Positions 1-62,549 of a stretch of DNA of 62,549 nt are shown here, piece by piece. The notes under the pieces are model-generated. The model saw nothing but the letters and a program-made list of their open reading frames with translations, was not told where the DNA came from and did no database searches. Numbering within the stretch: position 1 is the first letter of the stretch; the number at the start of each line of letters is the position of its first letter. The DNA comes from Trinickia terrae. Its GTDB lineage: Bacteria; Pseudomonadota; Gammaproteobacteria; Burkholderiales; Burkholderiaceae. The position numbers and the translations under genes are program-made. The stretch spans positions 1 through 62,549 of the forward strand of contig NZ_SWJE01000027.1 in NCBI RefSeq assembly GCF_005144415.1. The letters run 5' to 3'.

Positions 1-1101
1 ACCGACGTCGACGTGACGACGGTGCCGGTCGAAGGCTCGCAGGACCAGGTGGACGTCGATGTGAAGGTCGCCGAGAAGCCGACGGGCGCGATCACGCTGG
101 GCGCGGGCTTCTCCTCGACGGACAAGGTGGTGCTCTCGGCAGGCGTGTCGCAGGACAACGTGTTCGGCTCGGGCACGAGCCTCTCGGTCAACGTCAACAC
201 CGCGAAGACGTACCGCACGCTGACGGTCACGCAGGTCGACCCGTACTTCACGGTGGACGGCATCAAGCGGATCACCGACGTCTATTACCGCACGACGGAG
301 CCGCTGTACTATTCGACGTCGTCGAGCTTCCGCATCATCACGGCGGGCGCGGATCTCAAGTTCGGCATTCCGTTCTCGGAAGTGGATACGGTCTACTTCG
401 GCACGGGCCTCGAGCAGAACCGCCTTGACGTCGATTCGAATACGCCGAAGAGCTATATCGACTACGTGAACGACTTCGGCCGCGTATCGAACAACGTGCC
501 GCTGACGGTCGGCTGGTCGCGCGACGCGCGCGACAGCGCGCTGGTGCCGAGCCGCGGCTACTACACGCAGGCCAATGCCGAATACGGCACGCCGATCGGC
601 GCGACCCAGTACTACAAGGCCGACTTGCAGGCCCAGTACTACTACTCGTTCGCGCGCGGCTTCGTGCTGGGCCTGAACTTCCAGGGCGGCTACGGCAACG
701 GCCTCGGCAACAAGCCGTATCCGATCTTCAAGAACTACTTCGCGGGCGGTATTGGTTCGGTTCGCGGCTATGAGCCGAGTTCGCTGGGTCCGCGCGACGC
801 GACGACGAACGACCCGATCGGCGGCTCGAAGATGGTGGTCGGCAACATCGAGCTCACGTTCCCGCTGCCGGGCACCGGCTACGACCGGACGCTGCGCGTC
901 TTCACGTTCCTCGACGGCGGCAACGTCTGGGGCAACGAGGGCAACAGCACCGGCGCGAACGGCTTGCGCTACGGCTATGGTCTCGGTCTCGCATGGATTT
1001 CGCCGATCGGCCCGCTCAAGATCAGCCTGGGCTTCCCGGTCACGAAGCACACGGGCGACAATTATCAGAAGTTCCAATTCCAGATCGGGACGGCATTCTG
1101 A
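1..1101 (+). CDS. bamA: Outer membrane protein assembly factor BamA, C-terminal part (5' end outside window)
   Basis: This is the last 366 codons of BamA, the outer-membrane barrel that folds and inserts other beta-barrel proteins. The frame is open from base 1, so the start lies upstream. The first ~30 residues look like the end of POTRA5 (DVDVKVAEKPTGAI) and the rest is the 16-strand barrel domain. The loop-6 motif GSVRGYEPSSLGPRD (the VRGF/Y family motif) is present, and the protein ends in the C-terminal aromatic expected of an outer-membrane barrel (QIGTAF). The next gene is skp, the periplasmic chaperone for the same pathway, followed by lipid A genes, the usual proteobacterial order. 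Identification is secure. Confidence 0.97.
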   Translation, partial: TDVDVTTVPVEGSQDQVDVDVKVAEKPTGAITLGAGFSSTDKVVLSAGVSQDNVFGSGTSLSVNVNTAKTYRTLTVTQVDPYFTVDGIKRITDVYYRTTEPLYYSTSSSFRIITAGADLKFGIPFSEVDTVYFGTGLEQNRLDVDSNTPKSYIDYVNDFGRVSNNVPLTVGWSRDARDSALVPSRGYYTQANAEYGTPIGATQYYKADLQAQYYYSFARGFVLGLNFQGGYGNGLGNKPYPIFKNYFAGGIGSVRGYEPSSLGPRDATTNDPIGGSKMVVGNIELTFPLPGTGYDRTLRVFTFLDGGNVWGNEGNSTGANGLRYGYGLGLAWISPIGPLKISLGFPVTKHTGDNYQKFQFQIGTAF

Positions 1102-1139
1102 CGAAAAAACGAGACCTTTACAGTATCGAGAGGAAGACT

Positions 1140-1673
1140 TTGCGAAACGGTATGTTTTCGAAACGTGTGATGTGCGCAGCTGCGCTCGCGATGGCGCTTG
1201 GCGTCAGCGCCGCTCATGCTCAGGAGGCCCGCATCGCGGCGGTCAATTCGGACCGTATCCTGCGTGAGTCGTCGGCGGCGAAGGCTGCGCAAACGAAGCT
1301 CGAAGCCGAGTTCGCGAAGCGCGACAAGGATCTGCAGGACATGGCGCAGCGCCTGAAGACGATGTCCGACTCGCTCGACAAGAACGGCGCAACGATGTCC
1401 GCCACCGATCGCGCTCAGAAGCAGCGCGACCTGTCGCAGCTCGACACCGATTTCCAGCGCAAGCAGCGCGAGTTTCGCGAAGACCTGAACCAGCGCCGCA
1501 ACGAAGAGCTGGCCGCAGTGCTCGACAAGGCGAACAAGGTCATCAAGCAGATCGCCGAGCAGCAGCACTATGACCTGATCGTGCAAGAGGCTGTCTACGT
1601 GAGCCCGCGCATCGACATCACCGATCAAGTGCTGAAGGCGCTCGCCGCATCGAGCCCGAGCGCCACGAACTGA
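1140..1673 (+). CDS. skp: Periplasmic chaperone Skp/OmpH
   Basis: Skp holds unfolded outer-membrane proteins in the periplasm for delivery to BamA. The protein starts with a signal peptide ([17 protein letters not shown], cleavage after AHA) followed by [14 protein letters not shown], the short beta strand of OmpH, and a long, highly charged helical region (about residues 50-150) that forms the tentacle coiled coils. I chose the TTG at 1140 because a GAGAGGAAG ribosome binding site lies about 5 bases upstream. The ATG at 1152 has no such site and is the alternative. The gene sits 38 bases after bamA and 20 bases before lpxD, so it is in the same operon. Confidence 0.93.
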
Positions 1674-1693
1674 ACCACAGGAGTTGTACCCGC

Positions 1694-2764
1694 ATGGCAT
1701 TGACGCTCGAGGAACTCGTTGGGCGCTTCGGGGGCGAAGTGGTCGGCGACCGGGCACGCCAGGTCGGCAGCCTCGCGCCGCTCGATCAGGCAGGGCCGCA
1801 GCAACTCGCGTTCCTCGCCAATCCCAAATACCTGTCCCAAGTCGAAACGACGCAGGCCGGCGCCGTGCTGATCTCGCCGGCAGATCTGGCGAAGCTCGGT
1901 TCATCGGAAGGGCGTAACTTCATCGTCACGCCAAATCCTTACGCTTACTTTGCGCGCGTCGCGCAAATGTTCATCGATCTGGCCACGCCGAAGGCGCCGG
2001 CGGGTGTTCACCCGAGCGCGGTGATCGACGCGGCGGCGAAGGTCGCGCCAAGCGCGGTGATCGGTCCCCATGTGGTGGTGGAAGCGGGCGCCGTGATCGG
2101 GGAGAACGTCAGGCTCGACGCGAATGTCGTGGTCGGCCGCGGTACGCAGATCGGCGAGGGTTCGCACCTGTATCCGAACGTCGCCGTCTACTACGGCTGC
2201 AAGATCGGCCCGCGCGCGATCATCCACTCGGGCGCCGTGATCGGTTCCGACGGCTTCGGATTTGCCCCCGATTTCGTCGGCGAGGGCGACGTGCGTACCG
2301 GCAGCTGGGTCAAGATCCCGCAGGTCGGCGGCGTGTCGATCGGTCCGGATGTGGAGATCGGGGCGAATACGACTATCGACCGGGGGGCAATGGCCGATAC
2401 GATCATCGAGGAATGCGTGAAGATCGACAACCTCGTGCAGATTGGGCACAACTGCAAGATCGGTGCGTACACCGTCATCGCCGGCTGCGCCGGGATCGCG
2501 GGCAGCACGACGATCGGGCGGCATTGCATGATCGGCGGGGCGGTCGGGATCGCGGGGCACGTGACGCTGGCCGATTACGTCATCGTCACGGCGAAATCGG
2601 GCGTGTCGAAGTCGTTGCTGAAACCCGGCATGTACACGAGCGCATTCCCGGCCGTCGATCATGCCGACTGGAACAAGAGCGCCGCGCTGATGCGCAATCT
2701 CGACAAGTTGCGGGACCGCATCAAGGCGCTCGAAGCCGCCGCAGCGGCACGAGACAACACATAA
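1694..2764 (+). CDS. lpxD: UDP-3-O-(3-hydroxyacyl)glucosamine N-acyltransferase LpxD
   Basis: LpxD catalyses the third step of lipid A synthesis, transferring a 3-hydroxyacyl chain from acyl carrier protein to the 2-amino group of UDP-3-O-acylglucosamine in the cytoplasm. The N-terminal ~100 residues form the uridine-binding domain ([12 protein letters not shown]). Residues ~105-320 are hexapeptide repeats of a left-handed beta helix, with the catalytic histidine at about H252 in QIGHNCKIG. The C-terminal helix ([15 protein letters not shown]) is the acyl-carrier-protein binding extension. Length 356 aa is typical. It is followed by fabZ, lpxA and lpxB. Confidence 0.97.
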
Positions 2765-2834
2765 GGCGGCGCAAGCGGCCGGCACCCGTGTCCGCAGTCA
2801 TCATCCGCGCACTCGATGCGTGAGCAGAAACACC

Positions 2835-3296
2835 ATGAGCACTGAAAAAATCAATCTCGACATCCATAAGATCCTCACGCTGTTGCCGCATCGCTATCCG
2901 ATCCTGCTCGTGGATCGCGTGCTCGAACTCGAGCCGCACAAGAGCATCAAAGCGCTGAAGAATGTGTCGATCAACGAGCCGTACTTCATGGGGCACTTCC
3001 CGCAGCGCCCGGTGATGCCGGGCGTGCTGATCCTCGAAGCGCTTGCCCAGACGGCGGCGCTCCTGACGTTCGCGGAAGAGCCGCATGATCCCGAGAAGAC
3101 GCTTTACTACTTCGTCGGCATCGATGGCGCGCGCTTCAAGCGGGTCGTCGAGCCGGGCGATCAGCTGATGCTGAACGTGACGTTCGAGCGCTATATGCGC
3201 GGCATCTGGAAGTTCAAGGCGCGAGCGGAAGTGGAAGGTGTGGTGGCCGCGGAAGCGGACCTGATGTGTACGGTCAAGCACACCGACGGCCAGTAA
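2835..3296 (+). CDS. fabZ: 3-hydroxyacyl-[acyl-carrier-protein] dehydratase FabZ
   Basis: FabZ dehydrates beta-hydroxyacyl-ACP in fatty acid elongation and competes with LpxA for the same substrate, which explains its place in the lpx operon. The hot-dog fold is complete at 153 aa. The catalytic histidine is about H54 in [14 protein letters not shown] and the catalytic glutamate about E68 in LILEALAQ. The ATG at 2835 (MSTEKINL) is chosen; an in-frame GTG at 2820 would add only five residues and is less likely. Confidence 0.96.
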
Positions 3297-3448
3297 GGCG
3301 GCCCAATCACAACGGGACGCCGGGCGCCGGGGCCCATCCGGATCGGTAGCGAAGGGCCGTCGAGCCCTTCGAAGAACGAATAGCGCTCGCCGCGCCGGCA
3401 TTCGCCGAGGCAGCGAGCTAAGCGCAACAGAAGGAAAGGCGAACGCGC

Positions 3449-4237
3449 ATGAGCAGGATTCATCCCACCGCGATCATCGAACAAGGCGCCGAGATCGGCG
3501 AAGACGTCGAAATCGGGCCGTACGCGGTCGTCGGCGCACACGTGACGATTGGCGCGCGCACGACGATCGGCTCGCACAGCGTCATCGAAGGGCACACGAC
3601 ACTCGGCGTCGACAACCGGATTGGCCACTATGCGTCCGTCGGCGGCCGTCCCCAGGACATGAAGTACCAAGGCGAGCCGACTCGCCTCGAAATCGGCGAC
3701 CGCAACACGATCCGCGAATTCACGACGATCCACACCGGCACTGTGCAGGATGCCGGCGTGACGACGCTCGGCGACGACAACTGGATCATGGCGTACGTGC
3801 ATATCGGCCACGATTGCCGGGTCGGCAGCCATGCGATCCTGTCGAGCAACGCGCAAATGGCCGGCCACGTGGTGATCGGCGACTGGGCGATCGTCGGCGG
3901 CATGTCGGGCGTTCACCAGTTCGTGCGCATCGGCGAGCATTCGATGCTCGGCGGCGCCTCGGCGCTCGTGCAGGACATTCCGCCGTTCGTCATCGCAGCG
4001 GGCAACAAGGCGGAGCCGCATGGCGTCAATGTCGAAGGCCTGCGCCGGCGCGGCTTTTCGCCGGATGCGATCTCTGCCCTGCGAACCGCCTATCGGCTGC
4101 TGTACAAGAACGGCCTGTCTCTCGAAGACGCAAAAGCGCAATTGCGCGAACTGGCCGCCGCGGGCGGGGACGGCGACGCGGCCGTCAAGACGCTGGTCGA
4201 TTTCATCGAAGCGTCGCAGCGCGGGATCATTCGCTAA
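3449..4237 (+). CDS. lpxA: Acyl-ACP--UDP-N-acetylglucosamine O-acyltransferase LpxA
   Basis: LpxA performs the first step of lipid A synthesis, O-acylation of UDP-GlcNAc. The sequence is a left-handed beta helix of hexapeptide repeats (residues ~1-190), with the catalytic histidine at about H121 in HIGHDCRVG. The C-terminal helical domain starts at [11 protein letters not shown]. The 262 aa length is normal. The 152 bases before it, after fabZ, hold no gene that I recognise; an AGAAGGAAAGGCG ribosome binding site precedes the ATG. lpxB starts 3 bases after its stop codon. Confidence 0.97.
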
Positions 4238-4240
4238 ACG

Positions 4241-5410
4241 ATGGCGCTGCAACCCAGTCCGCTGCGGCTTGCGCTGGTTGCCGGCGAGCCGTCGGGCGAC
4301 TTGCTCGCGGCATCGCTGCTCGGCGGGCTCGCGCAGCGCCTGCCGGCCTCGACGCAGTATTTCGGCATCGGCGGTCCGCGCATGATCGAGCAAGGGTTCG
4401 ACGCGCATTGGCCGATGGATACGCTGACGGTGCGCGGTCTCATCGAGCCGCTTACGCGAATCCCCGAGATCCTGCGCGTGCGCAGCGAGCTCAAGCATCA
4501 GTTGCTGGCCGATCCGCCGCATGCGTTCATCGGCATCGATTCATCGGGGTTCAATTTCAGCGTCGAGCCCGCGTTGCGCGAAGCCGGGATTCCGACGATC
4601 CACTTCAATTGCCCGACGATCTGGGCGTGGCGTGGCTGGCGCATCAAGAAGATCGCCAAGGCCGTCGACCATATGCTCTGCCTGTATCCGTTCGAGAAGG
4701 CGATTCTCGAGAAGGCGGGCGTGTCCGCCACGTACGTCGGCCATCCGCTTGCCGATCAAATCCCGCTCGAGCCCGATACTGCCGGTGCGCGTGTGGCGCT
4801 CGGGCTGCCGGAGGGCGGATCGATCATCGCGGTGCTGCCGGGCAGCCGCCGCTCCGAAATCAAGCTGATCGGGCCGACGTTCTTCGACGCGATGGAATTG
4901 ATGCAAGCGCGCGAGCCGGGCATCCGCTTCGTGATGCCCGCTGCCACGCCGGCGCTGCGCGAGATGCTGCAGCCGCTCGTCGAGGCGCATCCAAAGCTCG
5001 CGCTGACGATCGTCGACGGCCAGGCCCAGCTCGCAATGACCGCTGCCGACGCGCTGCTCGTGAAGAGCGGCACCGTGACGCTCGAAGCTGCGCTCCTGAA
5101 AAAGCCGATGGTCATCTCGTACAAGGTGCCCTGGCTCGAAGGCCAGATCATGCGGCACATGGGCTATCTGCCGTACGTCGGCCTGCCGAATATCCTTGCC
5201 GGGCGTTTCGTCGTGCCGGAGATCCTGCAGCACTTCGCGACGCCCGAAGCGCTCGCCGACGCCACCCTGACCCAATTGCGCGACGAGGCCAATCGGCGCA
5301 CGCTCACGGAAATTTTCACCGAGATGCATCACGCGCTGCGGCAGAACACGGCGCAGCGCGCGGCGGAAGCCGTCGAGCGCGTGATTGAAGCGAGGAAGCC
5401 GCGTCCATGA
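4241..5410 (+). CDS. lpxB: Lipid-A-disaccharide synthase LpxB
   Basis: LpxB is a GT19 glycosyltransferase that joins UDP-diacylglucosamine and lipid X to form the tetraacyl disaccharide 1-phosphate at the inner membrane face. The N-terminal signature [16 protein letters not shown] and the motif [11 protein letters not shown] are both present, as is the UDP-binding C-terminal half ([21 protein letters not shown]). At 389 aa it is full length. It begins 3 bases after lpxA and its stop overlaps the rnhB start (ATGA), so translation is probably coupled. Confidence 0.97.
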
Positions 5411-6108
5411 CGGCAGCCAAGACATCGCGCCGTAAACTCGTTGCTGCGGCGCCCGAAGAGCCCGCGCAGCCGGGGTTCGATTTCGGCTCGCCGCAGGATA
5501 TCGTTTGCGGCGTCGACGAAGCCGGCCGCGGGCCGCTCGCCGGGCCGGTCGTCGCGGCCGCCGTGATTCTCGATCCGAAACGCAGGATTCGCGGCCTCGA
5601 CGACTCGAAGGTGCTTTCCGCCAAGAAACGCGAGGAGCTGTACGAGAAGATCGTCGAGCGCTCGCTTGCGTATTGCGTGGCTTCGGCGAGCGTCGAGGAA
5701 ATCGATACGCTCAACATCCTGCACGCGACGATGCTGGCGATGCGGCGCGCGGTCGAAGGCCTCGCGATCGTGCCGACGCTCGTCAAGATCGATGGCAACC
5801 GCTGTCCGGTTCTGCCGATGCGCAGCGAGGCGATCGTCGGCGGCGATGCGCTCGTATCGTGCATTTCGGCTGCGTCGATTCTCGCCAAGGTGACGCGCGA
5901 CCGGATGCTGCTGGAACTGCACCAGGACTTCCCGATGTACGGCTTCAACGCGCATGCGGGCTACGGCACGCCGCAGCATCTCGCGGCGTTGTTCGAGCAT
6001 GGCCCGTGCGAACATCACCGGCGCTCGTTTGCGCCGGTGCGCGAAGCGCAGGCCAGGCGCGTGCTGCGCGTGAAGCTGCCGGGCGACGTGCCGGGGGCAG
6101 CCTCGTGA
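5407..6108 (+). CDS. rnhB: Ribonuclease HII
   Basis: RNase HII removes ribonucleotides and RNA primers from RNA-DNA hybrids. The active-site motif [17 protein letters not shown] carries the D-E-G pair, [12 protein letters not shown] follows, and the downstream acidic and C-terminal motifs are visible ([19 protein letters not shown]). An N-terminal extension of about 35 residues rich in Ala and charged residues precedes the domain, as in many Burkholderia homologues. The ATG overlaps the lpxB stop by 4 bases and its own stop overlaps the next gene (GTGA). Confidence 0.96.
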
Positions 6109-6890
6109 AAGCCATTACTTCGCGTGACAACCCGGTTTACAAGCGTCTGAAGGCGCTGGCGGGATCGACTCACCAGCAGCGCAAGAGCGGCCATGCGCTG
6201 CTCGAGGGCCTGCATCTGGCGAGCGCCTATCTCGATGTGGCGGGCCAGCCCGAGACTTGCGTCGTCACCGACGCTGCACTGAAGCATGCCGAAACGCAGG
6301 CGATCGTCGGCCGGATCGACGAGCACCGTATCGTCACGTTGCCCGATGCGCTTTTCGGGCAGCTGTCGAACGTGGTCAACGGCGTCGGCATTTTGCTGCT
6401 GGTGCCGAAGCCGGAAATGCCGTTGCCCGAACGTGTGAAGACCTCATGCATCGTGCTTGATGGCGTGCAGGATGCGGGCAACGTCGGCTCGATCCTGCGC
6501 AGTGCCGCAGCCGCCGGCATCTCGCATGTGTTCTGCGCACCGGGTACCGCTTACGCGTGGTCGTCGAAAGTCCTGCGCTCGGGGATGGGTGCGCATTTCC
6601 TGCTTGAGATTCATGAGGACGTCGCGGCCAACACGCTGATCGAGTGCCTGGCGATGCCGGTTGCGATCACCGATTCGCACGCGGCCCAGGCGCTTTACGA
6701 TTGCGACCTGACGGGGCCGCTTGCCTGGGTATTCGGCAACGAAGGGGCTGGTGTGTCCCAGGACTGGCGCGATGCAGTGACGCATCGACTGACTATTCCG
6801 CAGCCGGGGGGCATGGAGTCGCTGAATGTGGCGGCCGCCGCCGCCGTGTGTCTCTTCGAGCAGTGCCGTCAACAGCGCGCGCGGCGCTGA
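6105..6890 (+). CDS. TrmH/SpoU-family RNA 2'-O-methyltransferase
   Basis: This is an S-adenosylmethionine-dependent RNA methyltransferase of the SPOUT knot class. The N-terminal ~100 residues are the SpoU substrate-binding domain ([15 protein letters not shown]). The three SpoU motifs follow in order: motif 1 [20 protein letters not shown], motif 2 FGNEGAGVS, and motif 3 [18 protein letters not shown]. The target nucleotide (23S rRNA or tRNA) cannot be read from sequence, so no symbol is given. The start is a GTG overlapping the rnhB stop. It is the last gene of the lipid A operon; ppsR faces it. Confidence 0.92.
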
Positions 6891-6917
6891 GCGCCGCCGG
6901 CTGCCGCGGGGGCGGCT

Positions 6918-7733
6918 TCAATACGACGGCCGATCGAGCTTGATCTCCTGCAGAATCGTCGTGGCGATTTCCTCGATCGACTTGTGCGTCGACGACAGCC
7001 ACTTGATCCCTTCGCGTCGCATCATCGCTTCGGCTTCGTTGATCTCGTAGCGGCAATTTTCCGGCGCCGCGTACTTGCTGCCCGGCCGCCGCTCGTTGCG
7101 GATCTCCGAGAGCCGCTGAGGATCGATGGACAAGCCGAACATCTTGCTGCGATGCGGGTAGAGCGCGCTCGGCAGCTTGGCGCGCTCGAAGTCTTCCGGA
7201 ATCAAGGGATAGTTGGCGGCCTTCACACCGTACTGCATCGCGAGATAAAGGCTCGTCGGCGTCTTGCCGCTGCGCGAGACGCCGATCAGGATCACGTCGG
7301 CATCGGCGAGGTTGCGGTTCGACTGGCCGTCGTCGTGGGCGAGCGAGAAGTTGATCGCCTCGATGCGGGTCTTGTACTCCTCGGTGTCGGCGTTCTGATG
7401 GCCGCGGCCGATCGCGTGCGTCGACTTCATCTCCAATTCCTGCTCGAGCGGTTCGACGAACTGCTGGAAGATGTCGAGCACGAGCGCATTCGAGTTCTTG
7501 ACGATGGCGTTCGACGCGCTGTCGACGAGCGTCGTGAACACGATCGGCCGGCGGCCGTCGAGCGCGGCGGCTTCGGCGATCTTTTCGACCGTTGCGTAGG
7601 CCTTGTCGGCGGAGTCGACGAACGGCACGCGCACGAGGCGGAATTTCTGGTCGAACTGAGACAGGATCGAGTGCGCGAAGGTCTCGGCGGTGATCCCGGT
7701 ACCGTCGGAGACGATGAATACGGTGGGCGGCAT
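6918..7733 (-). CDS. ppsR: Phosphoenolpyruvate synthase regulatory protein (PEP synthase kinase/pyrophosphorylase)
   Basis: PpsR (former DUF299) switches PEP synthase off by ADP-dependent phosphorylation and on by phosphate-dependent dephosphorylation. The protein begins PPTVFIVSDGTGITAET, the family N-terminus, and has the P-loop GVSRSGKTPTSLYLA at about residues 150-165. I start it at the ATG at 7733 rather than 7796, because the 21 extra residues do not resemble the family. It is divergent from ppsA, its target, which makes the assignment firm. Length is 271 aa. Confidence 0.95.
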   Translation of the reverse strand: MPPTVFIVSDGTGITAETFAHSILSQFDQKFRLVRVPFVDSADKAYATVEKIAEAAALDGRRPIVFTTLVDSASNAIVKNSNALVLDIFQQFVEPLEQELEMKSTHAIGRGHQNADTEEYKTRIEAINFSLAHDDGQSNRNLADADVILIGVSRSGKTPTSLYLAMQYGVKAANYPLIPEDFERAKLPSALYPHRSKMFGLSIDPQRLSEIRNERRPGSKYAAPENCRYEINEAEAMMRREGIKWLSSTHKSIEEIATTILQEIKLDRPSY

Positions 7734-8110
7734 CAATAAGGCACGGAATGTGCTGAAAAAAGGCAACGGCGGGGAGGTGCGCCAATCGAGGTGCAATTCT
7801 CATCAGACCGCCACACTTCCACGGTCAGCACGGTAGAATAGCGGCAACTTGTTGGATAAGCAATTGCGGGCGGATCGCATCGAATTCCGCGTCGTTTCGG
7901 CAGAGTTCGCTGAAAATTGCGGCAAATCCGGGGAAATCTCCGCTTTATCGGGCTTTTCCCCGTATTTTGCGGCAGACCCTTTGGCCGCTCGAGCGCCGGC
8001 GATTGCTTCTCCAACAGGTTGTGCAAGGCGCGGCGTTCCGCTTCCTATGAGCGGCCCGCGCATAAGCCCACTTGCCCAGCCGAGAATTTCTTTCACACTT
8101 AGGGGCTTGT
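7734..8110. promoter_or_regulatory. Divergent intergenic region between ppsR and ppsA
   Basis: This 377-base gap holds no credible gene. It must contain the divergent promoters for ppsR (minus) and ppsA (plus). It is locally less GC-rich around 7850-7990, and the sequence TGCGGCA recurs on either side of a run of short C/G tracts. I could not assign -35/-10 boxes with confidence. Confidence 0.4.
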
Positions 8111-10516
8111 ATGACTAACGCAGTAAACGTCGCAAAGGACCAGGCGTATGTAGTTCCGTTCGAGCAGTTGCGGATGACCGATGTGGAGATTGTGGGCGGC
8201 AAGAACGCGTCGCTCGGCGAGATGATCAGCCAGCTCGCCGAAGCGGGGGTTCGAGTGCCGACCGGCTTCGCCACGACGGCGCTCGCGTTCCGCGATTTCC
8301 TCCAGCACAACAACCTCACCGAACGTATCGCCCAACGTCTTGAGTCGCTCGACGTCGACGATGTGAAGGCGCTCGCCGACGCGGGCAAAGAAATCCGTCA
8401 ATGGATCGTCGACGCGCCGATGCAGTCGCGCCTCGAGCAAGAGATTCGCGCCGGCTTCGCGACGCTGCAGAACAGCTCGCCCGAAGAGCTGTCGTTCGCG
8501 GTGCGCTCGTCGGCGACGGCCGAAGACTTGCCCGACGCGTCGTTCGCGGGCCAGCAGGAAAGCTATCTGAACGTGGTCGGCATCGAGGACGTCCTCGACC
8601 GCATGAAGCACGTGTTCGCGTCGCTCTATAACGACCGCGCGATTTCCTATCGTGTCCACAAGGGCTTCACGCACGCGGAAGTGGCCCTGTCGGCCGGCGT
8701 GCAGCGCATGGTCCGCTCGGACGTGGGCGCGGCCGGCGTGATGTTCACGCTCGATACCGAGTCGGGCTTCAAGGACGCCGTGTTCATCACGTCGAGCTAC
8801 GGTCTTGGTGAGACCGTCGTGCAAGGCGCGGTGAATCCGGACGAGTTCTACGTTTTCAAGACCACGCTCGCGCAAGGCAAGTATCCGATCATCCGCCGCT
8901 CGATCGGCTCGAAGCTCATCAAGATGGAGTTCTCGAAGCCGGGCGAGCCGGGCCGCGTGAAGACCGTCGACGTGGCGCACGAGCAGCGCAACCGCTTCTC
9001 GATCACCGACGAAGACGTGATCGAGCTCGCGAAGTACGCCGTCATCATCGAGAAGCACTACCAGCGTCCAATGGACATCGAGTGGGGCAAGGACGGCCGC
9101 GACGGCAAGATCTTCATCCTTCAGGCGCGCCCCGAGACGGTGAAGAGCCAGGCGCACGGCAAGGCCGAGCAGCGCTTCAGGCTCAAGGGCCAGTCGCAAG
9201 TGATCGCCACCGGCCGCGCGATCGGCCAGAAGATCGGCGCGGGTCCGGTGCGCGTGATTCACGATCCGTCGGAGATGGAGCGCGTGCAACCGGGTGACGT
9301 CCTCGTCGCCGACATGACCGACCCGAACTGGGAGCCGGTCATGAAGCGCGCTTCGGCGATCGTCACGAACCGCGGCGGGCGCACCTGCCACGCGGCGATC
9401 ATCGCGCGTGAGCTGGGCGTGCCGGCGGTGGTCGGCTGCGGCGACGCCACCGATGTCCTGAAGGACGGCTCGCTCGTCACCGTGTCGTGCGCGGAAGGCG
9501 ACGAAGGCAAGATCTACGACGGCCTGCTCGAAACCGAAGTCACCGAAGTCCAGCGCGGCGAGCTGCCGCCGGTTCCGGTGAAGATCATGATGAACGTCGG
9601 CAATCCGCAGCTCGCCTTCGACTTCTCGCAACTGCCGAATGCCGGCGTGGGTCTCGCACGTCTCGAGTTCATCATCAACAACAACATCGGCGTGCATCCG
9701 AAGGCGATTCTCGAGTACCCGAATGTCGATGCGGACTTGAAGAAGGCCGTGGAAAGCGTCGCGCGCGGGCATGCGTCGCCGCGCGCGTTCTACGTCGACA
9801 AGCTGACCGAAGGCATCGCCACGATCGCGGCGGCGTTCTATCCGCGCCCGGTGATCGTGCGCCTGTCGGACTTCAAGTCGAACGAGTACAAGAAGCTGAT
9901 CGGCGGTTCGCGCTACGAGCCGGACGAAGAGAACCCGATGCTGGGCTTCCGCGGCGCGTCGCGCTATATCGCGGAAGACTTCGCGCAGGCGTTCGAGATG
10001 GAGTGCCTGGCGTTGAAGCGCGTGCGCGAAGAGATGGGCCTCGACAACGTCGAGATCATGGTGCCGTTCGTGCGTACGGTGAAGCAGGCGGAGCGTGTCG
10101 TGGGCCTGCTTGCGAAGTTCGGCTTGAAGCGCGGCGAGAAGGGTCTGCGTCTCATCATGATGTGCGAGATTCCGTCGAACGCGATCCTCGCGGAGCAGTT
10201 CCTCGAGCACTTCGACGGCTTCTCGATCGGTTCGAACGACCTCACGCAGCTGACGCTCGGCCTCGACCGCGACTCGGGCATGGAGCTGCTCGCCGCCGAT
10301 TTCGACGAGCGCGACGAAGCGGTCAAGTTCCTGCTCAAGCGCGCGATCGATACGTGCCTCCGCCTAAACAAGTACGTGGGCATCTGCGGCCAGGGCCCGT
10401 CCGATCATCCGGATTTCGCGCAATGGCTGACCGATGAAGGCATCGTGTCGATCTCGCTGAACCCGGACACGATCATCGACACGTGGCAGGCGCTCGCGAA
10501 GTCGGCGAAGCAGTAA
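8111..10516 (+). CDS. ppsA: Phosphoenolpyruvate synthase (pyruvate, water dikinase)
   Basis: PpsA converts pyruvate, ATP and water to PEP, AMP and phosphate for gluconeogenesis. Domains in order: the ATP/pyruvate-binding domain (about residues 15-350, [11 protein letters not shown] near the start), the swivelling phosphohistidine domain with H427 in [15 protein letters not shown], and the PEP-utilising TIM barrel with [17 protein letters not shown] and the catalytic C759 in [11 protein letters not shown]. The ATG at 8111 is used; an upstream in-frame start at 8072 would add non-conserved residues. The 801 aa length is standard. The gene is followed by a strong terminator. Confidence 0.97.
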
Positions 10517-10593
10517 GCGCTAGGGAGCGGCACGGTCGGCGTGAGTCAGCCGTGCGGCTCCTTGGCGACACGAAATGTCCGACGTTCGTGCTA

Positions 10594-10620
10594 TAACACC
10601 CCGGTATATCCGGGGTGTTT
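10594..10620 (+). terminator. Rho-independent terminator of ppsA
   Basis: A perfect 10-bp stem (AACACCCCGG and its complement, 10594-10603 and 10609-10618) with a 5-base loop is followed by a T-rich stretch. A second, weaker hairpin (about 12 bp with one mismatch, 10524-10535 with 10550-10561) lies between it and the ppsA stop. Confidence 0.85.
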
Positions 10621-10638
10621 TGCTTTGGGAGAACGACA

Positions 10639-11085
10639 ATGAGATCGGGCGAACTATTCTGGTGGATCGGCACGGGAGTGCTGATCGCCGCGGAGTTGCT
10701 GACGGGGACGTTCTACCTGCTGATGATCGCGCTCGGCTTCGTCGCGGGCGCGCTGGCCCATCTGCTCGGCGCGAGTCTCGACGCGCAGCTTGCACTGGCG
10801 GCCGTGGTGGCGCTCGCGGCGGTGATCCTGCTGCGCCGCTCGCGATTCGGCCGCCGGAGGCAGCGGCGCGACGCTTCGTTCAACCCGGACGTCAATCTCG
10901 ACATCGGCACGACGCTCACCGTCGAAGCCTGGCAAGACCGGCGTGCCCGCACGGAGTATCGCGGCGCTCAGTGGGATGTGGAGCTGGCGCCGGGCGAGCG
11001 CGAGGATGCGCGTGTCTATGAGATTGCCGCCGTGCGCGGCAACTGCCTGATCGTCGCCGCGAAAAGGCAGGCGGCGCATGCTTGA
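10639..11085 (+). CDS. NfeD-family membrane protein
   Basis: This is a short NfeD-like protein of 148 aa. Two or three hydrophobic helices occupy residues ~5-75 (FWWIGTGVLIAAELLTGTFYLLMIALGFVAG), followed by a soluble OB-fold domain (residues ~85-148). Proteins of this type form an operon with SPFH/stomatin proteins and are thought to act in membrane quality control, which fits the stomatin gene 36 bases downstream. The ATG at 10639 has a GGGAGAACG ribosome binding site. The role is inferred from family and context. Confidence 0.85.
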   Translation: MRSGELFWWIGTGVLIAAELLTGTFYLLMIALGFVAGALAHLLGASLDAQLALAAVVALAAVILLRRSRFGRRRQRRDASFNPDVNLDIGTTLTVEAWQDRRARTEYRGAQWDVELAPGEREDARVYEIAAVRGNCLIVAAKRQAAHA

Positions 11086-11121
11086 CCTCGAAGAACCAGC
11101 CATTAAAAAAGGAGTTGAAGA

Positions 11122-12060
11122 ATGGACATGACCATTGTCGGGGCCGTGTTGCTCGTGATCGTCATCATCATTGCGGCGCAGACGATCAAGATCGTGCCGC
11201 AGCAGCATGCATGGGTGCTGGAGCGCCTCGGCCGCTATCACGCGACGCTGACGCCGGGCCTCAACATCGTGCTGCCGTTCATCGATCGCGTTGCGTACAA
11301 GCATGTGCTGAAGGAGATTCCGCTCGACGTGCCGGGCCAGATCTGCATCACGCGCGACAACACGCAGCTGCAGGTGGACGGCGTGCTGTACTTCCAGGTA
11401 ACCGATGCGATGAAGGCATCGTACGGCTCCAGCAACTTCGTGAGCGCGATCACGCAACTCTCGCAGACGACGCTGCGTTCCGTGATCGGCAAGCTTGAGC
11501 TCGACAAGACTTTCGAGGAGCGAGACCTGATCAATCATAGCGTCGTGTCGGCGCTCGATCAGGCGGCGACGAACTGGGGCGTGAAGGTGCTGCGCTACGA
11601 GATCAAGGACCTCACGCCGCCCAAGGAGATCCTGCACGCGATGCAGGCGCAGATCACGGCCGAGCGCGAGAAGCGCGCGCTGATCGCGGCATCGGAAGGG
11701 CGCAAGCAGGAGCAGATCAATATCGCGGCGGGCGGGCGCGAGGCGGCGATCCAGAAGTCCGAGGGCGAGCGGCAGGCCGAGATCAACAAGGCGCAGGGGC
11801 AGGCTGCGGCGATTCTCGCTGTGGCCGAGGCCAACGCGCAGGCGATTCAGAAGATCGCCGCGGCGATTCAGTCGCAAGGCGGCTGGGATGCGGTCAATCT
11901 GAAGGTGGCCGAGCAGTACGTCAATGCGTTCGCCAATCTGGCGAAGACGGGCAATACGCTGATCGTGCCGGGCAACCTGTCGGATATGAGCACGATGATC
12001 GCGTCGGCGCTGACGATCGTGAATCGCGGGAAGGCGGCGCCGGCGAACGAGATGCGCTGA
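11122..12060 (+). CDS. SPFH-domain/stomatin-like (slipin, QmcA-type) protein
   Basis: A single N-terminal membrane anchor (residues ~3-20, IVGAVLLVIVIIIAAQTI) is followed by the SPFH/band-7 domain (KIVPQQHAWVLERLGRYHATLTPGLNIVLPF) and an Ala/Glu-rich coiled coil (residues ~175-250, ITAEREKRALIAASEGRKQEQ). It resembles bacterial slipin/QmcA proteins, which oligomerise on the membrane with NfeD partners. A GGAG motif lies 8-11 bases before the ATG. The length of 312 aa is typical. The exact role is unknown. Confidence 0.9.
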   Translation: MDMTIVGAVLLVIVIIIAAQTIKIVPQQHAWVLERLGRYHATLTPGLNIVLPFIDRVAYKHVLKEIPLDVPGQICITRDNTQLQVDGVLYFQVTDAMKASYGSSNFVSAITQLSQTTLRSVIGKLELDKTFEERDLINHSVVSALDQAATNWGVKVLRYEIKDLTPPKEILHAMQAQITAEREKRALIAASEGRKQEQINIAAGGREAAIQKSEGERQAEINKAQGQAAAILAVAEANAQAIQKIAAAIQSQGGWDAVNLKVAEQYVNAFANLAKTGNTLIVPGNLSDMSTMIASALTIVNRGKAAPANEMR

Positions 12061-12122
12061 TCGTCAAATCTGCTGCAGGGCGTGGCGCCGCCGCCGGGCG
12101 CCACGCGAGCCACTGACGTGGC

Positions 12123-12569
12123 TCAAGTCGCCGAGCGCATGATCCGCGCCTTCTCGCGCTCCCAATCGCGCTTCTTCTCGGTCTCGCGCTTGTCGTGCAT
12201 CTTCTTGCCCTTCGCGAGGCCGATCTCGCATTTGACGCGGCCGCCCTTGTAGTGGAAGTTCAGCGGCACGAGCGTATAGCCGCGCTGCTCGACCTTGCCG
12301 ATCAGCTTCTTGATCTCGTCGGAATGCAGCAGCAGCTTGCGCGTGCGCACCGGGTCCGGGTGGATGTGCGTCGAGGCTTCGGGAAGCGGGCTGATGTGCG
12401 TGCCGATCAGGAAGATCTCGCCGTTGCGCACGACCACGTAGCCTTCCTTGATCTGGCCGCGCCCGGCGCGCAGCGCCTTGACTTCCCATCCTTCGAGCAC
12501 GAGCCCGGCCTCGTAGCGCTCCTCGATGAAGTAATCGAAGAATGCCTTTCTGTTGTCGATGATGCTCAT
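12123..12569 (-). CDS. smpB: SsrA-binding protein SmpB
   Basis: SmpB binds tmRNA and brings it to stalled ribosomes for trans-translation. The N-terminus [21 protein letters not shown] is followed by the OB-fold motif [22 protein letters not shown], and the basic C-terminal tail ([21 protein letters not shown]) needed for mRNA-channel mimicry is complete. Length is 148 aa. It is divergent from ratA, a neighbour pairing conserved in many beta- and gammaproteobacteria. Confidence 0.97.
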
Positions 12570-12677
12570 GAATGGAAAGCGCCCAACTCGTTTAAAATCA
12601 CGATTTTAGCAAAGCGGCGCAATGAAAGCGAAAGCCCGCCGTGCTCCTCCACACCCTCGCCGCGCGTTGTGCAATCT

Positions 12678-13115
12678 ATGGCAGATGTCCAGAAAACCGT
12701 GTTGATTCGCCACTCGGCGGAACAGATGTTCGATCTCGTCACCGACGTCGCCGACTACCCCAATTTCCTGCCGTGGTGCGGCGGCGTCGAGATTCGCCGC
12801 CAGGACGAAAACGGCATGGAGGCGAAGATCGACATCAACTTCAAGGGCATCAAGCAGCATTTCGCGACTCACAACACCCAGGAGCGGCCGACGCGCATCG
12901 ACATGGATTTCGCCGACGGCCCGTTTCGCAAGTTCACCGGCTACTGGCGCTTCACGGCGCTGCGCGCGGACGCCTGCAAGATCGAGTTCGCGCTGCACTA
13001 CGAGTTTGCGAGCGTGATCCTCGAGAAGATCATCGGGCCGGTGTTCAACCATATCGCGAACACGTTCGTCGAATCGTTCGTGAAGCGCGCGGACCAGCGG
13101 TACGGCAAGCCATGA
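12678..13115 (+). CDS. ratA: RatA/Coq10-family START-domain protein
   Basis: A 145-aa START/polyketide-cyclase-fold protein starting ADVQKTVLIRHSAEQMFDLV and containing YPNFLPWCGGVE. In E. coli RatA was described as a 70S-assembly-inhibiting protein, while the eukaryotic and other bacterial relatives (Coq10) bind ubiquinone, so the function is open. I use the ATG at 12678; the open frame extends far upstream, but that part overlaps smpB antisense. Its stop overlaps the rnfH start by 4 bases, as expected for this conserved pair. Confidence 0.88.
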   Translation: MADVQKTVLIRHSAEQMFDLVTDVADYPNFLPWCGGVEIRRQDENGMEAKIDINFKGIKQHFATHNTQERPTRIDMDFADGPFRKFTGYWRFTALRADACKIEFALHYEFASVILEKIIGPVFNHIANTFVESFVKRADQRYGKP

Positions 13116-13444
13116 GCACGATGCTGTCGGTTGAAGTCTGCTACGCACTGGCTGATGTGCAGACGCTGATTGCCGTCGAATTGCCCGCCGGTTCCACCGT
13201 GCGGCAGGCGATCGAGGCGAGCGGCATCCTCGAGAAGCACCCCGGGATCGATCTGTCGACGCAGAAAGTCGGCGTCTATGGCAAGGTCAAGCCGCTCGAT
13301 GCGCCGCTGGCCGATCATGATCGCGTCGAGATCTATCGTCCGTTGAAGGTCGATCCGAAGATGGCGCGGCAGCGCCGCGTCGACAAGACACGCCGCGAGG
13401 GCTCGATCGAAGGGCGCAAGTGGCTGCCGAAGGATTCGCGCTAA
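13112..13444 (+). CDS. rnfH: RnfH-family ubiquitin-fold protein
   Basis: A 110-aa small beta-grasp protein (LSVEVCYALADVQTLIAVELP, then YGKVKPLDAPLADHDRVEIYR). RnfH homologues lie next to ratA and smpB in many proteobacteria. The original link to the Rnf electron transport complex is by gene neighbourhood in other species and no rnf gene is present here. The ATG overlaps the ratA stop. The C-terminus is strongly basic. Confidence 0.88.
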   Translation: MSTMLSVEVCYALADVQTLIAVELPAGSTVRQAIEASGILEKHPGIDLSTQKVGVYGKVKPLDAPLADHDRVEIYRPLKVDPKMARQRRVDKTRREGSIEGRKWLPKDSR

Positions 13445-13465
13445 GGCAATCTCACCAAGGCAGCC

Positions 13466-14440
13466 TCAATGCACCGAGGCCTGCGCGCGCTCTTCGAGCG
13501 GCGGCTCGGCGGGGCGGTCGCCGCCGTGCTGCCGCACCGACCACAGCACGCCCGCAAGCAGCAGGACGATCGCCGCGGTTTCCAGCGGGCGGGGCATACG
13601 GTGGTCGTAGAGGAACGCGTAGAGCAGCGCGAAGAGCGTCTCGAAGACGATCATCTGCCCCGACAGCGTGAGCGGCAGCCGCTTCGAGGCAGCGTTCCAC
13701 AGCCCGTTGCCGAGCCACGACGCGCCGATCGCGAGCGCCAGATTCAACACCCAGAAGAGCTGCCAGCGCTCGCCTGCCACGGGTGTCTGCACGACGCCGG
13801 CCGGCAACGCCGCCGTCCCTAGCCACAGCGCCGCGCCGAGCAGCCCCGTCACGACGCCCCAGAGCACCGACCACTCGTTGCCGTCGAAGTGATGATGGCG
13901 CTGAAGATAGCGGGCGTTTTCGACGGCGAACCAGGTCCAGCTGGCGAGCGCGCCGAGCGCGCAGAGCACGCCGAACAGGCGGTTCAGCAGGCTGACGGGG
14001 TGCCCCGTGCCGCCGGCGAATACATCGACGTTGATGCAGACGATCCCCGCCACGACGAGCGCGAGCGGCCACGCGAGGCGGCCGAGCGGTACGGCGCCGT
14101 GGTCGCGCCGGCCAGCCAGCGTCACGGTGACGGGCAGCACGCCGACGATCAGCGACGCCGGCGCGATGCCGACCAGATGGACGGCCGCCGTGACCAGGAT
14201 GTAGTACGCGACGTTACCGACGAGCGCGAGCTTCACGAGCGCGGCGGCATCCTCGCGGGTGAGCTTGGCGGCGAGGCGCCGCGCCATCGGCAGGGCGGCG
14301 GCGAGCGAGACGATCCCGTACATCGTGTAGCGGCCCGCGCTGAGCAGGAGCGGCGAAAAGTCGGGCAGCAGCCTCGGCACGAGAAACACCATGCCCCATA
14401 GGGCGCCCGCCATCATTCCGTATGCCACGCCGCGCTGCAT
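13466..14440 (-). CDS. EamA/DMT-family permease
   Basis: A 324-aa integral membrane protein with about ten hydrophobic helices and two EamA-like halves. The N-terminus GVAYGMMAGALWGMVFLVP and the second-half motif (ASWLGNGLWNAASKRLPLTL) are typical of drug/metabolite transporters. The substrate cannot be predicted. It runs opposite to the flanking rnfH and guaB genes and appears monocistronic. Confidence 0.85.
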   Translation of the reverse strand: MQRGVAYGMMAGALWGMVFLVPRLLPDFSPLLLSAGRYTMYGIVSLAAALPMARRLAAKLTREDAAALVKLALVGNVAYYILVTAAVHLVGIAPASLIVGVLPVTVTLAGRRDHGAVPLGRLAWPLALVVAGIVCINVDVFAGGTGHPVSLLNRLFGVLCALGALASWTWFAVENARYLQRHHHFDGNEWSVLWGVVTGLLGAALWLGTAALPAGVVQTPVAGERWQLFWVLNLALAIGASWLGNGLWNAASKRLPLTLSGQMIVFETLFALLYAFLYDHRMPRPLETAAIVLLLAGVLWSVRQHGGDRPAEPPLEERAQASVH

Positions 14441-14668
14441 GCCTTGCCGCTCCCTTGGTTGTCTGAATTGCTTGAACAGGCGCGCAGGTTACGCGGCATC
14501 GGCGGCGCTGTCTTGTTCGATCCTGCACTCGCGCGGCGCTCGTCGGCCGCCAGGGTGCGTTTTCGGGTCAAAACCCCACAAACGAAATCCGATCGAACAT
14601 CAGTCGAAAGCGAAGCCGAAAAATCTCGCCGCGCCCGCCAAGAAATTCGCTAACCTGCTGTTCGCGCA

Positions 14669-16184
<1,516 letters not shown>

Positions 16185-16191
16185 AACGCCG

Positions 16192-16881
16192 ATGAAACCG
16201 CTGCTGCGCGCTGTGCTGGTCGTCTACACGCTGCTCTATCTGATCGTCGGCCTGGTGTACCTGGCCACGCCGTGGACGGCGCTGCACCGCGCACTGCAAC
16301 TGGCCATCATCGAGCCGGCAATCGCCGGGCAGTTGCTGGGCCTCGTGCTGTTCGGGTTCGCGTCGCTGTCGTTTCAAGGCGTGATCAACGGGGCGATGAC
16401 GGTGGGCATTGCCCGGACCGTCGGGCATGTGACGTGGCTCGCGGGCGTGTTGATTCTCGTGTGGCTGATCGCGCTCAGCATGTCGCTGTCGCCGGGGTAT
16501 GGCGCGCTCTTCAACGCGCTGGGCGGCGCGGCGCTGCTGATCATCGGCTTGGGCGGCGTGCGTCTCTCGCGCGTGGTGCGGCGCAACGAAAAGGCGGCGG
16601 ACAGCGCGTACGCGTCGCAGCTTGCCGCACCCTCGCGCGCCGAGGCGGCGCGCGAGGCCGAAGAACCTGCGCTGCGCACCGAGTCCGAGCCCGCCGCTCG
16701 GGCAGCCGAGCCGCCTGCTCAGCCGGCCGAACCCGCAGTGCGCTACCGGGTCGACAACCCGGCGACGGGCACGCCCGCGCCGCAGCCGCCGTTGAGCCCG
16801 AGCGAAAAGGCCGCGCGCGACGAAGCGCGCGATGCCGCCGCCGATTTGCCGGGCAGTCCGCGGCCGCCGTTTCATGGATGA
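16192..16881 (+). CDS. Hypothetical inner-membrane protein between guaB and guaA
   Basis: A 229-aa protein with four hydrophobic segments in residues ~1-125 (LLRAVLVVYTLLYLIVGLVYL first) and a long Ala/Pro/Glu-rich, probably disordered cytoplasmic tail (residues ~140-229). I do not recognise a named family. It starts 7 bases after guaB and probably shares its transcript; a protein of this kind in the guaB-guaA gap occurs in related genomes. No function is assigned. Confidence 0.75.
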   Translation: MKPLLRAVLVVYTLLYLIVGLVYLATPWTALHRALQLAIIEPAIAGQLLGLVLFGFASLSFQGVINGAMTVGIARTVGHVTWLAGVLILVWLIALSMSLSPGYGALFNALGGAALLIIGLGGVRLSRVVRRNEKAADSAYASQLAAPSRAEAAREAEEPALRTESEPAARAAEPPAQPAEPAVRYRVDNPATGTPAPQPPLSPSEKAARDEARDAAADLPGSPRPPFHG

Positions 16882-17058
16882 CGCGCGAGCGCCTTCGCCG
16901 CCAGTTCATATCGACGATATCGCCTGCCTGTTCGACATTCCAACGGCATCGTGCAAGAGGCCCGCGAAAGCACGATCGCGCTGTTCGAACCTGGCTTCTT
17001 CTGCAGCGCGTGATGCGCTGCTTTTTGTATCCGTTCACTACTACTTTCGTCCGCTGCC

Positions 17059-18642
17059 ATGCATGACAAGATCCTGATCCTCGACTTCGGTTCGCAAGTC
17101 ACCCAACTGATCGCGCGCCGCATCCGCGAGGCGCACGTCTACTCCGAGATCCATCCGTACGACGTCGACGACGCGTTCATCCGCGAGTTCGCACCGGCGG
17201 GCGTGATTCTGTCGGGCGGTCCGAACTCCGTCACCGAAACCGATACGCCGCGTGCGCCTCAGGCCGTGTTCGAGCTCGGCGTGCCGGTGCTCGGCATTTG
17301 CTACGGCATGCAGACGATGGCCGAGCAGCTCGGCGGCAAGGTCGACGGCGGTCATGTGCGCGAGTTCGGCTACGCCGAAGTGCGCGCGCGCAACCATACG
17401 AGCTTCCTGGAAGGCATCGAGGATTTCCGCACGCCCGAAGGCCACGGCATGCTGAAGGTCTGGATGAGCCACGGCGACAAGGTGACGGAAATGCCGGAGG
17501 GCTTCAGCCTGATGGCGTCGACGGAGTCCTGCCCGATCGCCGCGATGGCCGACGAGTCGCGCCATTGGTACGGCATCCAATGGCACCCGGAAGTCACGCA
17601 CACGCTGCAGGGCCGAGCGATGCTCGAGCGCTTTGTGCTGAAGATCTGCGGCGCGAAGGCCGATTGGGAGATGGGTCACTACATCGACGAAGCCGTCGCG
17701 AAGATTCGCGAGCAAGTCGGCGACGAGCATGTGATTCTGGGGCTGTCGGGCGGCGTCGATTCGTCGGTGGCCGCGGCGCTGCTGCATCGCGCGATCGGCG
17801 ATCAGCTGACTTGCGTGTTCGTCGATCATGGCCTCTTGCGCCTGAACGAGGCCGAGCAGGTGATGGCGACGTTCGCCGATCACCTCGGCGTCAAGGTGAT
17901 TCACGTCGACGCGAGCGAAGCGTTCTTGTCGAAGCTCGCGGGCGTCACCGACCCGGAGCAGAAGCGCAAGATCATCGGCGCGGAGTTCGTCGAAGTGTTC
18001 CAGACCGAGGCCGGCAAGCTGACCGACGCGAAGTGGCTCGCGCAGGGCACGATCTACCCGGACGTGATCGAATCGGCAGGGAAGGGCAAGAAGGCGGCGC
18101 ATACGATCAAGAGCCATCACAACGTCGGCGGCTTGCCCGAGACGCTCAATCTGAAGCTGCTCGAGCCGCTGCGAGAGTTGTTCAAGGACGAAGTGCGCGA
18201 GCTGGGCGTGAAGCTCGGGCTGCCGCATGAGATGGTCTATCGCCATCCGTTCCCGGGTCCGGGTCTGGGCGTGCGGATTCTCGGCGAAGTCCGGCTCGAT
18301 TTCGCGGACCTGCTGCGCCGCGCGGACGCGATCTTCATCGAGACGCTGCGCAACACCGTCGACAAGGAAACCGGCAAGACGTGGTACGACTTGACGAGCC
18401 AGGCGTTCGCGGTGTTCTTGCCAGTGAAGAGTGTCGGAGTGATGGGCGATGGGCGGACGTACGAGTATGTGGTCGCGTTGCGCGCCGTGCAGACGCTCGA
18501 CTTCATGACCGCGCATTGGGCGCATCTGCCGCATGAGTTGCTGGGGCGCGTGTCGAACCGGATCATCAATGAAGTGCGGGGGATCAACCGGGTCGTCTAT
18601 GACATTTCGGGGAAGCCGCCGGCGACGATCGAGTGGGAGTGA
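17059..18642 (+). CDS. guaA: GMP synthase (glutamine-hydrolysing)
   Basis: GuaA aminates XMP to GMP. The class I amidotransferase domain (residues ~1-195) has the nucleophile C81 in [10 protein letters not shown] and the His/Glu pair in WHPEVTHT. The PP-loop ATPase motif [16 protein letters not shown] and the C-terminal dimerisation domain ending [10 protein letters not shown] follow. At 527 aa it is intact. Its last codons contain the 14-bp sequence repeated at 36737-36750, so the gene's 3' end appears to be the insertion site of the island that follows, with the reading frame restored. Confidence 0.97.
18624..18637 (+). repeat. Left attachment-site repeat (attL) inside guaA
   Basis: The 14-mer GACGATCGAGTGGG encodes the end of ...ATIEW in guaA. 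The identical 14-mer occurs at 36737-36750. Similarity outside the 14 bases is weak, although AAG and CC(A/G) motifs precede both copies. Confidence 0.7.
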
Positions 18643-18734
18643 TTTAGACTGCTCTCAAGTCGTTCCGGGAGGTCCGGTTTTTCCTTTAAAAAACATGGGG
18701 TTATTGTCTGGCGTGTTCTGCTGTGATCCGGGCA

Positions 18735-19226
18735 ATGCCTGGAGGAAATGTCGGTATCGGCGACGGTACCGACATTTCCTCCTCGGATGGCCTTGTCCGA
18801 TGCCGTCAAGTCAGTCTGACGGTATCGGTTGACGGTAGAGCTTCCCTGTACGACTACCGGGTGAACGGTCGCCGGGAAACCCTGGTTATCGGCCGGTACG
18901 ATCCATCACTTTCCGCACGAAAGCCACGCAAGCCAGACGAGCTCGGATTCGGAATGGCTGTCAACCTCCCGGAAGCCCGGCTTCTACGCGACCAAGCCTA
19001 CGGAGCAATCCAACGCGGAGAAAGTCCTTCACGTGCGAAAGTCGAGAAGCGGGTCGAGGCGATCGGGGCGCTGACGTTTGCTAAATGGGCGGAGAAATAC
19101 TTTGTGGGGACTGCTCTTGCCGACTCCACACGAAATATAAGATGGCGCAGGAGTGGACGGACTATCGCGACGGTCTTGCGGATCAGGTGCAGGCCGCCAG
19201 GTGGTTTTGCTGGCCTCGCTCTCTAA
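18735..19226 (+). pseudogene. Relic of a guaA-type tyrosine integrase (internal deletion)
   Basis: The first frame (from ATG 18735) encodes the arm-DNA-binding domain of a DUF4102-type integrase: VSLTVSVDGRASLYDYRVNG, RRETLVIGRYDPSLSARKP, and ESPSRAKVEKRVEAIGALTF, then KWAEKYF and LADSTRN, the start of the core-binding domain. At about 19135 the homology stops. From 19142 in a different frame, MAQEWTDYRDGLADQVQ looks like an integrase C-terminal tail. The catalytic core with the R-H-R-Y residues is missing, so roughly 200 or more codons appear deleted. Assignment of the last part is by pattern memory and less sure than the N-terminal part. The gene cannot encode an active recombinase. Confidence 0.75.
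18741..18782. repeat. Perfect 16-bp inverted repeat at the integrase 5' end
   Basis: Arms 18741-18756 (GGAGGAAATGTCGGTA) and 18767-18782 are exact reverse complements separated by 10 bases. The structure lies about 100 bases past the guaA stop and overlaps the first integrase codons. It lacks a T-tract on the plus strand, so it is not an ordinary terminator. It could be a recombinase or excisionase site, or an RNA hairpin. Confidence 0.7.
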
Positions 19227-19394
19227 CGAGTTCGCGGTGGAAAGGTAGTACATGTGCTATCGACCAATCCTCTGGATCGCCACAGATGCGAGAAGCTCCG
19301 ACGCGCTTTCGGGGCACGCGGCGCCGGCGTCCTCGCAATGCCCGAGGGCAATCTGAAGACCGACACAGCGCCGGTCACCCTGTCCGCTTACGAA

Positions 19395-20087
19395 TTACAG
19401 GTGCTCGGCGAGGAACGTCAGCGAGCGGCCGTGCGCGAGCGTGGCCGCTCGCTGGTTGTATGACGTGCGGTCCGTACAGCTGAATCCGTGCTCTGCGCCG
19501 GGATAGAGGTGAAACGACGCGTTATGGTGGCTCGCGAACGCGCTCTTCACAACCTCGACTGCAGATAAGGGGATGGCGTGATCGTTCTCCGCGTAGTGGA
19601 ACAGGATCGGCTCGGTGATCTTGCTCGCGGCATCGAGATTGCCCTGGATTCCGCCGCCGTAATATGCTATGGCCGCATCGACCTTCCCGGTCGACGCAAC
19701 CAGATATGAAAGAAGGCCGCCCATGCAAAAGCCGACCGCGGCGACCTTGCCCGAGACTTCCGGAAGCGTGCGTAGCAGGTCTGCCGTGGCTGCGATGTCG
19801 GCGACCGCGAGGTCGATGTTGGTCTTTTGTGCCAAGTCGACAGCTGTTTGGAGGTCGGTGCCTTCATAGGTCAACTCGACACGCGGCTTAGTCCGCCAAA
19901 ATACATCGGGTGCGAGCGCGACGTAGCCGGCGGCAGCGTACTGATCGCAGACTGCGCGGATTTGCCCGTTCACGCCGAAGATTTCTTGAATGATGATGAC
20001 GGCAGGCCCGCTGCCGCGCCTGGGCAGCGAAAGGTAGCCGCCGAAGCTGTCGCTGCCCGACGGGATGTCGATCCATTGAGTAGTCAC
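19395..20087 (-). CDS. Dienelactone hydrolase family protein
   Basis: An alpha/beta hydrolase of 230 aa. The nucleophile is the cysteine in AAVGFCMGG, the acid is in ENDHAIP and the histidine in GAEHGFSC, matching the Cys-Asp-His triad of dienelactone hydrolases. The early motif VIIIQEIFGVNGQIRAVCD is also typical. I chose the GTG at 20087 because AGGA lies 6 bases upstream. Classical members open the lactone ring of (chloro)dienelactones; the substrate here is unknown. The 168 bases between its end and the integrase relic hold no recognisable gene. Confidence 0.85.
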   Translation of the reverse strand: MTTQWIDIPSGSDSFGGYLSLPRRGSGPAVIIIQEIFGVNGQIRAVCDQYAAAGYVALAPDVFWRTKPRVELTYEGTDLQTAVDLAQKTNIDLAVADIAATADLLRTLPEVSGKVAAVGFCMGGLLSYLVASTGKVDAAIAYYGGGIQGNLDAASKITEPILFHYAENDHAIPLSAVEVVKSAFASHHNASFHLYPGAEHGFSCTDRTSYNQRAATLAHGRSLTFLAEHL

Positions 20088-20229
20088 ATTGAATTCCTGA
20101 TGAGCGAGTCGATAAAAGAACTCAGGATGTCTCAATCAGTCCCCATCAGGTAGGCCCAACGAATGACTTTCACAAATACGGTTCTTGAATAAATGATTCG
20201 GCAAGTCCGAATAGTTTAGACAGTTATCC

Positions 20230-21153
20230 TTAACTATCGATGCGTTCCGCGCCGCTACTGGCGGTTCGCAAATCCCGAAACTCGGCCGCCATGTAATCCG
20301 AGAATGCGCGGGCGGACGGCTTCGCGGCTCGGCCCGCCGGAAGCACGACATTGATGTCTGCCGATCCCATCTCCCAATCGGGCAGCACGCGCACCAATCG
20401 GCCTGTTTGCAGATCGTTTGTCACGCTGAGGTCTCCTGTCGAAAGAATGCCGAGCCCGGCGACAGCCGCCGCAACGGCTGCGTCCGTGCCGTTCAGGATA
20501 AATCGTCCCTCGACGCGCACAGAGCGGGTCATTCCGTCACGCCGAAACGCCCATCCTTCCATGACTCGGCCGGCAGGGCTGATGATGGTCGCGTGGTCCG
20601 CAAGATCGCGCGGGACCGACGGGGTTCCGGCCTTGGCCAAGTAAGAGGGCGCTGCAACGACGACACGGCGCACCGTTCCGATTTTGCGAGCAATGGCTGT
20701 GGAATCACTAAGAACGCCAATGCGGACAGCGACGTCGACCGATTCGCCGACAAGATCTTGCCGATCATCATTGAGGACGAATTCCATGCGCAGACCGGCG
20801 TGCTGATCGGTGAAACGCGCTAGACGCGGCAGGACACCACGTATTGCGAAGCCGGAGGATGTGGCGACGCGCAGTAGGCCGCGCAGCTCACCGGTTCCGC
20901 GAGCGGCGTGATCGGCCTCTTCTAGAGCAGCCAGGATGGACTCGATCCGAGACAGATAGTCGGAGCCTGCCTCGGTGAGTGTCACGGCTCGAGTTGTTCG
21001 AACAAAGAGCGCGACGCCGACTTGCTTTTCGAGGGTGGCCACGATCCGTGACGCCGTAGGCTGCGAAATGCCCATCTCGCGCCCAGCAACGGAAAAACTC
21101 CCGTTCCTCGCGACGCGGGCGAACAGTTGCAACGAGAAGAACCTGTCATTCAT
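20230..21153 (-). CDS. LysR-family transcriptional regulator
   Basis: A 307-aa LysR regulator. The N-terminal winged helix (LQLFARVARNGSFSVAGREM and SQPTASRIVATLEKQVGVAL) is followed by a periplasmic-binding-protein-like effector domain. It is of the CrgA/DsdC-like branch. It is divergent from the ene-reductase gene at 21470, and the dienelactone hydrolase lies downstream on the same strand, so it probably controls this redox group. Confidence 0.9.
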   Translation of the reverse strand: MNDRFFSLQLFARVARNGSFSVAGREMGISQPTASRIVATLEKQVGVALFVRTTRAVTLTEAGSDYLSRIESILAALEEADHAARGTGELRGLLRVATSSGFAIRGVLPRLARFTDQHAGLRMEFVLNDDRQDLVGESVDVAVRIGVLSDSTAIARKIGTVRRVVVAAPSYLAKAGTPSVPRDLADHATIISPAGRVMEGWAFRRDGMTRSVRVEGRFILNGTDAAVAAAVAGLGILSTGDLSVTNDLQTGRLVRVLPDWEMGSADINVVLPAGRAAKPSARAFSDYMAAEFRDLRTASSGAERIDS

Positions 21154-21469
21154 TCGGAAATCGCATTTAACAAAGTTGTTTTTTTAGACTACCGCGAATT
21201 CCTGAATAAGCCAATCATTCCATGAAGTTACCCGCGAAACGCCGAACACGAATGAAGAATCCGGCGTGCTTACCATTCCGGCCATCGTCGCCGGGCTGTG
21301 GATATCAGCCATCGGCCGGCATGTCTGGACCCTGACCCGCGCGCTGCGCTCACGCTCGCGATCAACCGGCATGATCTGCGTCGCCGTCATGACCTGCGCG
21401 CCGTTCGAGCTACAGCCTGATCCGGTGAGAGCCTCGAAGAAGCGAAACCATTTTTCCGGAATATCAGCC
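21154..21469. promoter_or_regulatory. Divergent control region, LysR / ene-reductase
   Basis: A 316-base gap between the LysR start and the ene-reductase start. The LysR-proximal 30 bases are AT-rich (TTTAACAAAGTTGTTTTTTTAG at 21166-21187), where a LysR operator and the divergent promoters would be expected. An open frame runs upstream of the ene-reductase here, but it has no homology to the family and I treat it as non-coding. Confidence 0.4.
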
Positions 21470-22570
21470 GTGACCCAATCTAATCAAGCGGTTCTCTTCG
21501 CTCCCTACGCGCTCGGCGAACTTCAACTCAAAAACCGTGTGGTGATGGCGTCTATGACGCGCGGCCGCGCGCGCAATGCCGAACTCGCGCCCACGGAACT
21601 TCATGTCGAATACTATCGCCAGCGGGCGGCGGCTGGCCTCATCTTCACAGAAGGCACCTGGATCAGCCCGCGAGCAATCGGATTCATCAACGCTCCCGGC
21701 CTCTTTACCGAACGTCAGATCGAGGGCTGGCGGGCCGTCACCTCTGCCGTGCATTCCGAAGGCGGGACAATTTTCGCGCAGCTTGCTCATTCCGGGGCGA
21801 TCTCGCATCCCGACTTTTTCGACGGCGAGCTACCCGTTGCCCCGTCCGCAGTTAACCCCGGCCTGAAAGCATTCACAGCTGGAGGGTTCAAGGACACGGT
21901 GACGCCGCGTGCCATGTCGCTTGAAGAAATCGGCTCGACCATCGCCGACTATGGGGCAGCTGCGAAGAATGCCCGGGAGGCCGGCTTCGATGGAGTGGAG
22001 CTGCACGCGGCAGTCGCCTATCTCCTGCCGGAATTCCTCAACAGCACGCTGAATATCCGCGAAGACGCTTATGGCGGCAGCGCAGAGAACCGAACTCGGA
22101 TCGTCCTGGAGGTTCTCGACGCGCTCATCGCGGTCTGGGGACCGGGGCGCGTCGGCATCAAGATCAGCCCGGCGCTGGCAATGGGTGGCTTCGGACTGAC
22201 CGACAAGACGATCGAAACCTACGACTATCTTGTTGACCGTCTCAACGAACTTCCGCTCTCTCACCTTCAGGTCGGCAGAACGCTGGACGATTTGGCGGGC
22301 ACGCCCATCGCCGCCTTGCAGGACACGATCGGCTACTACCGCGCCCGCTTCAACGGCACCTTGATCGCGAACTTCGGCTTTGATGGCGCCTCCGCCAATG
22401 CGGCGATCGAAGACAAGCAGGCCGATCTGGTTTCCTTTGCCAAGCCGTTCATCGGCAATCCCGATCTCGTGCGACGCCTTCGCGAGGGCCTGCCGCTCGC
22501 ATCCTCATCCGCGGAGACTTACTTCCAAGGTGGACCGCAGGGATATGTCGACTACCCCGCCGCTCCCTGA
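21470..22570 (+). CDS. Old yellow enzyme family alkene reductase with altered active-site pair
   Basis: An FMN-dependent ene-reductase of 366 aa in the class of NemA/OYE. It has LFAPYALGELQLKNRVVMA at the N-terminus, MTRGRA, the flavin-binding GLIFTEGTWISP, and the C-terminal phosphate-binding LIANFGFDGASA. The substrate-binding motif normally reads H-x-x-H/N-G-Y; here it is LHAAVAYLLPEFLN, so the second His/Asn is Val while the tyrosine donor remains. The start is GTG 21470, with GGA 10 bases upstream. The family reduces activated C=C bonds such as enones and maleimides. It is probably co-transcribed with the aldo-keto reductase. Confidence 0.88.
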   Translation: MTQSNQAVLFAPYALGELQLKNRVVMASMTRGRARNAELAPTELHVEYYRQRAAAGLIFTEGTWISPRAIGFINAPGLFTERQIEGWRAVTSAVHSEGGTIFAQLAHSGAISHPDFFDGELPVAPSAVNPGLKAFTAGGFKDTVTPRAMSLEEIGSTIADYGAAAKNAREAGFDGVELHAAVAYLLPEFLNSTLNIREDAYGGSAENRTRIVLEVLDALIAVWGPGRVGIKISPALAMGGFGLTDKTIETYDYLVDRLNELPLSHLQVGRTLDDLAGTPIAALQDTIGYYRARFNGTLIANFGFDGASANAAIEDKQADLVSFAKPFIGNPDLVRRLREGLPLASSSAETYFQGGPQGYVDYPAAP

Positions 22571-22696
22571 GGCGACAACCGGCAAACGCGGACGTATCGG
22601 AAGTCAATCCGGCCGCTTTCTATCAAGGCGGCCATGAACGCACCACAACCTATAGCGCAGCGGCGAGCTAGTCTGCAAATCGGAAAGGAGATAGCT

Positions 22697-23683
22697 ATGG
22701 AAATGAGAACGCTTGGTAAAAATGGTCCTCGTGTTTCCGCGATGGGCCTCGGCTGCATGCGGATGTCGAGTTTTGCGGGCCCGAAAACAAGCACCGATGA
22801 GGAGGGTATCGCTACCATTCAAGCTGCCTTGGACTCAGGAATCAATTTCTTGAACACGGGCGACTTTTACGGAATGGGACACAATGAGCTTCTCGTCGGT
22901 AAAGCGATTAAAGGTCGGAGAGACCAAGCGCTTATTAGCGTGAAATTTGGCGCTCTTCGTTCTCCCTCCGGGCAAATGTTGGGCATTGATGTTCGGCCAA
23001 ACGCTGTGAAGAACTTCGCGGCATATTCGCTTCAGCGACTCGGCGTAGATGTCATCGACATTTACCAGCCTGCTCGCATCGACCCGAACGTGCCGATTGA
23101 GGAAACGGTTGGGGCTATCGCCGATCTTATCAAGGAAGGAAAAGTTCGATACCTGGGTTTGTCCGAAGCAGGCGTTGAAAATATTCGGCGGGCTCACAAG
23201 GTGCATCCCGTGACCGCTCTTGAAATCGAGTATTCCCTTGGAACACGTTTCATCGAGGACGCAATCCTACCTACCGTAAGGGAGCTTGGCATCGGGCTGG
23301 TGGCTTATGGGGTGGTCGGTCAAGGGCTTCTTACTGGTTCAGTTACAAACGACATCCCAGCAAACGACTTTCGTCGCCAGTTTCCAAAATTCGACCAGGA
23401 GAACCTTCCGAAGAACCTCGAGAAGGTTTCGCTCCTTGAGCGCATGGCACATGACAAAAACTGTACGACGACACAATTGGCAATAGCGTGGGTGATGTCG
23501 AGAGGTGAGGACATCGTGCCGCTGGTCGGAATGAGTCGTCCCGAACGTGTGGCAGAAAATCTAAGGGCTTGCGACGTGACGCTTACCAAAGAGGATCTCG
23601 ACGATCTCGATCGGACCTTTGCACTGGGAGCAATCACAGGGGACCGCTACCCCGCTCAATTCAAACACCTGGCGGCCGAATAG
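22697..23683 (+). CDS. Aldo/keto reductase
   Basis: A 328-aa NADPH-dependent aldo-keto reductase, AKR13-like. MRTLGKNGPRVSAMGLGCM begins the TIM barrel; the Asp-Tyr pair is in NTGDFYGMGHNELLVG and the lysine in ISVKFG. Where most members have Y-Q-H-R, this one has IYQPARIDPNVP, so the usual tetrad histidine is replaced, as I recall for one subgroup. A strong AAAGGAG precedes the ATG at 22697. Codon use is visibly less GC-rich than in the neighbours, suggesting a different origin from the flanking genes. Confidence 0.9.
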   Translation: MEMRTLGKNGPRVSAMGLGCMRMSSFAGPKTSTDEEGIATIQAALDSGINFLNTGDFYGMGHNELLVGKAIKGRRDQALISVKFGALRSPSGQMLGIDVRPNAVKNFAAYSLQRLGVDVIDIYQPARIDPNVPIEETVGAIADLIKEGKVRYLGLSEAGVENIRRAHKVHPVTALEIEYSLGTRFIEDAILPTVRELGIGLVAYGVVGQGLLTGSVTNDIPANDFRRQFPKFDQENLPKNLEKVSLLERMAHDKNCTTTQLAIAWVMSRGEDIVPLVGMSRPERVAENLRACDVTLTKEDLDDLDRTFALGAITGDRYPAQFKHLAAE

Positions 23684-23813
23684 AAAGGGTGCTCAGTATC
23701 TTCCTCCCTAAAGATGTCGGTCCACGAGGTCCTGCGTTTTCCGTCTCCGACGTAAGGCGTCGGCCCAATGGAACATTGGCGTCGCAACCTACAACTCATG
23801 TATTAGAGGCGAT

Positions 23814-24512
23814 ATGACGGAGATCTCGATCTCGACTCCGCACCACCAGCTCAAAAGCTATCTGGCCACGCCGCAAGGCGAAGGACCATGGCCTGGCGTC
23901 ATCGTGTTTCACGATATCTTCGGCCTGACCGACGTGACGCGTGACCACGCCGATTGGCTGGCCAAGGAAGGATATCTTGCGCTGGCGCCGGACCTGTTCT
24001 CCTGGGGCAGCCGCCTCCGTTGCATCCGTAGCCTGATGATGGATCTGTCTGCAGGCAAGGGAGCGGCGTTCGACGATGTCGACGCTATGCGGCAGTGGTT
24101 GGAAGGTCGCCAGGATTGCACTGGAAAGACCGGGGTCATTGGCTTCTGCGCGACCGGCAAGTTTGCGATTCTTCTGGCGGCTGGCCACGGCTTTTCGGTT
24201 AGCGCCCCGAACTATGGCCCGCTTCCGAACGACATCGATGCGATCATGGGCGGCGCCTGTCCGGTGGTCGCGAGCTACGGTGGCGGCGACTGGACGCTGA
24301 AAGGCGCGGCGGCGCGACTGAAAGGCGCACTCGAGCGGAACGGGATCGAGCATGACGTCAAGGAATACCCGGACGCAGGGCATTCCTTCCTCGACAATCA
24401 CAAAGGCTTGATCGGGGTGCTCGGCGTTGTCATCGGGGCGACTTACAAAGACCAGGCCGCGGCTGACGCGCGAGACCGTATTCGAGCGTTCTTCGCGCGC
24501 CATCTCGCCTAG
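23814..24512 (+). CDS. Dienelactone hydrolase family protein (second copy, divergent)
   Basis: A 232-aa alpha/beta hydrolase of the dienelactone hydrolase family: VIVFHDIFGLTDVTRDHADW at the N-terminus, the cysteine nucleophile in GVIGFCATGKFA (where the family usually has G-x-C-x-G-G), and the histidine in DAGHSFLDNHKG. It is clearly not a recent duplicate of the gene at 19395-20087. It follows the aldo-keto reductase by 130 bases in which I see no gene. Confidence 0.85.
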   Translation: MTEISISTPHHQLKSYLATPQGEGPWPGVIVFHDIFGLTDVTRDHADWLAKEGYLALAPDLFSWGSRLRCIRSLMMDLSAGKGAAFDDVDAMRQWLEGRQDCTGKTGVIGFCATGKFAILLAAGHGFSVSAPNYGPLPNDIDAIMGGACPVVASYGGGDWTLKGAAARLKGALERNGIEHDVKEYPDAGHSFLDNHKGLIGVLGVVIGATYKDQAAADARDRIRAFFARHLA

Positions 24513-24544
24513 CACTACGTTGTGTGTTGCTGGAGATAACCATC

Positions 24545-24802
24545 ATGAAGCCGTTTTGCATCGCAGCGGCCCTCGTTTTACTCAACGCGGGCTGTGCCTC
24601 AACATGGTCGCCCGCGACTAATCAGACCGGTGGGCTAAGTCCGGCCGATAGGGACATCTTCGTTCTGCACACCACCGACGATGCGACGCTCGGCGACTCG
24701 TCAAAACTATCGAGGCTCACTGTCGGTGTTGGCTATCCCGATACGCAATTGATTTTGCCGTGGTTCCTCAATGACACGATCAACTTTGTAAACTATCGCT
24801 AG
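24545..24802 (+). CDS. Small putative secreted protein or lipoprotein
   Basis: An 85-aa open frame with a hydrophobic signal-like N-terminus (KPFCIAAALVLLNAGC). The cysteine at residue 17 is in a poor lipobox (N at -3), so lipidation is uncertain. The remainder (SPADRDIFVLHTTDDAT, LPWFLNDTINFVNYR) matches no family I know. It lies 32 bases after the hydrolase, with TGGAGA upstream of the ATG, so it could be the last gene of that operon. Confidence 0.5.
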   Translation: MKPFCIAAALVLLNAGCASTWSPATNQTGGLSPADRDIFVLHTTDDATLGDSSKLSRLTVGVGYPDTQLILPWFLNDTINFVNYR

Positions 24803-24838
24803 TTGTTCAGCGTGTCGCGTGTCCCGGGTCTCGGTGTC

Positions 24839-25762
24839 CTAGTCAGGGCCGGCACCAGCTGTTGCAGACGGTTTCAGCAGGGAAATCAGGATTTCCTTTG
24901 CGAGTCGCGCGGCCTCCATCGGCAACGGCGTGCGAGGCCGCTTGACGGGCGTGATCATTGAGAGGGTAACTTCGATTTGCGGCGAGACAATCCTTTGCCA
25001 ATGCAGCGAGGGATGGTCACCGGGCCGAAGAGAATTGAGCGGCATCACCGTGTAGCCTATTCCACGCTCGACAAGTTCTATGATCGAGCGTACCGAGTCT
25101 ATCTCGAGTGCCGTTGTCAACATGATGCCCAGCCGTGCAGCTTCAAACTCCAGCAGCGACCGGGTCGCAGTGGAAGCGTGCGGCATAATCAATGGGATTC
25201 GCGCAAGCTCGCTCAGCGTGACCTCACTCGTCGAAGTGCCTATCGGATTTAAGCCAATCAAGTAAAGGTTATCCGTGGCGATGGGTTCTATGACAAGGTT
25301 AGGTGATGCAGCAGGATTGACGAGGATTGAAAAGTCGAGACCTCCTACCAGCACCTGTTCATACAACGATCGCGAATAGCCCTCGACGAGACTCAACGAT
25401 GCTTTGGGAAATCGTTCGACAAAGCGTTCGACGAACGACGGTATCAAAGTTCGCCCAACGCTCGGCGTAAAGCCTGCGACCACCTGTCCCTCATAGGCGG
25501 ATGTACCTTCTTCCTTTAGCGCTATCAGTGCGGTGTCGGCAGCGTGAAGGACGCCGCGAGCGTGATCGAGAAACCGTCGGCCCGCCGGCGTCAGAATGAC
25601 GCCGCGCCCGTTCCTCGAGAAGAGAGATGTCTTGAGTTCAACCTCGAGAGCTCGGACATGTCTGCTGAGGGTGGGTTGCGCAATCTCCAAAACGTCAGAC
25701 GCCTTGCCGACGCTGCCCAATTCCGCGATGCGAACGAAATAGCGAAGCTGCTTGATGTCCAT
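24839..25762 (-). CDS. LysR-family transcriptional regulator, probable regulator of the catabolic cluster
   Basis: A 307-aa LysR protein. The start at 25762 (MDIKQLRYFVRIAELGSVGK) is preferred over an upstream ATG because this is the standard LysR N-terminus. The helix-turn-helix (AQPTLSRHVRALEVELKTSL) is followed by an effector domain with FVERFPKASLSLVEGYS, resembling the NAC/CbbR-like branch. It lies downstream of the MFS and flavin reductase genes on the same strand, bounding the catabolic cluster, so control of that cluster is a reasonable inference. Confidence 0.88.
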   Translation of the reverse strand: MDIKQLRYFVRIAELGSVGKASDVLEIAQPTLSRHVRALEVELKTSLFSRNGRGVILTPAGRRFLDHARGVLHAADTALIALKEEGTSAYEGQVVAGFTPSVGRTLIPSFVERFVERFPKASLSLVEGYSRSLYEQVLVGGLDFSILVNPAASPNLVIEPIATDNLYLIGLNPIGTSTSEVTLSELARIPLIMPHASTATRSLLEFEAARLGIMLTTALEIDSVRSIIELVERGIGYTVMPLNSLRPGDHPSLHWQRIVSPQIEVTLSMITPVKRPRTPLPMEAARLAKEILISLLKPSATAGAGPD

Positions 25763-25937
25763 GATGGGTAAAAGGTCCGATTCTTGTAATCGATATGCTC
25801 GCGACCATGAGGATAGTGCGTCGGCAATCGGCACGCCAACCCAGGATTCAATCATACAAGAAGCCGCTTTTGCCGGTTGCGCCCCGAGGCCGCCGGCAAA
25901 ATGCGAGGCCCGCAGCGGAGCGGCACTCCGCTACTTG

Positions 25938-25970
25938 AAGGATCCGCGCCGGCGTCGCGCGGATCCTTTT
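25938..25970. terminator. Hairpin between MFS gene and LysR gene
   Basis: An 11-bp perfect stem (AAGGATCCGCG at 25938-25948 with 25958-25968) with a 9-base loop and a TTTT run on the plus-strand side. Both flanking genes are on the minus strand, where the hairpin follows the MFS stop codon but lacks a good T-tract. It is terminator-like, of uncertain direction. Confidence 0.5.
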
Positions 25971-25973
25971 CGT

Positions 25974-27332
25974 TCAGAACGTGGACGTGCCGTCGATACC
26001 GCTCGAACGGTCGCCTGCGGGTTCGCTGGGAACATCGGGGCTGGTTTTGACGACAAACGCGATGACAGCGGATCCGCACACAAGTAGTACCGCCATGATG
26101 TACAAGCCGATATCGAATCTCCCGGTCGTCGTCTTCACCCACCCGATGATGAAGGGGCTCAGAAATCCTCCGATTTGACCGACAGAGTTGATCAACGCGA
26201 TCCCGCCGGGGGCCGAAGATCGCGGAAGCAACGTCATCGGAACAGAAAATAGAATCGGCATCGCGCTAAAGACCGATATCGTTGCGATGGTCAACGAAAG
26301 AAGGGTGAGCGGAAGACTGGACCACACGAATGAAAGCGAACCGAGGGCAACGGCGCCCGCCAACGCGCAACCCGTGGCATGCCAGCGGCGCTCCAGTGTG
26401 CGGTCGGAATGACGGGAGAGGAGCAGCATCCCCACTGCACCAAGACCGTACGGAATGATGGACCATAGGCCGATTGCCGATGCTGAGCCGACGCCTGCAT
26501 GCCGAAGCATCAGCGGAAGCCAGAACGAAATGACATACGTACCGCAGATGATCGTGAACCAGCCGAATGCGATTGCGTAGACATTGGGGTCGCGAAATGC
26601 GCCGCCAACACCGCCTCGCCCCCGGCGATTCCCACCGGACGCTCCGGCGATCACGATCCGTCGCTCGCCGTCCGAAAGCCACCGAGCCTGATCCGGTCCA
26701 TCCGGCAGGCTCCGAAGGCATACCAGCCCCAGCAGCACGGACGGTATCCCTTCAATTAGAAAGAGCCATTGCCAGCCGCGCAGCCCTTGAATGCCGGAAA
26801 CCGTGTCGAGGATGAAGCCGGAAATGGGTGCGCCGAAAAGCCCGGCGATAATACTGCCGCTCAGGAAGAGCGCGGTCACCCTGGCGAGTCTTTGTTTCGG
26901 ATACCAGAGCGTTAAATAGAAGACGACGCCGGGTGTCAATCCCGCTTCGAATATTCCCAGCAGGACGCGCAAAGCGTAGAACATGCCGGGTGTGCGGACG
27001 AACATCATGCAACTTGACGTCACTCCCCAGCAGATCATGATTCGGGCGAGCGTGCGCCGCGCTCCCACTCGCTGCAAAAGCAAATTGCTCGGTATCTCGA
27101 AGGCGAGGTAGCTCGCGAAAAAGATACCTGCGCCCAATCCGTAAACGGCGTCGGTGAATCCCAAATCCGACTTCATTTGCAAGGCGGCGAAACCGATGTT
27201 GATGCGATCGAGATACGCAAATATGTAGCCAAGAAGGACCAACGGAAAGATTCGCCATCCGATGCGCGAATAGACTTGCGTTTCATCACTTGATGGCGCG
27301 TGCGCGATGGTCGGCGCTGAGCTGTTTGCCAT
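25974..27332 (-). CDS. MFS transporter, anion:cation symporter (ACS) type
   Basis: A 452-aa major facilitator with 12 predicted helices. LVLLGYIFAYLDRINIGFA in helix 1 and ASYLAFEIPSNLLLQRVGAR in helix 2 are hallmarks of the ACS family, which carries organic anions such as phthalate, tartrate and other carboxylates. The ATG at 27332 is preferred because GGAGA lies just upstream; another ATG at 27344 lacks this. Its position beside CoA-transferase and beta-oxidation genes suggests it imports the acid degraded by that operon. Confidence 0.88.
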   Translation of the reverse strand: MANSSAPTIAHAPSSDETQVYSRIGWRIFPLVLLGYIFAYLDRINIGFAALQMKSDLGFTDAVYGLGAGIFFASYLAFEIPSNLLLQRVGARRTLARIMICWGVTSSCMMFVRTPGMFYALRVLLGIFEAGLTPGVVFYLTLWYPKQRLARVTALFLSGSIIAGLFGAPISGFILDTVSGIQGLRGWQWLFLIEGIPSVLLGLVCLRSLPDGPDQARWLSDGERRIVIAGASGGNRRGRGGVGGAFRDPNVYAIAFGWFTIICGTYVISFWLPLMLRHAGVGSASAIGLWSIIPYGLGAVGMLLLSRHSDRTLERRWHATGCALAGAVALGSLSFVWSSLPLTLLSLTIATISVFSAMPILFSVPMTLLPRSSAPGGIALINSVGQIGGFLSPFIIGWVKTTTGRFDIGLYIMAVLLVCGSAVIAFVVKTSPDVPSEPAGDRSSGIDGTSTF

Positions 27333-27432
27333 GAATGTCTCCATATTTACGGCAATTGAGGATAGCTCGGGCTTTACTTTTCGACTTCGATAGCCGTTGT
27401 TTCCCTTTTGAGCGGTGCGTCCGTGGACGGCT

Positions 27433-28083
27433 TCATGTAGTCAGCGTGTCTTGCGTCCGGCAATAGCTTCTTCCCGCAATTCGGCCCAACGGACGCAGTA
27501 CGTCGTGATTCACCCTGTGCCCCTCGCGAACGCCTTGTGCGCAGTGAACCAGGACGACTTCACCGACGAGCAGCGTTGTGCGCGAATCCGGCGCGCCGAA
27601 TTCGTGATGCTCGTGCAAACGGCATTCAAATTGGAGGGGCGACTCGCTGATTCTTCGGGGAAGGACCGTAACAGACGGCAGCGTGCTGAATCCGACCTCG
27701 TCGACCTCGCTGACCGTCGACGGATATTCGAGCGCGCATCGCTGCACCTGGTCTGCCATTTCGTCCGATACCACGTTGATGACGAACTGGCCGGAACGCA
27801 GCACGTTGTGCACCGTGTCCTTGTACCCTCGGGGAAGGGTCTGGGCGACGATGCCCAGTAGTGGAGGCGTGACACTGAGGATCACGAACTGACTGAACGG
27901 GGCGGCGTTCAGAACGCCTTCGTCATTCTGTGACGTGACAAGCGCGATGGGTCGAGGGACGACGGAGCCGGTGAGAAATTTGTAGCGGCTCTCGTGGGTG
28001 AAATCGAGGAGGTCGACCGTTTCGTAGGATGAATGGACCATAAGACTCTGAAGAGCTGAGTTAGGTTGAATCGCTTCCACCAT
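27433..28083 (-). CDS. Flavin reductase-like (FMN-binding split barrel) protein
   Basis: A 216-aa protein of the DIM6/NTAB flavin reductase group: SVVPRPIALVTSQNDEG, NAAPFSQFVILSVTPPLLGI and YKDTVHNVLRSGQFVINVVS are the FMN-binding segments. Members supply reduced flavin to two-component monooxygenases or act alone. No partner oxygenase is present in the window. It is divergent from the CaiB operon and probably shares its control region. Confidence 0.85.
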   Translation of the reverse strand: MVEAIQPNSALQSLMVHSSYETVDLLDFTHESRYKFLTGSVVPRPIALVTSQNDEGVLNAAPFSQFVILSVTPPLLGIVAQTLPRGYKDTVHNVLRSGQFVINVVSDEMADQVQRCALEYPSTVSEVDEVGFSTLPSVTVLPRRISESPLQFECRLHEHHEFGAPDSRTTLLVGEVVLVHCAQGVREGHRVNHDVLRPLGRIAGRSYCRTQDTLTT

Positions 28084-28461
28084 TGGCGGTAGCTGACATC
28101 CTAGGCAGTGAGGCCGATCCCAACAAGAACAGAACTTTTCTATCTGTTATGTCTTTTTTTGACCGCTCTTACGGGCGAGGTTGCGCCGGCTGCAGCAGCG
28201 ACGCATCGATATTCCGCGGATTTCATGTGCCCCACCGTGCAGTGACTCTCATCGCACATGCATATCAGAAAGAAAGCTTTCGTTCTTGTTCCGCTACAAC
28301 GGTAGGCATAACGTTCGAGACGAAAGCGTTGGCCGCCACTGGCTTGATTGCCGGCCTTTGATAGGACGGCCCGCGCCTTTATCGGATCGTGCTCAATCAT
28401 CGCGTGTGCTAGCCGGACTGTTTCCAGGCACACGTCAGCAAGGTAGAGAAAAGGCATCTGC
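28084..28461. promoter_or_regulatory. Divergent control region of the catabolic cluster
   Basis: A 378-base gap between the flavin reductase (minus) and the first CoA-transferase (plus). It is AT-richer than its neighbours near 28120-28160 and contains no recognisable gene; a short open frame at 28083-28361 has no family resemblance. This is the likely site of LysR binding, but I could not pick out an operator. Confidence 0.4.
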
Positions 28462-29748
28462 ATGGACGACAAAGCGAGTAGTCATCGCGCCGGAAGTCGC
28501 GATGGGTTGGAGACGCCCGCCGCGCTCGAGGGGCTCAAGGTATTAGACATGTCCGGGCTTGCCGGACAGTATTGCGGGAAGCAGTTCTCGGATCTCGGCG
28601 CGGACGTGATCCTTGTCGAACCACTCAACGGGTCCAATGTACGTTACCAAGGACCGTTCCTCGACAACCACATTCATCCCGAATTCAGCCTCTCCTTTAC
28701 GTATTTCAATGCTGGGAAGAGGAGCCTCTGTATTGACCTCGATCGGCCGGAAGGCCAGCGCATTTTCGTCGAGCTCGTCAAGCGGTCGGACCTTCTGATC
28801 GAATCTGAAAAGCCGGGTGTGATGGCAAGGCGCGGCCTGGACTACGCTTCACTCGCATCTGTCGCCCCTGGCCTCGTCATGACCAGCATCACCCCTTTCG
28901 GGCAGTCCGGGCCGTATTCGAACTACGAGTCCGAGGACATCGTGGCCCTCGCGCTCGGCGGAATGCTCTATCTCGGCGGTTATCCGGATAGCCCCCCGAT
29001 CGCTGCGCACGGAAACCTGGCCTATCTCGCCGCTGCGCAATTTGCCTCCGTCGCGTCGATGATTGCCCTCTTCGGTCAAACCGAAGCGCTGGGACATGAA
29101 AGCGGTTCGCACATCGACGTGTCGATCCAGGAGTGCGTGGTAATGGGAATGGAAAACGCCATTCAGTTCTACGACCTGGAACGCGTGGTGCGCAAGCGGG
29201 AATCCGGTCAGCTGAAAATGGCGGGAACCGGTGTCTTCGAGTGTGCGGATGGCCAAATCTACCTGATGGCCGGCGGTATCGCGTCGGCGCGATTTTGGGA
29301 GTCGACAGTGCAATGGCTGATCGATGATGGTTTCCCCGAAGCGGCGAGACTGCTCGATGACCAATGGAAGGATCATGACTATCTGATCACCGACGAAGCT
29401 AAAAATCTCTTTTACGAACTATTCGTGCCGTTCGCCAAGAAGCACAGCAAGGCCTGGCTGTATCAATCCGGTCAGGAGCGCCGCATCCCGGTCTGCCCAA
29501 TCAGTACGCCAAAAGACATTCTAGAGAACCGGCAGTTCGAATACAGAGATTTCTTCAGCTCGATAAAGCACTTACCGTCCGAGAGGAGCATCGTTGCTCC
29601 GGGTGCGCCGTATCGACTTTCCGAAACACCGTGGCGTGCACCGTCGCATGCACCGCTCATGGGTCAGCATACGGATGAAATTCTTGCCGACCTCGGATAT
29701 AGCAGGGCAGATCGTGTGGCGCTACAACAGGCAGGAGTTTTGAAGTGA
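28462..29748 (+). CDS. CaiB/BaiF (class III) CoA-transferase, first subunit/paralogue
   Basis: A 428-aa family III CoA-transferase. LEGLKVLDMSGLAGQYCGKQ starts the fold, FSDLGADVILVEP and TYFNAGKRSLCIDLD bind CoA, and the conserved catalytic aspartate lies in HIDVSIQECV. These enzymes move CoA from one acyl-CoA to a free acid. A second, dissimilar paralogue follows with overlapping stop and start, so the two may form a heteromer, as the BbsE/BbsF subunits of benzylsuccinate CoA-transferase do. The substrate is not known. Confidence 0.9.
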   Translation: MDDKASSHRAGSRDGLETPAALEGLKVLDMSGLAGQYCGKQFSDLGADVILVEPLNGSNVRYQGPFLDNHIHPEFSLSFTYFNAGKRSLCIDLDRPEGQRIFVELVKRSDLLIESEKPGVMARRGLDYASLASVAPGLVMTSITPFGQSGPYSNYESEDIVALALGGMLYLGGYPDSPPIAAHGNLAYLAAAQFASVASMIALFGQTEALGHESGSHIDVSIQECVVMGMENAIQFYDLERVVRKRESGQLKMAGTGVFECADGQIYLMAGGIASARFWESTVQWLIDDGFPEAARLLDDQWKDHDYLITDEAKNLFYELFVPFAKKHSKAWLYQSGQERRIPVCPISTPKDILENRQFEYRDFFSSIKHLPSERSIVAPGAPYRLSETPWRAPSHAPLMGQHTDEILADLGYSRADRVALQQAGVLK

Positions 29749-30965
29749 AAAATCTTCCTCTTGAAGGCATTCGGATTGCCGACTTCACGTGGATCGGCGC
29801 GGGTTCGTTTACGACCAAACTCTTCGCAGATCACGGTGCGGATGTCATAAAAATCGAGAGCGCGGATCGTCTTGATCCGCTACGCGGCAGCCGACCGTAT
29901 GCAGAGGGCGTGCCTGGCATCAATCGGAGTGGATACTTCGCAGATCGCAACAGCAACAAGAAAAGCATCACGCTGAACCTCAAGACCGCTGAGGGACAGG
30001 CGCTTGCTCGGCAACTGATCGAGACGAGTGACATCGTTGCAAATAATTTCACGCCGGGGACGATGGAGAAGTTTGGCCTCGGCTACGAAGACGTGAAGAA
30101 GATTCGTCGCGACGTCATCTATCTGGCCATGTCGATGGCAGGATCCTCCGGCCCGGAGCACAAGTATCTTGGATTCGGCCTGACAATCGGCGCACTGACT
30201 GGAGTTCAGTTTCTCTCCGGACTTCCGGACAAGGAGCCGGCTGGCACAGGGACAAACTTTCCGGACCATATTCCGAATCCATGCCACGCCGCATTTGCGG
30301 TGTTGGCGGCTTTGCGTCATCGCCGGCGCACGGGGCGGGGGCAGTACATCGACGTGGCGCAGACCGAGCCGACTGTCGCCCTCCTGGGTCCTACGATGAT
30401 GGATTGCGCAGCGAACGGCAATGTGCCCAGTCGGATGGGTAATCAGCACACGGCTTATGCGCCGCATGGCGTGTATCCCTGCCGTGGCGTGGACCGATGG
30501 ATAGCCATATCGGCGTGGCAGGAAGAGGCATGGAAAGGCCTTGTCGCAGCGCTTCCTGAAGCGGACGCTTTGCGCGCGACAAAATTCTCGGCATTACACG
30601 ATCGCCTGGCGAACCGCGACGACCTGGACGTAGCACTGGCGCACGCGACCAGCCGCTACGAAGCGGAGGACCTGATGGCGAAGCTGCAGAATCATGGCGT
30701 GCCTGCTGGAGTAGCCTGGACTGCAGAAGATGTCGTGGAGCACGATCATCAGTTGCAACATCGAGGTCATTGGATCCGGCTGCAGCACCCCGAAATGGGT
30801 GAGGCAATCTACAACGCACCGCCATTTCGCATCAGTGGACACGCTGAAACCATCCGCTTGCCGGCGCCGCTATTGGGCCAGCATACGGACGAGATCTGTC
30901 GGGACGTTTTCGGCATGGATGAAGCTGAAATTGCCGGCTTGCGCCAAAACGGAGTGTTGACGTGA
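29745..30965 (+). CDS. CaiB/BaiF (class III) CoA-transferase, second subunit/paralogue
   Basis: A 406-aa class III CoA-transferase: LEGIRIADFTWIGAGSFTTK, FADHGADVIKIESADR, and the conserved Asp in GQYIDVAQTEPTVALLG. The GTG start overlaps the previous stop (GTGA) and its own stop overlaps the next gene in the same manner. Similarity to its neighbour is only family-level. Acting as the second subunit of one enzyme or as a separate transferase are both possible. Confidence 0.9.
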   Translation: MKNLPLEGIRIADFTWIGAGSFTTKLFADHGADVIKIESADRLDPLRGSRPYAEGVPGINRSGYFADRNSNKKSITLNLKTAEGQALARQLIETSDIVANNFTPGTMEKFGLGYEDVKKIRRDVIYLAMSMAGSSGPEHKYLGFGLTIGALTGVQFLSGLPDKEPAGTGTNFPDHIPNPCHAAFAVLAALRHRRRTGRGQYIDVAQTEPTVALLGPTMMDCAANGNVPSRMGNQHTAYAPHGVYPCRGVDRWIAISAWQEEAWKGLVAALPEADALRATKFSALHDRLANRDDLDVALAHATSRYEAEDLMAKLQNHGVPAGVAWTAEDVVEHDHQLQHRGHWIRLQHPEMGEAIYNAPPFRISGHAETIRLPAPLLGQHTDEICRDVFGMDEAEIAGLRQNGVLT

Positions 30966-32377
30966 CGACGACACGGCCTTCCACGAGCGAGATGCTCGCG
31001 AAATTCGCCTACTCATTCGACCCGTCCACAGTCAATGATGAGCACCTTCGGACGTGCGCCAGGGCGATTACGGATACATACGCAGTGTGCATGGCCGGCG
31101 CAAACGAGCTAGCGGCAGTACGCATGCGCAAGTACATCTACGGCTTGGCTCTTGGCGCCGGTGGTGAACAACAACTCGGCTATGGAGCCGCTCGCCTGTG
31201 GGGGCGGGGCATTGCGACGACGGTAGAGTGCGCAGCACTTCTGAATGGCACGTCCGCCCATGTGCTGGACTTCGACGACGCCTCATCGTCGATGGGGGGG
31301 CATCCGAGTGTAGCGTTGCTGCCGGCGCTGATTGCGTTGGCTGAGTGGCGGGATATCAGCGGTTTGCGGCTGGCCAGCAGCTATGTGGTCGGCTATGAAA
31401 TCGCAAGCAAACTGGGTAGCGCGCTCAGTAAAGCGCACTACGATCGCGGATGGCATATGACTTCCTCGATTGGGACAATCGCCGCCGCCGCCGCATGTGC
31501 GCATCTATTGGAATTGGAGTTCGACCAGACCGTTTCAGCGATTGGTCTTGCCGTGTCCCAAGCTGCCGGAACACGTCAAAACTTCGGCTTCGACGCAAAG
31601 TCGTTTCAGGCCGGCCAGTGTGGTGCGGCGGCACTGCGCGCCACGCTGCTTGCCGAGCAGGGTTTTACGGCATCTCCGCTTGCGATGGATGGTGAGGCCG
31701 GCTACACGTCCTTGTATTCGAAGTCGGAAGACATCTCGCAGGCGATGCTCACGCTGAATACAGCGCCACTTGAGATCGATCGTGCGGGGGTGGAGATAAA
31801 GAAGTATCCGGCCTGTTACGCAGTCCATCGGCCGCTGGATGGCCTGTTCCAGGTCAAGCGAGAGTTTGGTATTCGGCTGGACGACGTCGAATCAATTTAC
31901 ATCAAGACGAGTTACGGGACGCTATCCCCCCTATTGCGACGCTTGCCCGAGAACGGCGTCGAGGGGAAGTTCAGCATGGAATATGTGATTGCGGCGGCTC
32001 TGGAAGACAACGAGATTCGTCTCTCCACATTTACCGATGAAGCGGTGCGTCGACCGCGACTCCGAAAGGTCATGGCTTCCGTGAAATCCATCGAATCGCC
32101 CGGCGAGATCACGCCGCGTTGGGCAGAAATATCGGTGCACATGAAAGACGGGCGCCAGCTATCACAGCGTATCGACGCGCTCCGCGGCGACGCCTCCAAT
32201 CCGCTTTCCGATGACGACTTGCTCGCAAAAGTTTCGGATTGTCTTGCATGGGCGGGCAGTCCGATCGAAGCCGCAAAGCTCTATCGAGGCGCGAAGCTGA
32301 TCAGGACTGGCAGCGTGCGCGAAGTCTTGAACGCGATCGAGAGCACACAAGTTTTACCGGAAAGAGGTATCAGATGA
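30962..32377 (+). CDS. MmgE/PrpD family protein
   Basis: A 471-aa protein of the MmgE/PrpD fold, which includes 2-methylcitrate dehydratase and cis-aconitate decarboxylase. GTSAHVLDFDDASSSMGGHPS carries the conserved Asp/His segment; KSFQAGQCGAAALRATLLAEQGFTA and the C-terminal IKKYPACYAVHRPLD are also family motifs. The GTG start overlaps the CoA-transferase stop. No citrate-synthase-like gene is present, so a methylcitrate cycle is not indicated. It more likely adds or removes water, or decarboxylates, on a tricarboxylic or dicarboxylic intermediate. Confidence 0.88.
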   Translation: MTTTRPSTSEMLAKFAYSFDPSTVNDEHLRTCARAITDTYAVCMAGANELAAVRMRKYIYGLALGAGGEQQLGYGAARLWGRGIATTVECAALLNGTSAHVLDFDDASSSMGGHPSVALLPALIALAEWRDISGLRLASSYVVGYEIASKLGSALSKAHYDRGWHMTSSIGTIAAAAACAHLLELEFDQTVSAIGLAVSQAAGTRQNFGFDAKSFQAGQCGAAALRATLLAEQGFTASPLAMDGEAGYTSLYSKSEDISQAMLTLNTAPLEIDRAGVEIKKYPACYAVHRPLDGLFQVKREFGIRLDDVESIYIKTSYGTLSPLLRRLPENGVEGKFSMEYVIAAALEDNEIRLSTFTDEAVRRPRLRKVMASVKSIESPGEITPRWAEISVHMKDGRQLSQRIDALRGDASNPLSDDDLLAKVSDCLAWAGSPIEAAKLYRGAKLIRTGSVREVLNAIESTQVLPERGIR

Positions 32378-33150
32378 GCATTCTTTATGAAGTGAAGGAT
32401 TCTGTAGCGACCATCGTCCTCAATCGACCGGAGGCGATGAATTCGCTCGACCCGGAGTCGCTCGTGGAGTTGAACAACGCATTTGATATCGCCAATCGAG
32501 ACGAAAGCGTTCGCGTTGTCGTGCTGACGGGCAACGGTGACAAGGCGTTTTGCACAGGATCCGATCTGAAGAAGACCATGCCGCCCAAAGAAAGCTTCGC
32601 GGAGCTCACGTTTGGGAAGCCGCGGTGGCTCTATCCATTCGCCGGAATGGAAATCGACAAGCCGATGATCTGTGCTGTGAACGGCTTTGCGCTTGCCGGA
32701 GGCATGGAGCTCGCGCTGGCGTGTGACATTCGGATCGCTTCCAGCAACGCCCAGTTCGGGCAATCGGAAGTGTGTGTCGGAAGTATTCCGGCTGCGGGTG
32801 GAACCCAACGTCTTCCCAGGATGGTGGGGATGTCGGACGCCATGCTGATGATGTTGACCGGTGATCGAATCGACGCGGAAACCGCCCTGCGGATCGGCCT
32901 CGTGAGCCGGGTGGTGCCGCTGGCGAGTCTGATGGACGAAGCGATGAAAATCGCCCGACGGATTGCCGACAATGCGCCGCTGGCTGTTCGGGCCGTGAAG
33001 CGGCTCGTACGCGATGGTCTTGACTTGCCCCTGCTGACAGCCATTCAAGCAGAGCAGTTCGCACTCGGTTTGCTTCGCGATACCGAGGATCGTCTGGAAG
33101 GACGGCGTGCCTTCCAGGAGAAACGCAAGCCCGTATTCGCAGGCAAGTAG
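32374..33150 (+). CDS. Enoyl-CoA hydratase/isomerase family protein
   Basis: A 258-aa crotonase. VATIVLNRPEAMNSLDPESL opens the fold; the oxyanion-hole segments are FCTGSDLKK and NGFALAGGMELALACDIRIA. Of the two acidic residues used by hydratases, the first position is occupied by Glu in SEVCVGSIPAAGGTQRLPR. The ATG overlaps the stop of the PrpD gene (ATGA). In context it would hydrate the enoyl-CoA formed after CoA activation. Confidence 0.9.
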   Translation: MSILYEVKDSVATIVLNRPEAMNSLDPESLVELNNAFDIANRDESVRVVVLTGNGDKAFCTGSDLKKTMPPKESFAELTFGKPRWLYPFAGMEIDKPMICAVNGFALAGGMELALACDIRIASSNAQFGQSEVCVGSIPAAGGTQRLPRMVGMSDAMLMMLTGDRIDAETALRIGLVSRVVPLASLMDEAMKIARRIADNAPLAVRAVKRLVRDGLDLPLLTAIQAEQFALGLLRDTEDRLEGRRAFQEKRKPVFAGK

Positions 33151-33175
33151 CGGGTGCAAGCACTTTGGAGGCGCG

Positions 33176-34357
33176 ATGAGACAGGTAGTTGTAGCAGGTA
33201 TTGGGCAGACGGTATTTGGCAAATTTTTGCACCGCGGGGTGCGATCGCTGGCCGAGGAAGCGCTGTCTTCCGCTATCGCCGATTCCGGTATCGGCTACGA
33301 GCAAATAGATGTGACGTATTTCGCGAATGCGCTGTCGGGGTTGGTGACAGGACAGGAAACGATTCGAGGACAGGTCGCGCTGCGTAATACCGGCGTGATG
33401 GGGCGTCCGATCATCAATGTCGACAACGCATGCGCATCCGGATCGACAGCGTTTCATCTGGCATGGCTATCGGTCGCGTCCGGTCAGGCAGATGTGGCCT
33501 TGGCTATCGGGGCGGAGAAGCTGACACATGAAGATAAATCCGTGACCTTCGGGGCGTTCGCCTCCGGCGTGGATGTCGAGGAGCGTGCGCGACTTCAAAT
33601 GGAAGCGCCTCAAGGGCACTCGGTATTTATGGACATTTACGCGGAGAGGGCGCGCCGCTACATGGAATTCAGCGGCGCTACGCCCAAGGACTTTGCCCTT
33701 GTCTGCGTCAAGAGCCGGCAGGCTGCGTCGATGAACGAATGGGCGCAGTTTCGTTCGCCGGTGACAGTTGACGAGGTGCTAGGCAGCCGCATGATCAGTG
33801 CGCCGCTGACGCTCAACATGTGCTCGCCGATTGCCGACGGTGCGGCGGCGGCCATTCTGGTAAGCGAGGAGTTCGCGCAACGTGCTGGCGCGCCGCACGT
33901 ATATGTCAAGGCATGCGCGCTTGTTTCCGCAAACAAGGACGGCCTTGGTCCGACGTGTGCGGAAAGAGCGGCGAAGGCTGCTTACGATACCGCGGGATTG
34001 GGTCCCGAAGATATCCATGTCGCAGAGGTTCACGATGCTTCGGCTGCCGCCGAGATCATGCTGTACGAACGACTCGGATTCGCCGCACCCGGAAGGGGAG
34101 TCAGCTTGCTGCGCGCAGGCGACACGTCTGTCGGCGGGCGGCTTCCAGTGAATCCGGGGGGAGGTCTCTTGAGCCGCGGGCACCCCGTCGGGGCCACCGG
34201 AATTGCACAGATCATCGAGCTCACGACCCACTTGCGAGGGACGGCTGGCGCGCGTCAGAGGGAAGGGGCGAAGGCAGCACTGGCCGAGTGCTCCGGTGGG
34301 CAGCTCGGTGCCGATTCGGCACTCGCGGCGGCGACGATACTCACCAACTTCAAATGA
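33176..34357 (+). CDS. Thiolase family protein (SCP2/lipid-transfer type)
   Basis: A 393-aa thiolase of the SCP2-thiolase branch. The nucleophilic cysteine is in NVDNACASGSTAF, the HDAS motif of this branch is in VAEVHDASAAAE, and GHPVGATGIAQI and CSGGQLGADSA follow. Many relatives need a DUF35 zinc-ribbon/OB partner; none is encoded nearby. TTGGAGG precedes the ATG at 33176, 25 bases after the crotonase gene. It would release acyl-CoA products at the end of the pathway. Confidence 0.88.
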   Translation: MRQVVVAGIGQTVFGKFLHRGVRSLAEEALSSAIADSGIGYEQIDVTYFANALSGLVTGQETIRGQVALRNTGVMGRPIINVDNACASGSTAFHLAWLSVASGQADVALAIGAEKLTHEDKSVTFGAFASGVDVEERARLQMEAPQGHSVFMDIYAERARRYMEFSGATPKDFALVCVKSRQAASMNEWAQFRSPVTVDEVLGSRMISAPLTLNMCSPIADGAAAAILVSEEFAQRAGAPHVYVKACALVSANKDGLGPTCAERAAKAAYDTAGLGPEDIHVAEVHDASAAAEIMLYERLGFAAPGRGVSLLRAGDTSVGGRLPVNPGGGLLSRGHPVGATGIAQIIELTTHLRGTAGARQREGAKAALAECSGGQLGADSALAAATILTNFK

Positions 34358-34466
34358 CCTGATCGGCGGGCTGGGCGATTCATCCTGACTTTCTAGAAAA
34401 TTTTATCGGGGTCGTGCCCGGGGCTTCGTAAGGGCGGGGGGCAACCATGGCCCCGCCGCGAGCGGC

Positions 34467-35593
34467 GGCCCGTTGCAAGCGGCTCGCGGTCATCAAAAAA
34501 CTCACTCGCCCTACCGCGTTGTGTTGACGGGCACACCACTGGAAAACAAGGTAGAGGAACTCATCTCCATCGTTCAGTTCGTCGACCAGCATCGTCTCGG
34601 ACCCACCTGGAAGCTGCTGCATGAGCATCAGATCAGGGACGAGGCTGGGCGCGTGACAGGGTACGCCGGACTGGAGACGATCAGCCAGACACTGGCGCCG
34701 ATCATGATTCGTCGGCGCAAGTCCGAGGTGCTGCTTCAATTGCCGAAGCGTACTGACCAGAATCTGCTGGTGCCGATGACCGAGCGGCAGATGGACTATC
34801 ACGTGGAGAATGCGGACGTCGTGGCCCGGATCGTCCAGCGCTGGCGTAAAACGAAATTTTTGTCGGACCGCGACCAGCGAAGACTCACATGCGCGTTGCA
34901 GAACATGCGGATGTCGTGCAACAGCACCTATCTGCTGGATCGGGAGACCGATCACGGCGTCAAGGCTGATGAGTTGGCTGCCCTGTTCGAAACCCTGCTT
35001 GCCGAGCCTGACGGGAAAGCGGTGGTGTTCAGCCAATGGACGCGCACGCATGAGATCGTCATTCGCCGGCTCGAGAAACTCGGCATTGGCTATGTCAGCT
35101 TCCACGGTGGCGTGCCGTCGGACCAAAGGCCTGCGCTGGTGGATAGATGGGAGAAATCTCGCTCGGCGGCCCACGTCTCACCCGCTTCATGAAGGACGTT
35201 GAAAGCGTTACAGGCCACATGGGCGAGATCGAGGCAATGGCCACGGAGGAAGAAGTCGCCAACGCTGCTGCCGCGTCTGGCGAATTGCCCGAGGACATGA
35301 CGACCGCGCAAGCGAATATCGTCGAGGCGCGGGCGCACTCCGGCATCCCGGCCGCTGAGCCCGTGCCGCAAGAGGCGCGCGTTGACCCTTGGTCCGGGCT
35401 GTTGCAGTTCGGCGTGGAGCTTGCGTCGGCGTTGAGCGCGTCCGCCGAGGGGATGGCGGATGCTCATCCGTGGGTCGACCGTGACCCCGCGACAGGCGCG
35501 CAGAGTCTCAAGTTACCGCTGCCGTCGGCGGGTACCGCTAGGCGACTTGCCGATGCGCTGTCTGCAATTTCGTCTGCGTTGCGCGTGAAATGA
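34467..35593 (+). pseudogene. Relic of a SNF2-family DNA helicase (5' truncated, internal deletion)
   Basis: Starting near 34467 in mid-gene, the frame reads SPYRVVLTGTPLENKVEEL (SNF2 motif III), IMIRRRKSEVLLQLPKRTDQ, NMRMSCNSTYLLD and AVVFSQWTRTHEIVIRRLEK, VSFHGGVPSDQRPALVDRW (motif IV region). At about 35147 homology jumps, in another frame, to SLGGPRLTRFMKDVESVTG, the region just after the second RecA lobe, then a C-terminal tail to a TGA at 35593. Motifs I, Ia, II, V and VI are gone. The 5' cut and the internal deletion leave no helicase activity. Similar SNF2 proteins occur in phage-defence islands, but I cannot name the system. Confidence 0.8.
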
Positions 35594-35605
35594 CGGATTC
35601 CATGA

Positions 35606-36294
35606 CTAGGTGAGCGTCAGCTCGTCGAGCGCCGCTCTGACCCACCCGAATCCCCCCGCTCCTGCTCGAGCCGCAGCCCTTGGCGGATTCGGTTATCGCG
35701 CAGGTCGTCGAAGAGCTCCCGCTCTTGTGCCGTGAGTCGCGGCAGATCGCGTGTGACCTGATTGCCTTCTTCTCCCCAGAACGCTTCGTGTGTCATCAGC
35801 GTCGCACGATCCATCAAGAACGACCCGGCGTGCGGGAAGCGGCTGCGCAATTGGTCGAGAATGGCGAAGCCGTGTGTGTCGATGTCGCCCCAGTAATGAA
35901 GCGCACAATCCGTGAGCCATCGAGCTGGCTCCAGTGATTCCCAGCCGTAACCCGCTCCGAACAGCACGATCGATTGTGGAACGTCCGGGAATGCCAGGAA
36001 ATTCGTCTCGTTTTCCGTAATGAAGGCATGCCGGCACTGCAGCGCGAGGCGCGAGAAACTGTCCGCGTCGAGTGCAATGTCCGGCCGCCACACGCCGGGC
36101 AGAAGGACTAGTCGCTCGTCGAGAATGCGAAACCGGATACGAGACGGTTTTTCGCGGAAGCCGTAACGAGCGGAGAACTGTGCAGTGCCGGTCCGGTCGC
36201 CGTCGACTGCCTCGGGTGGTAGCACGAGATCGAGCCATTGCGTGAGCACGCCACGCCGCGCCTCGATGAACTTCGTGTCCACCAACGGAATTTC
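35606..36294 (-). pseudogene. jetD: Wadjet JetD relic (DUF3322/DUF2220), C-terminal portion
   Basis: JetD is the Toprim-domain nuclease subunit of the Wadjet plasmid-defence SMC complex. The remaining ~225 codons run from EIPLVDTKFIEARRGVLTQW (DUF3322) through IVLFGAGYGWESL to HYWGDIDTHGFAILDQLR, the Toprim-like metal site of DUF2220, and LTAQERELFDDLRDNR near the end. The first part of the gene is missing, fused to jetC sequence. In the present frame it stops at 35617. One extra base in the G run at 35652-35657 (C on the plus strand) would restore FGWVRAALDEL, and the frame would then stop at 35606, so a one-base loss also broke the C-terminus. Confidence 0.82.
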
Positions 36295-36296
36295 AA

Positions 36297-36464
36297 TTCG
36301 AGGCCGAACTGATAGGCAAGGCTCGCCGCGAGGATCGTGTAGGCGAGCTTCTCCTTTTGCCCGCCCGATTTGCCCCCAGAGTCGGAATAGTGTTCGAATT
36401 CGCTGTCGTCCTCGCGCCAGCGCTCGCTCGCCGCGAAGAGGAACCAGTTGCGCACGTCGGTCAG
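36297..36464 (-). pseudogene. jetC: Wadjet JetC relic (SMC-like ATPase, C-terminal signature fragment)
   Basis: About 56 codons read LTDVRNWFLFAASERWREDD, SEFEHYSDSGGKSGGQKEKL, AYTILAASLAYQFGLE. The SGGQKEK segment is the ABC signature of the JetC SMC-like subunit. In an intact operon this lies near the end of a protein of over 1000 residues. Upstream it is joined directly to the start of jetA and downstream to the middle of jetD, so it is a short island between two deletions. Confidence 0.8.
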
Positions 36465-36556
36465 CTGACGGCAAGCGGCGCGTGGTCGGAGCGCAATAGG
36501 CGCCAGGCGGGATGGCGCGTGCGCAGCGCGTCGAGGGTGGAGTAATCGAGGGGCAT
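36461..36556 (-). pseudogene. jetA: Wadjet JetA relic (DUF3375), N-terminal fragment
   Basis: From ATG 36556 the frame encodes 31 residues, PLDYSTLDALRTRHPAWRLL then RSDHAPLAVS, followed by TGA. This is the beginning of the DUF3375/JetA kleisin subunit. The stop results from the fusion to jetC sequence, which continues in another frame. A 21-codon open frame (36556-36621) precedes it with a TGATG stop-start overlap and could be the tail of, or a leader for, the former operon; I do not recognise it. Confidence 0.75.
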
Positions 36557-36736
36557 CAGTGCGAGATGACGGGCGTGGCGCCCTTGAGGCGATCGCCGAC
36601 TGAGGCTTGAAAGGCCTTCATCCTACCGCAATTGCCACCCGACTTCGCCGGGCCCCGCGCTGGGACGAGTCTGACGGTATCGACGCCGCGTGACCGGGTG
36701 GGAACGCCGTCCCCACAAGGCTCCAGCCGATGGATT

Positions 36737-36750
36737 GACGATCGAGTGGG
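36737..36750 (+). repeat. Right attachment-site repeat (attR)
   Basis: This is the second perfect copy of the 14-mer found at the end of guaA (18624-18637). It lies between the Wadjet relic and a strong terminator, at the point where accessory genes give way to thpR. The 372-base gap 36557-36928 otherwise holds no recognisable gene. Confidence 0.7.
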
Positions 36751-36818
36751 GAACGAACTTCAGCGGCGAGGCCGAGACGGTATTCTTCGATATCCGATCG
36801 CGGCATCACATGATGCAA

Positions 36819-36857
36819 AACGCCCGGCAGGAGGACACCTGTCGGGCGTTGTTTTTT
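36819..36857 (+). terminator. Strong terminator beyond the island end
   Basis: A 13-bp stem with one mismatch or wobble (36819-36831 with 36838-36850), a 6-base loop, and GTTTTTT after it. It lies 69 bases beyond attR. It may be the original guaA terminator, separated from guaA by the island; that is inference. Confidence 0.75.
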
Positions 36858-36928
36858 GCGCGATCAGCGGGCCGTCATCTGGTTGACGATAATGGATACT
36901 TCCCCGCCGGCGCACTCGCAACTCTGCT

Positions 36929-37528
36929 GTGACCCAACAACTTACGCTACCCGGATTCGATGCGCCCCAGCCAGCCCCGGAGCATCGCTTGTTCCTTGCC
37001 GCGATGCCCGACCCGGACACCGCTGCGCGCATTGCCGAGATGGCCGGACGGTTGCGCTCCGAGATGCATGTCAAGGCCAGGCTGCTGCACCCCGAGCGCC
37101 TGCACATCACGCTGCACCATCTGGGCGACTTTGCGCATTTGCCGGAAGTAACCGTCGCGCGTGCATGCGCCGCGGCGACAAGCATTGACGTGCCGCCATT
37201 CGGCGTGGCGTTTGATCAGATCTCCAGCTTCAACGGCCGGCCTGGACATCGGCCTTTGGTGCTGACGGGGCGCGCCGGACTGGACGAATTGATCGACTTT
37301 CAGCGAAGACTTGGGGACGCCCTGAGAGGGGCAGGTCTGCGTGTTTCACGCGCCCGCTTCACACCCCACCTCACGTTGCTGTACGACGAAGGCAGGTTCG
37401 ATCCGCGCGCGATTGGACCGATCACTTGGACTGTGCGCGAATTTGTCCTGATCCATAGCTGGCTTGGCAAGACGCGCTACGATGTAAAAGGGCGCTGGCC
37501 GCTGAGGGGCGGCGGCCCATCGGTCTGA
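36929..37528 (+). CDS. thpR: RNA 2',3'-cyclic phosphodiesterase (2'-5' RNA ligase family)
   Basis: A 199-aa 2H phosphoesterase with the two required H-x-T/S-x motifs, ERLHITLHHLGD and RFTPHLTLLYDEG. Members hydrolyse 2',3'-cyclic phosphate ends of RNA and can join tRNA halves in vitro. The start is GTG 36929. It is the first intact gene outside the island and is followed by an oppositely directed LysR gene. Confidence 0.9.
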   Translation: MTQQLTLPGFDAPQPAPEHRLFLAAMPDPDTAARIAEMAGRLRSEMHVKARLLHPERLHITLHHLGDFAHLPEVTVARACAAATSIDVPPFGVAFDQISSFNGRPGHRPLVLTGRAGLDELIDFQRRLGDALRGAGLRVSRARFTPHLTLLYDEGRFDPRAIGPITWTVREFVLIHSWLGKTRYDVKGRWPLRGGGPSV

Positions 37529-37537
37529 GGACTCAAT

Positions 37538-38464
37538 CTATTGTCGGCCGGCATGGCATTCTGAAGGACATGTCATCGCATCGCCCAGTTTTTCCAACAA
37601 AAATTCGGCAAAGACCGCGACTGCGGGCGGCACCGGTGGACGGCTCGTGTATACGAGCTGCAGGCCGAGCTCGGTGCTTGCGCGCCGATAGGTTGGCAGC
37701 ACGCGCACCAGCTTCCCCTGCGTGATGATTGACTCAACCATTAACTGCGGCAGCAGCGCAATACCCAGTCCAGCCGTACAAGCCTGCGTCAGCACTCGCA
37801 TGTCGTTGGCCGCGAACCGGCTGTTGATCGACACCTCCTGACTTCCGCGTGGACCCTGCAGACGCCACGTGTTGCGCCCCTGGCGATTGGAAATCGTCAG
37901 ACAGTCGTGTTCGGCCAGTTCGCGCAGCGTGCGTGGCGCAGGGCGCAGTTCCAGATAGGCCGGACTCGCCGCGAGGATCATTGCATTCGGTGCCAGCCGA
38001 CGTACCTTAAAGCCGCTACCGGTCTCGATGCCCATGCGCAAGGCCAGGTCGATGCGCTCGGCGATCAGATCGGTCGGCGTATCGTCGAGCAGGAAGTCGA
38101 GGCTGATGTGTGGATAGCGCGTGTAGAACTCGACCAGCCATTCCATGCCGATGAGCTCGAACAGGCCTGCCATCGCGGCGACGCGAACCGAGCCGGACGG
38201 CGCCTGCGCATCCGCATGGAGCCGCCCGATCTCGAGGATCTGGTCGAGCGCCGGCGCATAGCGCTCGAACAGCGTCTGACCTTCCGCGCTCGGCGCGAGT
38301 TTGCGGGTCGAGCGATGCAGCAGACGTGTGCCGAGTTGCCCTTCGAGTTGATCGATGCGCCGGCTCAGCGTATTTGCCGGCATGCGCAGACGCCGCGCCG
38401 CCTCGGAGAAGCTGCCGGCGCGGACCACCTGGACGAACATCGCCAGATCATTTAGGTCGAGCAT
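37538..38464 (-). CDS. LysR-family transcriptional regulator of the azoreductase cluster
   Basis: A 308-aa LysR regulator (LDLNDLAMFVQVVRAGSFSE, ANTLSRRIDQLEGQLGTRLL), of the CrgA/AaeR-like branch. It is divergent from azoR with a 112-base gap that is AT-rich just upstream of its start (ATTTCTCCAAAAATGG near 38466), a likely operator region. It probably responds to quinones or related electrophiles and controls azoR, the NmrA-like gene, pirin and the DHA2 pump. Confidence 0.9.
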   Translation of the reverse strand: MLDLNDLAMFVQVVRAGSFSEAARRLRMPANTLSRRIDQLEGQLGTRLLHRSTRKLAPSAEGQTLFERYAPALDQILEIGRLHADAQAPSGSVRVAAMAGLFELIGMEWLVEFYTRYPHISLDFLLDDTPTDLIAERIDLALRMGIETGSGFKVRRLAPNAMILAASPAYLELRPAPRTLRELAEHDCLTISNRQGRNTWRLQGPRGSQEVSINSRFAANDMRVLTQACTAGLGIALLPQLMVESIITQGKLVRVLPTYRRASTELGLQLVYTSRPPVPPAVAVFAEFLLEKLGDAMTCPSECHAGRQ

Positions 38465-38576
38465 GAGATTTCTCCAAAAATGGATTAATCAAATCCTATT
38501 TTACCATCTAGTGTGAAACGCTCCCAGTCCCCATACTTGCGGTGTCAAACAGTCATCCCATTCGGAGATACGTTTC

Positions 38577-39182
38577 ATGAAACTGCTGCACATAGATTCC
38601 AGCATCCTCGGGCAAGGCTCTGTCAGCCGTGATCTGTCGGCGGACGTAGTCGCGGCCTTTCGGGGCCGCGATCCCGACCTTGCGGTCGCTCGTCTCGACC
38701 TTGCCGCCACACCGATCGGCCATCTGACGGCAGCACACCTCGCGGCCGCGCAAGGCGCTCCGGTCGACGATGCATTGAAGTCCGACGTTGCCATGGGCCA
38801 GGCCGCGCTCGAGGAGTTCCTGGCAGCCGACATCGTGGTCATCGGCGCGCCGATGTACAACCTTGGCATTCCCTCTCAACTGAAGGCCTGGATCGACCGC
38901 ATCTCCGTCGCCGGGAAGACGTTCCGCTACGGGGAGCACGGCCCGGTCGGACTGTGCGGCGGCAAGAAGCTGATCATCGCCTCGTCGCGCGGCGGCGTTT
39001 ACAGCGAAGGCTCGCCCGCCGCCTTCTTCGATCATCAGGAAACCTATCTGAAGGCGGCCTTCGGCTTTCTGGGCATCACGGATATCACCTTCGTTCGCGC
39101 GGAAGGTGTGGCGATGGGTCCGGAGGCGCGCAGTGGGGCCCTCGCCTCGGCGAAGAAAGAGACCGCGGCGCTCGCTGCGTGA
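38577..39182 (+). CDS. azoR: FMN-dependent NADH-azoreductase
   Basis: A 201-aa flavodoxin-fold NAD(P)H:quinone/azo reductase. [20 protein letters not shown] binds FMN phosphate, [20 protein letters not shown] lines the flavin, and [20 protein letters not shown] completes the site. AzoR enzymes reduce quinones and azo dyes and protect against thiol-specific stress. It is the first gene after the divergent LysR regulator. Confidence 0.93.
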
Positions 39183-39221
39183 GGCCGCACCGCCCCAACG
39201 AATACTCACTGGAGAACAACC

Positions 39222-40142
39222 ATGTCGAGCACCCAGAAGCTCATTGCTGTCGTCGGCGCATCTGGCCAGCAAGGCGGCGCAGTTGTGCGCGCGCTGCGGG
39301 CGGGAGGTCAATTCAAAGTGCGCGCGCTGACGCGCAATCCGGCCACGCATCCGGAACTGGGTGACGAAGTCGTTCTGGCGGATTTCAATCGTCCGGAAAC
39401 GCTCGAAGCCGCGTTTGCCGGAGCGCACGGCGTTTTCCTGGTGACCAATTCCTGGGAAGCCGGTGCGGACGAACCCAAGCAGGCACTCGCCGCCGTCGAC
39501 GCGGCGAAAGACGCCGGCGTGCAGCACTTCATCTGGTCGACGCTTCCGAACGTGGAGACGATCAGCGGCGGCAAGATCAATGTCCCGCATTTCACGGAGA
39601 AGGCGAAGATCGAGCGCATCGTGAGCGAAGCCGGGTTTGCTTGCCACACGTTTGTGATCGCTCCCTTCTACTATCAAAACCTGCTCGGCGTCATGGCCCC
39701 GCAGAAGCAAGCGGATGGCACCGCGGGTTGGGCGCTGCCGCTCGATCCCGAGCGGCGGGTCATCCACATGGGCGACATCACCGAGCTCGGCCGCATCGTG
39801 GCTGGTGCGTTCGCGCAGCCGGAGCTCGCGGGGCACGGTGAACATTTGCCGCTTGTCGGTGATTTCTTGAGCTTCAACGAGATCATCGCCACCCTGAATC
39901 GTCAAGGAAACAGGTTCTCGTTCAAGCAAGTCCCGCGCGAGGTTTTTGCGGGCTGGTTCCCGGGCGCCGAGGGCATCGCGGCGATGCTCGCCTACTTCGA
40001 AGCGCACACGTATCTCGGCTCGGATTCGCCGGATTTGCGTGATGCGGCGATCGCTCTGGCCGGCAAGGTCGCCGGCCAGCAGCCGACGAATTTTGCTGTG
40101 TGGGCCAAAGCGAACTTCGTGACCCTGGAGAGCGCCCCGTGA
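39222..40142 (+). CDS. NmrA-like NAD(P)-binding family protein
   Basis: A 306-aa atypical short-chain dehydrogenase with the Rossmann motif AVVGASGQQGGAVVRALRAG and the NmrA/HSCARG pattern (HGVFLVTNSWEAGADEP, GVQHFIWSTLPN). Such proteins sense NADP(H) or act as quinone reductases. Its stop overlaps the pirin start (GTGA). It is co-transcribed with azoR, 39 bases downstream. Confidence 0.88.
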   Translation: MSSTQKLIAVVGASGQQGGAVVRALRAGGQFKVRALTRNPATHPELGDEVVLADFNRPETLEAAFAGAHGVFLVTNSWEAGADEPKQALAAVDAAKDAGVQHFIWSTLPNVETISGGKINVPHFTEKAKIERIVSEAGFACHTFVIAPFYYQNLLGVMAPQKQADGTAGWALPLDPERRVIHMGDITELGRIVAGAFAQPELAGHGEHLPLVGDFLSFNEIIATLNRQGNRFSFKQVPREVFAGWFPGAEGIAAMLAYFEAHTYLGSDSPDLRDAAIALAGKVAGQQPTNFAVWAKANFVTLESAP

Positions 40143-40993
40143 ATACCGTCATCCAAACTCCGCCGCCGCGCCTCGCCGGTGTCGGCCGTAACGTAATCTT
40201 CCGCACGCGCGGCCACGCGCACGGGCCGGTCGTCCGCATGGTCAGCCCCTCCGACGTCGGCAAGATGATCAAGCCGTTCGTATTTCTCGACCTCATCGAT
40301 ACGCAAGAGGCGATTGGCCAACAGGGTTTCGGCTGGCATCCGCATTCGGGCATCGCTACGTTGACCCTGGCGATGGAAGGGCAAGGTCGCTATGCCGAAT
40401 CCACCGGCCACGAAGGAACGATGGTGGCGGGCGATATCGAATGGATGAGCGCCGGTCGTGGCGTCTGGCATTCGGGCTTCGCCGTGCCCCCGGTCAAGGC
40501 TTTCCAGCTGTGGATTGCCTTGCCGCCGGAGCGCGAACTGGCTCCCGCGTTCAGCCAACATCTCTCGGTGAGCGAAATCCCCTCGGACGGCCCGGCGCGC
40601 GTGCTGCTCGGCCGTAGCGGCGAGGCGGTCAGCCCGATCGATGCACCGCCGGGCGTCAACTATTTCGTTGTGCAGCTCCAGGCCGGCCAGCGCTGGACCT
40701 ACCAGCCGCCGCGGGGCTACCGGGTCGGTTGGATCGCCGTGATGGACGGTAGCCTGTGCACGCCCGACCCAGTCGACAAAGGTGAGCTGGCCGTATTCGA
40801 CCCATCCGATGCGGCGATCGAATTCGAAGCTGTGACCGATGCGCGCTTCGTGCTCGGTACGGCGATCCCGCATCCGCACGATCTCCACCTTGGATACTAT
40901 TCGGTTCACACCAGCCCCGCAGCGCTGATCGAGGGCGAGCGCGAAATCGAGCGCATCGGTCGCGAGCTGCGCGCCAAGGGTGTGCTGCGCTGA
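40139..40993 (+). CDS. Pirin family protein
   Basis: A 284-aa bicupin. The metal-binding signature of the N-terminal cupin is FGWHPHSGIATLTLAMEG and DIEWMSAGRGVWHSGF; IPHPHDLHLGYYSVHTSP lies near the end. Some pirins (YhhW) have quercetinase activity, and others act as redox sensors. The GTG start overlaps the NmrA-like gene. Placed in an azoreductase operon, a role in handling quinones or flavonoids is plausible. Confidence 0.9.
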   Translation: MNTVIQTPPPRLAGVGRNVIFRTRGHAHGPVVRMVSPSDVGKMIKPFVFLDLIDTQEAIGQQGFGWHPHSGIATLTLAMEGQGRYAESTGHEGTMVAGDIEWMSAGRGVWHSGFAVPPVKAFQLWIALPPERELAPAFSQHLSVSEIPSDGPARVLLGRSGEAVSPIDAPPGVNYFVVQLQAGQRWTYQPPRGYRVGWIAVMDGSLCTPDPVDKGELAVFDPSDAAIEFEAVTDARFVLGTAIPHPHDLHLGYYSVHTSPAALIEGEREIERIGRELRAKGVLR

Positions 40994-41064
40994 TCCGCGC
41001 AGCTTCGCCAATCTCGAATCCGCTGCGCAGGCTTGGACCGGCAGCATCCGACAGGAGCAGTTCC

Positions 41065-42567
41065 ATGACGCATGGCATCGACGAACGCAAGCGCTGGCTT
41101 GCCCTCATCGTGCTCTGCCTGGGCGTGCTGATGATCGTGCTGGACACGACCATCGTGAACGTTGCATTGCCGTCGATCGCCGCGGACCTCGGCTTTACCG
41201 AAACCTCGCTGGTGTGGGTGGTCAACGCCTACATGCTCACCTTCGGCGGCTGCCTGTTGCTTGGCGGGCGGCTCGGCGATCTTTACGGACACCGCAAGCT
41301 GTTCCTCGGCGGCATTACGCTGTTCACGCTGGCGTCGCTCGCATGCGGCATGGCGAATTCGCAAATCCTGCTGGTGTGCGCACGCGCCGTGCAGGGTTTG
41401 GGCGGCGCGGTCGTCTCCGCTGTTTCGCTTTCGCTGATCATGAATCTGTTCACCGAGACCGGCGAACGGGCCAAAGCGATGGGCGTGTACGGTTTTGTCT
41501 GCTCGGCGGGCGGCACCATCGGCGTATTGCTCGGCGGCCTGCTGACCAACCTGCTGAGCTGGCACTGGATCTTTCTCGTCAACTTGCCTATTGGCATCGC
41601 CGTCTATGCGCTGTGCGTTGCGCTCTTGCCGTCAGCCCCCGGCCATGCTCATGGCGAACGGCTCGACATGGCCGGCGCGGTGACGGTGACAGCCTCGCTG
41701 ATGCTCGCCGTCTACGCAGTGGTGAACGGCAATGAAGCGGGCTGGATCTCGGCGCAGACGCTGGGCCTGCTGTTGGTCGCGCTGGCGCTGTTGGCGGCGT
41801 TTCTCGCTATCGAAGCGCGTGCGCAGCATCCGTTGATGCCGCTTGGTCTGTTCCGCTTGCGCAATGTCGCGACTGCCAATCTGGTCGGCGTGCTTTGGGC
41901 GGCGGCGATGTTCGCGTGGTTCTTCATCTCCGCGTTGTATCTGCAGCGCGTGCTCGGCTACCGGCCCTTGCAGGTCGGCCTCGCGTTTTTGCCGGCCAGT
42001 CTGATCATGGGGTTCTTTTCGCTGAGCCTGTCGGCGCGCCTGGTCATGCGCTTCGGTTTGCGTCTTCCGCTCGCGGTCGGGCTGCTCGTTGCGGCGTGCG
42101 GCCTCGCGCTGTTCGCACGGGCGCCGGTGAACGGCAACTTCGTATTCGACGTGCTGCCCGGCATGATCCTGTTCGGCGTCGGCGCGGGCATCGTATTCAA
42201 TCCCGTGCTGCTGGCTGCCATGAGCGACGTCGATCCGGGCGATTCGGGCCTCGCGTCCGGCATCGTCAATACGTCGTTCATGATGGGCGGCGCACTCGGC
42301 CTCGCGGTGCTCGCCAGTCTCGCTGCCGCGCGCAGCGACGCGGTGCGGGCTTCCGCAAGCGCCACGGCGGCGCTCAATAGCGGTTACCACATGGCGTTTC
42401 TGTTCGGTGCGATCTTCGCGGCGGCGGCGGGTGTGCTGGGCGGTGTGTTGTTGCGTCGCGGGCAGCCAGGCGGCGCAGGTGTGCAACCGGATGCTGTTAA
42501 CCAAGACGTAACGACAGCGCGCCCCGCACCCACGACCGGCAACGCGGCAGCGACAGAGCGCTACTGA
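41065..42567 (+). CDS. MFS drug transporter, DHA2 (14-TMS) family
   Basis: A 500-aa multidrug efflux protein: VLDTTIVNVALPSIAADLGF in helix 1 is the DHA2 signature, LLLGGRLGDLYGHRKLFLGG is motif A, and GAGIVFNPVLLAAMSDVDPG lies in the second half. Fourteen hydrophobic segments are apparent. GACAGGAGCAG precedes the ATG. It ends the azoR cluster and would export the toxic compound that the cluster senses. Confidence 0.9.
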   Translation: MTHGIDERKRWLALIVLCLGVLMIVLDTTIVNVALPSIAADLGFTETSLVWVVNAYMLTFGGCLLLGGRLGDLYGHRKLFLGGITLFTLASLACGMANSQILLVCARAVQGLGGAVVSAVSLSLIMNLFTETGERAKAMGVYGFVCSAGGTIGVLLGGLLTNLLSWHWIFLVNLPIGIAVYALCVALLPSAPGHAHGERLDMAGAVTVTASLMLAVYAVVNGNEAGWISAQTLGLLLVALALLAAFLAIEARAQHPLMPLGLFRLRNVATANLVGVLWAAAMFAWFFISALYLQRVLGYRPLQVGLAFLPASLIMGFFSLSLSARLVMRFGLRLPLAVGLLVAACGLALFARAPVNGNFVFDVLPGMILFGVGAGIVFNPVLLAAMSDVDPGDSGLASGIVNTSFMMGGALGLAVLASLAAARSDAVRASASATAALNSGYHMAFLFGAIFAAAAGVLGGVLLRRGQPGGAGVQPDAVNQDVTTARPAPTTGNAAATERY

Positions 42568-42580
42568 GCCAATTGCGTCA

Positions 42581-43585
42581 TCAAACCCTGACGCTGTAAT
42601 CCGCGACCTTGATTCGCGAGTGGATGATCTTGCGTTCCGCGAGCCAGTCGGCGGCCCGTTGGAACTGCGCGATGAAAGCGGCGTCGTCGGGTTCGTGGAA
42701 TTGATTCACACGCTTCAGGCTGGCCAGATAGTCGCGCACCTGATCCGGATATTTGGCCTCCCCCTGCACGAGCTGCTCGGATTCGGTGGCATGCGTCGAT
42801 TGCCAAGCGCCTTCGACATAGTAAGCGTCGATCACGGCGCGAATCAGCTCCGAGTTCTCTTCGGTGAATTTCCGGCGCGTCACCAGCGAGCTGTAGTCGA
42901 TCAGGAAATCGAGGTCGCGTCCCTCATTGAAGATGTCCTTGGCGTCGTTCGTAAAGCGCGAGATGTCCACCGCCGGCGACCACATCGACCAGGCGTCGAC
43001 TTTGCCTTGCGCAAACGCCGGCGCGGCATCGGGCGGATTCAGGTAGACGAACTGGACCTTGTCGCGGTCAACACGATTCTTTTCCAAAGCAGCAATGAGC
43101 AGGAATTCGCCGAGCCCCGAACGATTGACGGCGACCTTGCGGCCCGCCAGATCGGCGACCGAGTTGATGCCGCTCGATTTCTTCACGATGATGGCAGTCG
43201 AGCGGGGCGCATAGACATCGAACGCATTGAAGACGATCGGAGATCCGGCCAGCATCGCCGCCAACGCGGGGGTCGTCGATCCCCAGAAGCCGAAATCCGC
43301 ACTGCCGCCCACCACGGCCTGAATCGAAGGAGCATGGTTCGGGAACGGGCCGATCCACTCGACCTTGATGCCTTTGGCGGCGAGCGTCTTTTCGAACACA
43401 CCGCGTTGTTTGGCAATGTCCGGAAGGCTGCCGTATCCCCAACCGATGCGAACCGTATCGGTGTTGCGTGTCAGCTTGCGCGGCTCGGCCGCCCGCGAGG
43501 GGAGCAGGCTGCCGGCGGCGGCGCCGGCCAGCAGGCCACCCGCCGCGCGCAACAGCTGGCGGCGACTCAGCGAAGAATCATTCAT
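42581..43585 (-). CDS. Aliphatic sulfonate ABC transporter, substrate-binding protein (SsuA-like)
   Basis: A 334-aa periplasmic binding protein with a Tat-like signal (SLSRRQLLRAAGGLLAGAAA). The mature part has VRIGWGYGSLPDIAKQRGVF, GSADFGFWGSTTPALAAML and AFAQGKVDAWSMWSP, the pattern of SsuA/TauA/NMT1 proteins. The genes just upstream on the same strand are the cognate ATPase and permease, so this is a complete importer. The sulfonate substrate is inferred from family and from the surrounding sulfur genes. Confidence 0.88.
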   Translation of the reverse strand: MNDSSLSRRQLLRAAGGLLAGAAAGSLLPSRAAEPRKLTRNTDTVRIGWGYGSLPDIAKQRGVFEKTLAAKGIKVEWIGPFPNHAPSIQAVVGGSADFGFWGSTTPALAAMLAGSPIVFNAFDVYAPRSTAIIVKKSSGINSVADLAGRKVAVNRSGLGEFLLIAALEKNRVDRDKVQFVYLNPPDAAPAFAQGKVDAWSMWSPAVDISRFTNDAKDIFNEGRDLDFLIDYSSLVTRRKFTEENSELIRAVIDAYYVEGAWQSTHATESEQLVQGEAKYPDQVRDYLASLKRVNQFHEPDDAAFIAQFQRAADWLAERKIIHSRIKVADYSVRV

Positions 43586-43620
43586 CCTTGTCGGGTCCTT
43601 TGAGTGATGCGGGAAAGCGA

Positions 43621-44364
43621 TCAGTGAGACTGAACGCCCAACTCTTCTAGCAGGGCGGGCCGCAGTTCCTGCGGCATGCAGTTTTTGGTTTGGAAGGACG
43701 CGGCGATTCGTCCAGAGCGCATGACAAGAATCCTGTCGGCGAGAACGAGTGCCTCGTCGACGTCATGCGTCACGATCAGCACGCCCGGCCGATGGTGGGC
43801 AACGAGTTCCTTGACGAGTCCGTGCATCTTGATCCGGGTGAGCGCATCGAGCGCCGCGAACGGTTCGTCGAGCAGCAGGAGCGCGGGATCGCGAACCAGG
43901 GCTCGCGCCAGCGCCACGCGTTGCGCCTGACCGCCTGACAGGTTGCGCGGCCAGTCGTCCTCGCGACCGGACAGTCCGACTTCGGCCAGGGCACGGGCCG
44001 CGCCATCCCGGCCGACCGTGGTTTCATGACCGAGCGCCACGTTCTCCCACAACGTGGCCCATGGCAGCAGGCGATGCTCCTGGAACACGACGGAAGGCCG
44101 TTCAGGCGCGCGGATCCGTCCTGCGTCAGGCAAATCGAGCCCGGCCAGCGCGCGCAGCAGCGTGGTCTTGCCGCAGCCGCTTTCACCCAGCAGCGCGACG
44201 AATTCACCTTGATGAATATCGAGGTCCAGCGCATCGATGACGGCACGCGCGCCATAGCGGCGCTGCAGGCCACGCACCGATACGGCTAGAGGGAGCGAAC
44301 TGACGCGATCCTCCGCGGGTGCCGAAACATCGGAATCACGGGACAGAGCGATGCCAGGAGTCAC
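43621..44364 (-). CDS. Sulfonate ABC transporter ATP-binding protein (SsuB-like)
   Basis: A 247-aa ABC ATPase: Walker A LLGESGCGKTTLLRAL, signature LSGGQAQRVALARAL, Walker B LLLLDEPFAALD and the switch histidine in VLIVTHDVDEAL. The GTG start at 44364 overlaps the permease stop, and this choice removes a non-conserved 11-residue extension. It belongs to the nitrate/sulfonate/taurine class. Confidence 0.92.
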   Translation of the reverse strand: MTPGIALSRDSDVSAPAEDRVSSLPLAVSVRGLQRRYGARAVIDALDLDIHQGEFVALLGESGCGKTTLLRALAGLDLPDAGRIRAPERPSVVFQEHRLLPWATLWENVALGHETTVGRDGAARALAEVGLSGREDDWPRNLSGGQAQRVALARALVRDPALLLLDEPFAALDALTRIKMHGLVKELVAHHRPGVLIVTHDVDEALVLADRILVMRSGRIAASFQTKNCMPQELRPALLEELGVQSH

Positions 44365-45200
44365 GTGTGCTCTCCCTGGGCGTAATTCGCATGCCATGAC
44401 AGGAAATGGGCTTCGAGCAAGCGCACCAGCGCGTCCGCCACGACGCCGATGATCGCGTAGATGATCATGGTCAGCAGAATGACGTTGGTTTGCAGGAATT
44501 CGCGGGCATCCATGGCCAGGAAGCCGATGCCTTTTGTCGTCGCGAGTGTTTCGGCGATGACCAGCGCGAGCCAGGCATGGGCGAGCGCATAGCGGACGCC
44601 CGTGAGGATCGACGGCATCGCTCCCGGGAGAATGATTCGCCGCACGATCGCAGTCCGGTTCAGCCCGATCACCTTGGCGAGCTCCATCAGCTTCGGATCG
44701 ATCTGGCGGATGCCCAGCATGGTGTTGATATAGACGGGGAACAGGACCGCGAGCGCGACGAGAAAAATCTTCGCGGCCTCACCCACGCCGAACCAGGCGA
44801 TGACGAGCGGCAACATCGCAAGGAAGGGGATCGCGCGCACCATCTGGATCGAACGATCGAACAGCGCCTGCGCCAGCGGCGAGAAGCCGGCCGTGAGGCC
44901 AAGCACGAGGCCGATCGCTCCACCGATTGCGAAGCCCGCGACGGCACGTAGAAGCGAAACGCCGAGGTGAACGAAGAGATCACCGTCGATGGCCAGACCC
45001 AAGGCGGTTTCGACGACACTGCTCGGGGCCGGGAGTACTTGAGGGGCGACGAGTCCAATACGCGCCGCAGCCTCCCAAATGACCACGACGAGAACCGGGA
45101 CGGTCCACGACAGCAGCGTGTAGAGCCCGCCTTTCGAAGCACCCAGGCGCATCCGTTTCGGAATGGCATGGCTGCTGCGGGAAGAAGTTAAGTCAGCCAT
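44361..45200 (-). CDS. Sulfonate ABC transporter permease (SsuC-like)
   Basis: A 279-aa permease with six hydrophobic segments and the EAA loop (ELAKVIGLNRTAIVRRIILP). The start at 45200 (MADLTSSRSS) is chosen over an upstream in-frame ATG at 45449 that would add 83 residues without family resemblance. It is the first gene of the three-gene importer and divergent from the rhodanese gene. Confidence 0.9.
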   Translation of the reverse strand: MADLTSSRSSHAIPKRMRLGASKGGLYTLLSWTVPVLVVVIWEAAARIGLVAPQVLPAPSSVVETALGLAIDGDLFVHLGVSLLRAVAGFAIGGAIGLVLGLTAGFSPLAQALFDRSIQMVRAIPFLAMLPLVIAWFGVGEAAKIFLVALAVLFPVYINTMLGIRQIDPKLMELAKVIGLNRTAIVRRIILPGAMPSILTGVRYALAHAWLALVIAETLATTKGIGFLAMDAREFLQTNVILLTMIIYAIIGVVADALVRLLEAHFLSWHANYAQGEHT

Positions 45201-45516
45201 GCCAGTTCCAGAATAGCCGTGAAAAAAGTTAGCCGGATGCCGGGCGCGTATCTGAGGATGTCGGCGCCTAGCGAAGGCGAGCTCGTTATTAAAGGGCGCT
45301 TGGCATCGCGATGACAAACGGTTTTTCATGCTTTGCTTTTCAGTTACCGGCGGCGCCCGGGGCTGCGTCGCGAGCGATGCTGTACCGCGAATCGCATATT
45401 TAGAAATGAAATTTAATTGGTTCTGATCCAGAGTCTCGCCGAGCATCATCGACTCCTGATGGCTATAGACGGCTCGCCGTGATTCCGCGGCACAACCGAA
45501 CCAGAAAGGAGGCGCA
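45201..45516. promoter_or_regulatory. Divergent control region between the sulfonate importer and the encapsulin operon
   Basis: A 316-base gap without a gene. An AT-rich block at about 45397-45426 (ATATTTAGAAATGAAATTTAATTGG) stands out from the GC-rich surroundings and resembles the kind of sequence bound by CysB/SsuR-type LysR regulators. The regulator itself is not in the window. AGAAAGGAGG at 45500-45509 is the rhodanese ribosome binding site. Confidence 0.45.
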
Positions 45517-45981
45517 ATGGCGGCAGTACTCGAAGAACGACCGGCCGAGGTGCTCGAGACGGCACGAGCAACGGCGGCGGCGGCAGGTTTGCCCTATGCA
45601 GGCGGCGTGGCGCCGCGTGACGCATGGGCGCTCATTTCGGGCGGCACCGCGCTGCTCGTCGATGTCCGCACGGCCGAGGAGCGCAAGTTCGTCGGCTACG
45701 TGCCGGGCTCGGTACACGTGCCGTGGGCAACGGGCACGAGCCTGACGCGCAACCCGCGCTTCGTGCGCGAACTCGAGGCCAAAACGGGCAAGGACGCCGT
45801 GGTGCTGCTGCTGTGCCGCAGCGGCAATCGCTCGGCGCTTGCCGCCGAGGCGGCCGCGAAGGCCGGCTTCACTCAGGCGTACAACGTGCTCGAAGGTTTC
45901 GAAGGCGAACTGGACGAAGGACAGCACCGCGGCGGCCGCAACGGCTGGCGATTCCACGGGCTGCCCTGGGTGCAGGACTAG
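45517..45981 (+). CDS. Rhodanese-like sulfurtransferase, first gene of the encapsulin operon
   Basis: A 154-aa single-domain rhodanese. The active-site loop is LLCRSGNRSALAAEAAAKAG with the persulfide-forming cysteine at about C100, and DVRTAEERKFVGYVPGSVHV is the upstream substrate motif. It would carry or accept sulfane sulfur. It starts the sulfur operon rhodanese-serine acetyltransferase-XRE-encapsulin-cysteine desulfurase, in which rhodanese is a recurrent partner of family 2A encapsulins. Confidence 0.92.
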   Translation: MAAVLEERPAEVLETARATAAAAGLPYAGGVAPRDAWALISGGTALLVDVRTAEERKFVGYVPGSVHVPWATGTSLTRNPRFVRELEAKTGKDAVVLLLCRSGNRSALAAEAAAKAGFTQAYNVLEGFEGELDEGQHRGGRNGWRFHGLPWVQD

Positions 45982-45984
45982 CCC

Positions 45985-46932
45985 ATGGCGGTATTCGATA
46001 TCGACAGCATCGCCGGATCGCTTCACGCCGTCCGGCAACATTGGCGCGACGCACAGAAGCGCGCGCTCGAACCCGGCGGACGCGACCTGCCTTCGCGCGA
46101 CGCTCTGTCGACGGTGGTCGACACCCTGAAAGGCGCGCTGTTTCCCATGCGGCTCGGGCCGCCCGATCTGCGTCAGGAAAGCGAAAACCTTTACGTCGCA
46201 CATGCACTCGATGCAGCGCTGCACGGCTTGCTGGCGCAGGCCAGGCTCGAATTGCAGTATGCGGCGCGACGCGAGACGGCGGAAAGCGAGCCCGTCGAGG
46301 CGCGCGCGATTGCCGCCGTGCGCGCGTTCGCGCAGCGGCTGCCCGGCATCCGCTCGCTGCTCGACAGCGACGTGATCGCCGCTTATCACGGCGATCCCGC
46401 CGCCGGCAGCGTGGACGAGGTGCTGCTTTGCTACCCGGGCGTGCTCGCGATGATCCACCACCGCCTCGCGCACGAACTGTATGGCCTCGGGTTGCCGCTG
46501 CTGGCGCGCATCGTTGCGGGACTTGCGCACGCGCAGACCGGCATCGACATCCATCCCGGCGCGCAGATCGGCGCCGGTTTCTTTATCGATCACGGTACCG
46601 GCGTCGTGATCGGCGAGACGTCGATCATCGGCGAGCGGGTGCGCCTCTACCAGGCGGTCACACTGGGCGCGAAGCGCTTTCCCGTCGATGAGAACGGTCA
46701 CCTCGAAAAAGGGATGGCGCGTCACCCGATCGTCGAGGACGACGTCGTGATCTATGCGGGCGCGACGATTCTCGGCCGCGTGACGATCGGGCGCGGCGCG
46801 ACGATCGGCGGCAACGTCTGGATTACGCAAGACGTCGCGCCGGGCAGTCTCGTGACGCAAGCCATGCTGCGCAGCGAATCTGCCCGGCCTTCGCCCGGGG
46901 CTACCCAAATCGCCGCCGGTGCACTCGGATGA
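45985..46932 (+). CDS. epsC: Serine O-acetyltransferase (EpsC/CysE/SrpH type)
   Basis: A 315-aa serine acetyltransferase that makes O-acetylserine, the acceptor for sulfide in cysteine synthesis. The N-terminal helical part (residues ~1-190) is longer than in E. coli CysE. The C-terminal left-handed beta helix has GIDIHPGAQIGAGFFIDHGT, GVVIGETSIIGERVRLYQAV and the catalytic histidine in the FIDHGTG segment. It starts 3 bases after the rhodanese gene and overlaps the XRE gene, and belongs to the encapsulin operon. It would supply the cysteine used by the desulfurase. Confidence 0.93.
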   Translation: MAVFDIDSIAGSLHAVRQHWRDAQKRALEPGGRDLPSRDALSTVVDTLKGALFPMRLGPPDLRQESENLYVAHALDAALHGLLAQARLELQYAARRETAESEPVEARAIAAVRAFAQRLPGIRSLLDSDVIAAYHGDPAAGSVDEVLLCYPGVLAMIHHRLAHELYGLGLPLLARIVAGLAHAQTGIDIHPGAQIGAGFFIDHGTGVVIGETSIIGERVRLYQAVTLGAKRFPVDENGHLEKGMARHPIVEDDVVIYAGATILGRVTIGRGATIGGNVWITQDVAPGSLVTQAMLRSESARPSPGATQIAAGALG

Positions 46933-47159
46933 CGACGCTCGTGCGCGATTTCGGCGCGACCGTGCGTGCACTGCGTGAGGTGCATGCATGGTCGCAGGAA
47001 CAGCTCGCCGAGTACGCGGGACTGAACCGCTCGTACGTCGGCGAGATCGAGCGGGGGACGGCGATTGCATCCATCGTCACCGCGGACAAGCTTGCGCGCG
47101 CCTTCAATGTGCCGATTGAAAAGCTACTGTGCGTGCCGTCCAGAGGCGTTGCCGGATGA
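46929..47159 (+). CDS. Small XRE-family helix-turn-helix regulator
   Basis: A 76-aa protein that is almost only an HTH_3 domain: VRALREVHAWSQEQLAEYAG, LNRSYVGEIERGTAIASIVT, ADKLARAFNVPIEKLL. The start overlaps the epsC stop (ATGA). Being inside the operon it is likely an autoregulator of the sulfur genes. Confidence 0.88.
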   Translation: MTTLVRDFGATVRALREVHAWSQEQLAEYAGLNRSYVGEIERGTAIASIVTADKLARAFNVPIEKLLCVPSRGVAG

Positions 47160-47254
47160 TGGCTATAGCATGTTGAGCCGGTTTTTGAGGCTCTCGATAA
47201 TTCCCCGCTCTCGTAAGCATTCCCGTTTTTCTTCTATCAATCTGGAGCCTTTCC

Positions 47255-48187
47255 ATGTCGACGTTAGCGAGCGGCCAGACCGCGCTCGGCGATAACGCAG
47301 CACGGCAGCTAGCCAATGCCACCAAGACCGTCCCGCAGCTCTCGACCATCACGCCACGCTGGCTCACGCATTTGCTGCAATGGGTGCCCGTCGAGGCAGG
47401 CATCTACCGGCTCAACCGCGTGAAGGACCCGCAAGCGGTCCAGGCAGCCTGCACCGCGCGAGAGGACGAAGGCGCGCTCCCCAGCACGTTCGTTCCGTAT
47501 GAAGAACAGCCGCGCGAGTATTTCCTGAATGCGGTGAGCACGGTGCTCGACGTGCACACGCGGATTTCCGACCTCTATAGCAGCCCGCACGATCAGATCA
47601 AGGAGCAGTTGCGCCTGACGATCGAGACGATCAAGGAGATTCAGGAAGGCCAGCTCATCAACAATCCCGACTACGGCTTGCTGGCGAACGTCGATGAAGA
47701 GCAGCGCGTTTTCCCGCTGACGGGGGCGCCGACACCGGACGATCTCGACGAATTGCTGACGAAGGTGTGGAAGGAGCCGGCCTTCTTTCTCGCGCATCCG
47801 CTGGCGATTGCCGCGTTCGGCCGCGAATGCACGCGCCGCGGCGTGCCGCCGCCGACGGTCAGCCTGTTCGGCTCGCAGTTCATCACCTGGCGCGGCATTC
47901 CGCTGATTCCATCGGACAAGGTGCCCGTCGCCGACGGCAAGACGAAGATTCTGCTGCTGCGTGTCGGGGACAAGCGCCAGGGCGTGGTCGGCCTCTATCA
48001 GCCGGGCGTCGCGGGCGAGCAGGGTCCCGGGTTGTCGGTGCGCTTCATGGGCATCAACAATCAGGCGATCGCGTCGTATCTGATTTCGCTGTATTGCTCG
48101 CTCGCGGTTCATTCGCCTGACGCGCTCGCAGTGCTCGATGACGTGGAGATCGGCAAGTACCATGACTATCCAGACACCTACCGGTAA
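47255..48187 (+). CDS. srpI: Family 2A encapsulin nanocompartment shell protein (SrpI-like)
   Basis: A 310-aa HK97-fold shell protein. The sequence TVPQLSTITPRWLTHLLQWV near the N-terminus, REYFLNAVSTVLDVHTRISD in the middle and DDVEIGKYHDYPDTY at the C-terminus match family 2A encapsulins (formerly SrpI or major membrane protein I). No cyclic-nucleotide-binding insert is present, which excludes family 2B. Shells of this family enclose a cysteine desulfurase, and that gene follows, overlapping by 26 bases. A possible start-region ribosome binding site is AATCTGGAG before ATG 47255. Recognition is by family memory and context together. Confidence 0.93.
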   Translation: MSTLASGQTALGDNAARQLANATKTVPQLSTITPRWLTHLLQWVPVEAGIYRLNRVKDPQAVQAACTAREDEGALPSTFVPYEEQPREYFLNAVSTVLDVHTRISDLYSSPHDQIKEQLRLTIETIKEIQEGQLINNPDYGLLANVDEEQRVFPLTGAPTPDDLDELLTKVWKEPAFFLAHPLAIAAFGRECTRRGVPPPTVSLFGSQFITWRGIPLIPSDKVPVADGKTKILLLRVGDKRQGVVGLYQPGVAGEQGPGLSVRFMGINNQAIASYLISLYCSLAVHSPDALAVLDDVEIGKYHDYPDTYR

Positions 48188-50162
48188 TCCTCTGAGCGCC
48201 GGCCCGTTGCCCGGCGTGCAGGCGCCCGGGTTCCCGGCCGGTCTGCCCGATCCGGCGCTGCTTGCGCGCCTCGCGAACGAGTTCTTCAGTACGTTGCCGG
48301 GCGGCGCTGCCGCGCCTGACGTGTCGGCGGGAAGCGGAGCGGTGGGGGGATTGCCCTCGGCGTTGCCGGCCGCCGCGCCGATCCTTTCGTCGGTCAGCAA
48401 TCCCGCTCCGCCCGGCTCGCCGCTGGCGGGGCCGGGCGGTACCGGGACGGGCGTGCCCGGCGCGCCGGTCCCGCCGGGCAAGGTGCCGGGTGCGAACCTG
48501 TTGCCTGCCGCGCCGACGCATGTCCTGTCGCTCGGCAATCGCGCGCCGGCGCTCGCGCCTCATGCGGCGGCACAGAACGGCCTCCCCGACAACGCGGTCA
48601 CGATCGCGCCGGCGCTGGAGCCCCGCGCAGGCGGGACTGCGCTCGGCGTGCCGCCCGTGCAGGGCAACACGCCCGCGTCGCCTTACTACTTCATCGACAC
48701 GCCGGGACGTGGCTGGACGCGTTCTTCCGAGGAGATCGTGGTGCCGTCGGGCGGGACGGCTGCGCCCCAATCATTCGGCCTGCCTGGGGAAGACGATCTG
48801 CGTGATCTGCTGTCGATTCAGCGCTTTGCGCCTTCTGCCGACATCCATGGATTGCCGCGCGGGGGCGTGCCGTACTTCGTCGAGGGCGCGCGCGCCGTGT
48901 CTGCTCCGCGCGGGGCCGAGGCCGCTGTGCCGGCGGGCCGTCCGCCGTTCGACGTCAACGCGATCCGCCGCGATTTTCCGATCCTTCAGGAGCGCGTGAA
49001 CGGCAAGCAGCTGGTCTGGTTCGACAACGCGGCGACCACGCAGAAGCCGCAGCCGGTGATCGATCGTCTCGCGTATTTCTATGAGCACGAGAACTCGAAC
49101 ATCCACCGCGCCGCGCACGCGCTCGCGGGCCGGGCCACGGATGCCTACGAGGCCGCACGCAGCAAGGTGCAGCGCTTCATCGGCGCCTCGTCGCCGGACG
49201 AGATCGTGTTCGTGCGGGGCACGACCGAAGCGATCAACCTGATCGCGAAGACATGGGGCGTGCGCAATGTCGGCGAAGGCGACGAGATCGTCGTGTCGCA
49301 TCTCGAGCATCACGCGAACATCGTGCCGTGGCAGCAGCTCGCCGCGCAGACGGGCGCGAAACTGCGCGTGATCCCTGTCGACGATTCAGGGCAGGTGCTG
49401 CTCGACGAATACCGCAAGCTGCTCAGCGACCGCACGAAGATCGTCGCCGTCACGCAGGTGTCGAACGCGCTCGGCACGGTGGTGCCCGTGCGCGAGATCG
49501 TCGAGCTTGCGCATCGCGCGGGCGCGAAGGCGCTCGTCGATGGCGCGCAGTCGGTGTCGCACATGCGTGTCGACGTGCAGGCGCTGGATGCGGATTTCTT
49601 CGTGTTCTCCGGCCACAAGATCTTCGGGCCGACGGGCATCGGCGTCGTGTACGGCAAGCGCGCGATCCTCGACGACATGCCGCCGTGGCAGGGTGGCGGG
49701 AACATGATTGCGGACGTGACGTTCGAGCGCACGGTGTTTCAGCCGCCGCCCAACCGTTTCGAGGCCGGCACCGGGAACATTGCCGACGCGGTCGGGCTTG
49801 GCGCCGCGCTCGATTACGTGGAACGCGTGGGCATCGACAACATCGCCCGCTACGAGCACGACCTGCTCGAGTACGCGACGAGCGTCCTCGGGCCTGTGCC
49901 CGGCGTGCGGCTGATCGGCACCGCGCGTGACAAGGCGAGTGTGCTGTCGTTCGTGCTGAAGGGCTACGAGACGGAAGAGGTCGGGCGTGCGCTGAACGAA
50001 GAGGGCATCGCCGTGCGCTCGGGGCACCATTGCGCGCAACCGATTCTGCGTCGCTTCGGTCTGGAAGCGACGGTGCGGCCCTCGCTCGCGTTCTACAACA
50101 CGTGCGATGAAGTCGATGCGATGGTGTCCGTCATTCGCCATCTCTCGGCGCGCCGGATCTGA
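48162..50162 (+). CDS. Encapsulin cargo: SufS-type cysteine desulfurase with long N-terminal targeting domain
   Basis: A 666-aa class V aminotransferase-fold enzyme that removes sulfur from cysteine as protein persulfide. Residues ~1-263 are a Pro/Ala/Gly-rich, probably disordered cargo-loading domain with three short conserved-looking blocks: DPALLARLANEFFSTLPGG (near residue 30), SPYYFIDTPGRGW (from about 173) and DLLSIQRFAPSADIHGLPRG. The catalytic domain starts at DVNAIRRDFPIL; the PLP lysine is about K486 in SGHKIFGPTG and the catalytic cysteine about C624 in RSGHHCAQP. The ATG at 48162 lies inside the end of the shell gene, giving coupled translation. Related systems store elemental sulfur inside the shell. 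Confidence 0.93.
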   Translation: MTIQTPTGNPLSAGPLPGVQAPGFPAGLPDPALLARLANEFFSTLPGGAAAPDVSAGSGAVGGLPSALPAAAPILSSVSNPAPPGSPLAGPGGTGTGVPGAPVPPGKVPGANLLPAAPTHVLSLGNRAPALAPHAAAQNGLPDNAVTIAPALEPRAGGTALGVPPVQGNTPASPYYFIDTPGRGWTRSSEEIVVPSGGTAAPQSFGLPGEDDLRDLLSIQRFAPSADIHGLPRGGVPYFVEGARAVSAPRGAEAAVPAGRPPFDVNAIRRDFPILQERVNGKQLVWFDNAATTQKPQPVIDRLAYFYEHENSNIHRAAHALAGRATDAYEAARSKVQRFIGASSPDEIVFVRGTTEAINLIAKTWGVRNVGEGDEIVVSHLEHHANIVPWQQLAAQTGAKLRVIPVDDSGQVLLDEYRKLLSDRTKIVAVTQVSNALGTVVPVREIVELAHRAGAKALVDGAQSVSHMRVDVQALDADFFVFSGHKIFGPTGIGVVYGKRAILDDMPPWQGGGNMIADVTFERTVFQPPPNRFEAGTGNIADAVGLGAALDYVERVGIDNIARYEHDLLEYATSVLGPVPGVRLIGTARDKASVLSFVLKGYETEEVGRALNEEGIAVRSGHHCAQPILRRFGLEATVRPSLAFYNTCDEVDAMVSVIRHLSARRI

Positions 50163-50206
50163 TCGAAGGCCGAGGCCCCGGCAGCCTGCCCGCTTGTCGT
50201 TCCTCA

Positions 50207-50238
50207 TGAAGCATGGCGCCGTTCGGTGCCATGCTTCA
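50207..50238 (+). terminator. Hairpin at the end of the encapsulin operon
   Basis: A 14-bp stem with one G-U wobble (50207-50220 with 50225-50238) and a GTTC loop, 45 bases after the desulfurase stop. The T-tract is weak (TTGCATT), so termination efficiency is uncertain. Confidence 0.65.
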
Positions 50239-50269
50239 TTGCATTGTGCGTTCGCTTTTATTGCACACA

Positions 50270-50306
50270 CGCGAATAACGTAAGCGCGAATCGGTTGTTA
50301 TTCGCG
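50270..50306. promoter_or_regulatory. Inverted repeat, possible operator
   Basis: The 10-bp arms CGCGAATAAC (50270-50279) and GTTATTCGCG (50297-50306) are perfect complements with a 17-base spacer that itself contains GCGCGAAT. They lie between the operon terminator and the acyl-CoA-dehydrogenase relic at 50404, so they may be the old operator of that gene. TATACT at 50331-50336 could be its -10 box. Confidence 0.4.
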
Positions 50307-50403
50307 CGAGGACGCGTCCCTATACTGGCACGCTTGGCTGTCGACGAAAATTCGACGCCCGGCGCGCCGGTGCCGGTCCGCATGTCCAGCACGAGGAACA
50401 ACG

Positions 50404-50639
50404 ATGCCTGCCCAAGACTCGACCAGCCCTGCCGCGCGTTTGCCGCTCCAGGCGGCGCTGGCCGCGTTGCCAGCGCTCGCGAAGGCAATCGGCGAAGGCG
50501 CTGCGTCGCGCGAGGCGCGGCATGGGGCAGCGGATGACGGCAAGCGGCAGCCTCGAATTCGACAACCTGCTCGTTCGCGCGGACGAAGTGACGCCGCGGA
50601 TTGAAAGAGAGAGCCTCAGCGCAAAAAAACGAAGCCAGT
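50404..50639 (+). pseudogene. Relic of an acyl-CoA dehydrogenase/DszC-SfnB-like flavoprotein
   Basis: From ATG 50404, preceded by a good GAGGAAC ribosome binding site, the frame reads PAQDSTSPAARLPLQAALAA then LPALAKAIGEGAASREARHG, resembling the N-terminus of SfnB/DszC-type acyl-CoA-dehydrogenase-like monooxygenases. At about 50521, in another frame, GMGQRMTASGSLEFDNLLVR then ADEVTPRIE matches the middle of the same family (the segment after the first beta domain). About 150-200 codons between and everything after are lost. Such enzymes oxidise organosulfur compounds, which fits the sulfur locus. Recognition is by pattern only, so confidence is moderate. Confidence 0.6.
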
Positions 50640-50679
50640 TCTGTTAGCGAGTGTCAGGACGCGAGATAACCCAACGCAT

Positions 50680-51441
50680 TCAACCCGGACCTGACGCAAT
50701 ACCATCCAGCAAAGCATCGCGCAGTGCATCCAGCGCAGGATCGCGGAGGTTTCGAGGCCGCGGCGAGGTGACGTGGAGCGCACGCGCGATGCGGCTCGGG
50801 CGGTCATCGCCCGGCGACGATAACAATAGAATGCGGTCGGAGAGGGAAAGCGCTTCGTCCAAATCGTGCGTGACGAGCAGCACCGCCGTGCCGCGCGCGT
50901 GCGTCAGCGAAAGCAATAGGTGCTGCAATCGCGAGCGCGTGATGGCGTCGACAGCGCTGAACGGCTCATCGAGCAACAATAGGTCGGGCTCCGCGAACAG
51001 GCCGCGCGCCAACGCGACGCGTTGCGCCATGCCGCCCGACAATTGCTTCGGCAGCGCGTCGCGGATACCAGGCAGACCGACTTCGGCGAGCAGAGCATCG
51101 ACGCGCGGATCGTGTCCCTGTCCCTGTCCCGGCCCGGCGGCGAAGGCGATATTGTCAGCCACGCTGAGCCATGGCAGCAGCCGGGGCTCCTGAAAGATCA
51201 TGCCGATTCTGTCGGAGGGGCCGCGCTGCGGTTGCTTTTCAAGCAGAACCGAACCGCCGGCGTGTTTGTCGAGGCACGCGATCGCCCGCAGCAGCGTGCT
51301 TTTCCCGCATCCGCTGGGACCGACGAGGCTCACGATCTCGCCGCGGCCCAGTTCCAACGATACCTGCTCGAATACCGTGCGTTGCCCGAAGCGCCGCGTG
51401 AGCCCACGCACTTCGAGCAACGGTGCGCGAGGTGGCGTCAT
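50680..51441 (-). CDS. Sulfonate/nitrate/taurine-type ABC transporter ATP-binding protein
   Basis: A 253-aa ABC ATPase: Walker A LVGPSGCGKSTLLRAI, signature LSGGMAQRVALARGL, Walker B LLLLDEPFSAVD, switch VLLVTHDLDEAL. It overlaps the permease stop by 4 bases (ATGA) and is the last gene of a second importer (binding protein, permease, ATPase). It is not a close copy of the ATPase at 43621-44364. Confidence 0.92.
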   Translation of the reverse strand: MTPPRAPLLEVRGLTRRFGQRTVFEQVSLELGRGEIVSLVGPSGCGKSTLLRAIACLDKHAGGSVLLEKQPQRGPSDRIGMIFQEPRLLPWLSVADNIAFAAGPGQGQGHDPRVDALLAEVGLPGIRDALPKQLSGGMAQRVALARGLFAEPDLLLLDEPFSAVDAITRSRLQHLLLSLTHARGTAVLLVTHDLDEALSLSDRILLLSSPGDDRPSRIARALHVTSPRPRNLRDPALDALRDALLDGIASGPG

Positions 51442-52307
51442 TGCGCGTCTCCCGAGATGTGGCGCGCATCACGCCACGACAGCACGCGCGTCTCGATGGC
51501 CTTGAATGCGCCGTCGCTGAGTTTGCCGAGCAACGCCAGCAGCAGAATAACGCCGAAGACGAGATCGGGGCGGCCGGTCTCGCGCCCGTCGCTCAGTAGA
51601 TAGCCGAGGCCGCGTGTCGCGGCGATCAGTTCGGCAGCGACCATGAACATCCATGCGAGACTCAGCCCCGTGCGCAGGCCCGTGAAGATTTGCGGCATCG
51701 ACGCGGGCCGGAGAATGCGTGTGAACATCGCGCGATGCGTCAGCCGGTTGAGCTCGCCGAATTCGATCAGCTTGCGGTCGACCCCATGTATGCCGGCGAC
51801 AACGCTGAGCTGTACGGGGAAGAATGCCCCAATGGCAATGAGCGTGATCTTGGGCGCTTCGTCGATGCCCATCCAGAGGAGCAGGATCGGCACCCATGCT
51901 AGCGACGGAATCGCGCGTAGCGCCTGAAACGCAGGGTCGAGCAGCGCATCGACGCGCCGGCTCAGCCCCATTGCCGCGCCGATCAGCAGCGCGAGCGCCG
52001 AGCCGAGCGCGAAGCCCGCATATACGCGCGCGACGCTCGCACCGAGATGTCGCGCGAGGCGCGCGCCGCCGAGGTCCCACAGCGTTTGCGCGATCGAACT
52101 CGGCGCGGGCACGAGATGCCCCGGCAACACCGACGCACGCACCAGCGCTTCGATCACGGCGAGGAAAACGAAGGGTAGTGCAAGCCCCGCGTAGCGCCAC
52201 GCCCGCAAGGGATCGCTCGGCCGTTCGCTTGACGCAGGCTCGCTCGCGGACAACGGTTGCGAGTCGCGCCCTGTGAGCGCGAGAGTCTCTTCAGTTGCAG
52301 CCATCAT
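51438..52307 (-). CDS. Sulfonate/taurine-type ABC transporter permease
   Basis: A 289-aa permease with an N-terminal cytoplasmic stretch (~35 residues) and six hydrophobic helices, with the EAA loop EFGELNRLTHRAMFTRILRP. It lies between the binding protein gene (47 bases upstream) and the ATPase gene. The substrate class is inferred from its family and neighbours. Confidence 0.9.
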   Translation of the reverse strand: MMAATEETLALTGRDSQPLSASEPASSERPSDPLRAWRYAGLALPFVFLAVIEALVRASVLPGHLVPAPSSIAQTLWDLGGARLARHLGASVARVYAGFALGSALALLIGAAMGLSRRVDALLDPAFQALRAIPSLAWVPILLLWMGIDEAPKITLIAIGAFFPVQLSVVAGIHGVDRKLIEFGELNRLTHRAMFTRILRPASMPQIFTGLRTGLSLAWMFMVAAELIAATRGLGYLLSDGRETGRPDLVFGVILLLALLGKLSDGAFKAIETRVLSWRDARHISGDAQ

Positions 52308-52354
52308 TCAACACCGTGCGAGTGCCGACTGCTTGCGGGAGTCGTAGCGGGGCG

Positions 52355-53407
52355 TCATTTCGCGCTGTTGCTCGCCGTCGCGATCACGGGCTGCGCGATT
52401 TTCGCATCGATCAGCGCGTCGATGACCTGATTGAGATCGGTGCCGCTTTTCACGAGTTGCTCGTCGATGAGGATCGGCGCCGCCGCTTTGAGAGCGTCGA
52501 TCTGCTGCGCGCCGGGTTGCGGATGGCTGAAGTCGTTGCGGCTGAGTTGCAGCTTCGCGACTGCGAGCGACACCTTCGATTCTTCGGCGACGATCTTCGC
52601 CGTATCGCCGGGGTGCGCGGCGATCCACACGCGCGCATTTTCATAGACCTTCAGCACGCGGGCAAGCGCGTCCGGATGCTCGCGGATGAAGTCCTCGCGT
52701 GCATTCAGGAAGCCCCACGTATTGAAGTCGACGTTACGGTAAAGCAGGCGCGCGCCGTCATCGATCTGCGCGGCGGCCATGTGCGGATCGAGCCCAGCCC
52801 AGGCATCGACCTGTCCGTTTGCGAGGGCGGTGCGGCCATCCGGATGCTGGAGATTCACGAGCTCGACGTCGTCGCGCGAGAGGCCCGCCGTGTGCAGCGC
52901 GCGCAAGGTGAAGAGGAACGGGTCGGTGCCCTTGGTCGCGGCAATCTTTTTGCCTTTCAGATCGGCGAGTCGTTCGATGGGCGAGTCCTTGCGCACGACG
53001 AGCGCGGTCCACTCCGGGCGAGAAAAGATATACACGGCGCGGATCGGATTGCCGTTCGCCTTGCCGAGCACGGCGGCCAGGCCTGCTGTCGAGCCGATAT
53101 CGATGGCGCCGCTGTTCAGATACTCGAGCGCGCGGTTGCTGCCCAGGCTCAGCACCCACTTGACCTGCGTATGATCGGCGGCGAATTCCTGTTCCAGCCA
53201 GCCGTTGCGTTTGATGACCAGGCTTTCCGGCGAGTAGTACGCGTAGTCGAGCCTCAGTTCGGCAAGCGGCGCGGCTTGCGTGGTTCCGAAGTAGCAGAGC
53301 GCGAGCGCGGCCGCTGCCGTCGTCAAGAAGTGGCGCAATACCCGCGCGCGGCGGCCGGGCGATTGGTGTGCCCGAACGAAGAATGCCAAGCCCCGAACCC
53401 GTGCCAT
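52355..53407 (-). CDS. Sulfonate-type ABC transporter substrate-binding protein
   Basis: A 350-aa binding protein with a signal peptide (FLTTAAAALALCYFGTTQAA, cleaved near residue 45). The mature domain has RLDYAYYSPESLVIKRNGWL, LNSGAIDIGSTAGLAAVLG and LANGQVDAWAGLDPH, the SsuA/NMT1 pattern. ATG 53407 has AAGGAC 6 bases upstream. It is the first gene of the second importer. The 294 bases between it and tauD (53408-53701) contain the divergent promoters and no gene that I recognise. Confidence 0.9.
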   Translation of the reverse strand: MARVRGLAFFVRAHQSPGRRARVLRHFLTTAAAALALCYFGTTQAAPLAELRLDYAYYSPESLVIKRNGWLEQEFAADHTQVKWVLSLGSNRALEYLNSGAIDIGSTAGLAAVLGKANGNPIRAVYIFSRPEWTALVVRKDSPIERLADLKGKKIAATKGTDPFLFTLRALHTAGLSRDDVELVNLQHPDGRTALANGQVDAWAGLDPHMAAAQIDDGARLLYRNVDFNTWGFLNAREDFIREHPDALARVLKVYENARVWIAAHPGDTAKIVAEESKVSLAVAKLQLSRNDFSHPQPGAQQIDALKAAAPILIDEQLVKSGTDLNQVIDALIDAKIAQPVIATASNSAK

Positions 53408-53701
53408 TGATTGTCCTTACGGTTGCATGTGATCTGAACTTTCAATGTAACGAAACCGCTCGCGGATGCGAACCAACTAAAGTTCAGAATCAAAGCAGTC
53501 AAGGCGCTATTGCGGAGAATGCCGGTTTGCCGATCTTCGCGCGCCGTATGCAATCGGCTCCCAGGCGGCACGGCGGCTCGGCTGCATTAGCAGCGGCTTT
53601 ATGACTGAAGCAGATAAACGTATCGGATTTGCTTTGTTGACCTTCGATGGGGCGCACTCGTAGATTGGGCGTCTTCGTTTCGTTGAAGACACGCATCCAT
53701 C

Positions 53702-54604
53702 GTGAGCACAGAGATTGCATCCGCCACCCGCCAACCGTCCGAAACCCCGTTACTGCGCTTCGAGATTCGCGCGTTCGATGCGCCGCTCGGCGCCGAGGTG
53801 ATCGGTCTCGATCTATCGAAGCCGCTCGCCGCCGACGATTTCGCGCGCATCCACCGCGCCCATCTCGATCATCACGTGCTGGTGTTTCGCGACCAGCGCA
53901 TCACGCCGCGGCAGCACATCGACTTCAGCCGCCGCTTCGGGCCGCTGCAGACTCACGTGCTGCATCAGTTCGCGCTCGCCGGTCATCCGGAAGTGCTGAT
54001 CGTGTCGAACATCGTCGAGAACGGCAAGCCCGTCGGGCTCGGCGACGCGGGCCATTTCTGGCATTCGGACCTGTCGTACAAGGAAAAGCCGAGCCTGGGC
54101 TCGCTCCTGCATGCGCAGGAGCTGCCGGCCGAGGGCGGCGACACGCTGTTCGCGAACATGCACCTGGCGTGGGACTCGCTGCCGGCGCATCTGCGCCGCG
54201 CGATCGAAGGACGGCGCGCCGAGCACACCTATCTGGCGCGCTATGCGGAATTGCAGGCGCGCAGCCCGTGGCGGCCGAACCTCTCCGCCGAGCAGATCGC
54301 GGAGGTCGAGCCGGTCGTGCATCCCGTCGTGCGCACGCATCCCGAGACCGGCCGCAAGGCGCTGTTCGTCAGCGAGCATTTCACCACGCGCATCGTGGAT
54401 CTGCCCGACGGCGAAAGCCGTGCGCTGCTCGACGAATTGTTTGCGCACAGCGTGCGTGCCGAGCATCTCTATCGCCACCAGTGGCAGGCGCACGACCTCG
54501 TGTTCTGGGACAACCGCTCGCTGATGCATCTGGCCGCCGGCACGCCCGATCATCTGCGCCGCAAGCTCTATCGCACGACGATCGAAGGCGACGTGCCGTT
54601 CTGA
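53702..54604 (+). CDS. TauD/TfdA-family Fe(II)/2-oxoglutarate dioxygenase
   Basis: A 300-aa alpha-ketoglutarate-dependent dioxygenase. The iron ligands are in HFWHSDLSY (H-x-D) and SLMHLAAG (distal His), and the 2-oxoglutarate-binding arginine is in RRKLYRTTIEGD. Members release sulfite from taurine or alkylsulfonates or act on sulfate esters. The start is GTG 53702. It is divergent from the second importer and would desulfonate the imported compound. Confidence 0.9.
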   Translation: MSTEIASATRQPSETPLLRFEIRAFDAPLGAEVIGLDLSKPLAADDFARIHRAHLDHHVLVFRDQRITPRQHIDFSRRFGPLQTHVLHQFALAGHPEVLIVSNIVENGKPVGLGDAGHFWHSDLSYKEKPSLGSLLHAQELPAEGGDTLFANMHLAWDSLPAHLRRAIEGRRAEHTYLARYAELQARSPWRPNLSAEQIAEVEPVVHPVVRTHPETGRKALFVSEHFTTRIVDLPDGESRALLDELFAHSVRAEHLYRHQWQAHDLVFWDNRSLMHLAAGTPDHLRRKLYRTTIEGDVPF

Positions 54605-54673
54605 CCTGGCAAGCGGCCGGCCGCGGCCAAGCGGACCGGGCCGAACCATCCACACCTGTACACGAGGGAATTC

Positions 54674-54961
54674 ATGTCGTATTCGTTTCGCGCGGCGTTG
54701 TCCGCGACCTTGCGGTTCGCGCGCCTGCGGGTCGGCTGGGCCTTCGCGTGGCGCACGCTGATCGCGGCGGAATTGGTGTTCGGCGCGAGCGCGGGGCAGG
54801 GCGGGCTCGGCTGGTACATCTTCCAGAACCGCAACGAGCTTTACACCGACCGCGTGTTTGCCGGGCTCGTCGCGGTGATCGTGATCGGCCTGCTGGTCGA
54901 GCATCTGGTGTTCGATACGCTCGAGCGGGTCACGGTGCGCCGCTGGGGCATGCAGCTTTGA
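54674..54961 (+). pseudogene. Truncated sulfonate-type ABC permease (C-terminal part with own start)
   Basis: A 95-codon open frame: YSFRAALSATLRFARLRVGW, AFAWRTLIAAELVFGASAGQ, GGLGWYIFQNRNELYTDRVF, then the last helix and TVRRWGMQL. This is the end of an SsuC/TauC-like permease, normally 260-290 aa; the first four helices are absent. A clear GAGGGA ribosome binding site precedes the ATG, so the native start may have been joined to the 3' portion by an internal deletion. No ATPase gene accompanies it. It is probably not a working permease. Confidence 0.75.
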
Positions 54962-55018
54962 GGGCCTTGCATTGGGCGATGATCGTGGATGAGCCTGCTG
55001 CGAGAGAAGGAGCCCGCT

Positions 55019-56023
55019 TCACGCGGACTGGATGATCGGCGCAAACGAAGCGTCCCAGAACGGGGCGACGTTCGCCGGACCGTCCAGCACGCCGATACGC
55101 GCGAATGCGTCCGCGACTTCCTGATGCCCCGCAATCACGTCGGGCGTCACCTGCAGCAGCGAGTAGTCGTCGCTGCGCCGGTTGAACATGGCGACCAGGT
55201 CGCCGGCCGGCACGCGCGTTTCGGCGCTTTGTGCGCGGGCATACTCGACGAAATGCGGATTCGCCCACGCATACGCGTGCCGCAGCCGCACGAGCAGGTC
55301 GCCGATCGCGGCGCGGCGGCGCGCGTCGTCGAGCGCGCGGGGGTTCGCGTAGATCGGGAAGTTGCCCGACAGATACCCCTTGCCCGTCGCCAGCTCGCGT
55401 GCGCCGTAGCGGTTGCGCGCGAGCTGGCCGTTGTAGCCGTAGATCGCCCAGGCGTCGAGGTCGCCGCGGTCGAATGCGGACAGGCCGTCGGCCGGCGCGA
55501 GGTTGACCGCGTGGATGTCGTCGAACGACAAGCCCGCCTCGGTCAATTGCCGGTACAGGAAGTAGTGCGAGGTAGTCGCGCGCACGTAGCCGACGCGCTT
55601 GCCCTTCAGCTCGGCGATGTGCTGGATGGGCGTGTCCTTGCGGGCGAGCGTCACCTGATTGTTCAAGTCTTCGCGGGTGCGCGCGATGAATTTCACGCTC
55701 GCCTTGCGGCGCGCCGCGAAGACCGCGGGAATCTCGCTGCCGGAGCCGATATCGAGCGCATCGGCGTTGATGGCTTCGATATGCAGCAGGCCGTTGTTCA
55801 ACTCGTGCCACTCGATCTTGTAGGGCGTGTCCGCGAGCCCGGCCGCGGCGAGGAGCGGCGGCCAGCCGCCCTTGTAGGTGGCGACGCGCAACGTGACGCC
55901 GGCCAGCTCGGCGGCGGGTTCCGGCGCGGTGGACGCGAGCGCGATGCGCTCACCAAGCGGGCTGGCCGCCAGAGCCGCGCCGAGCGCAAGCAGACGGCGG
56001 CGGTTTGCGGAAAATGCGTGCAT
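55019..56023 (-). CDS. Sulfonate/NMT1-type ABC transporter substrate-binding protein (orphan)
   Basis: A 334-aa binding protein with a Tat-like or Sec signal (NRRRLLALGAALAASPLGER). LRVATYKGGWPPLLAAAGLA, LDIGSGSEIPAVFAARRKAS and AFDRGDLDAWAIYGYNG define the family. The ATG at 56023 has GGGAGAC upstream; the frame runs open much further but that part overlaps metQ. No intact permease or ATPase adjoins it; the truncated permease at 54674 lies past its 3' end on the opposite strand. Confidence 0.88.
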   Translation of the reverse strand: MHAFSANRRRLLALGAALAASPLGERIALASTAPEPAAELAGVTLRVATYKGGWPPLLAAAGLADTPYKIEWHELNNGLLHIEAINADALDIGSGSEIPAVFAARRKASVKFIARTREDLNNQVTLARKDTPIQHIAELKGKRVGYVRATTSHYFLYRQLTEAGLSFDDIHAVNLAPADGLSAFDRGDLDAWAIYGYNGQLARNRYGARELATGKGYLSGNFPIYANPRALDDARRRAAIGDLLVRLRHAYAWANPHFVEYARAQSAETRVPAGDLVAMFNRRSDDYSLLQVTPDVIAGHQEVADAFARIGVLDGPANVAPFWDASFAPIIQSA

Positions 56024-56055
56024 CGAACGTCTCCCTGTGAACCGGCGCCGCCGCG

Positions 56056-56886
56056 CTACTTCTGCGCGCTGTCCCACGCGGGCAGCGTCGCACCGTGATA
56101 GACCTTCAGGATCTCGGCGGACACGTTCGGCTGCTGATAGCTCTCCACGAGCGCGCGAACCCACGGCGCGTTCGCATCCTGCTCGTTCACCGCGATGAAG
56201 TTGCGGTACGGGTTGTTCGGCACTTTCTCCTGCGCGATCCGTTCCTGCGGAATCCGGATGCCGGCCTTGATTGCCCAGTCGGTGTTGATGACCGCCGCGT
56301 CGAGGTCGTCGATCGCGCGTCCGACGATGCCTGCGTCGAGCTCCTTGATGTGGATGTTCTTCGGGTTCTTCGCGATGTCGCGCGCCGTCGGCAGCAGCCC
56401 GACGTCGGCTTTCAGCGTGATGAGCCCGAGCGATTGCAGCAGGAGCAGCGCGCGGCCTTCGTTGCTCGGGTCGTTCGGCACGCCGATCGTCGCGGCCTGC
56501 GGCAGGTCCGCGACCGACTTCACCCTGTGCGAGTAGAGGCCGATCGGCTGCACATACGTGTAGCCGACCGGCACGATCTTGTAGCCGCGCGCCTTGATCT
56601 GCGCATCGAGATACGGCTTGTGCTGGAACGAGTTCAGGTCGAGGTCGTGCTGCGAGAGCGCTTCGTTCGGCTGCGTGTAGTCCTGGAAGGTGGTGACCTT
56701 GATCGCGAGGCCGTGCTTCGCTGCGTTCGCGGCGACGACGCGCCACACGTCCTCGTCCTCGCCGGACATGATGCCGACGCGCAGCGTCTGTTCCGCGGCG
56801 ACCGCGGGCACTGAGCCTGCGAGGCTCGAGCCGAGGAAGAGGGCGGCCAGCGCGGCCTTGAGCAGGTTTCGCTTGTGTCGTTGCAT
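56056..56886 (-). CDS. MetQ/NlpA-family ABC transporter substrate-binding protein
   Basis: A 276-aa binding protein of the methionine/NlpA class: LRVGIMSGEDEDVWRVVAAN, LDLNSFQHKPYLDAQIKARG, IGVPNDPSNEGRALLLLQSL and AAVINTDWAIKAGI are all family motifs. The signal peptide (LLKAALAALFLGSSLAGSVP) lacks a lipobox cysteine, so it is a soluble periplasmic form. metN and metI are not present; it lies 32 bases upstream of the preceding binding-protein gene and probably shares its transcript. Methionine or another sulfur compound is the likely ligand. Confidence 0.9.
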   Translation of the reverse strand: MQRHKRNLLKAALAALFLGSSLAGSVPAVAAEQTLRVGIMSGEDEDVWRVVAANAAKHGLAIKVTTFQDYTQPNEALSQHDLDLNSFQHKPYLDAQIKARGYKIVPVGYTYVQPIGLYSHRVKSVADLPQAATIGVPNDPSNEGRALLLLQSLGLITLKADVGLLPTARDIAKNPKNIHIKELDAGIVGRAIDDLDAAVINTDWAIKAGIRIPQERIAQEKVPNNPYRNFIAVNEQDANAPWVRALVESYQQPNVSAEILKVYHGATLPAWDSAQK

Positions 56887-57048
56887 AGAGTCATGAATTG
56901 CGTGGTTGAAGATGGGGCGATGCTAAGGAACGGGGCGGGTGCCTGACAAATAACTTTGCGGACGTTGCTCATGGGGGGATGAGGTCATATCTACAGATTG
57001 AAATGTGTGATGTGGTTTTGGGGGGAAGGGGGGCTTGTTCTTGCTGTT

Positions 57049-57340
57049 TAGGTTGTCGTGCAGCTTTGATATCGCGGCGGTCCGTATAGTCCGTCCCTCC
57101 CCGGGACCGGGGTCACTTTTGTCCTTGCCAAAAGTAACCAAAAGCGCGTCCTGGGCGGACGGCCTTGGCCGAAGCGCACTCAGTCCTGTCGGCGGTAGCG
57201 GTCTTTGGGTTCCCGCGTCTCCGCACGCCGAACCGCCGAAGCGCACGCGGCTCGTGGTCGCCTCGGCTTCGAATCAAACCCATGTGGGCAGTCGGGAAAG
57301 GCCTGAAAAGGCTCGTCTTGCGACGCATGCGCCACGAAAC
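57049..57340 (+). repeat. Dispersed repeat element, copy 1 (plus orientation)
   Basis: A non-coding repeat whose core reads GTATAGTCCGTCCCTCCCCG, GGACCGGGGTCACTTT, then AAAGTAACCAAA, then CCTGGGCGGACGGCC and CACTCAGT. The same order of motifs recurs inverted at 57449-57668 and again at 62156 onward. It contains short internal palindromes such as CCCCGGGACCGGGG. Short open frames in it (for example 57113-57328 minus) are of the kind often annotated as hypothetical proteins in Burkholderiaceae; I regard them as non-coding. Confidence 0.85.
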
Positions 57341-57448
57341 CTAAATCTGATCAACCTATCCGTTCGGCAGAGGGAAGCCGTGCGGGCCGTGTGACCAGAA
57401 GGAGAAGGCAGGATCGGAGCGCTGCCAAATCGACGCCGTCAATGTGTT

Positions 57449-57668
57449 TCGAAGCTGGGCGACCACGAGCCGCGTGCGCTTCGGTGGTTCGGCGTGCGGA
57501 GACGCGAGAACCCAAAGACCGCTACGGCCAACAGGACTGAGTGCTAACGGGCCAAGGCCGTCCGCCCAGGACACGCCTTTGGTTACTTTGGGCAAGACCA
57601 AAGTGACCCCGGTCCCGGGGAGGGACGGACTATACGGACCGCCGCGAATTCAAAGTTGCACGAAACCG
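57449..57668 (-). repeat. Dispersed repeat element, copy 2 (inverted)
   Basis: The reverse complement of copy 1, from the CGAAGC motif at 57449 to the CTTTGAATTCGCGGCGG end at about 57665. Copies 1 and 2 share roughly 215 bases at high identity with small differences, forming a long inverted pair with a central spacer of about 175 bases (57276-57448). The pair could form a large cruciform or an RNA stem. Confidence 0.85.
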
Positions 57669-57714
57669 AAACCCGAAACCCTAAACCCTAAACCCTAAAC
57701 CCTAAACCCTAAAC
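57662..57714 (+). repeat. Tandem heptamer (AAACCCT)n
   Basis: Five exact AAACCCT units (57676-57710) are followed by AAAC and preceded by degenerate units (AAACCG, AAACCCG). The unit equals the TTTAGGG telomere repeat of plants read on the other strand. It abuts the outer end of repeat copy 2; similar GTTTAGG and GTTTGGG fragments adjoin the outer ends of copies 1 and 3, so it is probably an expanded edge of the element. The 190 or so bases from here to 57907 hold no other feature I recognise. Confidence 0.85.
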
Positions 57715-57907
57715 GGCAAGACCCCAAAGCCACGTTGACCAGCAAGCCCTTAGCTCCGCCACGCATATTGTTCTGCGAATCCATTGGTGGTCAACGAATC
57801 GCCGGCTGCCGAGAATGACTGCATTCTTCCACCACAGCCCCTAGCCTGACATGAGCCGAGATCTGCTGTTGCTGGAGCCGGGTTGCGCCGATCCGGCCAG
57901 ACGCTCA

Positions 57908-59557
57908 ATGACGAATACCCATCGCATCCTCGCGCTGCTCGCCGCGCGTCTCGCGGTCTCGCTTTGCCTGCTCGCGCCGCCAATCTTCGGTCTGCTGCTC
58001 TCCGCGCCGTCGGCTCACGCGGCGCCAACAGGGACGCTCGTGTTCTGCACCGAAGGCAGCCCCGCCGGTTTCGATCCGGGCCAGCACACGACCAGCACGG
58101 ATTTCGACGCGAGCACCAATACCGTCTACAACGAGCTCGTGCAGTTCCGCCTCGGCACGCTCGATCCGGAACCGGCGCTCGCAACGGGCTGGGACGTGTC
58201 GGCTGACGAGCGCGCTTACACCTTCCACTTGCGGCGCGGCGTGAAGTTCCAGGCCACGGCCTGGTTCCGCCCGAGCCGCGATTTCGACGCCGACGACGTG
58301 CTGTTCACGTTCAAGCGCATGCTCGATCCCGGCGATCCGTTCCGCAAGGCATACCCGACGAGCTTCCCGTACTTCAGCGACCTGGGCTTCGACAAGAACA
58401 TCGAGCGCATCGACAAGCTCGACGACTACACGGTGCGCTTTCAGCTGAAGCAGCCCGACGTGATCTTCGTGCGCAATCTCGCGATGAGCTTTGCGTCGAT
58501 TCTGTCCGCCGAATACGCGGCGAAGCTCGCCGCGGAGCATCGCGAGGCCGACATCAATCAGCTGCCGGTCGGCACGGGTCCGTTCGTGTTCCGCTCGTAT
58601 CAGAAGGACGCCGTGATCCGCTACGACGCGAATCCGGACTACTGGCGCCCCGGCGACGTGAAGCTCGCGCATCTGGTCTTCTCGATCACGCCCGATCCCG
58701 CGGTGCGCATCCAGAAGCTTGCCGTCGGCGAGTGCCAGGTATCGGCGTTCCCGCGGCCGGCGGATCTCGACACCGTGAAGCGCAATCCAGGGCTCACCGT
58801 GGTGTCGGGCGTCGGCTTCAACGTCGGGTTCGTCGCCTACAACACGCAGCATGCGCCGCTCGACCGGGTGGAGGTGCGCCGCGCGCTCGACATGGCGATC
58901 GACAAGCCCGCGATCATTCAAGCCGTGTTCGCGGGCAACGCGACGGTCGCCACCCATCCGATGCCGCCGGCGCAGTGGTCATACGACAAGAGCCTGAAAG
59001 ACGCGCCATACGACCCGGCCAAGGCGAAGGCGCTGCTGGCCCAGGCCGGCTTTCCGAACGGCTTCGACATTTCGCTTTGGGCGATGCCCGTGCAGCGCCC
59101 CTACAACCCGAACGCGCAGTTGATGGCGCAGCTGATCCAGCAGGACTGGGCGAAGATCGGCGTCCATGCGCGGATCGTCAGCTACGAGTGGGGCGAATAC
59201 AACCGCCGGGCGAAGCAGGGCGGCGAGCACGACGCCATCCTGTACGGCTGGTCGGGCGACAACGGGGACCCGGATAACTGGCTGGGCACCTTGCTCGGCT
59301 GCGATGCGGTGCACGGCAGCAACCTGTCCAAGTGGTGCGACCGCACGTTCAACCAACTCGTCGACGATGCGCGCTCGACTTCGAACGTCGACAGGCGCAC
59401 GGCGCTTTATCAGCAGGCGCAGGGGGTGTTCAAGCAGCAGGTGCCGTTCACGCCGATCGCCCATTCGATCGTCTTTCTTCCCGTCTCGAAGCGCGTCAAG
59501 GGAATGGTCTTTTCGCCCTTGGGCAGCCACCGCTTCGACGGCGTGTGGCTGGAGTAG
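57908..59557 (+). CDS. Family 5 (dipeptide/oligopeptide-type) ABC substrate-binding protein
   Basis: A 549-aa SBP_bac_5 protein like DppA. The signal peptide spans about residues 1-39 and ends in SAHA. The mature chain starts GTLVFCTEGSPAGFDPGQHT and includes FHLRRGVKFQATAWF, VEVRRALDMAIDKPAIIQAV and GWSGDNGDPDNWLGTLLGCD. I use ATG 57908 (MTNTHR); an upstream ATG adds a polar stretch before the signal peptide. The usual dppBCDF genes are absent; a sugar-type ATPase gene follows by 7 bases, an uncommon pairing. Confidence 0.92.
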   Translation: MTNTHRILALLAARLAVSLCLLAPPIFGLLLSAPSAHAAPTGTLVFCTEGSPAGFDPGQHTTSTDFDASTNTVYNELVQFRLGTLDPEPALATGWDVSADERAYTFHLRRGVKFQATAWFRPSRDFDADDVLFTFKRMLDPGDPFRKAYPTSFPYFSDLGFDKNIERIDKLDDYTVRFQLKQPDVIFVRNLAMSFASILSAEYAAKLAAEHREADINQLPVGTGPFVFRSYQKDAVIRYDANPDYWRPGDVKLAHLVFSITPDPAVRIQKLAVGECQVSAFPRPADLDTVKRNPGLTVVSGVGFNVGFVAYNTQHAPLDRVEVRRALDMAIDKPAIIQAVFAGNATVATHPMPPAQWSYDKSLKDAPYDPAKAKALLAQAGFPNGFDISLWAMPVQRPYNPNAQLMAQLIQQDWAKIGVHARIVSYEWGEYNRRAKQGGEHDAILYGWSGDNGDPDNWLGTLLGCDAVHGSNLSKWCDRTFNQLVDDARSTSNVDRRTALYQQAQGVFKQQVPFTPIAHSIVFLPVSKRVKGMVFSPLGSHRFDGVWLE

Positions 59558-59564
59558 TGTGGAG

Positions 59565-61049
59565 ATGCCGTCTCCCGTTCTGCGTGCCGCCGGCATCGGC
59601 AAGCAATTTGGCTCCAGCGTTGCGCTCGACCACGTCGATCTCTCGATCGAGGCGGGCGAGGTCGTCGCCCTGATGGGCGCAAACGGCGCGGGCAAGTCGA
59701 CGCTCGTGAAGATACTGAGCGGCGTGTATCGCGCCGATCGCGGCGCGTTGACGCTGTCCGGCGCGCCGTTCGAGCCGGCGTCTCCGCATGATGCGCTCCG
59801 GTGCGGCGTCGCGACCGTGCATCAGGCGATCGCCGATGCGGTCGTGCCGACGCTCTCCGTCGCCGACAATCTGCTGCTCGACCAGTTCTGCGCTGCGGGC
59901 TCGCCGTGGTTCCTGCCCGCACGCGCGCGTCGTCGCGCCGCCGCGCAGCGTGCCGCGCGGGTCGGGCTCGAGGTCGATCTCGATGCGCCGCTCGCGAGCC
60001 TGCCGCTCGCCGCGCAGCAACGCGTGACGATCGCGCGGGCACTCGCGGCGCACCCTGCGTTGCTGATCCTCGATGAGCCGACCGCGAGCCTGTCCGCGGC
60101 CGAAGCCGAGCGCCTCTTCGAGCTGATCGACCGTTTGCGCGCCGAAGGCGTGGCCACGCTGCTGGTCTCGCATCGCCAGGGCGATCTGCGGCGGCTTGCG
60201 GACCGCGTGGCCGTGATGCGCGACGGCCGCATCGTCGGCGAGATGCGCTCGCCGATCGATTTCGACGCCGCGCTCGAAGCGATGCTCGGACGGCCGCTGC
60301 GGGCTGTGCGACCGCAGGGCGATCCCAAGGTCAGTCACGACGGCAGCCCGGCGCTCAGCATTCGCGGCCTGCGCTTGCGCACCGACAGTGCGCCGTTCGA
60401 CCTCGACGTGCGGCGCGGCGAGATCGTCGCGATCACCGGCCCCGTCGGCAGCGGCAAAACGCGTTTCGCGCGCACGCTGTTCGGTGTCTCGCGGGCGATG
60501 GAAGGGACCGTTGCGCTCGACGGCATGCGCTGGCAGCCGCGCTCGCCCGCCGCCGCGATCCGCGCGGGCGTGTTCATGCTCGGCGAGGACCGCCGCCGCA
60601 CCTCGCTGTTCCCGGACGGCGTCCCGTTCGCAACGATCGCGGGCACCATCGGCTTTCCTTTCCTGCCGCGCTGGTTCGCCCGCGGCTTCGTGCACGAGCG
60701 CCGCGAGCGGCAGGCCGCCGTGGATGCGATCGAGCGCTTCGGCATCCGTTGCCGAGGGCCGGACGACCGGCCGGCGCGGCTCTCCGGCGGCAATCAGCAG
60801 AAAGTCGCGCTGGCGCGCTGGCATGCCGAGCCCGCGCGTCTTCTGCTGCTCGACGAACCGTTCCAGGGCGTCGATGCCGGCGCGCGCGCCGACATCGTCG
60901 ATCTGCTGCGCCGTCATGCGCATTCACGCGCGACGCTGGTGTTCGTCGGCGATCTCGAGGAGGCCCTCGAAGTCGCCGACCGCGTCGTGCATTTCGATCG
61001 CGGCGCGCCCGATCTTTCCTCCACTCGAAAGCTTCAATCATGGGGATGA
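59565..61049 (+). CDS. CUT2 (ribose/galactoside-type) ABC transporter double ATP-binding protein
   Basis: A 494-aa protein with two fused ABC domains like RbsA/MglA. The first has Walker A LMGANGAGKSTLVKIL and Walker B LLILDEPTASLS; the second has ITGPVGSGKTRFARTL, signature LSGGNQQKVALARW and LLLLDEPFQGVD. The start at 59565 has GTGGAG upstream; longer open frame upstream overlaps the binding-protein gene. The permease gene overlaps its end by 10 bases. No family COG1879 sugar-binding protein is encoded in the window. Confidence 0.92.
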   Translation: MPSPVLRAAGIGKQFGSSVALDHVDLSIEAGEVVALMGANGAGKSTLVKILSGVYRADRGALTLSGAPFEPASPHDALRCGVATVHQAIADAVVPTLSVADNLLLDQFCAAGSPWFLPARARRRAAAQRAARVGLEVDLDAPLASLPLAAQQRVTIARALAAHPALLILDEPTASLSAAEAERLFELIDRLRAEGVATLLVSHRQGDLRRLADRVAVMRDGRIVGEMRSPIDFDAALEAMLGRPLRAVRPQGDPKVSHDGSPALSIRGLRLRTDSAPFDLDVRRGEIVAITGPVGSGKTRFARTLFGVSRAMEGTVALDGMRWQPRSPAAAIRAGVFMLGEDRRRTSLFPDGVPFATIAGTIGFPFLPRWFARGFVHERRERQAAVDAIERFGIRCRGPDDRPARLSGGNQQKVALARWHAEPARLLLLDEPFQGVDAGARADIVDLLRRHAHSRATLVFVGDLEEALEVADRVVHFDRGAPDLSSTRKLQSWG

Positions 61050-62125
61050 AGACCCGCACGTCCTCCGGCGAACGTTCCGCCGTCGTCAGCGCTGTGGCGC
61101 AGTCCGCGCACAGCAAGTCCACCACGCGTGCTCCAGGTCCTCAGGCATGGCGCAACCTGCTGGAGCGCAGCGGCATGCTGCTCGCGCTGGCTGCGCTCGT
61201 CGTCGTGTTCGCGATCGAGCAGCCTGCGTTTCTCGACATCGACAATCTCTTCAGCATCCTGCAAAGCGTATCGATCACCGCGCTGCTCGGGATCGGCGTG
61301 ACGGTCACGCTGGCGGCGGGTGGTTTCGACCTGTCGGTCGGCAGCATCGCCGCGTCCGCGCAGATGGCCGCGAGCTATGTGCTGGTCGTCTGGCATGGCG
61401 GGACGGCCGCGGCGGTCGCCGCGTGTCTCGCGCTCGGCGTCGCGGCGGGATTGTTCAACGCGTTGCTGATCGCGCGCCTGCGCGTGCCCGATCAGCTCGC
61501 GACGCTCGGCACGCTGTTCCTGCTCGCGGGCTTGCAGTTGATTCCGACGGGAGGCCGTTCACTCACGACCGGTACGATCCTGCCGGACGGCACGGAGGCG
61601 TCCGGCATCTTCCCCGACGCCTTCCTTGCGCTGGGACGACTGCGCGTATTCGAGGTCGTGCCGCTGCCGGTGATCGTGCTCGTGCTGCTGACGGCGCTCG
61701 CCTGCATCGTGATGGAAACGACGCGTTGGGGGCGCGTGCTGTATGCGATCGGCGGCAACGAGACGGCCGCTCGGCTCGCCGGCGCGCCGACCGTGCGCTA
61801 CCGCGTCGCCGCCTACGCCGCATCGGGCGCGATCGCGGCGCTGGGCGGCGTGCTGATCGCGGCCCGGGTCGGGCGCGGCGACGTCAGCGCGGGCCACTCG
61901 CTGCTGCTCGATGCGGTGGCGGCGTCGCTGGTCGGCTATGCGGTGGGCGGGGTCAAGCGCCCGAACGTGCTCGGCACGGTGATCGGCGCCGTGTTCGTCG
62001 GCGTGCTGCTCAACGGGCTCACCATGCTCAACGCGCCGTACTACATGCAGGACTTCATCAAGGGGGCGCTGCTGGTCGGCGCGCTGGCCTTCACGTTTAG
62101 CGTCGGCAAGCGTGGTGATGGGTGA
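61040..62125 (+). CDS. CUT2 (ribose-type) ABC transporter permease
   Basis: A 361-aa RbsC-like permease. After a ~35-residue polar N-terminus come eight to ten hydrophobic helices with family motifs TVTLAAGGFDLSVGSIAASA, VPDQLATLGTLFLLAG, GRVLYAIGGNETAARLAG and PNVLGTVIGAVFVGVLLNGL. ATG 61040 or 61046 are both possible. It is the last gene of the three-gene importer and is followed within 35 bases by repeat copy 3. Confidence 0.92.
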   Translation: MGMKTRTSSGERSAVVSAVAQSAHSKSTTRAPGPQAWRNLLERSGMLLALAALVVVFAIEQPAFLDIDNLFSILQSVSITALLGIGVTVTLAAGGFDLSVGSIAASAQMAASYVLVVWHGGTAAAVAACLALGVAAGLFNALLIARLRVPDQLATLGTLFLLAGLQLIPTGGRSLTTGTILPDGTEASGIFPDAFLALGRLRVFEVVPLPVIVLVLLTALACIVMETTRWGRVLYAIGGNETAARLAGAPTVRYRVAAYAASGAIAALGGVLIAARVGRGDVSAGHSLLLDAVAASLVGYAVGGVKRPNVLGTVIGAVFVGVLLNGLTMLNAPYYMQDFIKGALLVGALAFTFSVGKRGDG

Positions 62126-62155
62126 TTTCGGGTTTTTGGTGTTGCTGTTTGGGTT

Positions 62156-62440
62156 TGTCGAGCAACTTTGAATTCGCGGCGGTGCGTATAGTCCGTCCCT
62201 CCCCGGGACCGGGGTCACTTTGGTCTTGCCCAAAGTAACCAAAGGCGTGTCCTGGGCGGACGGCCTCGGCCCGGAGGCACTCAGTGCTGTTGGCGATAGC
62301 GTTCTGTGGGCCACTGTTGTCGCTCGCCGTACCTCCCGTTAGCACGCGGCACGGAATTGCGCCGATTCGAATCAAATCAATACTGATCGTCAGGCAAGGT
62401 CCGAAGACCCTTGTCTTGCGATGCGGCGCAGGCAAATCGA
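62156..62440 (+). repeat. Dispersed repeat element, copy 3 (plus orientation)
   Basis: Carries the same motif order as copies 1 and 2 (GCAACTTTGAATTCGCGGCGG, GTATAGTCCGTCCC, CCGGGGTCACTTTGG, CCTGGGCGGACGGCC, CACTCAGT) and the same distal part (TCGAATCAAA, then CTTGTCTTGCGATGC). It diverges from copies 1 and 2 after 62310 more than they do from each other. The stretch to the window end holds no gene. Confidence 0.8.
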
Positions 62441-62518
62441 ACTCTTCAATTTGTTTCGTTGCAAGGCCATTCGGTGCCACGTGCGAACGGGCCGCGCGGC
62501 GAGCGGTGACGCTTGCCC

Positions 62519-62549
62519 TAGACCGCTATCGCTGGCAGGACTGAGTGCT
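62519..62549 (-). repeat. Start of dispersed repeat element, copy 4 (inverted, runs off window)
   Basis: The last bases, GACCGCTATCGCTGGCAGGA then CTGAGTGCT, match the inner part of copy 2 (57525-57553), in the same inverted orientation. Copies 3 and 4 therefore appear to form a second inverted pair like copies 1 and 2; most of copy 4 lies outside the window. Confidence 0.6.

Follow-up and report, generated by a model that had tools for sequence, protein, structure and literature searches.

The minus strand of a 62,549-nucleotide contig of Trinickia terrae (NZ_SWJE01000027.1; this whole stretch is referred to below as the window) carries, within 951 b, coding sequence resembling three of the four genes of a Wadjet plasmid-defence operon, which raises the question of whether anything at this locus still works and, if not, how and when it was lost. 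We conclude with high confidence that the locus is what two deletions have left of a type I Wadjet (jetABCD) operon, that it no longer functions and that it is contained in an insertion at guaA. The remnant is a case of ordinary, if unusually readable, gene decay.

Remnants of jetA, jetC and jetD and their junctions

The scraps of type I Wadjet genes are joined as jetA-jetC-jetD across window positions 36556-35606 on the minus strand, the order and strand given by an earlier, sequence-only reading of this DNA. The pieces and their junctions are as follows:

36466..36556, minus strand: jetA remnant, start codon and 31 codons (PADLOC JetA1, E = 3.4e-8, profile positions 1-27 of 480)
36463..36466, minus strand: jetA/jetC deletion junction, 4.95 kb gone, about 1 b of microhomology
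36296..36466, minus strand: jetC remnant of about 56 codons with the ABC signature in their midst (PADLOC JetC1, 4.2e-32, profile positions 981-1032 of 1123)
36295, minus strand: jetC/jetD deletion junction, 760 b gone relative to loci L033 and L034 (see below), no microhomology seen
35606..36294, minus strand: jetD remnant, beginning at residue 166 and reaching the 3' end (PADLOC JetD1, 8.5e-90, profile positions 168-373 of 391)

These PADLOC scores exclude chance resemblance. They confirm the jetA start, which is also evident from the sequence, and the ABC-signature segment of jetC, both of which the sequence-only reading had named; its third piece, the last two thirds of jetD, is present but shorter than claimed, keeping residues 166 to ~391 of 401 (about 56%) with the first ~41% gone. 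The profile searches proposed in that reading gave a divided result: besides the PADLOC matches, Pfam SbcC_Walker_B (2.6e-13, jetC piece) and JetD_C (1.2e-52, jetD piece) scored above their curated cut-offs, whereas DUF3375 (E = 0.00067) and DUF3322 (E = 0.00034, cut to profile positions 168-190 of 190) fell below theirs. The jetA remnant is closed by a stop codon created at the deletion junction. The jetC piece carries SGGQK, which we take to be the ABC signature, and stops short of what are presumably the Walker B residues. The jetD remnant retains the Toprim part, has lost most of the N-terminal DUF3322 part and, in comparison with L033, bears one single-base frameshift close to its 3' end.

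A DNA search with window positions 35000-37600 matched some part of this region in 22 of 100 genomes, that of T. terrae included. Genomes G044 (locus L033) and G026 (locus L034) each have a complete type I operon, where the three remnant pieces stand apart, and the four proteins of L033 match, respectively, DUF3375, DUF4194, AAA_29 with SbcC_Walker_B, and DUF3322 with JetD_C. The remnant shares the gene order of both operons, and its pieces are 82-94% identical to them in DNA: 87% over 170 b (L033) and 84% over 219 b (L034) for the jetA start and its upstream region, and, against L033, 94% over the 171 b of the jetC piece and 88% over 676 b of the jetD piece (35620-36294). A scan of named organisms provided the best 80 of 551 stretches encoding a relative; the closest among the matches listed were Paraburkholderia tuberum (86% amino acid identity), Burkholderia sp. 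Bp8963 (84%) and P. humisilvae (84%). In all seven operons compared (G044, G026, P. tuberum, Bp8963, P. humisilvae, P. silviterrae and P. oxyphila; L033, L034 and L091-L095), jetABCD occur in the same order without internal stop, each gene as one unbroken match. The rare stops in these matches lie before the likely jetA or jetB start, positions that were placed by eye, or at the natural end of jetD.

Measured against these seven operons, two internal deletions have reduced 6.7 kb to 951 b, in agreement with the earlier claim of at least two. The 4.95 kb deletion runs from jetA codon ~32 to jetC codon ~998 and includes all of jetB; the 0.76 kb deletion runs from jetC codon ~1056 to jetD codon ~165, leaving at position 36295 a single base that neither side accounts for. 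The comparison also bears out that jetB and most of jetA and jetC are gone. The short direct repeats for which a search had been suggested are absent from both operon junctions in the comparison with the seven relatives, only 0-1 b being shared, and both deletions would thus represent illegitimate, repeat-independent events.

The ancestry of the locus is plain, as its pieces are colinear with all seven operons and their best PADLOC models are JetA1, JetC1 and JetD1. What a functional type I system would contain is largely missing: 31 codons are left of JetA (DUF3375); the gene for JetB (DUF4194) falls within the larger deletion; about 56 signature codons represent a JetC SMC protein with Walker A, signature and Walker B; and JetD keeps JetD_C with a reduced DUF3322 and a frameshifted 3' end. 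Compared with the G044 and G026 operons, the locus lacks jetB, the N-terminal part of jetD and most of both jetA and jetC, so that a Wadjet complex cannot form. All four subunits are required to suppress plasmid transformation in Bacillus subtilis, according to a review (PMC10586767).

The surrounding insertion at guaA

The remnant lies at the right end of a larger island, which the sequence-only reading had not described and whose features are listed here from left to right:

17059..18642, plus strand: guaA (GMP synthase), open reading frame of 527 aa, its 3' end holding the left attachment core (18624-18637)
18723..19226, plus strand: tyrosine integrase remnant, arm-binding part only (Pfam Arm-DNA-bind_3, E = 7.2e-5, 23.3 bits against a cut-off of 27)
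19395..34357, no single strand assigned: catabolic gene block of long open frames (ORFs and Pfam)
34503..35141, plus strand: SNF2 helicase remnant, middle part (Pfam SNF2-rel_dom, 3.4e-18), left edge putative
35150..35593, plus strand: SNF2 helicase remnant, C-terminal tail, past a deletion of ~0.27 kb (35150-35562 with 68-69% DNA identity to L034 and L091)
36671..36680, plus strand: CTGACGGTAT repeat, fused at the right end (comparison with P. tuberum and G026)
36737..36750, plus strand: right attachment core GACGATCGAGTGGG, a copy of the guaA 3' end, followed by flanking chromosome with a LigT gene

The plus strand of the window holds the 14-b attachment core GACGATCGAGTGGG just twice: at 18624, in the guaA 3' end, and at 36737. 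All 10 genomes searched have a match to the 3' half of guaA (17800-18642), with 78-92% identity, and in G049 and G013, which belong to another genus of the family, guaA directly abuts sequence homologous to 36737 onward, LigT included. LigT was not found beside guaA in the stretches examined of the same-genus genomes G001 and G002, nor guaA beside a homologous LigT in those of G043, G057 and G025. From the duplicated core and this uninterrupted site, known from another genus, we read ~18643-36750 (18.1 kb) as an insertion in the guaA 3' end. A full-length integrase is missing from it; the remaining arm-binding domain matches a 429-aa integrase beside guaA in genome G040 (tblastn E = 1.4e-11, 37% over 98 aa).

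About 15 kb of catabolic genes separate the integrase remnant from that of the SNF2 helicase. By Pfam the block encodes a dienelactone hydrolase, two LysR regulators, an OYE-type oxidoreductase, an aldo/keto reductase, an MFS protein, a flavin reductase, a CoA-transferase III, an MmgE/PrpD protein and a thiolase; two further genes were recognised by eye only, one for a second CoA-transferase (29745-30965), the other for an enoyl-CoA hydratase (in 32239-33150). The G+C content of the block is 0.584, lower than the 0.649 of the window outside the island. P. tuberum (L091) has the integrase, the SNF2 gene and jetDCBA side by side, uncollapsed, between two sequences ~12.3 kb apart that each differ from the attachment core by one base, and a hipA unit adjoins. 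The C-terminal part of the integrase and the N-terminal part of the SNF2 protein have probably given way to the catabolic block, and a mobile defence island would have turned into a fixed catabolic one in which defence and mobility genes decayed.

Beyond the two operon deletions, further breaks affect the SNF2 gene and the right end of the island. The SNF2 gene lacks the first ~369 of 826 codons and has the internal deletion of ~0.27 kb; its middle part, from 34509, is 83% identical in DNA over 633 b to both L034 and L091, and its C-terminal tail gave no Pfam or PADLOC match of its own. At the right end, the loss at the fused CTGACGGTAT repeat amounts to ~0.18 kb relative to P. tuberum, or to 1.9 kb including hipBA relative to G026, and probably ran through this 10-b direct repeat. 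A deletion of hipBA, suggested by G026 alone, became less likely in view of P. tuberum, where the jetA upstream region and the attachment site are only ~0.18 kb apart and hipA belongs to a neighbouring unit. P. tuberum and G026 differ, and the number of events at the SNF2 gene and the right end, as well as their order, varies with the relative that is taken to resemble the ancestor.

Further copies of CTGACGGTAT lie near the ends of guaA islands (window 18816 and 36671; L034 3446, 13287, 15053 and 15192) and are perhaps integrase arm sites. An SNF2 helicase gene adjoins jetABCD in G026 (L034 3946-6426) and P. tuberum (L091 10777-13254), and in Burkholderia ambifaria (L104 1582-3720) one matching residues 1-713 of 826 lies by jetABCD in another arrangement; it is possibly a recurrent Wadjet neighbour.

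The T. terrae genome (7.24 Mb in 72 contigs, scored 100% complete) yielded no match to DUF3375 or DUF4194 in profile searches of all contigs, and its single matches to JetD_C, SbcC_Walker_B and the full JetC query are the remnant itself. A jet copy elsewhere in this genome is rejected on these searches, and the operon is very probably dead. As an aside, SbcC_Walker_B (PF13558), for which the jetC scrap is the sole match here, matched in 12 of 14 control genomes, and the same-genus genomes G001 and G002 gave no DUF3375, JetD_C or jetC match.

That the assembler collapsed or misjoined an intact operon is very unlikely. The genome is a draft in 72 contigs, of which the window is one entire contig, and the junctions are those of a single assembly; they hold, however, no repeats long enough to mislead an assembler and, in a genome scored as complete, no further DUF3375, DUF4194, jetC or JetD_C match turned up. 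Moreover, the adjoining SNF2 gene and the integrase are broken as well, and the jetD piece bears a frameshift of its own.

Age of the loss and the remaining jetD frame

Substitutions in the remnant were polarised with G026 as the one outgroup and G044 as the sister branch, leaving 39 changes on the window branch; the count omits 12 sites at which all three differ (6, 5 and 1) and the frameshifted final 65 b of jetD. The window branch has 28 synonymous (S) and 11 nonsynonymous (N) changes (jetD 24 S/11 N, jetC 2 S/0 N, jetA 2 S/0 N), the sister branch 29 S and 14 N (jetD 22 S/11 N, jetC 1 S/1 N, jetA 6 S/2 N). Neutral change at the same composition would be 71-75% N, and at 72% the probability of 11 or fewer N among 39 is 1.8e-8. 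Since the window-branch substitutions are mostly synonymous, the collapse looks young: most of the divergence from the G044 operon would have arisen while the genes still worked, with a bound on the share of post-loss changes of 23-39%, according to the rates that are assumed. The SNF2 piece differs from G026 at 24, 14 and 70 first, second and third codon positions, respectively, a count that does not distinguish the changed branch. An ancient fossil is rejected by this pattern, and the age implied by the word "fossil" in the earlier reading is not borne out.

The same pattern could be taken to mean that the jetD remnant is translated and kept by selection as a stand-alone Toprim protein, encoded by the 285-aa frame 36474-35617. 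That frame is open, motifs that we take to be the Toprim acidic motifs remain readable in it, the jetD changes on the window branch are mostly synonymous, and JetD-only or JetD-truncated loci occur elsewhere. Yet the jetC and jetA scraps, which together have 4 S and no N changes (a small number), are likewise free of N change, which fits recency rather than selection on jetD. The frame would, furthermore, start at a TTG within the jetA scrap and cross the jetC scrap out of frame, the N-terminal part is gone and a frameshift affects the 3' end. According to a review, artificially high concentrations are needed for JetD alone to cut DNA (PMC10586767). We therefore give this explanation very little credence and retain recent decay of a type I Wadjet operon.

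Broken Wadjets and guaA in other genomes

Loci holding JetD only, besides the window, are G051 (residues 264-390), L158 (145-388; an open 272-aa frame, but with just ~0.6 kb to the contig start) and L135 (JetD 1-388, no jetABC match within ~9.5 kb upstream). They would be expected if Wadjet operons repeatedly released the C-terminal (Toprim) part of JetD and this part persisted as a solitary nuclease, a generalisation that we regard as highly improbable, its odds being lowered by two loci. L165 counts against it with a partial JetD (141-390) interrupted by an in-frame stop. A jetC scrap from the signature region in G040 (L042 8924-9350, contig C11) spans residues 939-1080 across two overlapping frames, frameshifted and with stops, and makes a second Wadjet remnant, independent of the first; DUF3375 and JetD_C gave no match in that genome, so plain decay leaves other scraps too.

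Clear partial remnants among the 17 JetD_C rows in 100 genomes are the window and G051; the match in contig C16 of G091 sits at the contig start. Nine of the best 80 of 551 named loci lack jetA or jetC, six of them (L125, L140, L159, L160, L162 and L167) explained by a contig end and the remaining three being L158, L165 and L135. Broken Wadjets are thus not rare among the relatives examined, in searches that mostly used JetD as bait and so favoured loci with JetD. A partial JetD_C match in G045 was rejected as a remnant, for it is part of a divergent full-length JetC1/JetD1 pair adjoining guaA (L080 904-5750); DUF3375 gave no match there, JetA being absent or too divergent.

Incomplete Wadjets and guaA-flanked defence islands are both already in print, and the remnant is a well-resolved further instance that, as a molecular system, contributes nothing new. 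Passages of the respective papers report jetA/jetC pseudogenes in Xylella fastidiosa (PMC9148166), Wadjet I without jetD in Stenotrophomonas maltophilia (PMC11680222) and a spontaneous jetABCD deletion in Clostridium cellulovorans (PMC12287153), in which, as here, the operon was lost by mutation or deletion. In contrast to these, both internal junctions and the surrounding island are readable here nearly to the base. The locus thus offers a clean example of the loss of anti-plasmid defence, through two repeat-free deletions caught early enough for junction mapping against intact relatives, and it was named in none of the titles and abstract openings listed by literature searches on Wadjet remnants and guaA islands.

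The niche beside guaA is shared with defence island #13 of S. maltophilia, which lies between guaA and pgrR (PMC11680222), and with ICERspD18B (PMC7775301); unlike these, the present island joins integrase, SNF2 and Wadjet remnants with a catabolic block. Within the family, guaA adjoins the Wadjet island in G026, lies 16 kb from jetABCD in G044, and appears in the flanks (at most 10 kb, some cut by the contig) of 3 of the best 80 named loci (L094, L111 and L147). These cases point to the guaA 3' end as a recurrent Wadjet neighbour in the family, which could serve to measure gain and loss of plasmid defence.

Three minor observations concern other genomes. The guaA island of G040 (L085 3691-17920), next to guaA and an integrase, contains GajA and GajB (Gabija) and a 1917-aa protein matching PADLOC PDC-S37/Hhe. 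G064, with no DUF3375 or JetD_C match, encodes a JetC-like protein (L020 1255-3162; 54% over residues 506-1136). Finally, a weak, sub-cut-off DUF3375 match in G053 (C1:144483-144572; profile positions 3-32, 20 bits, in a 90-aa frame) is possibly another jetA-start remnant.
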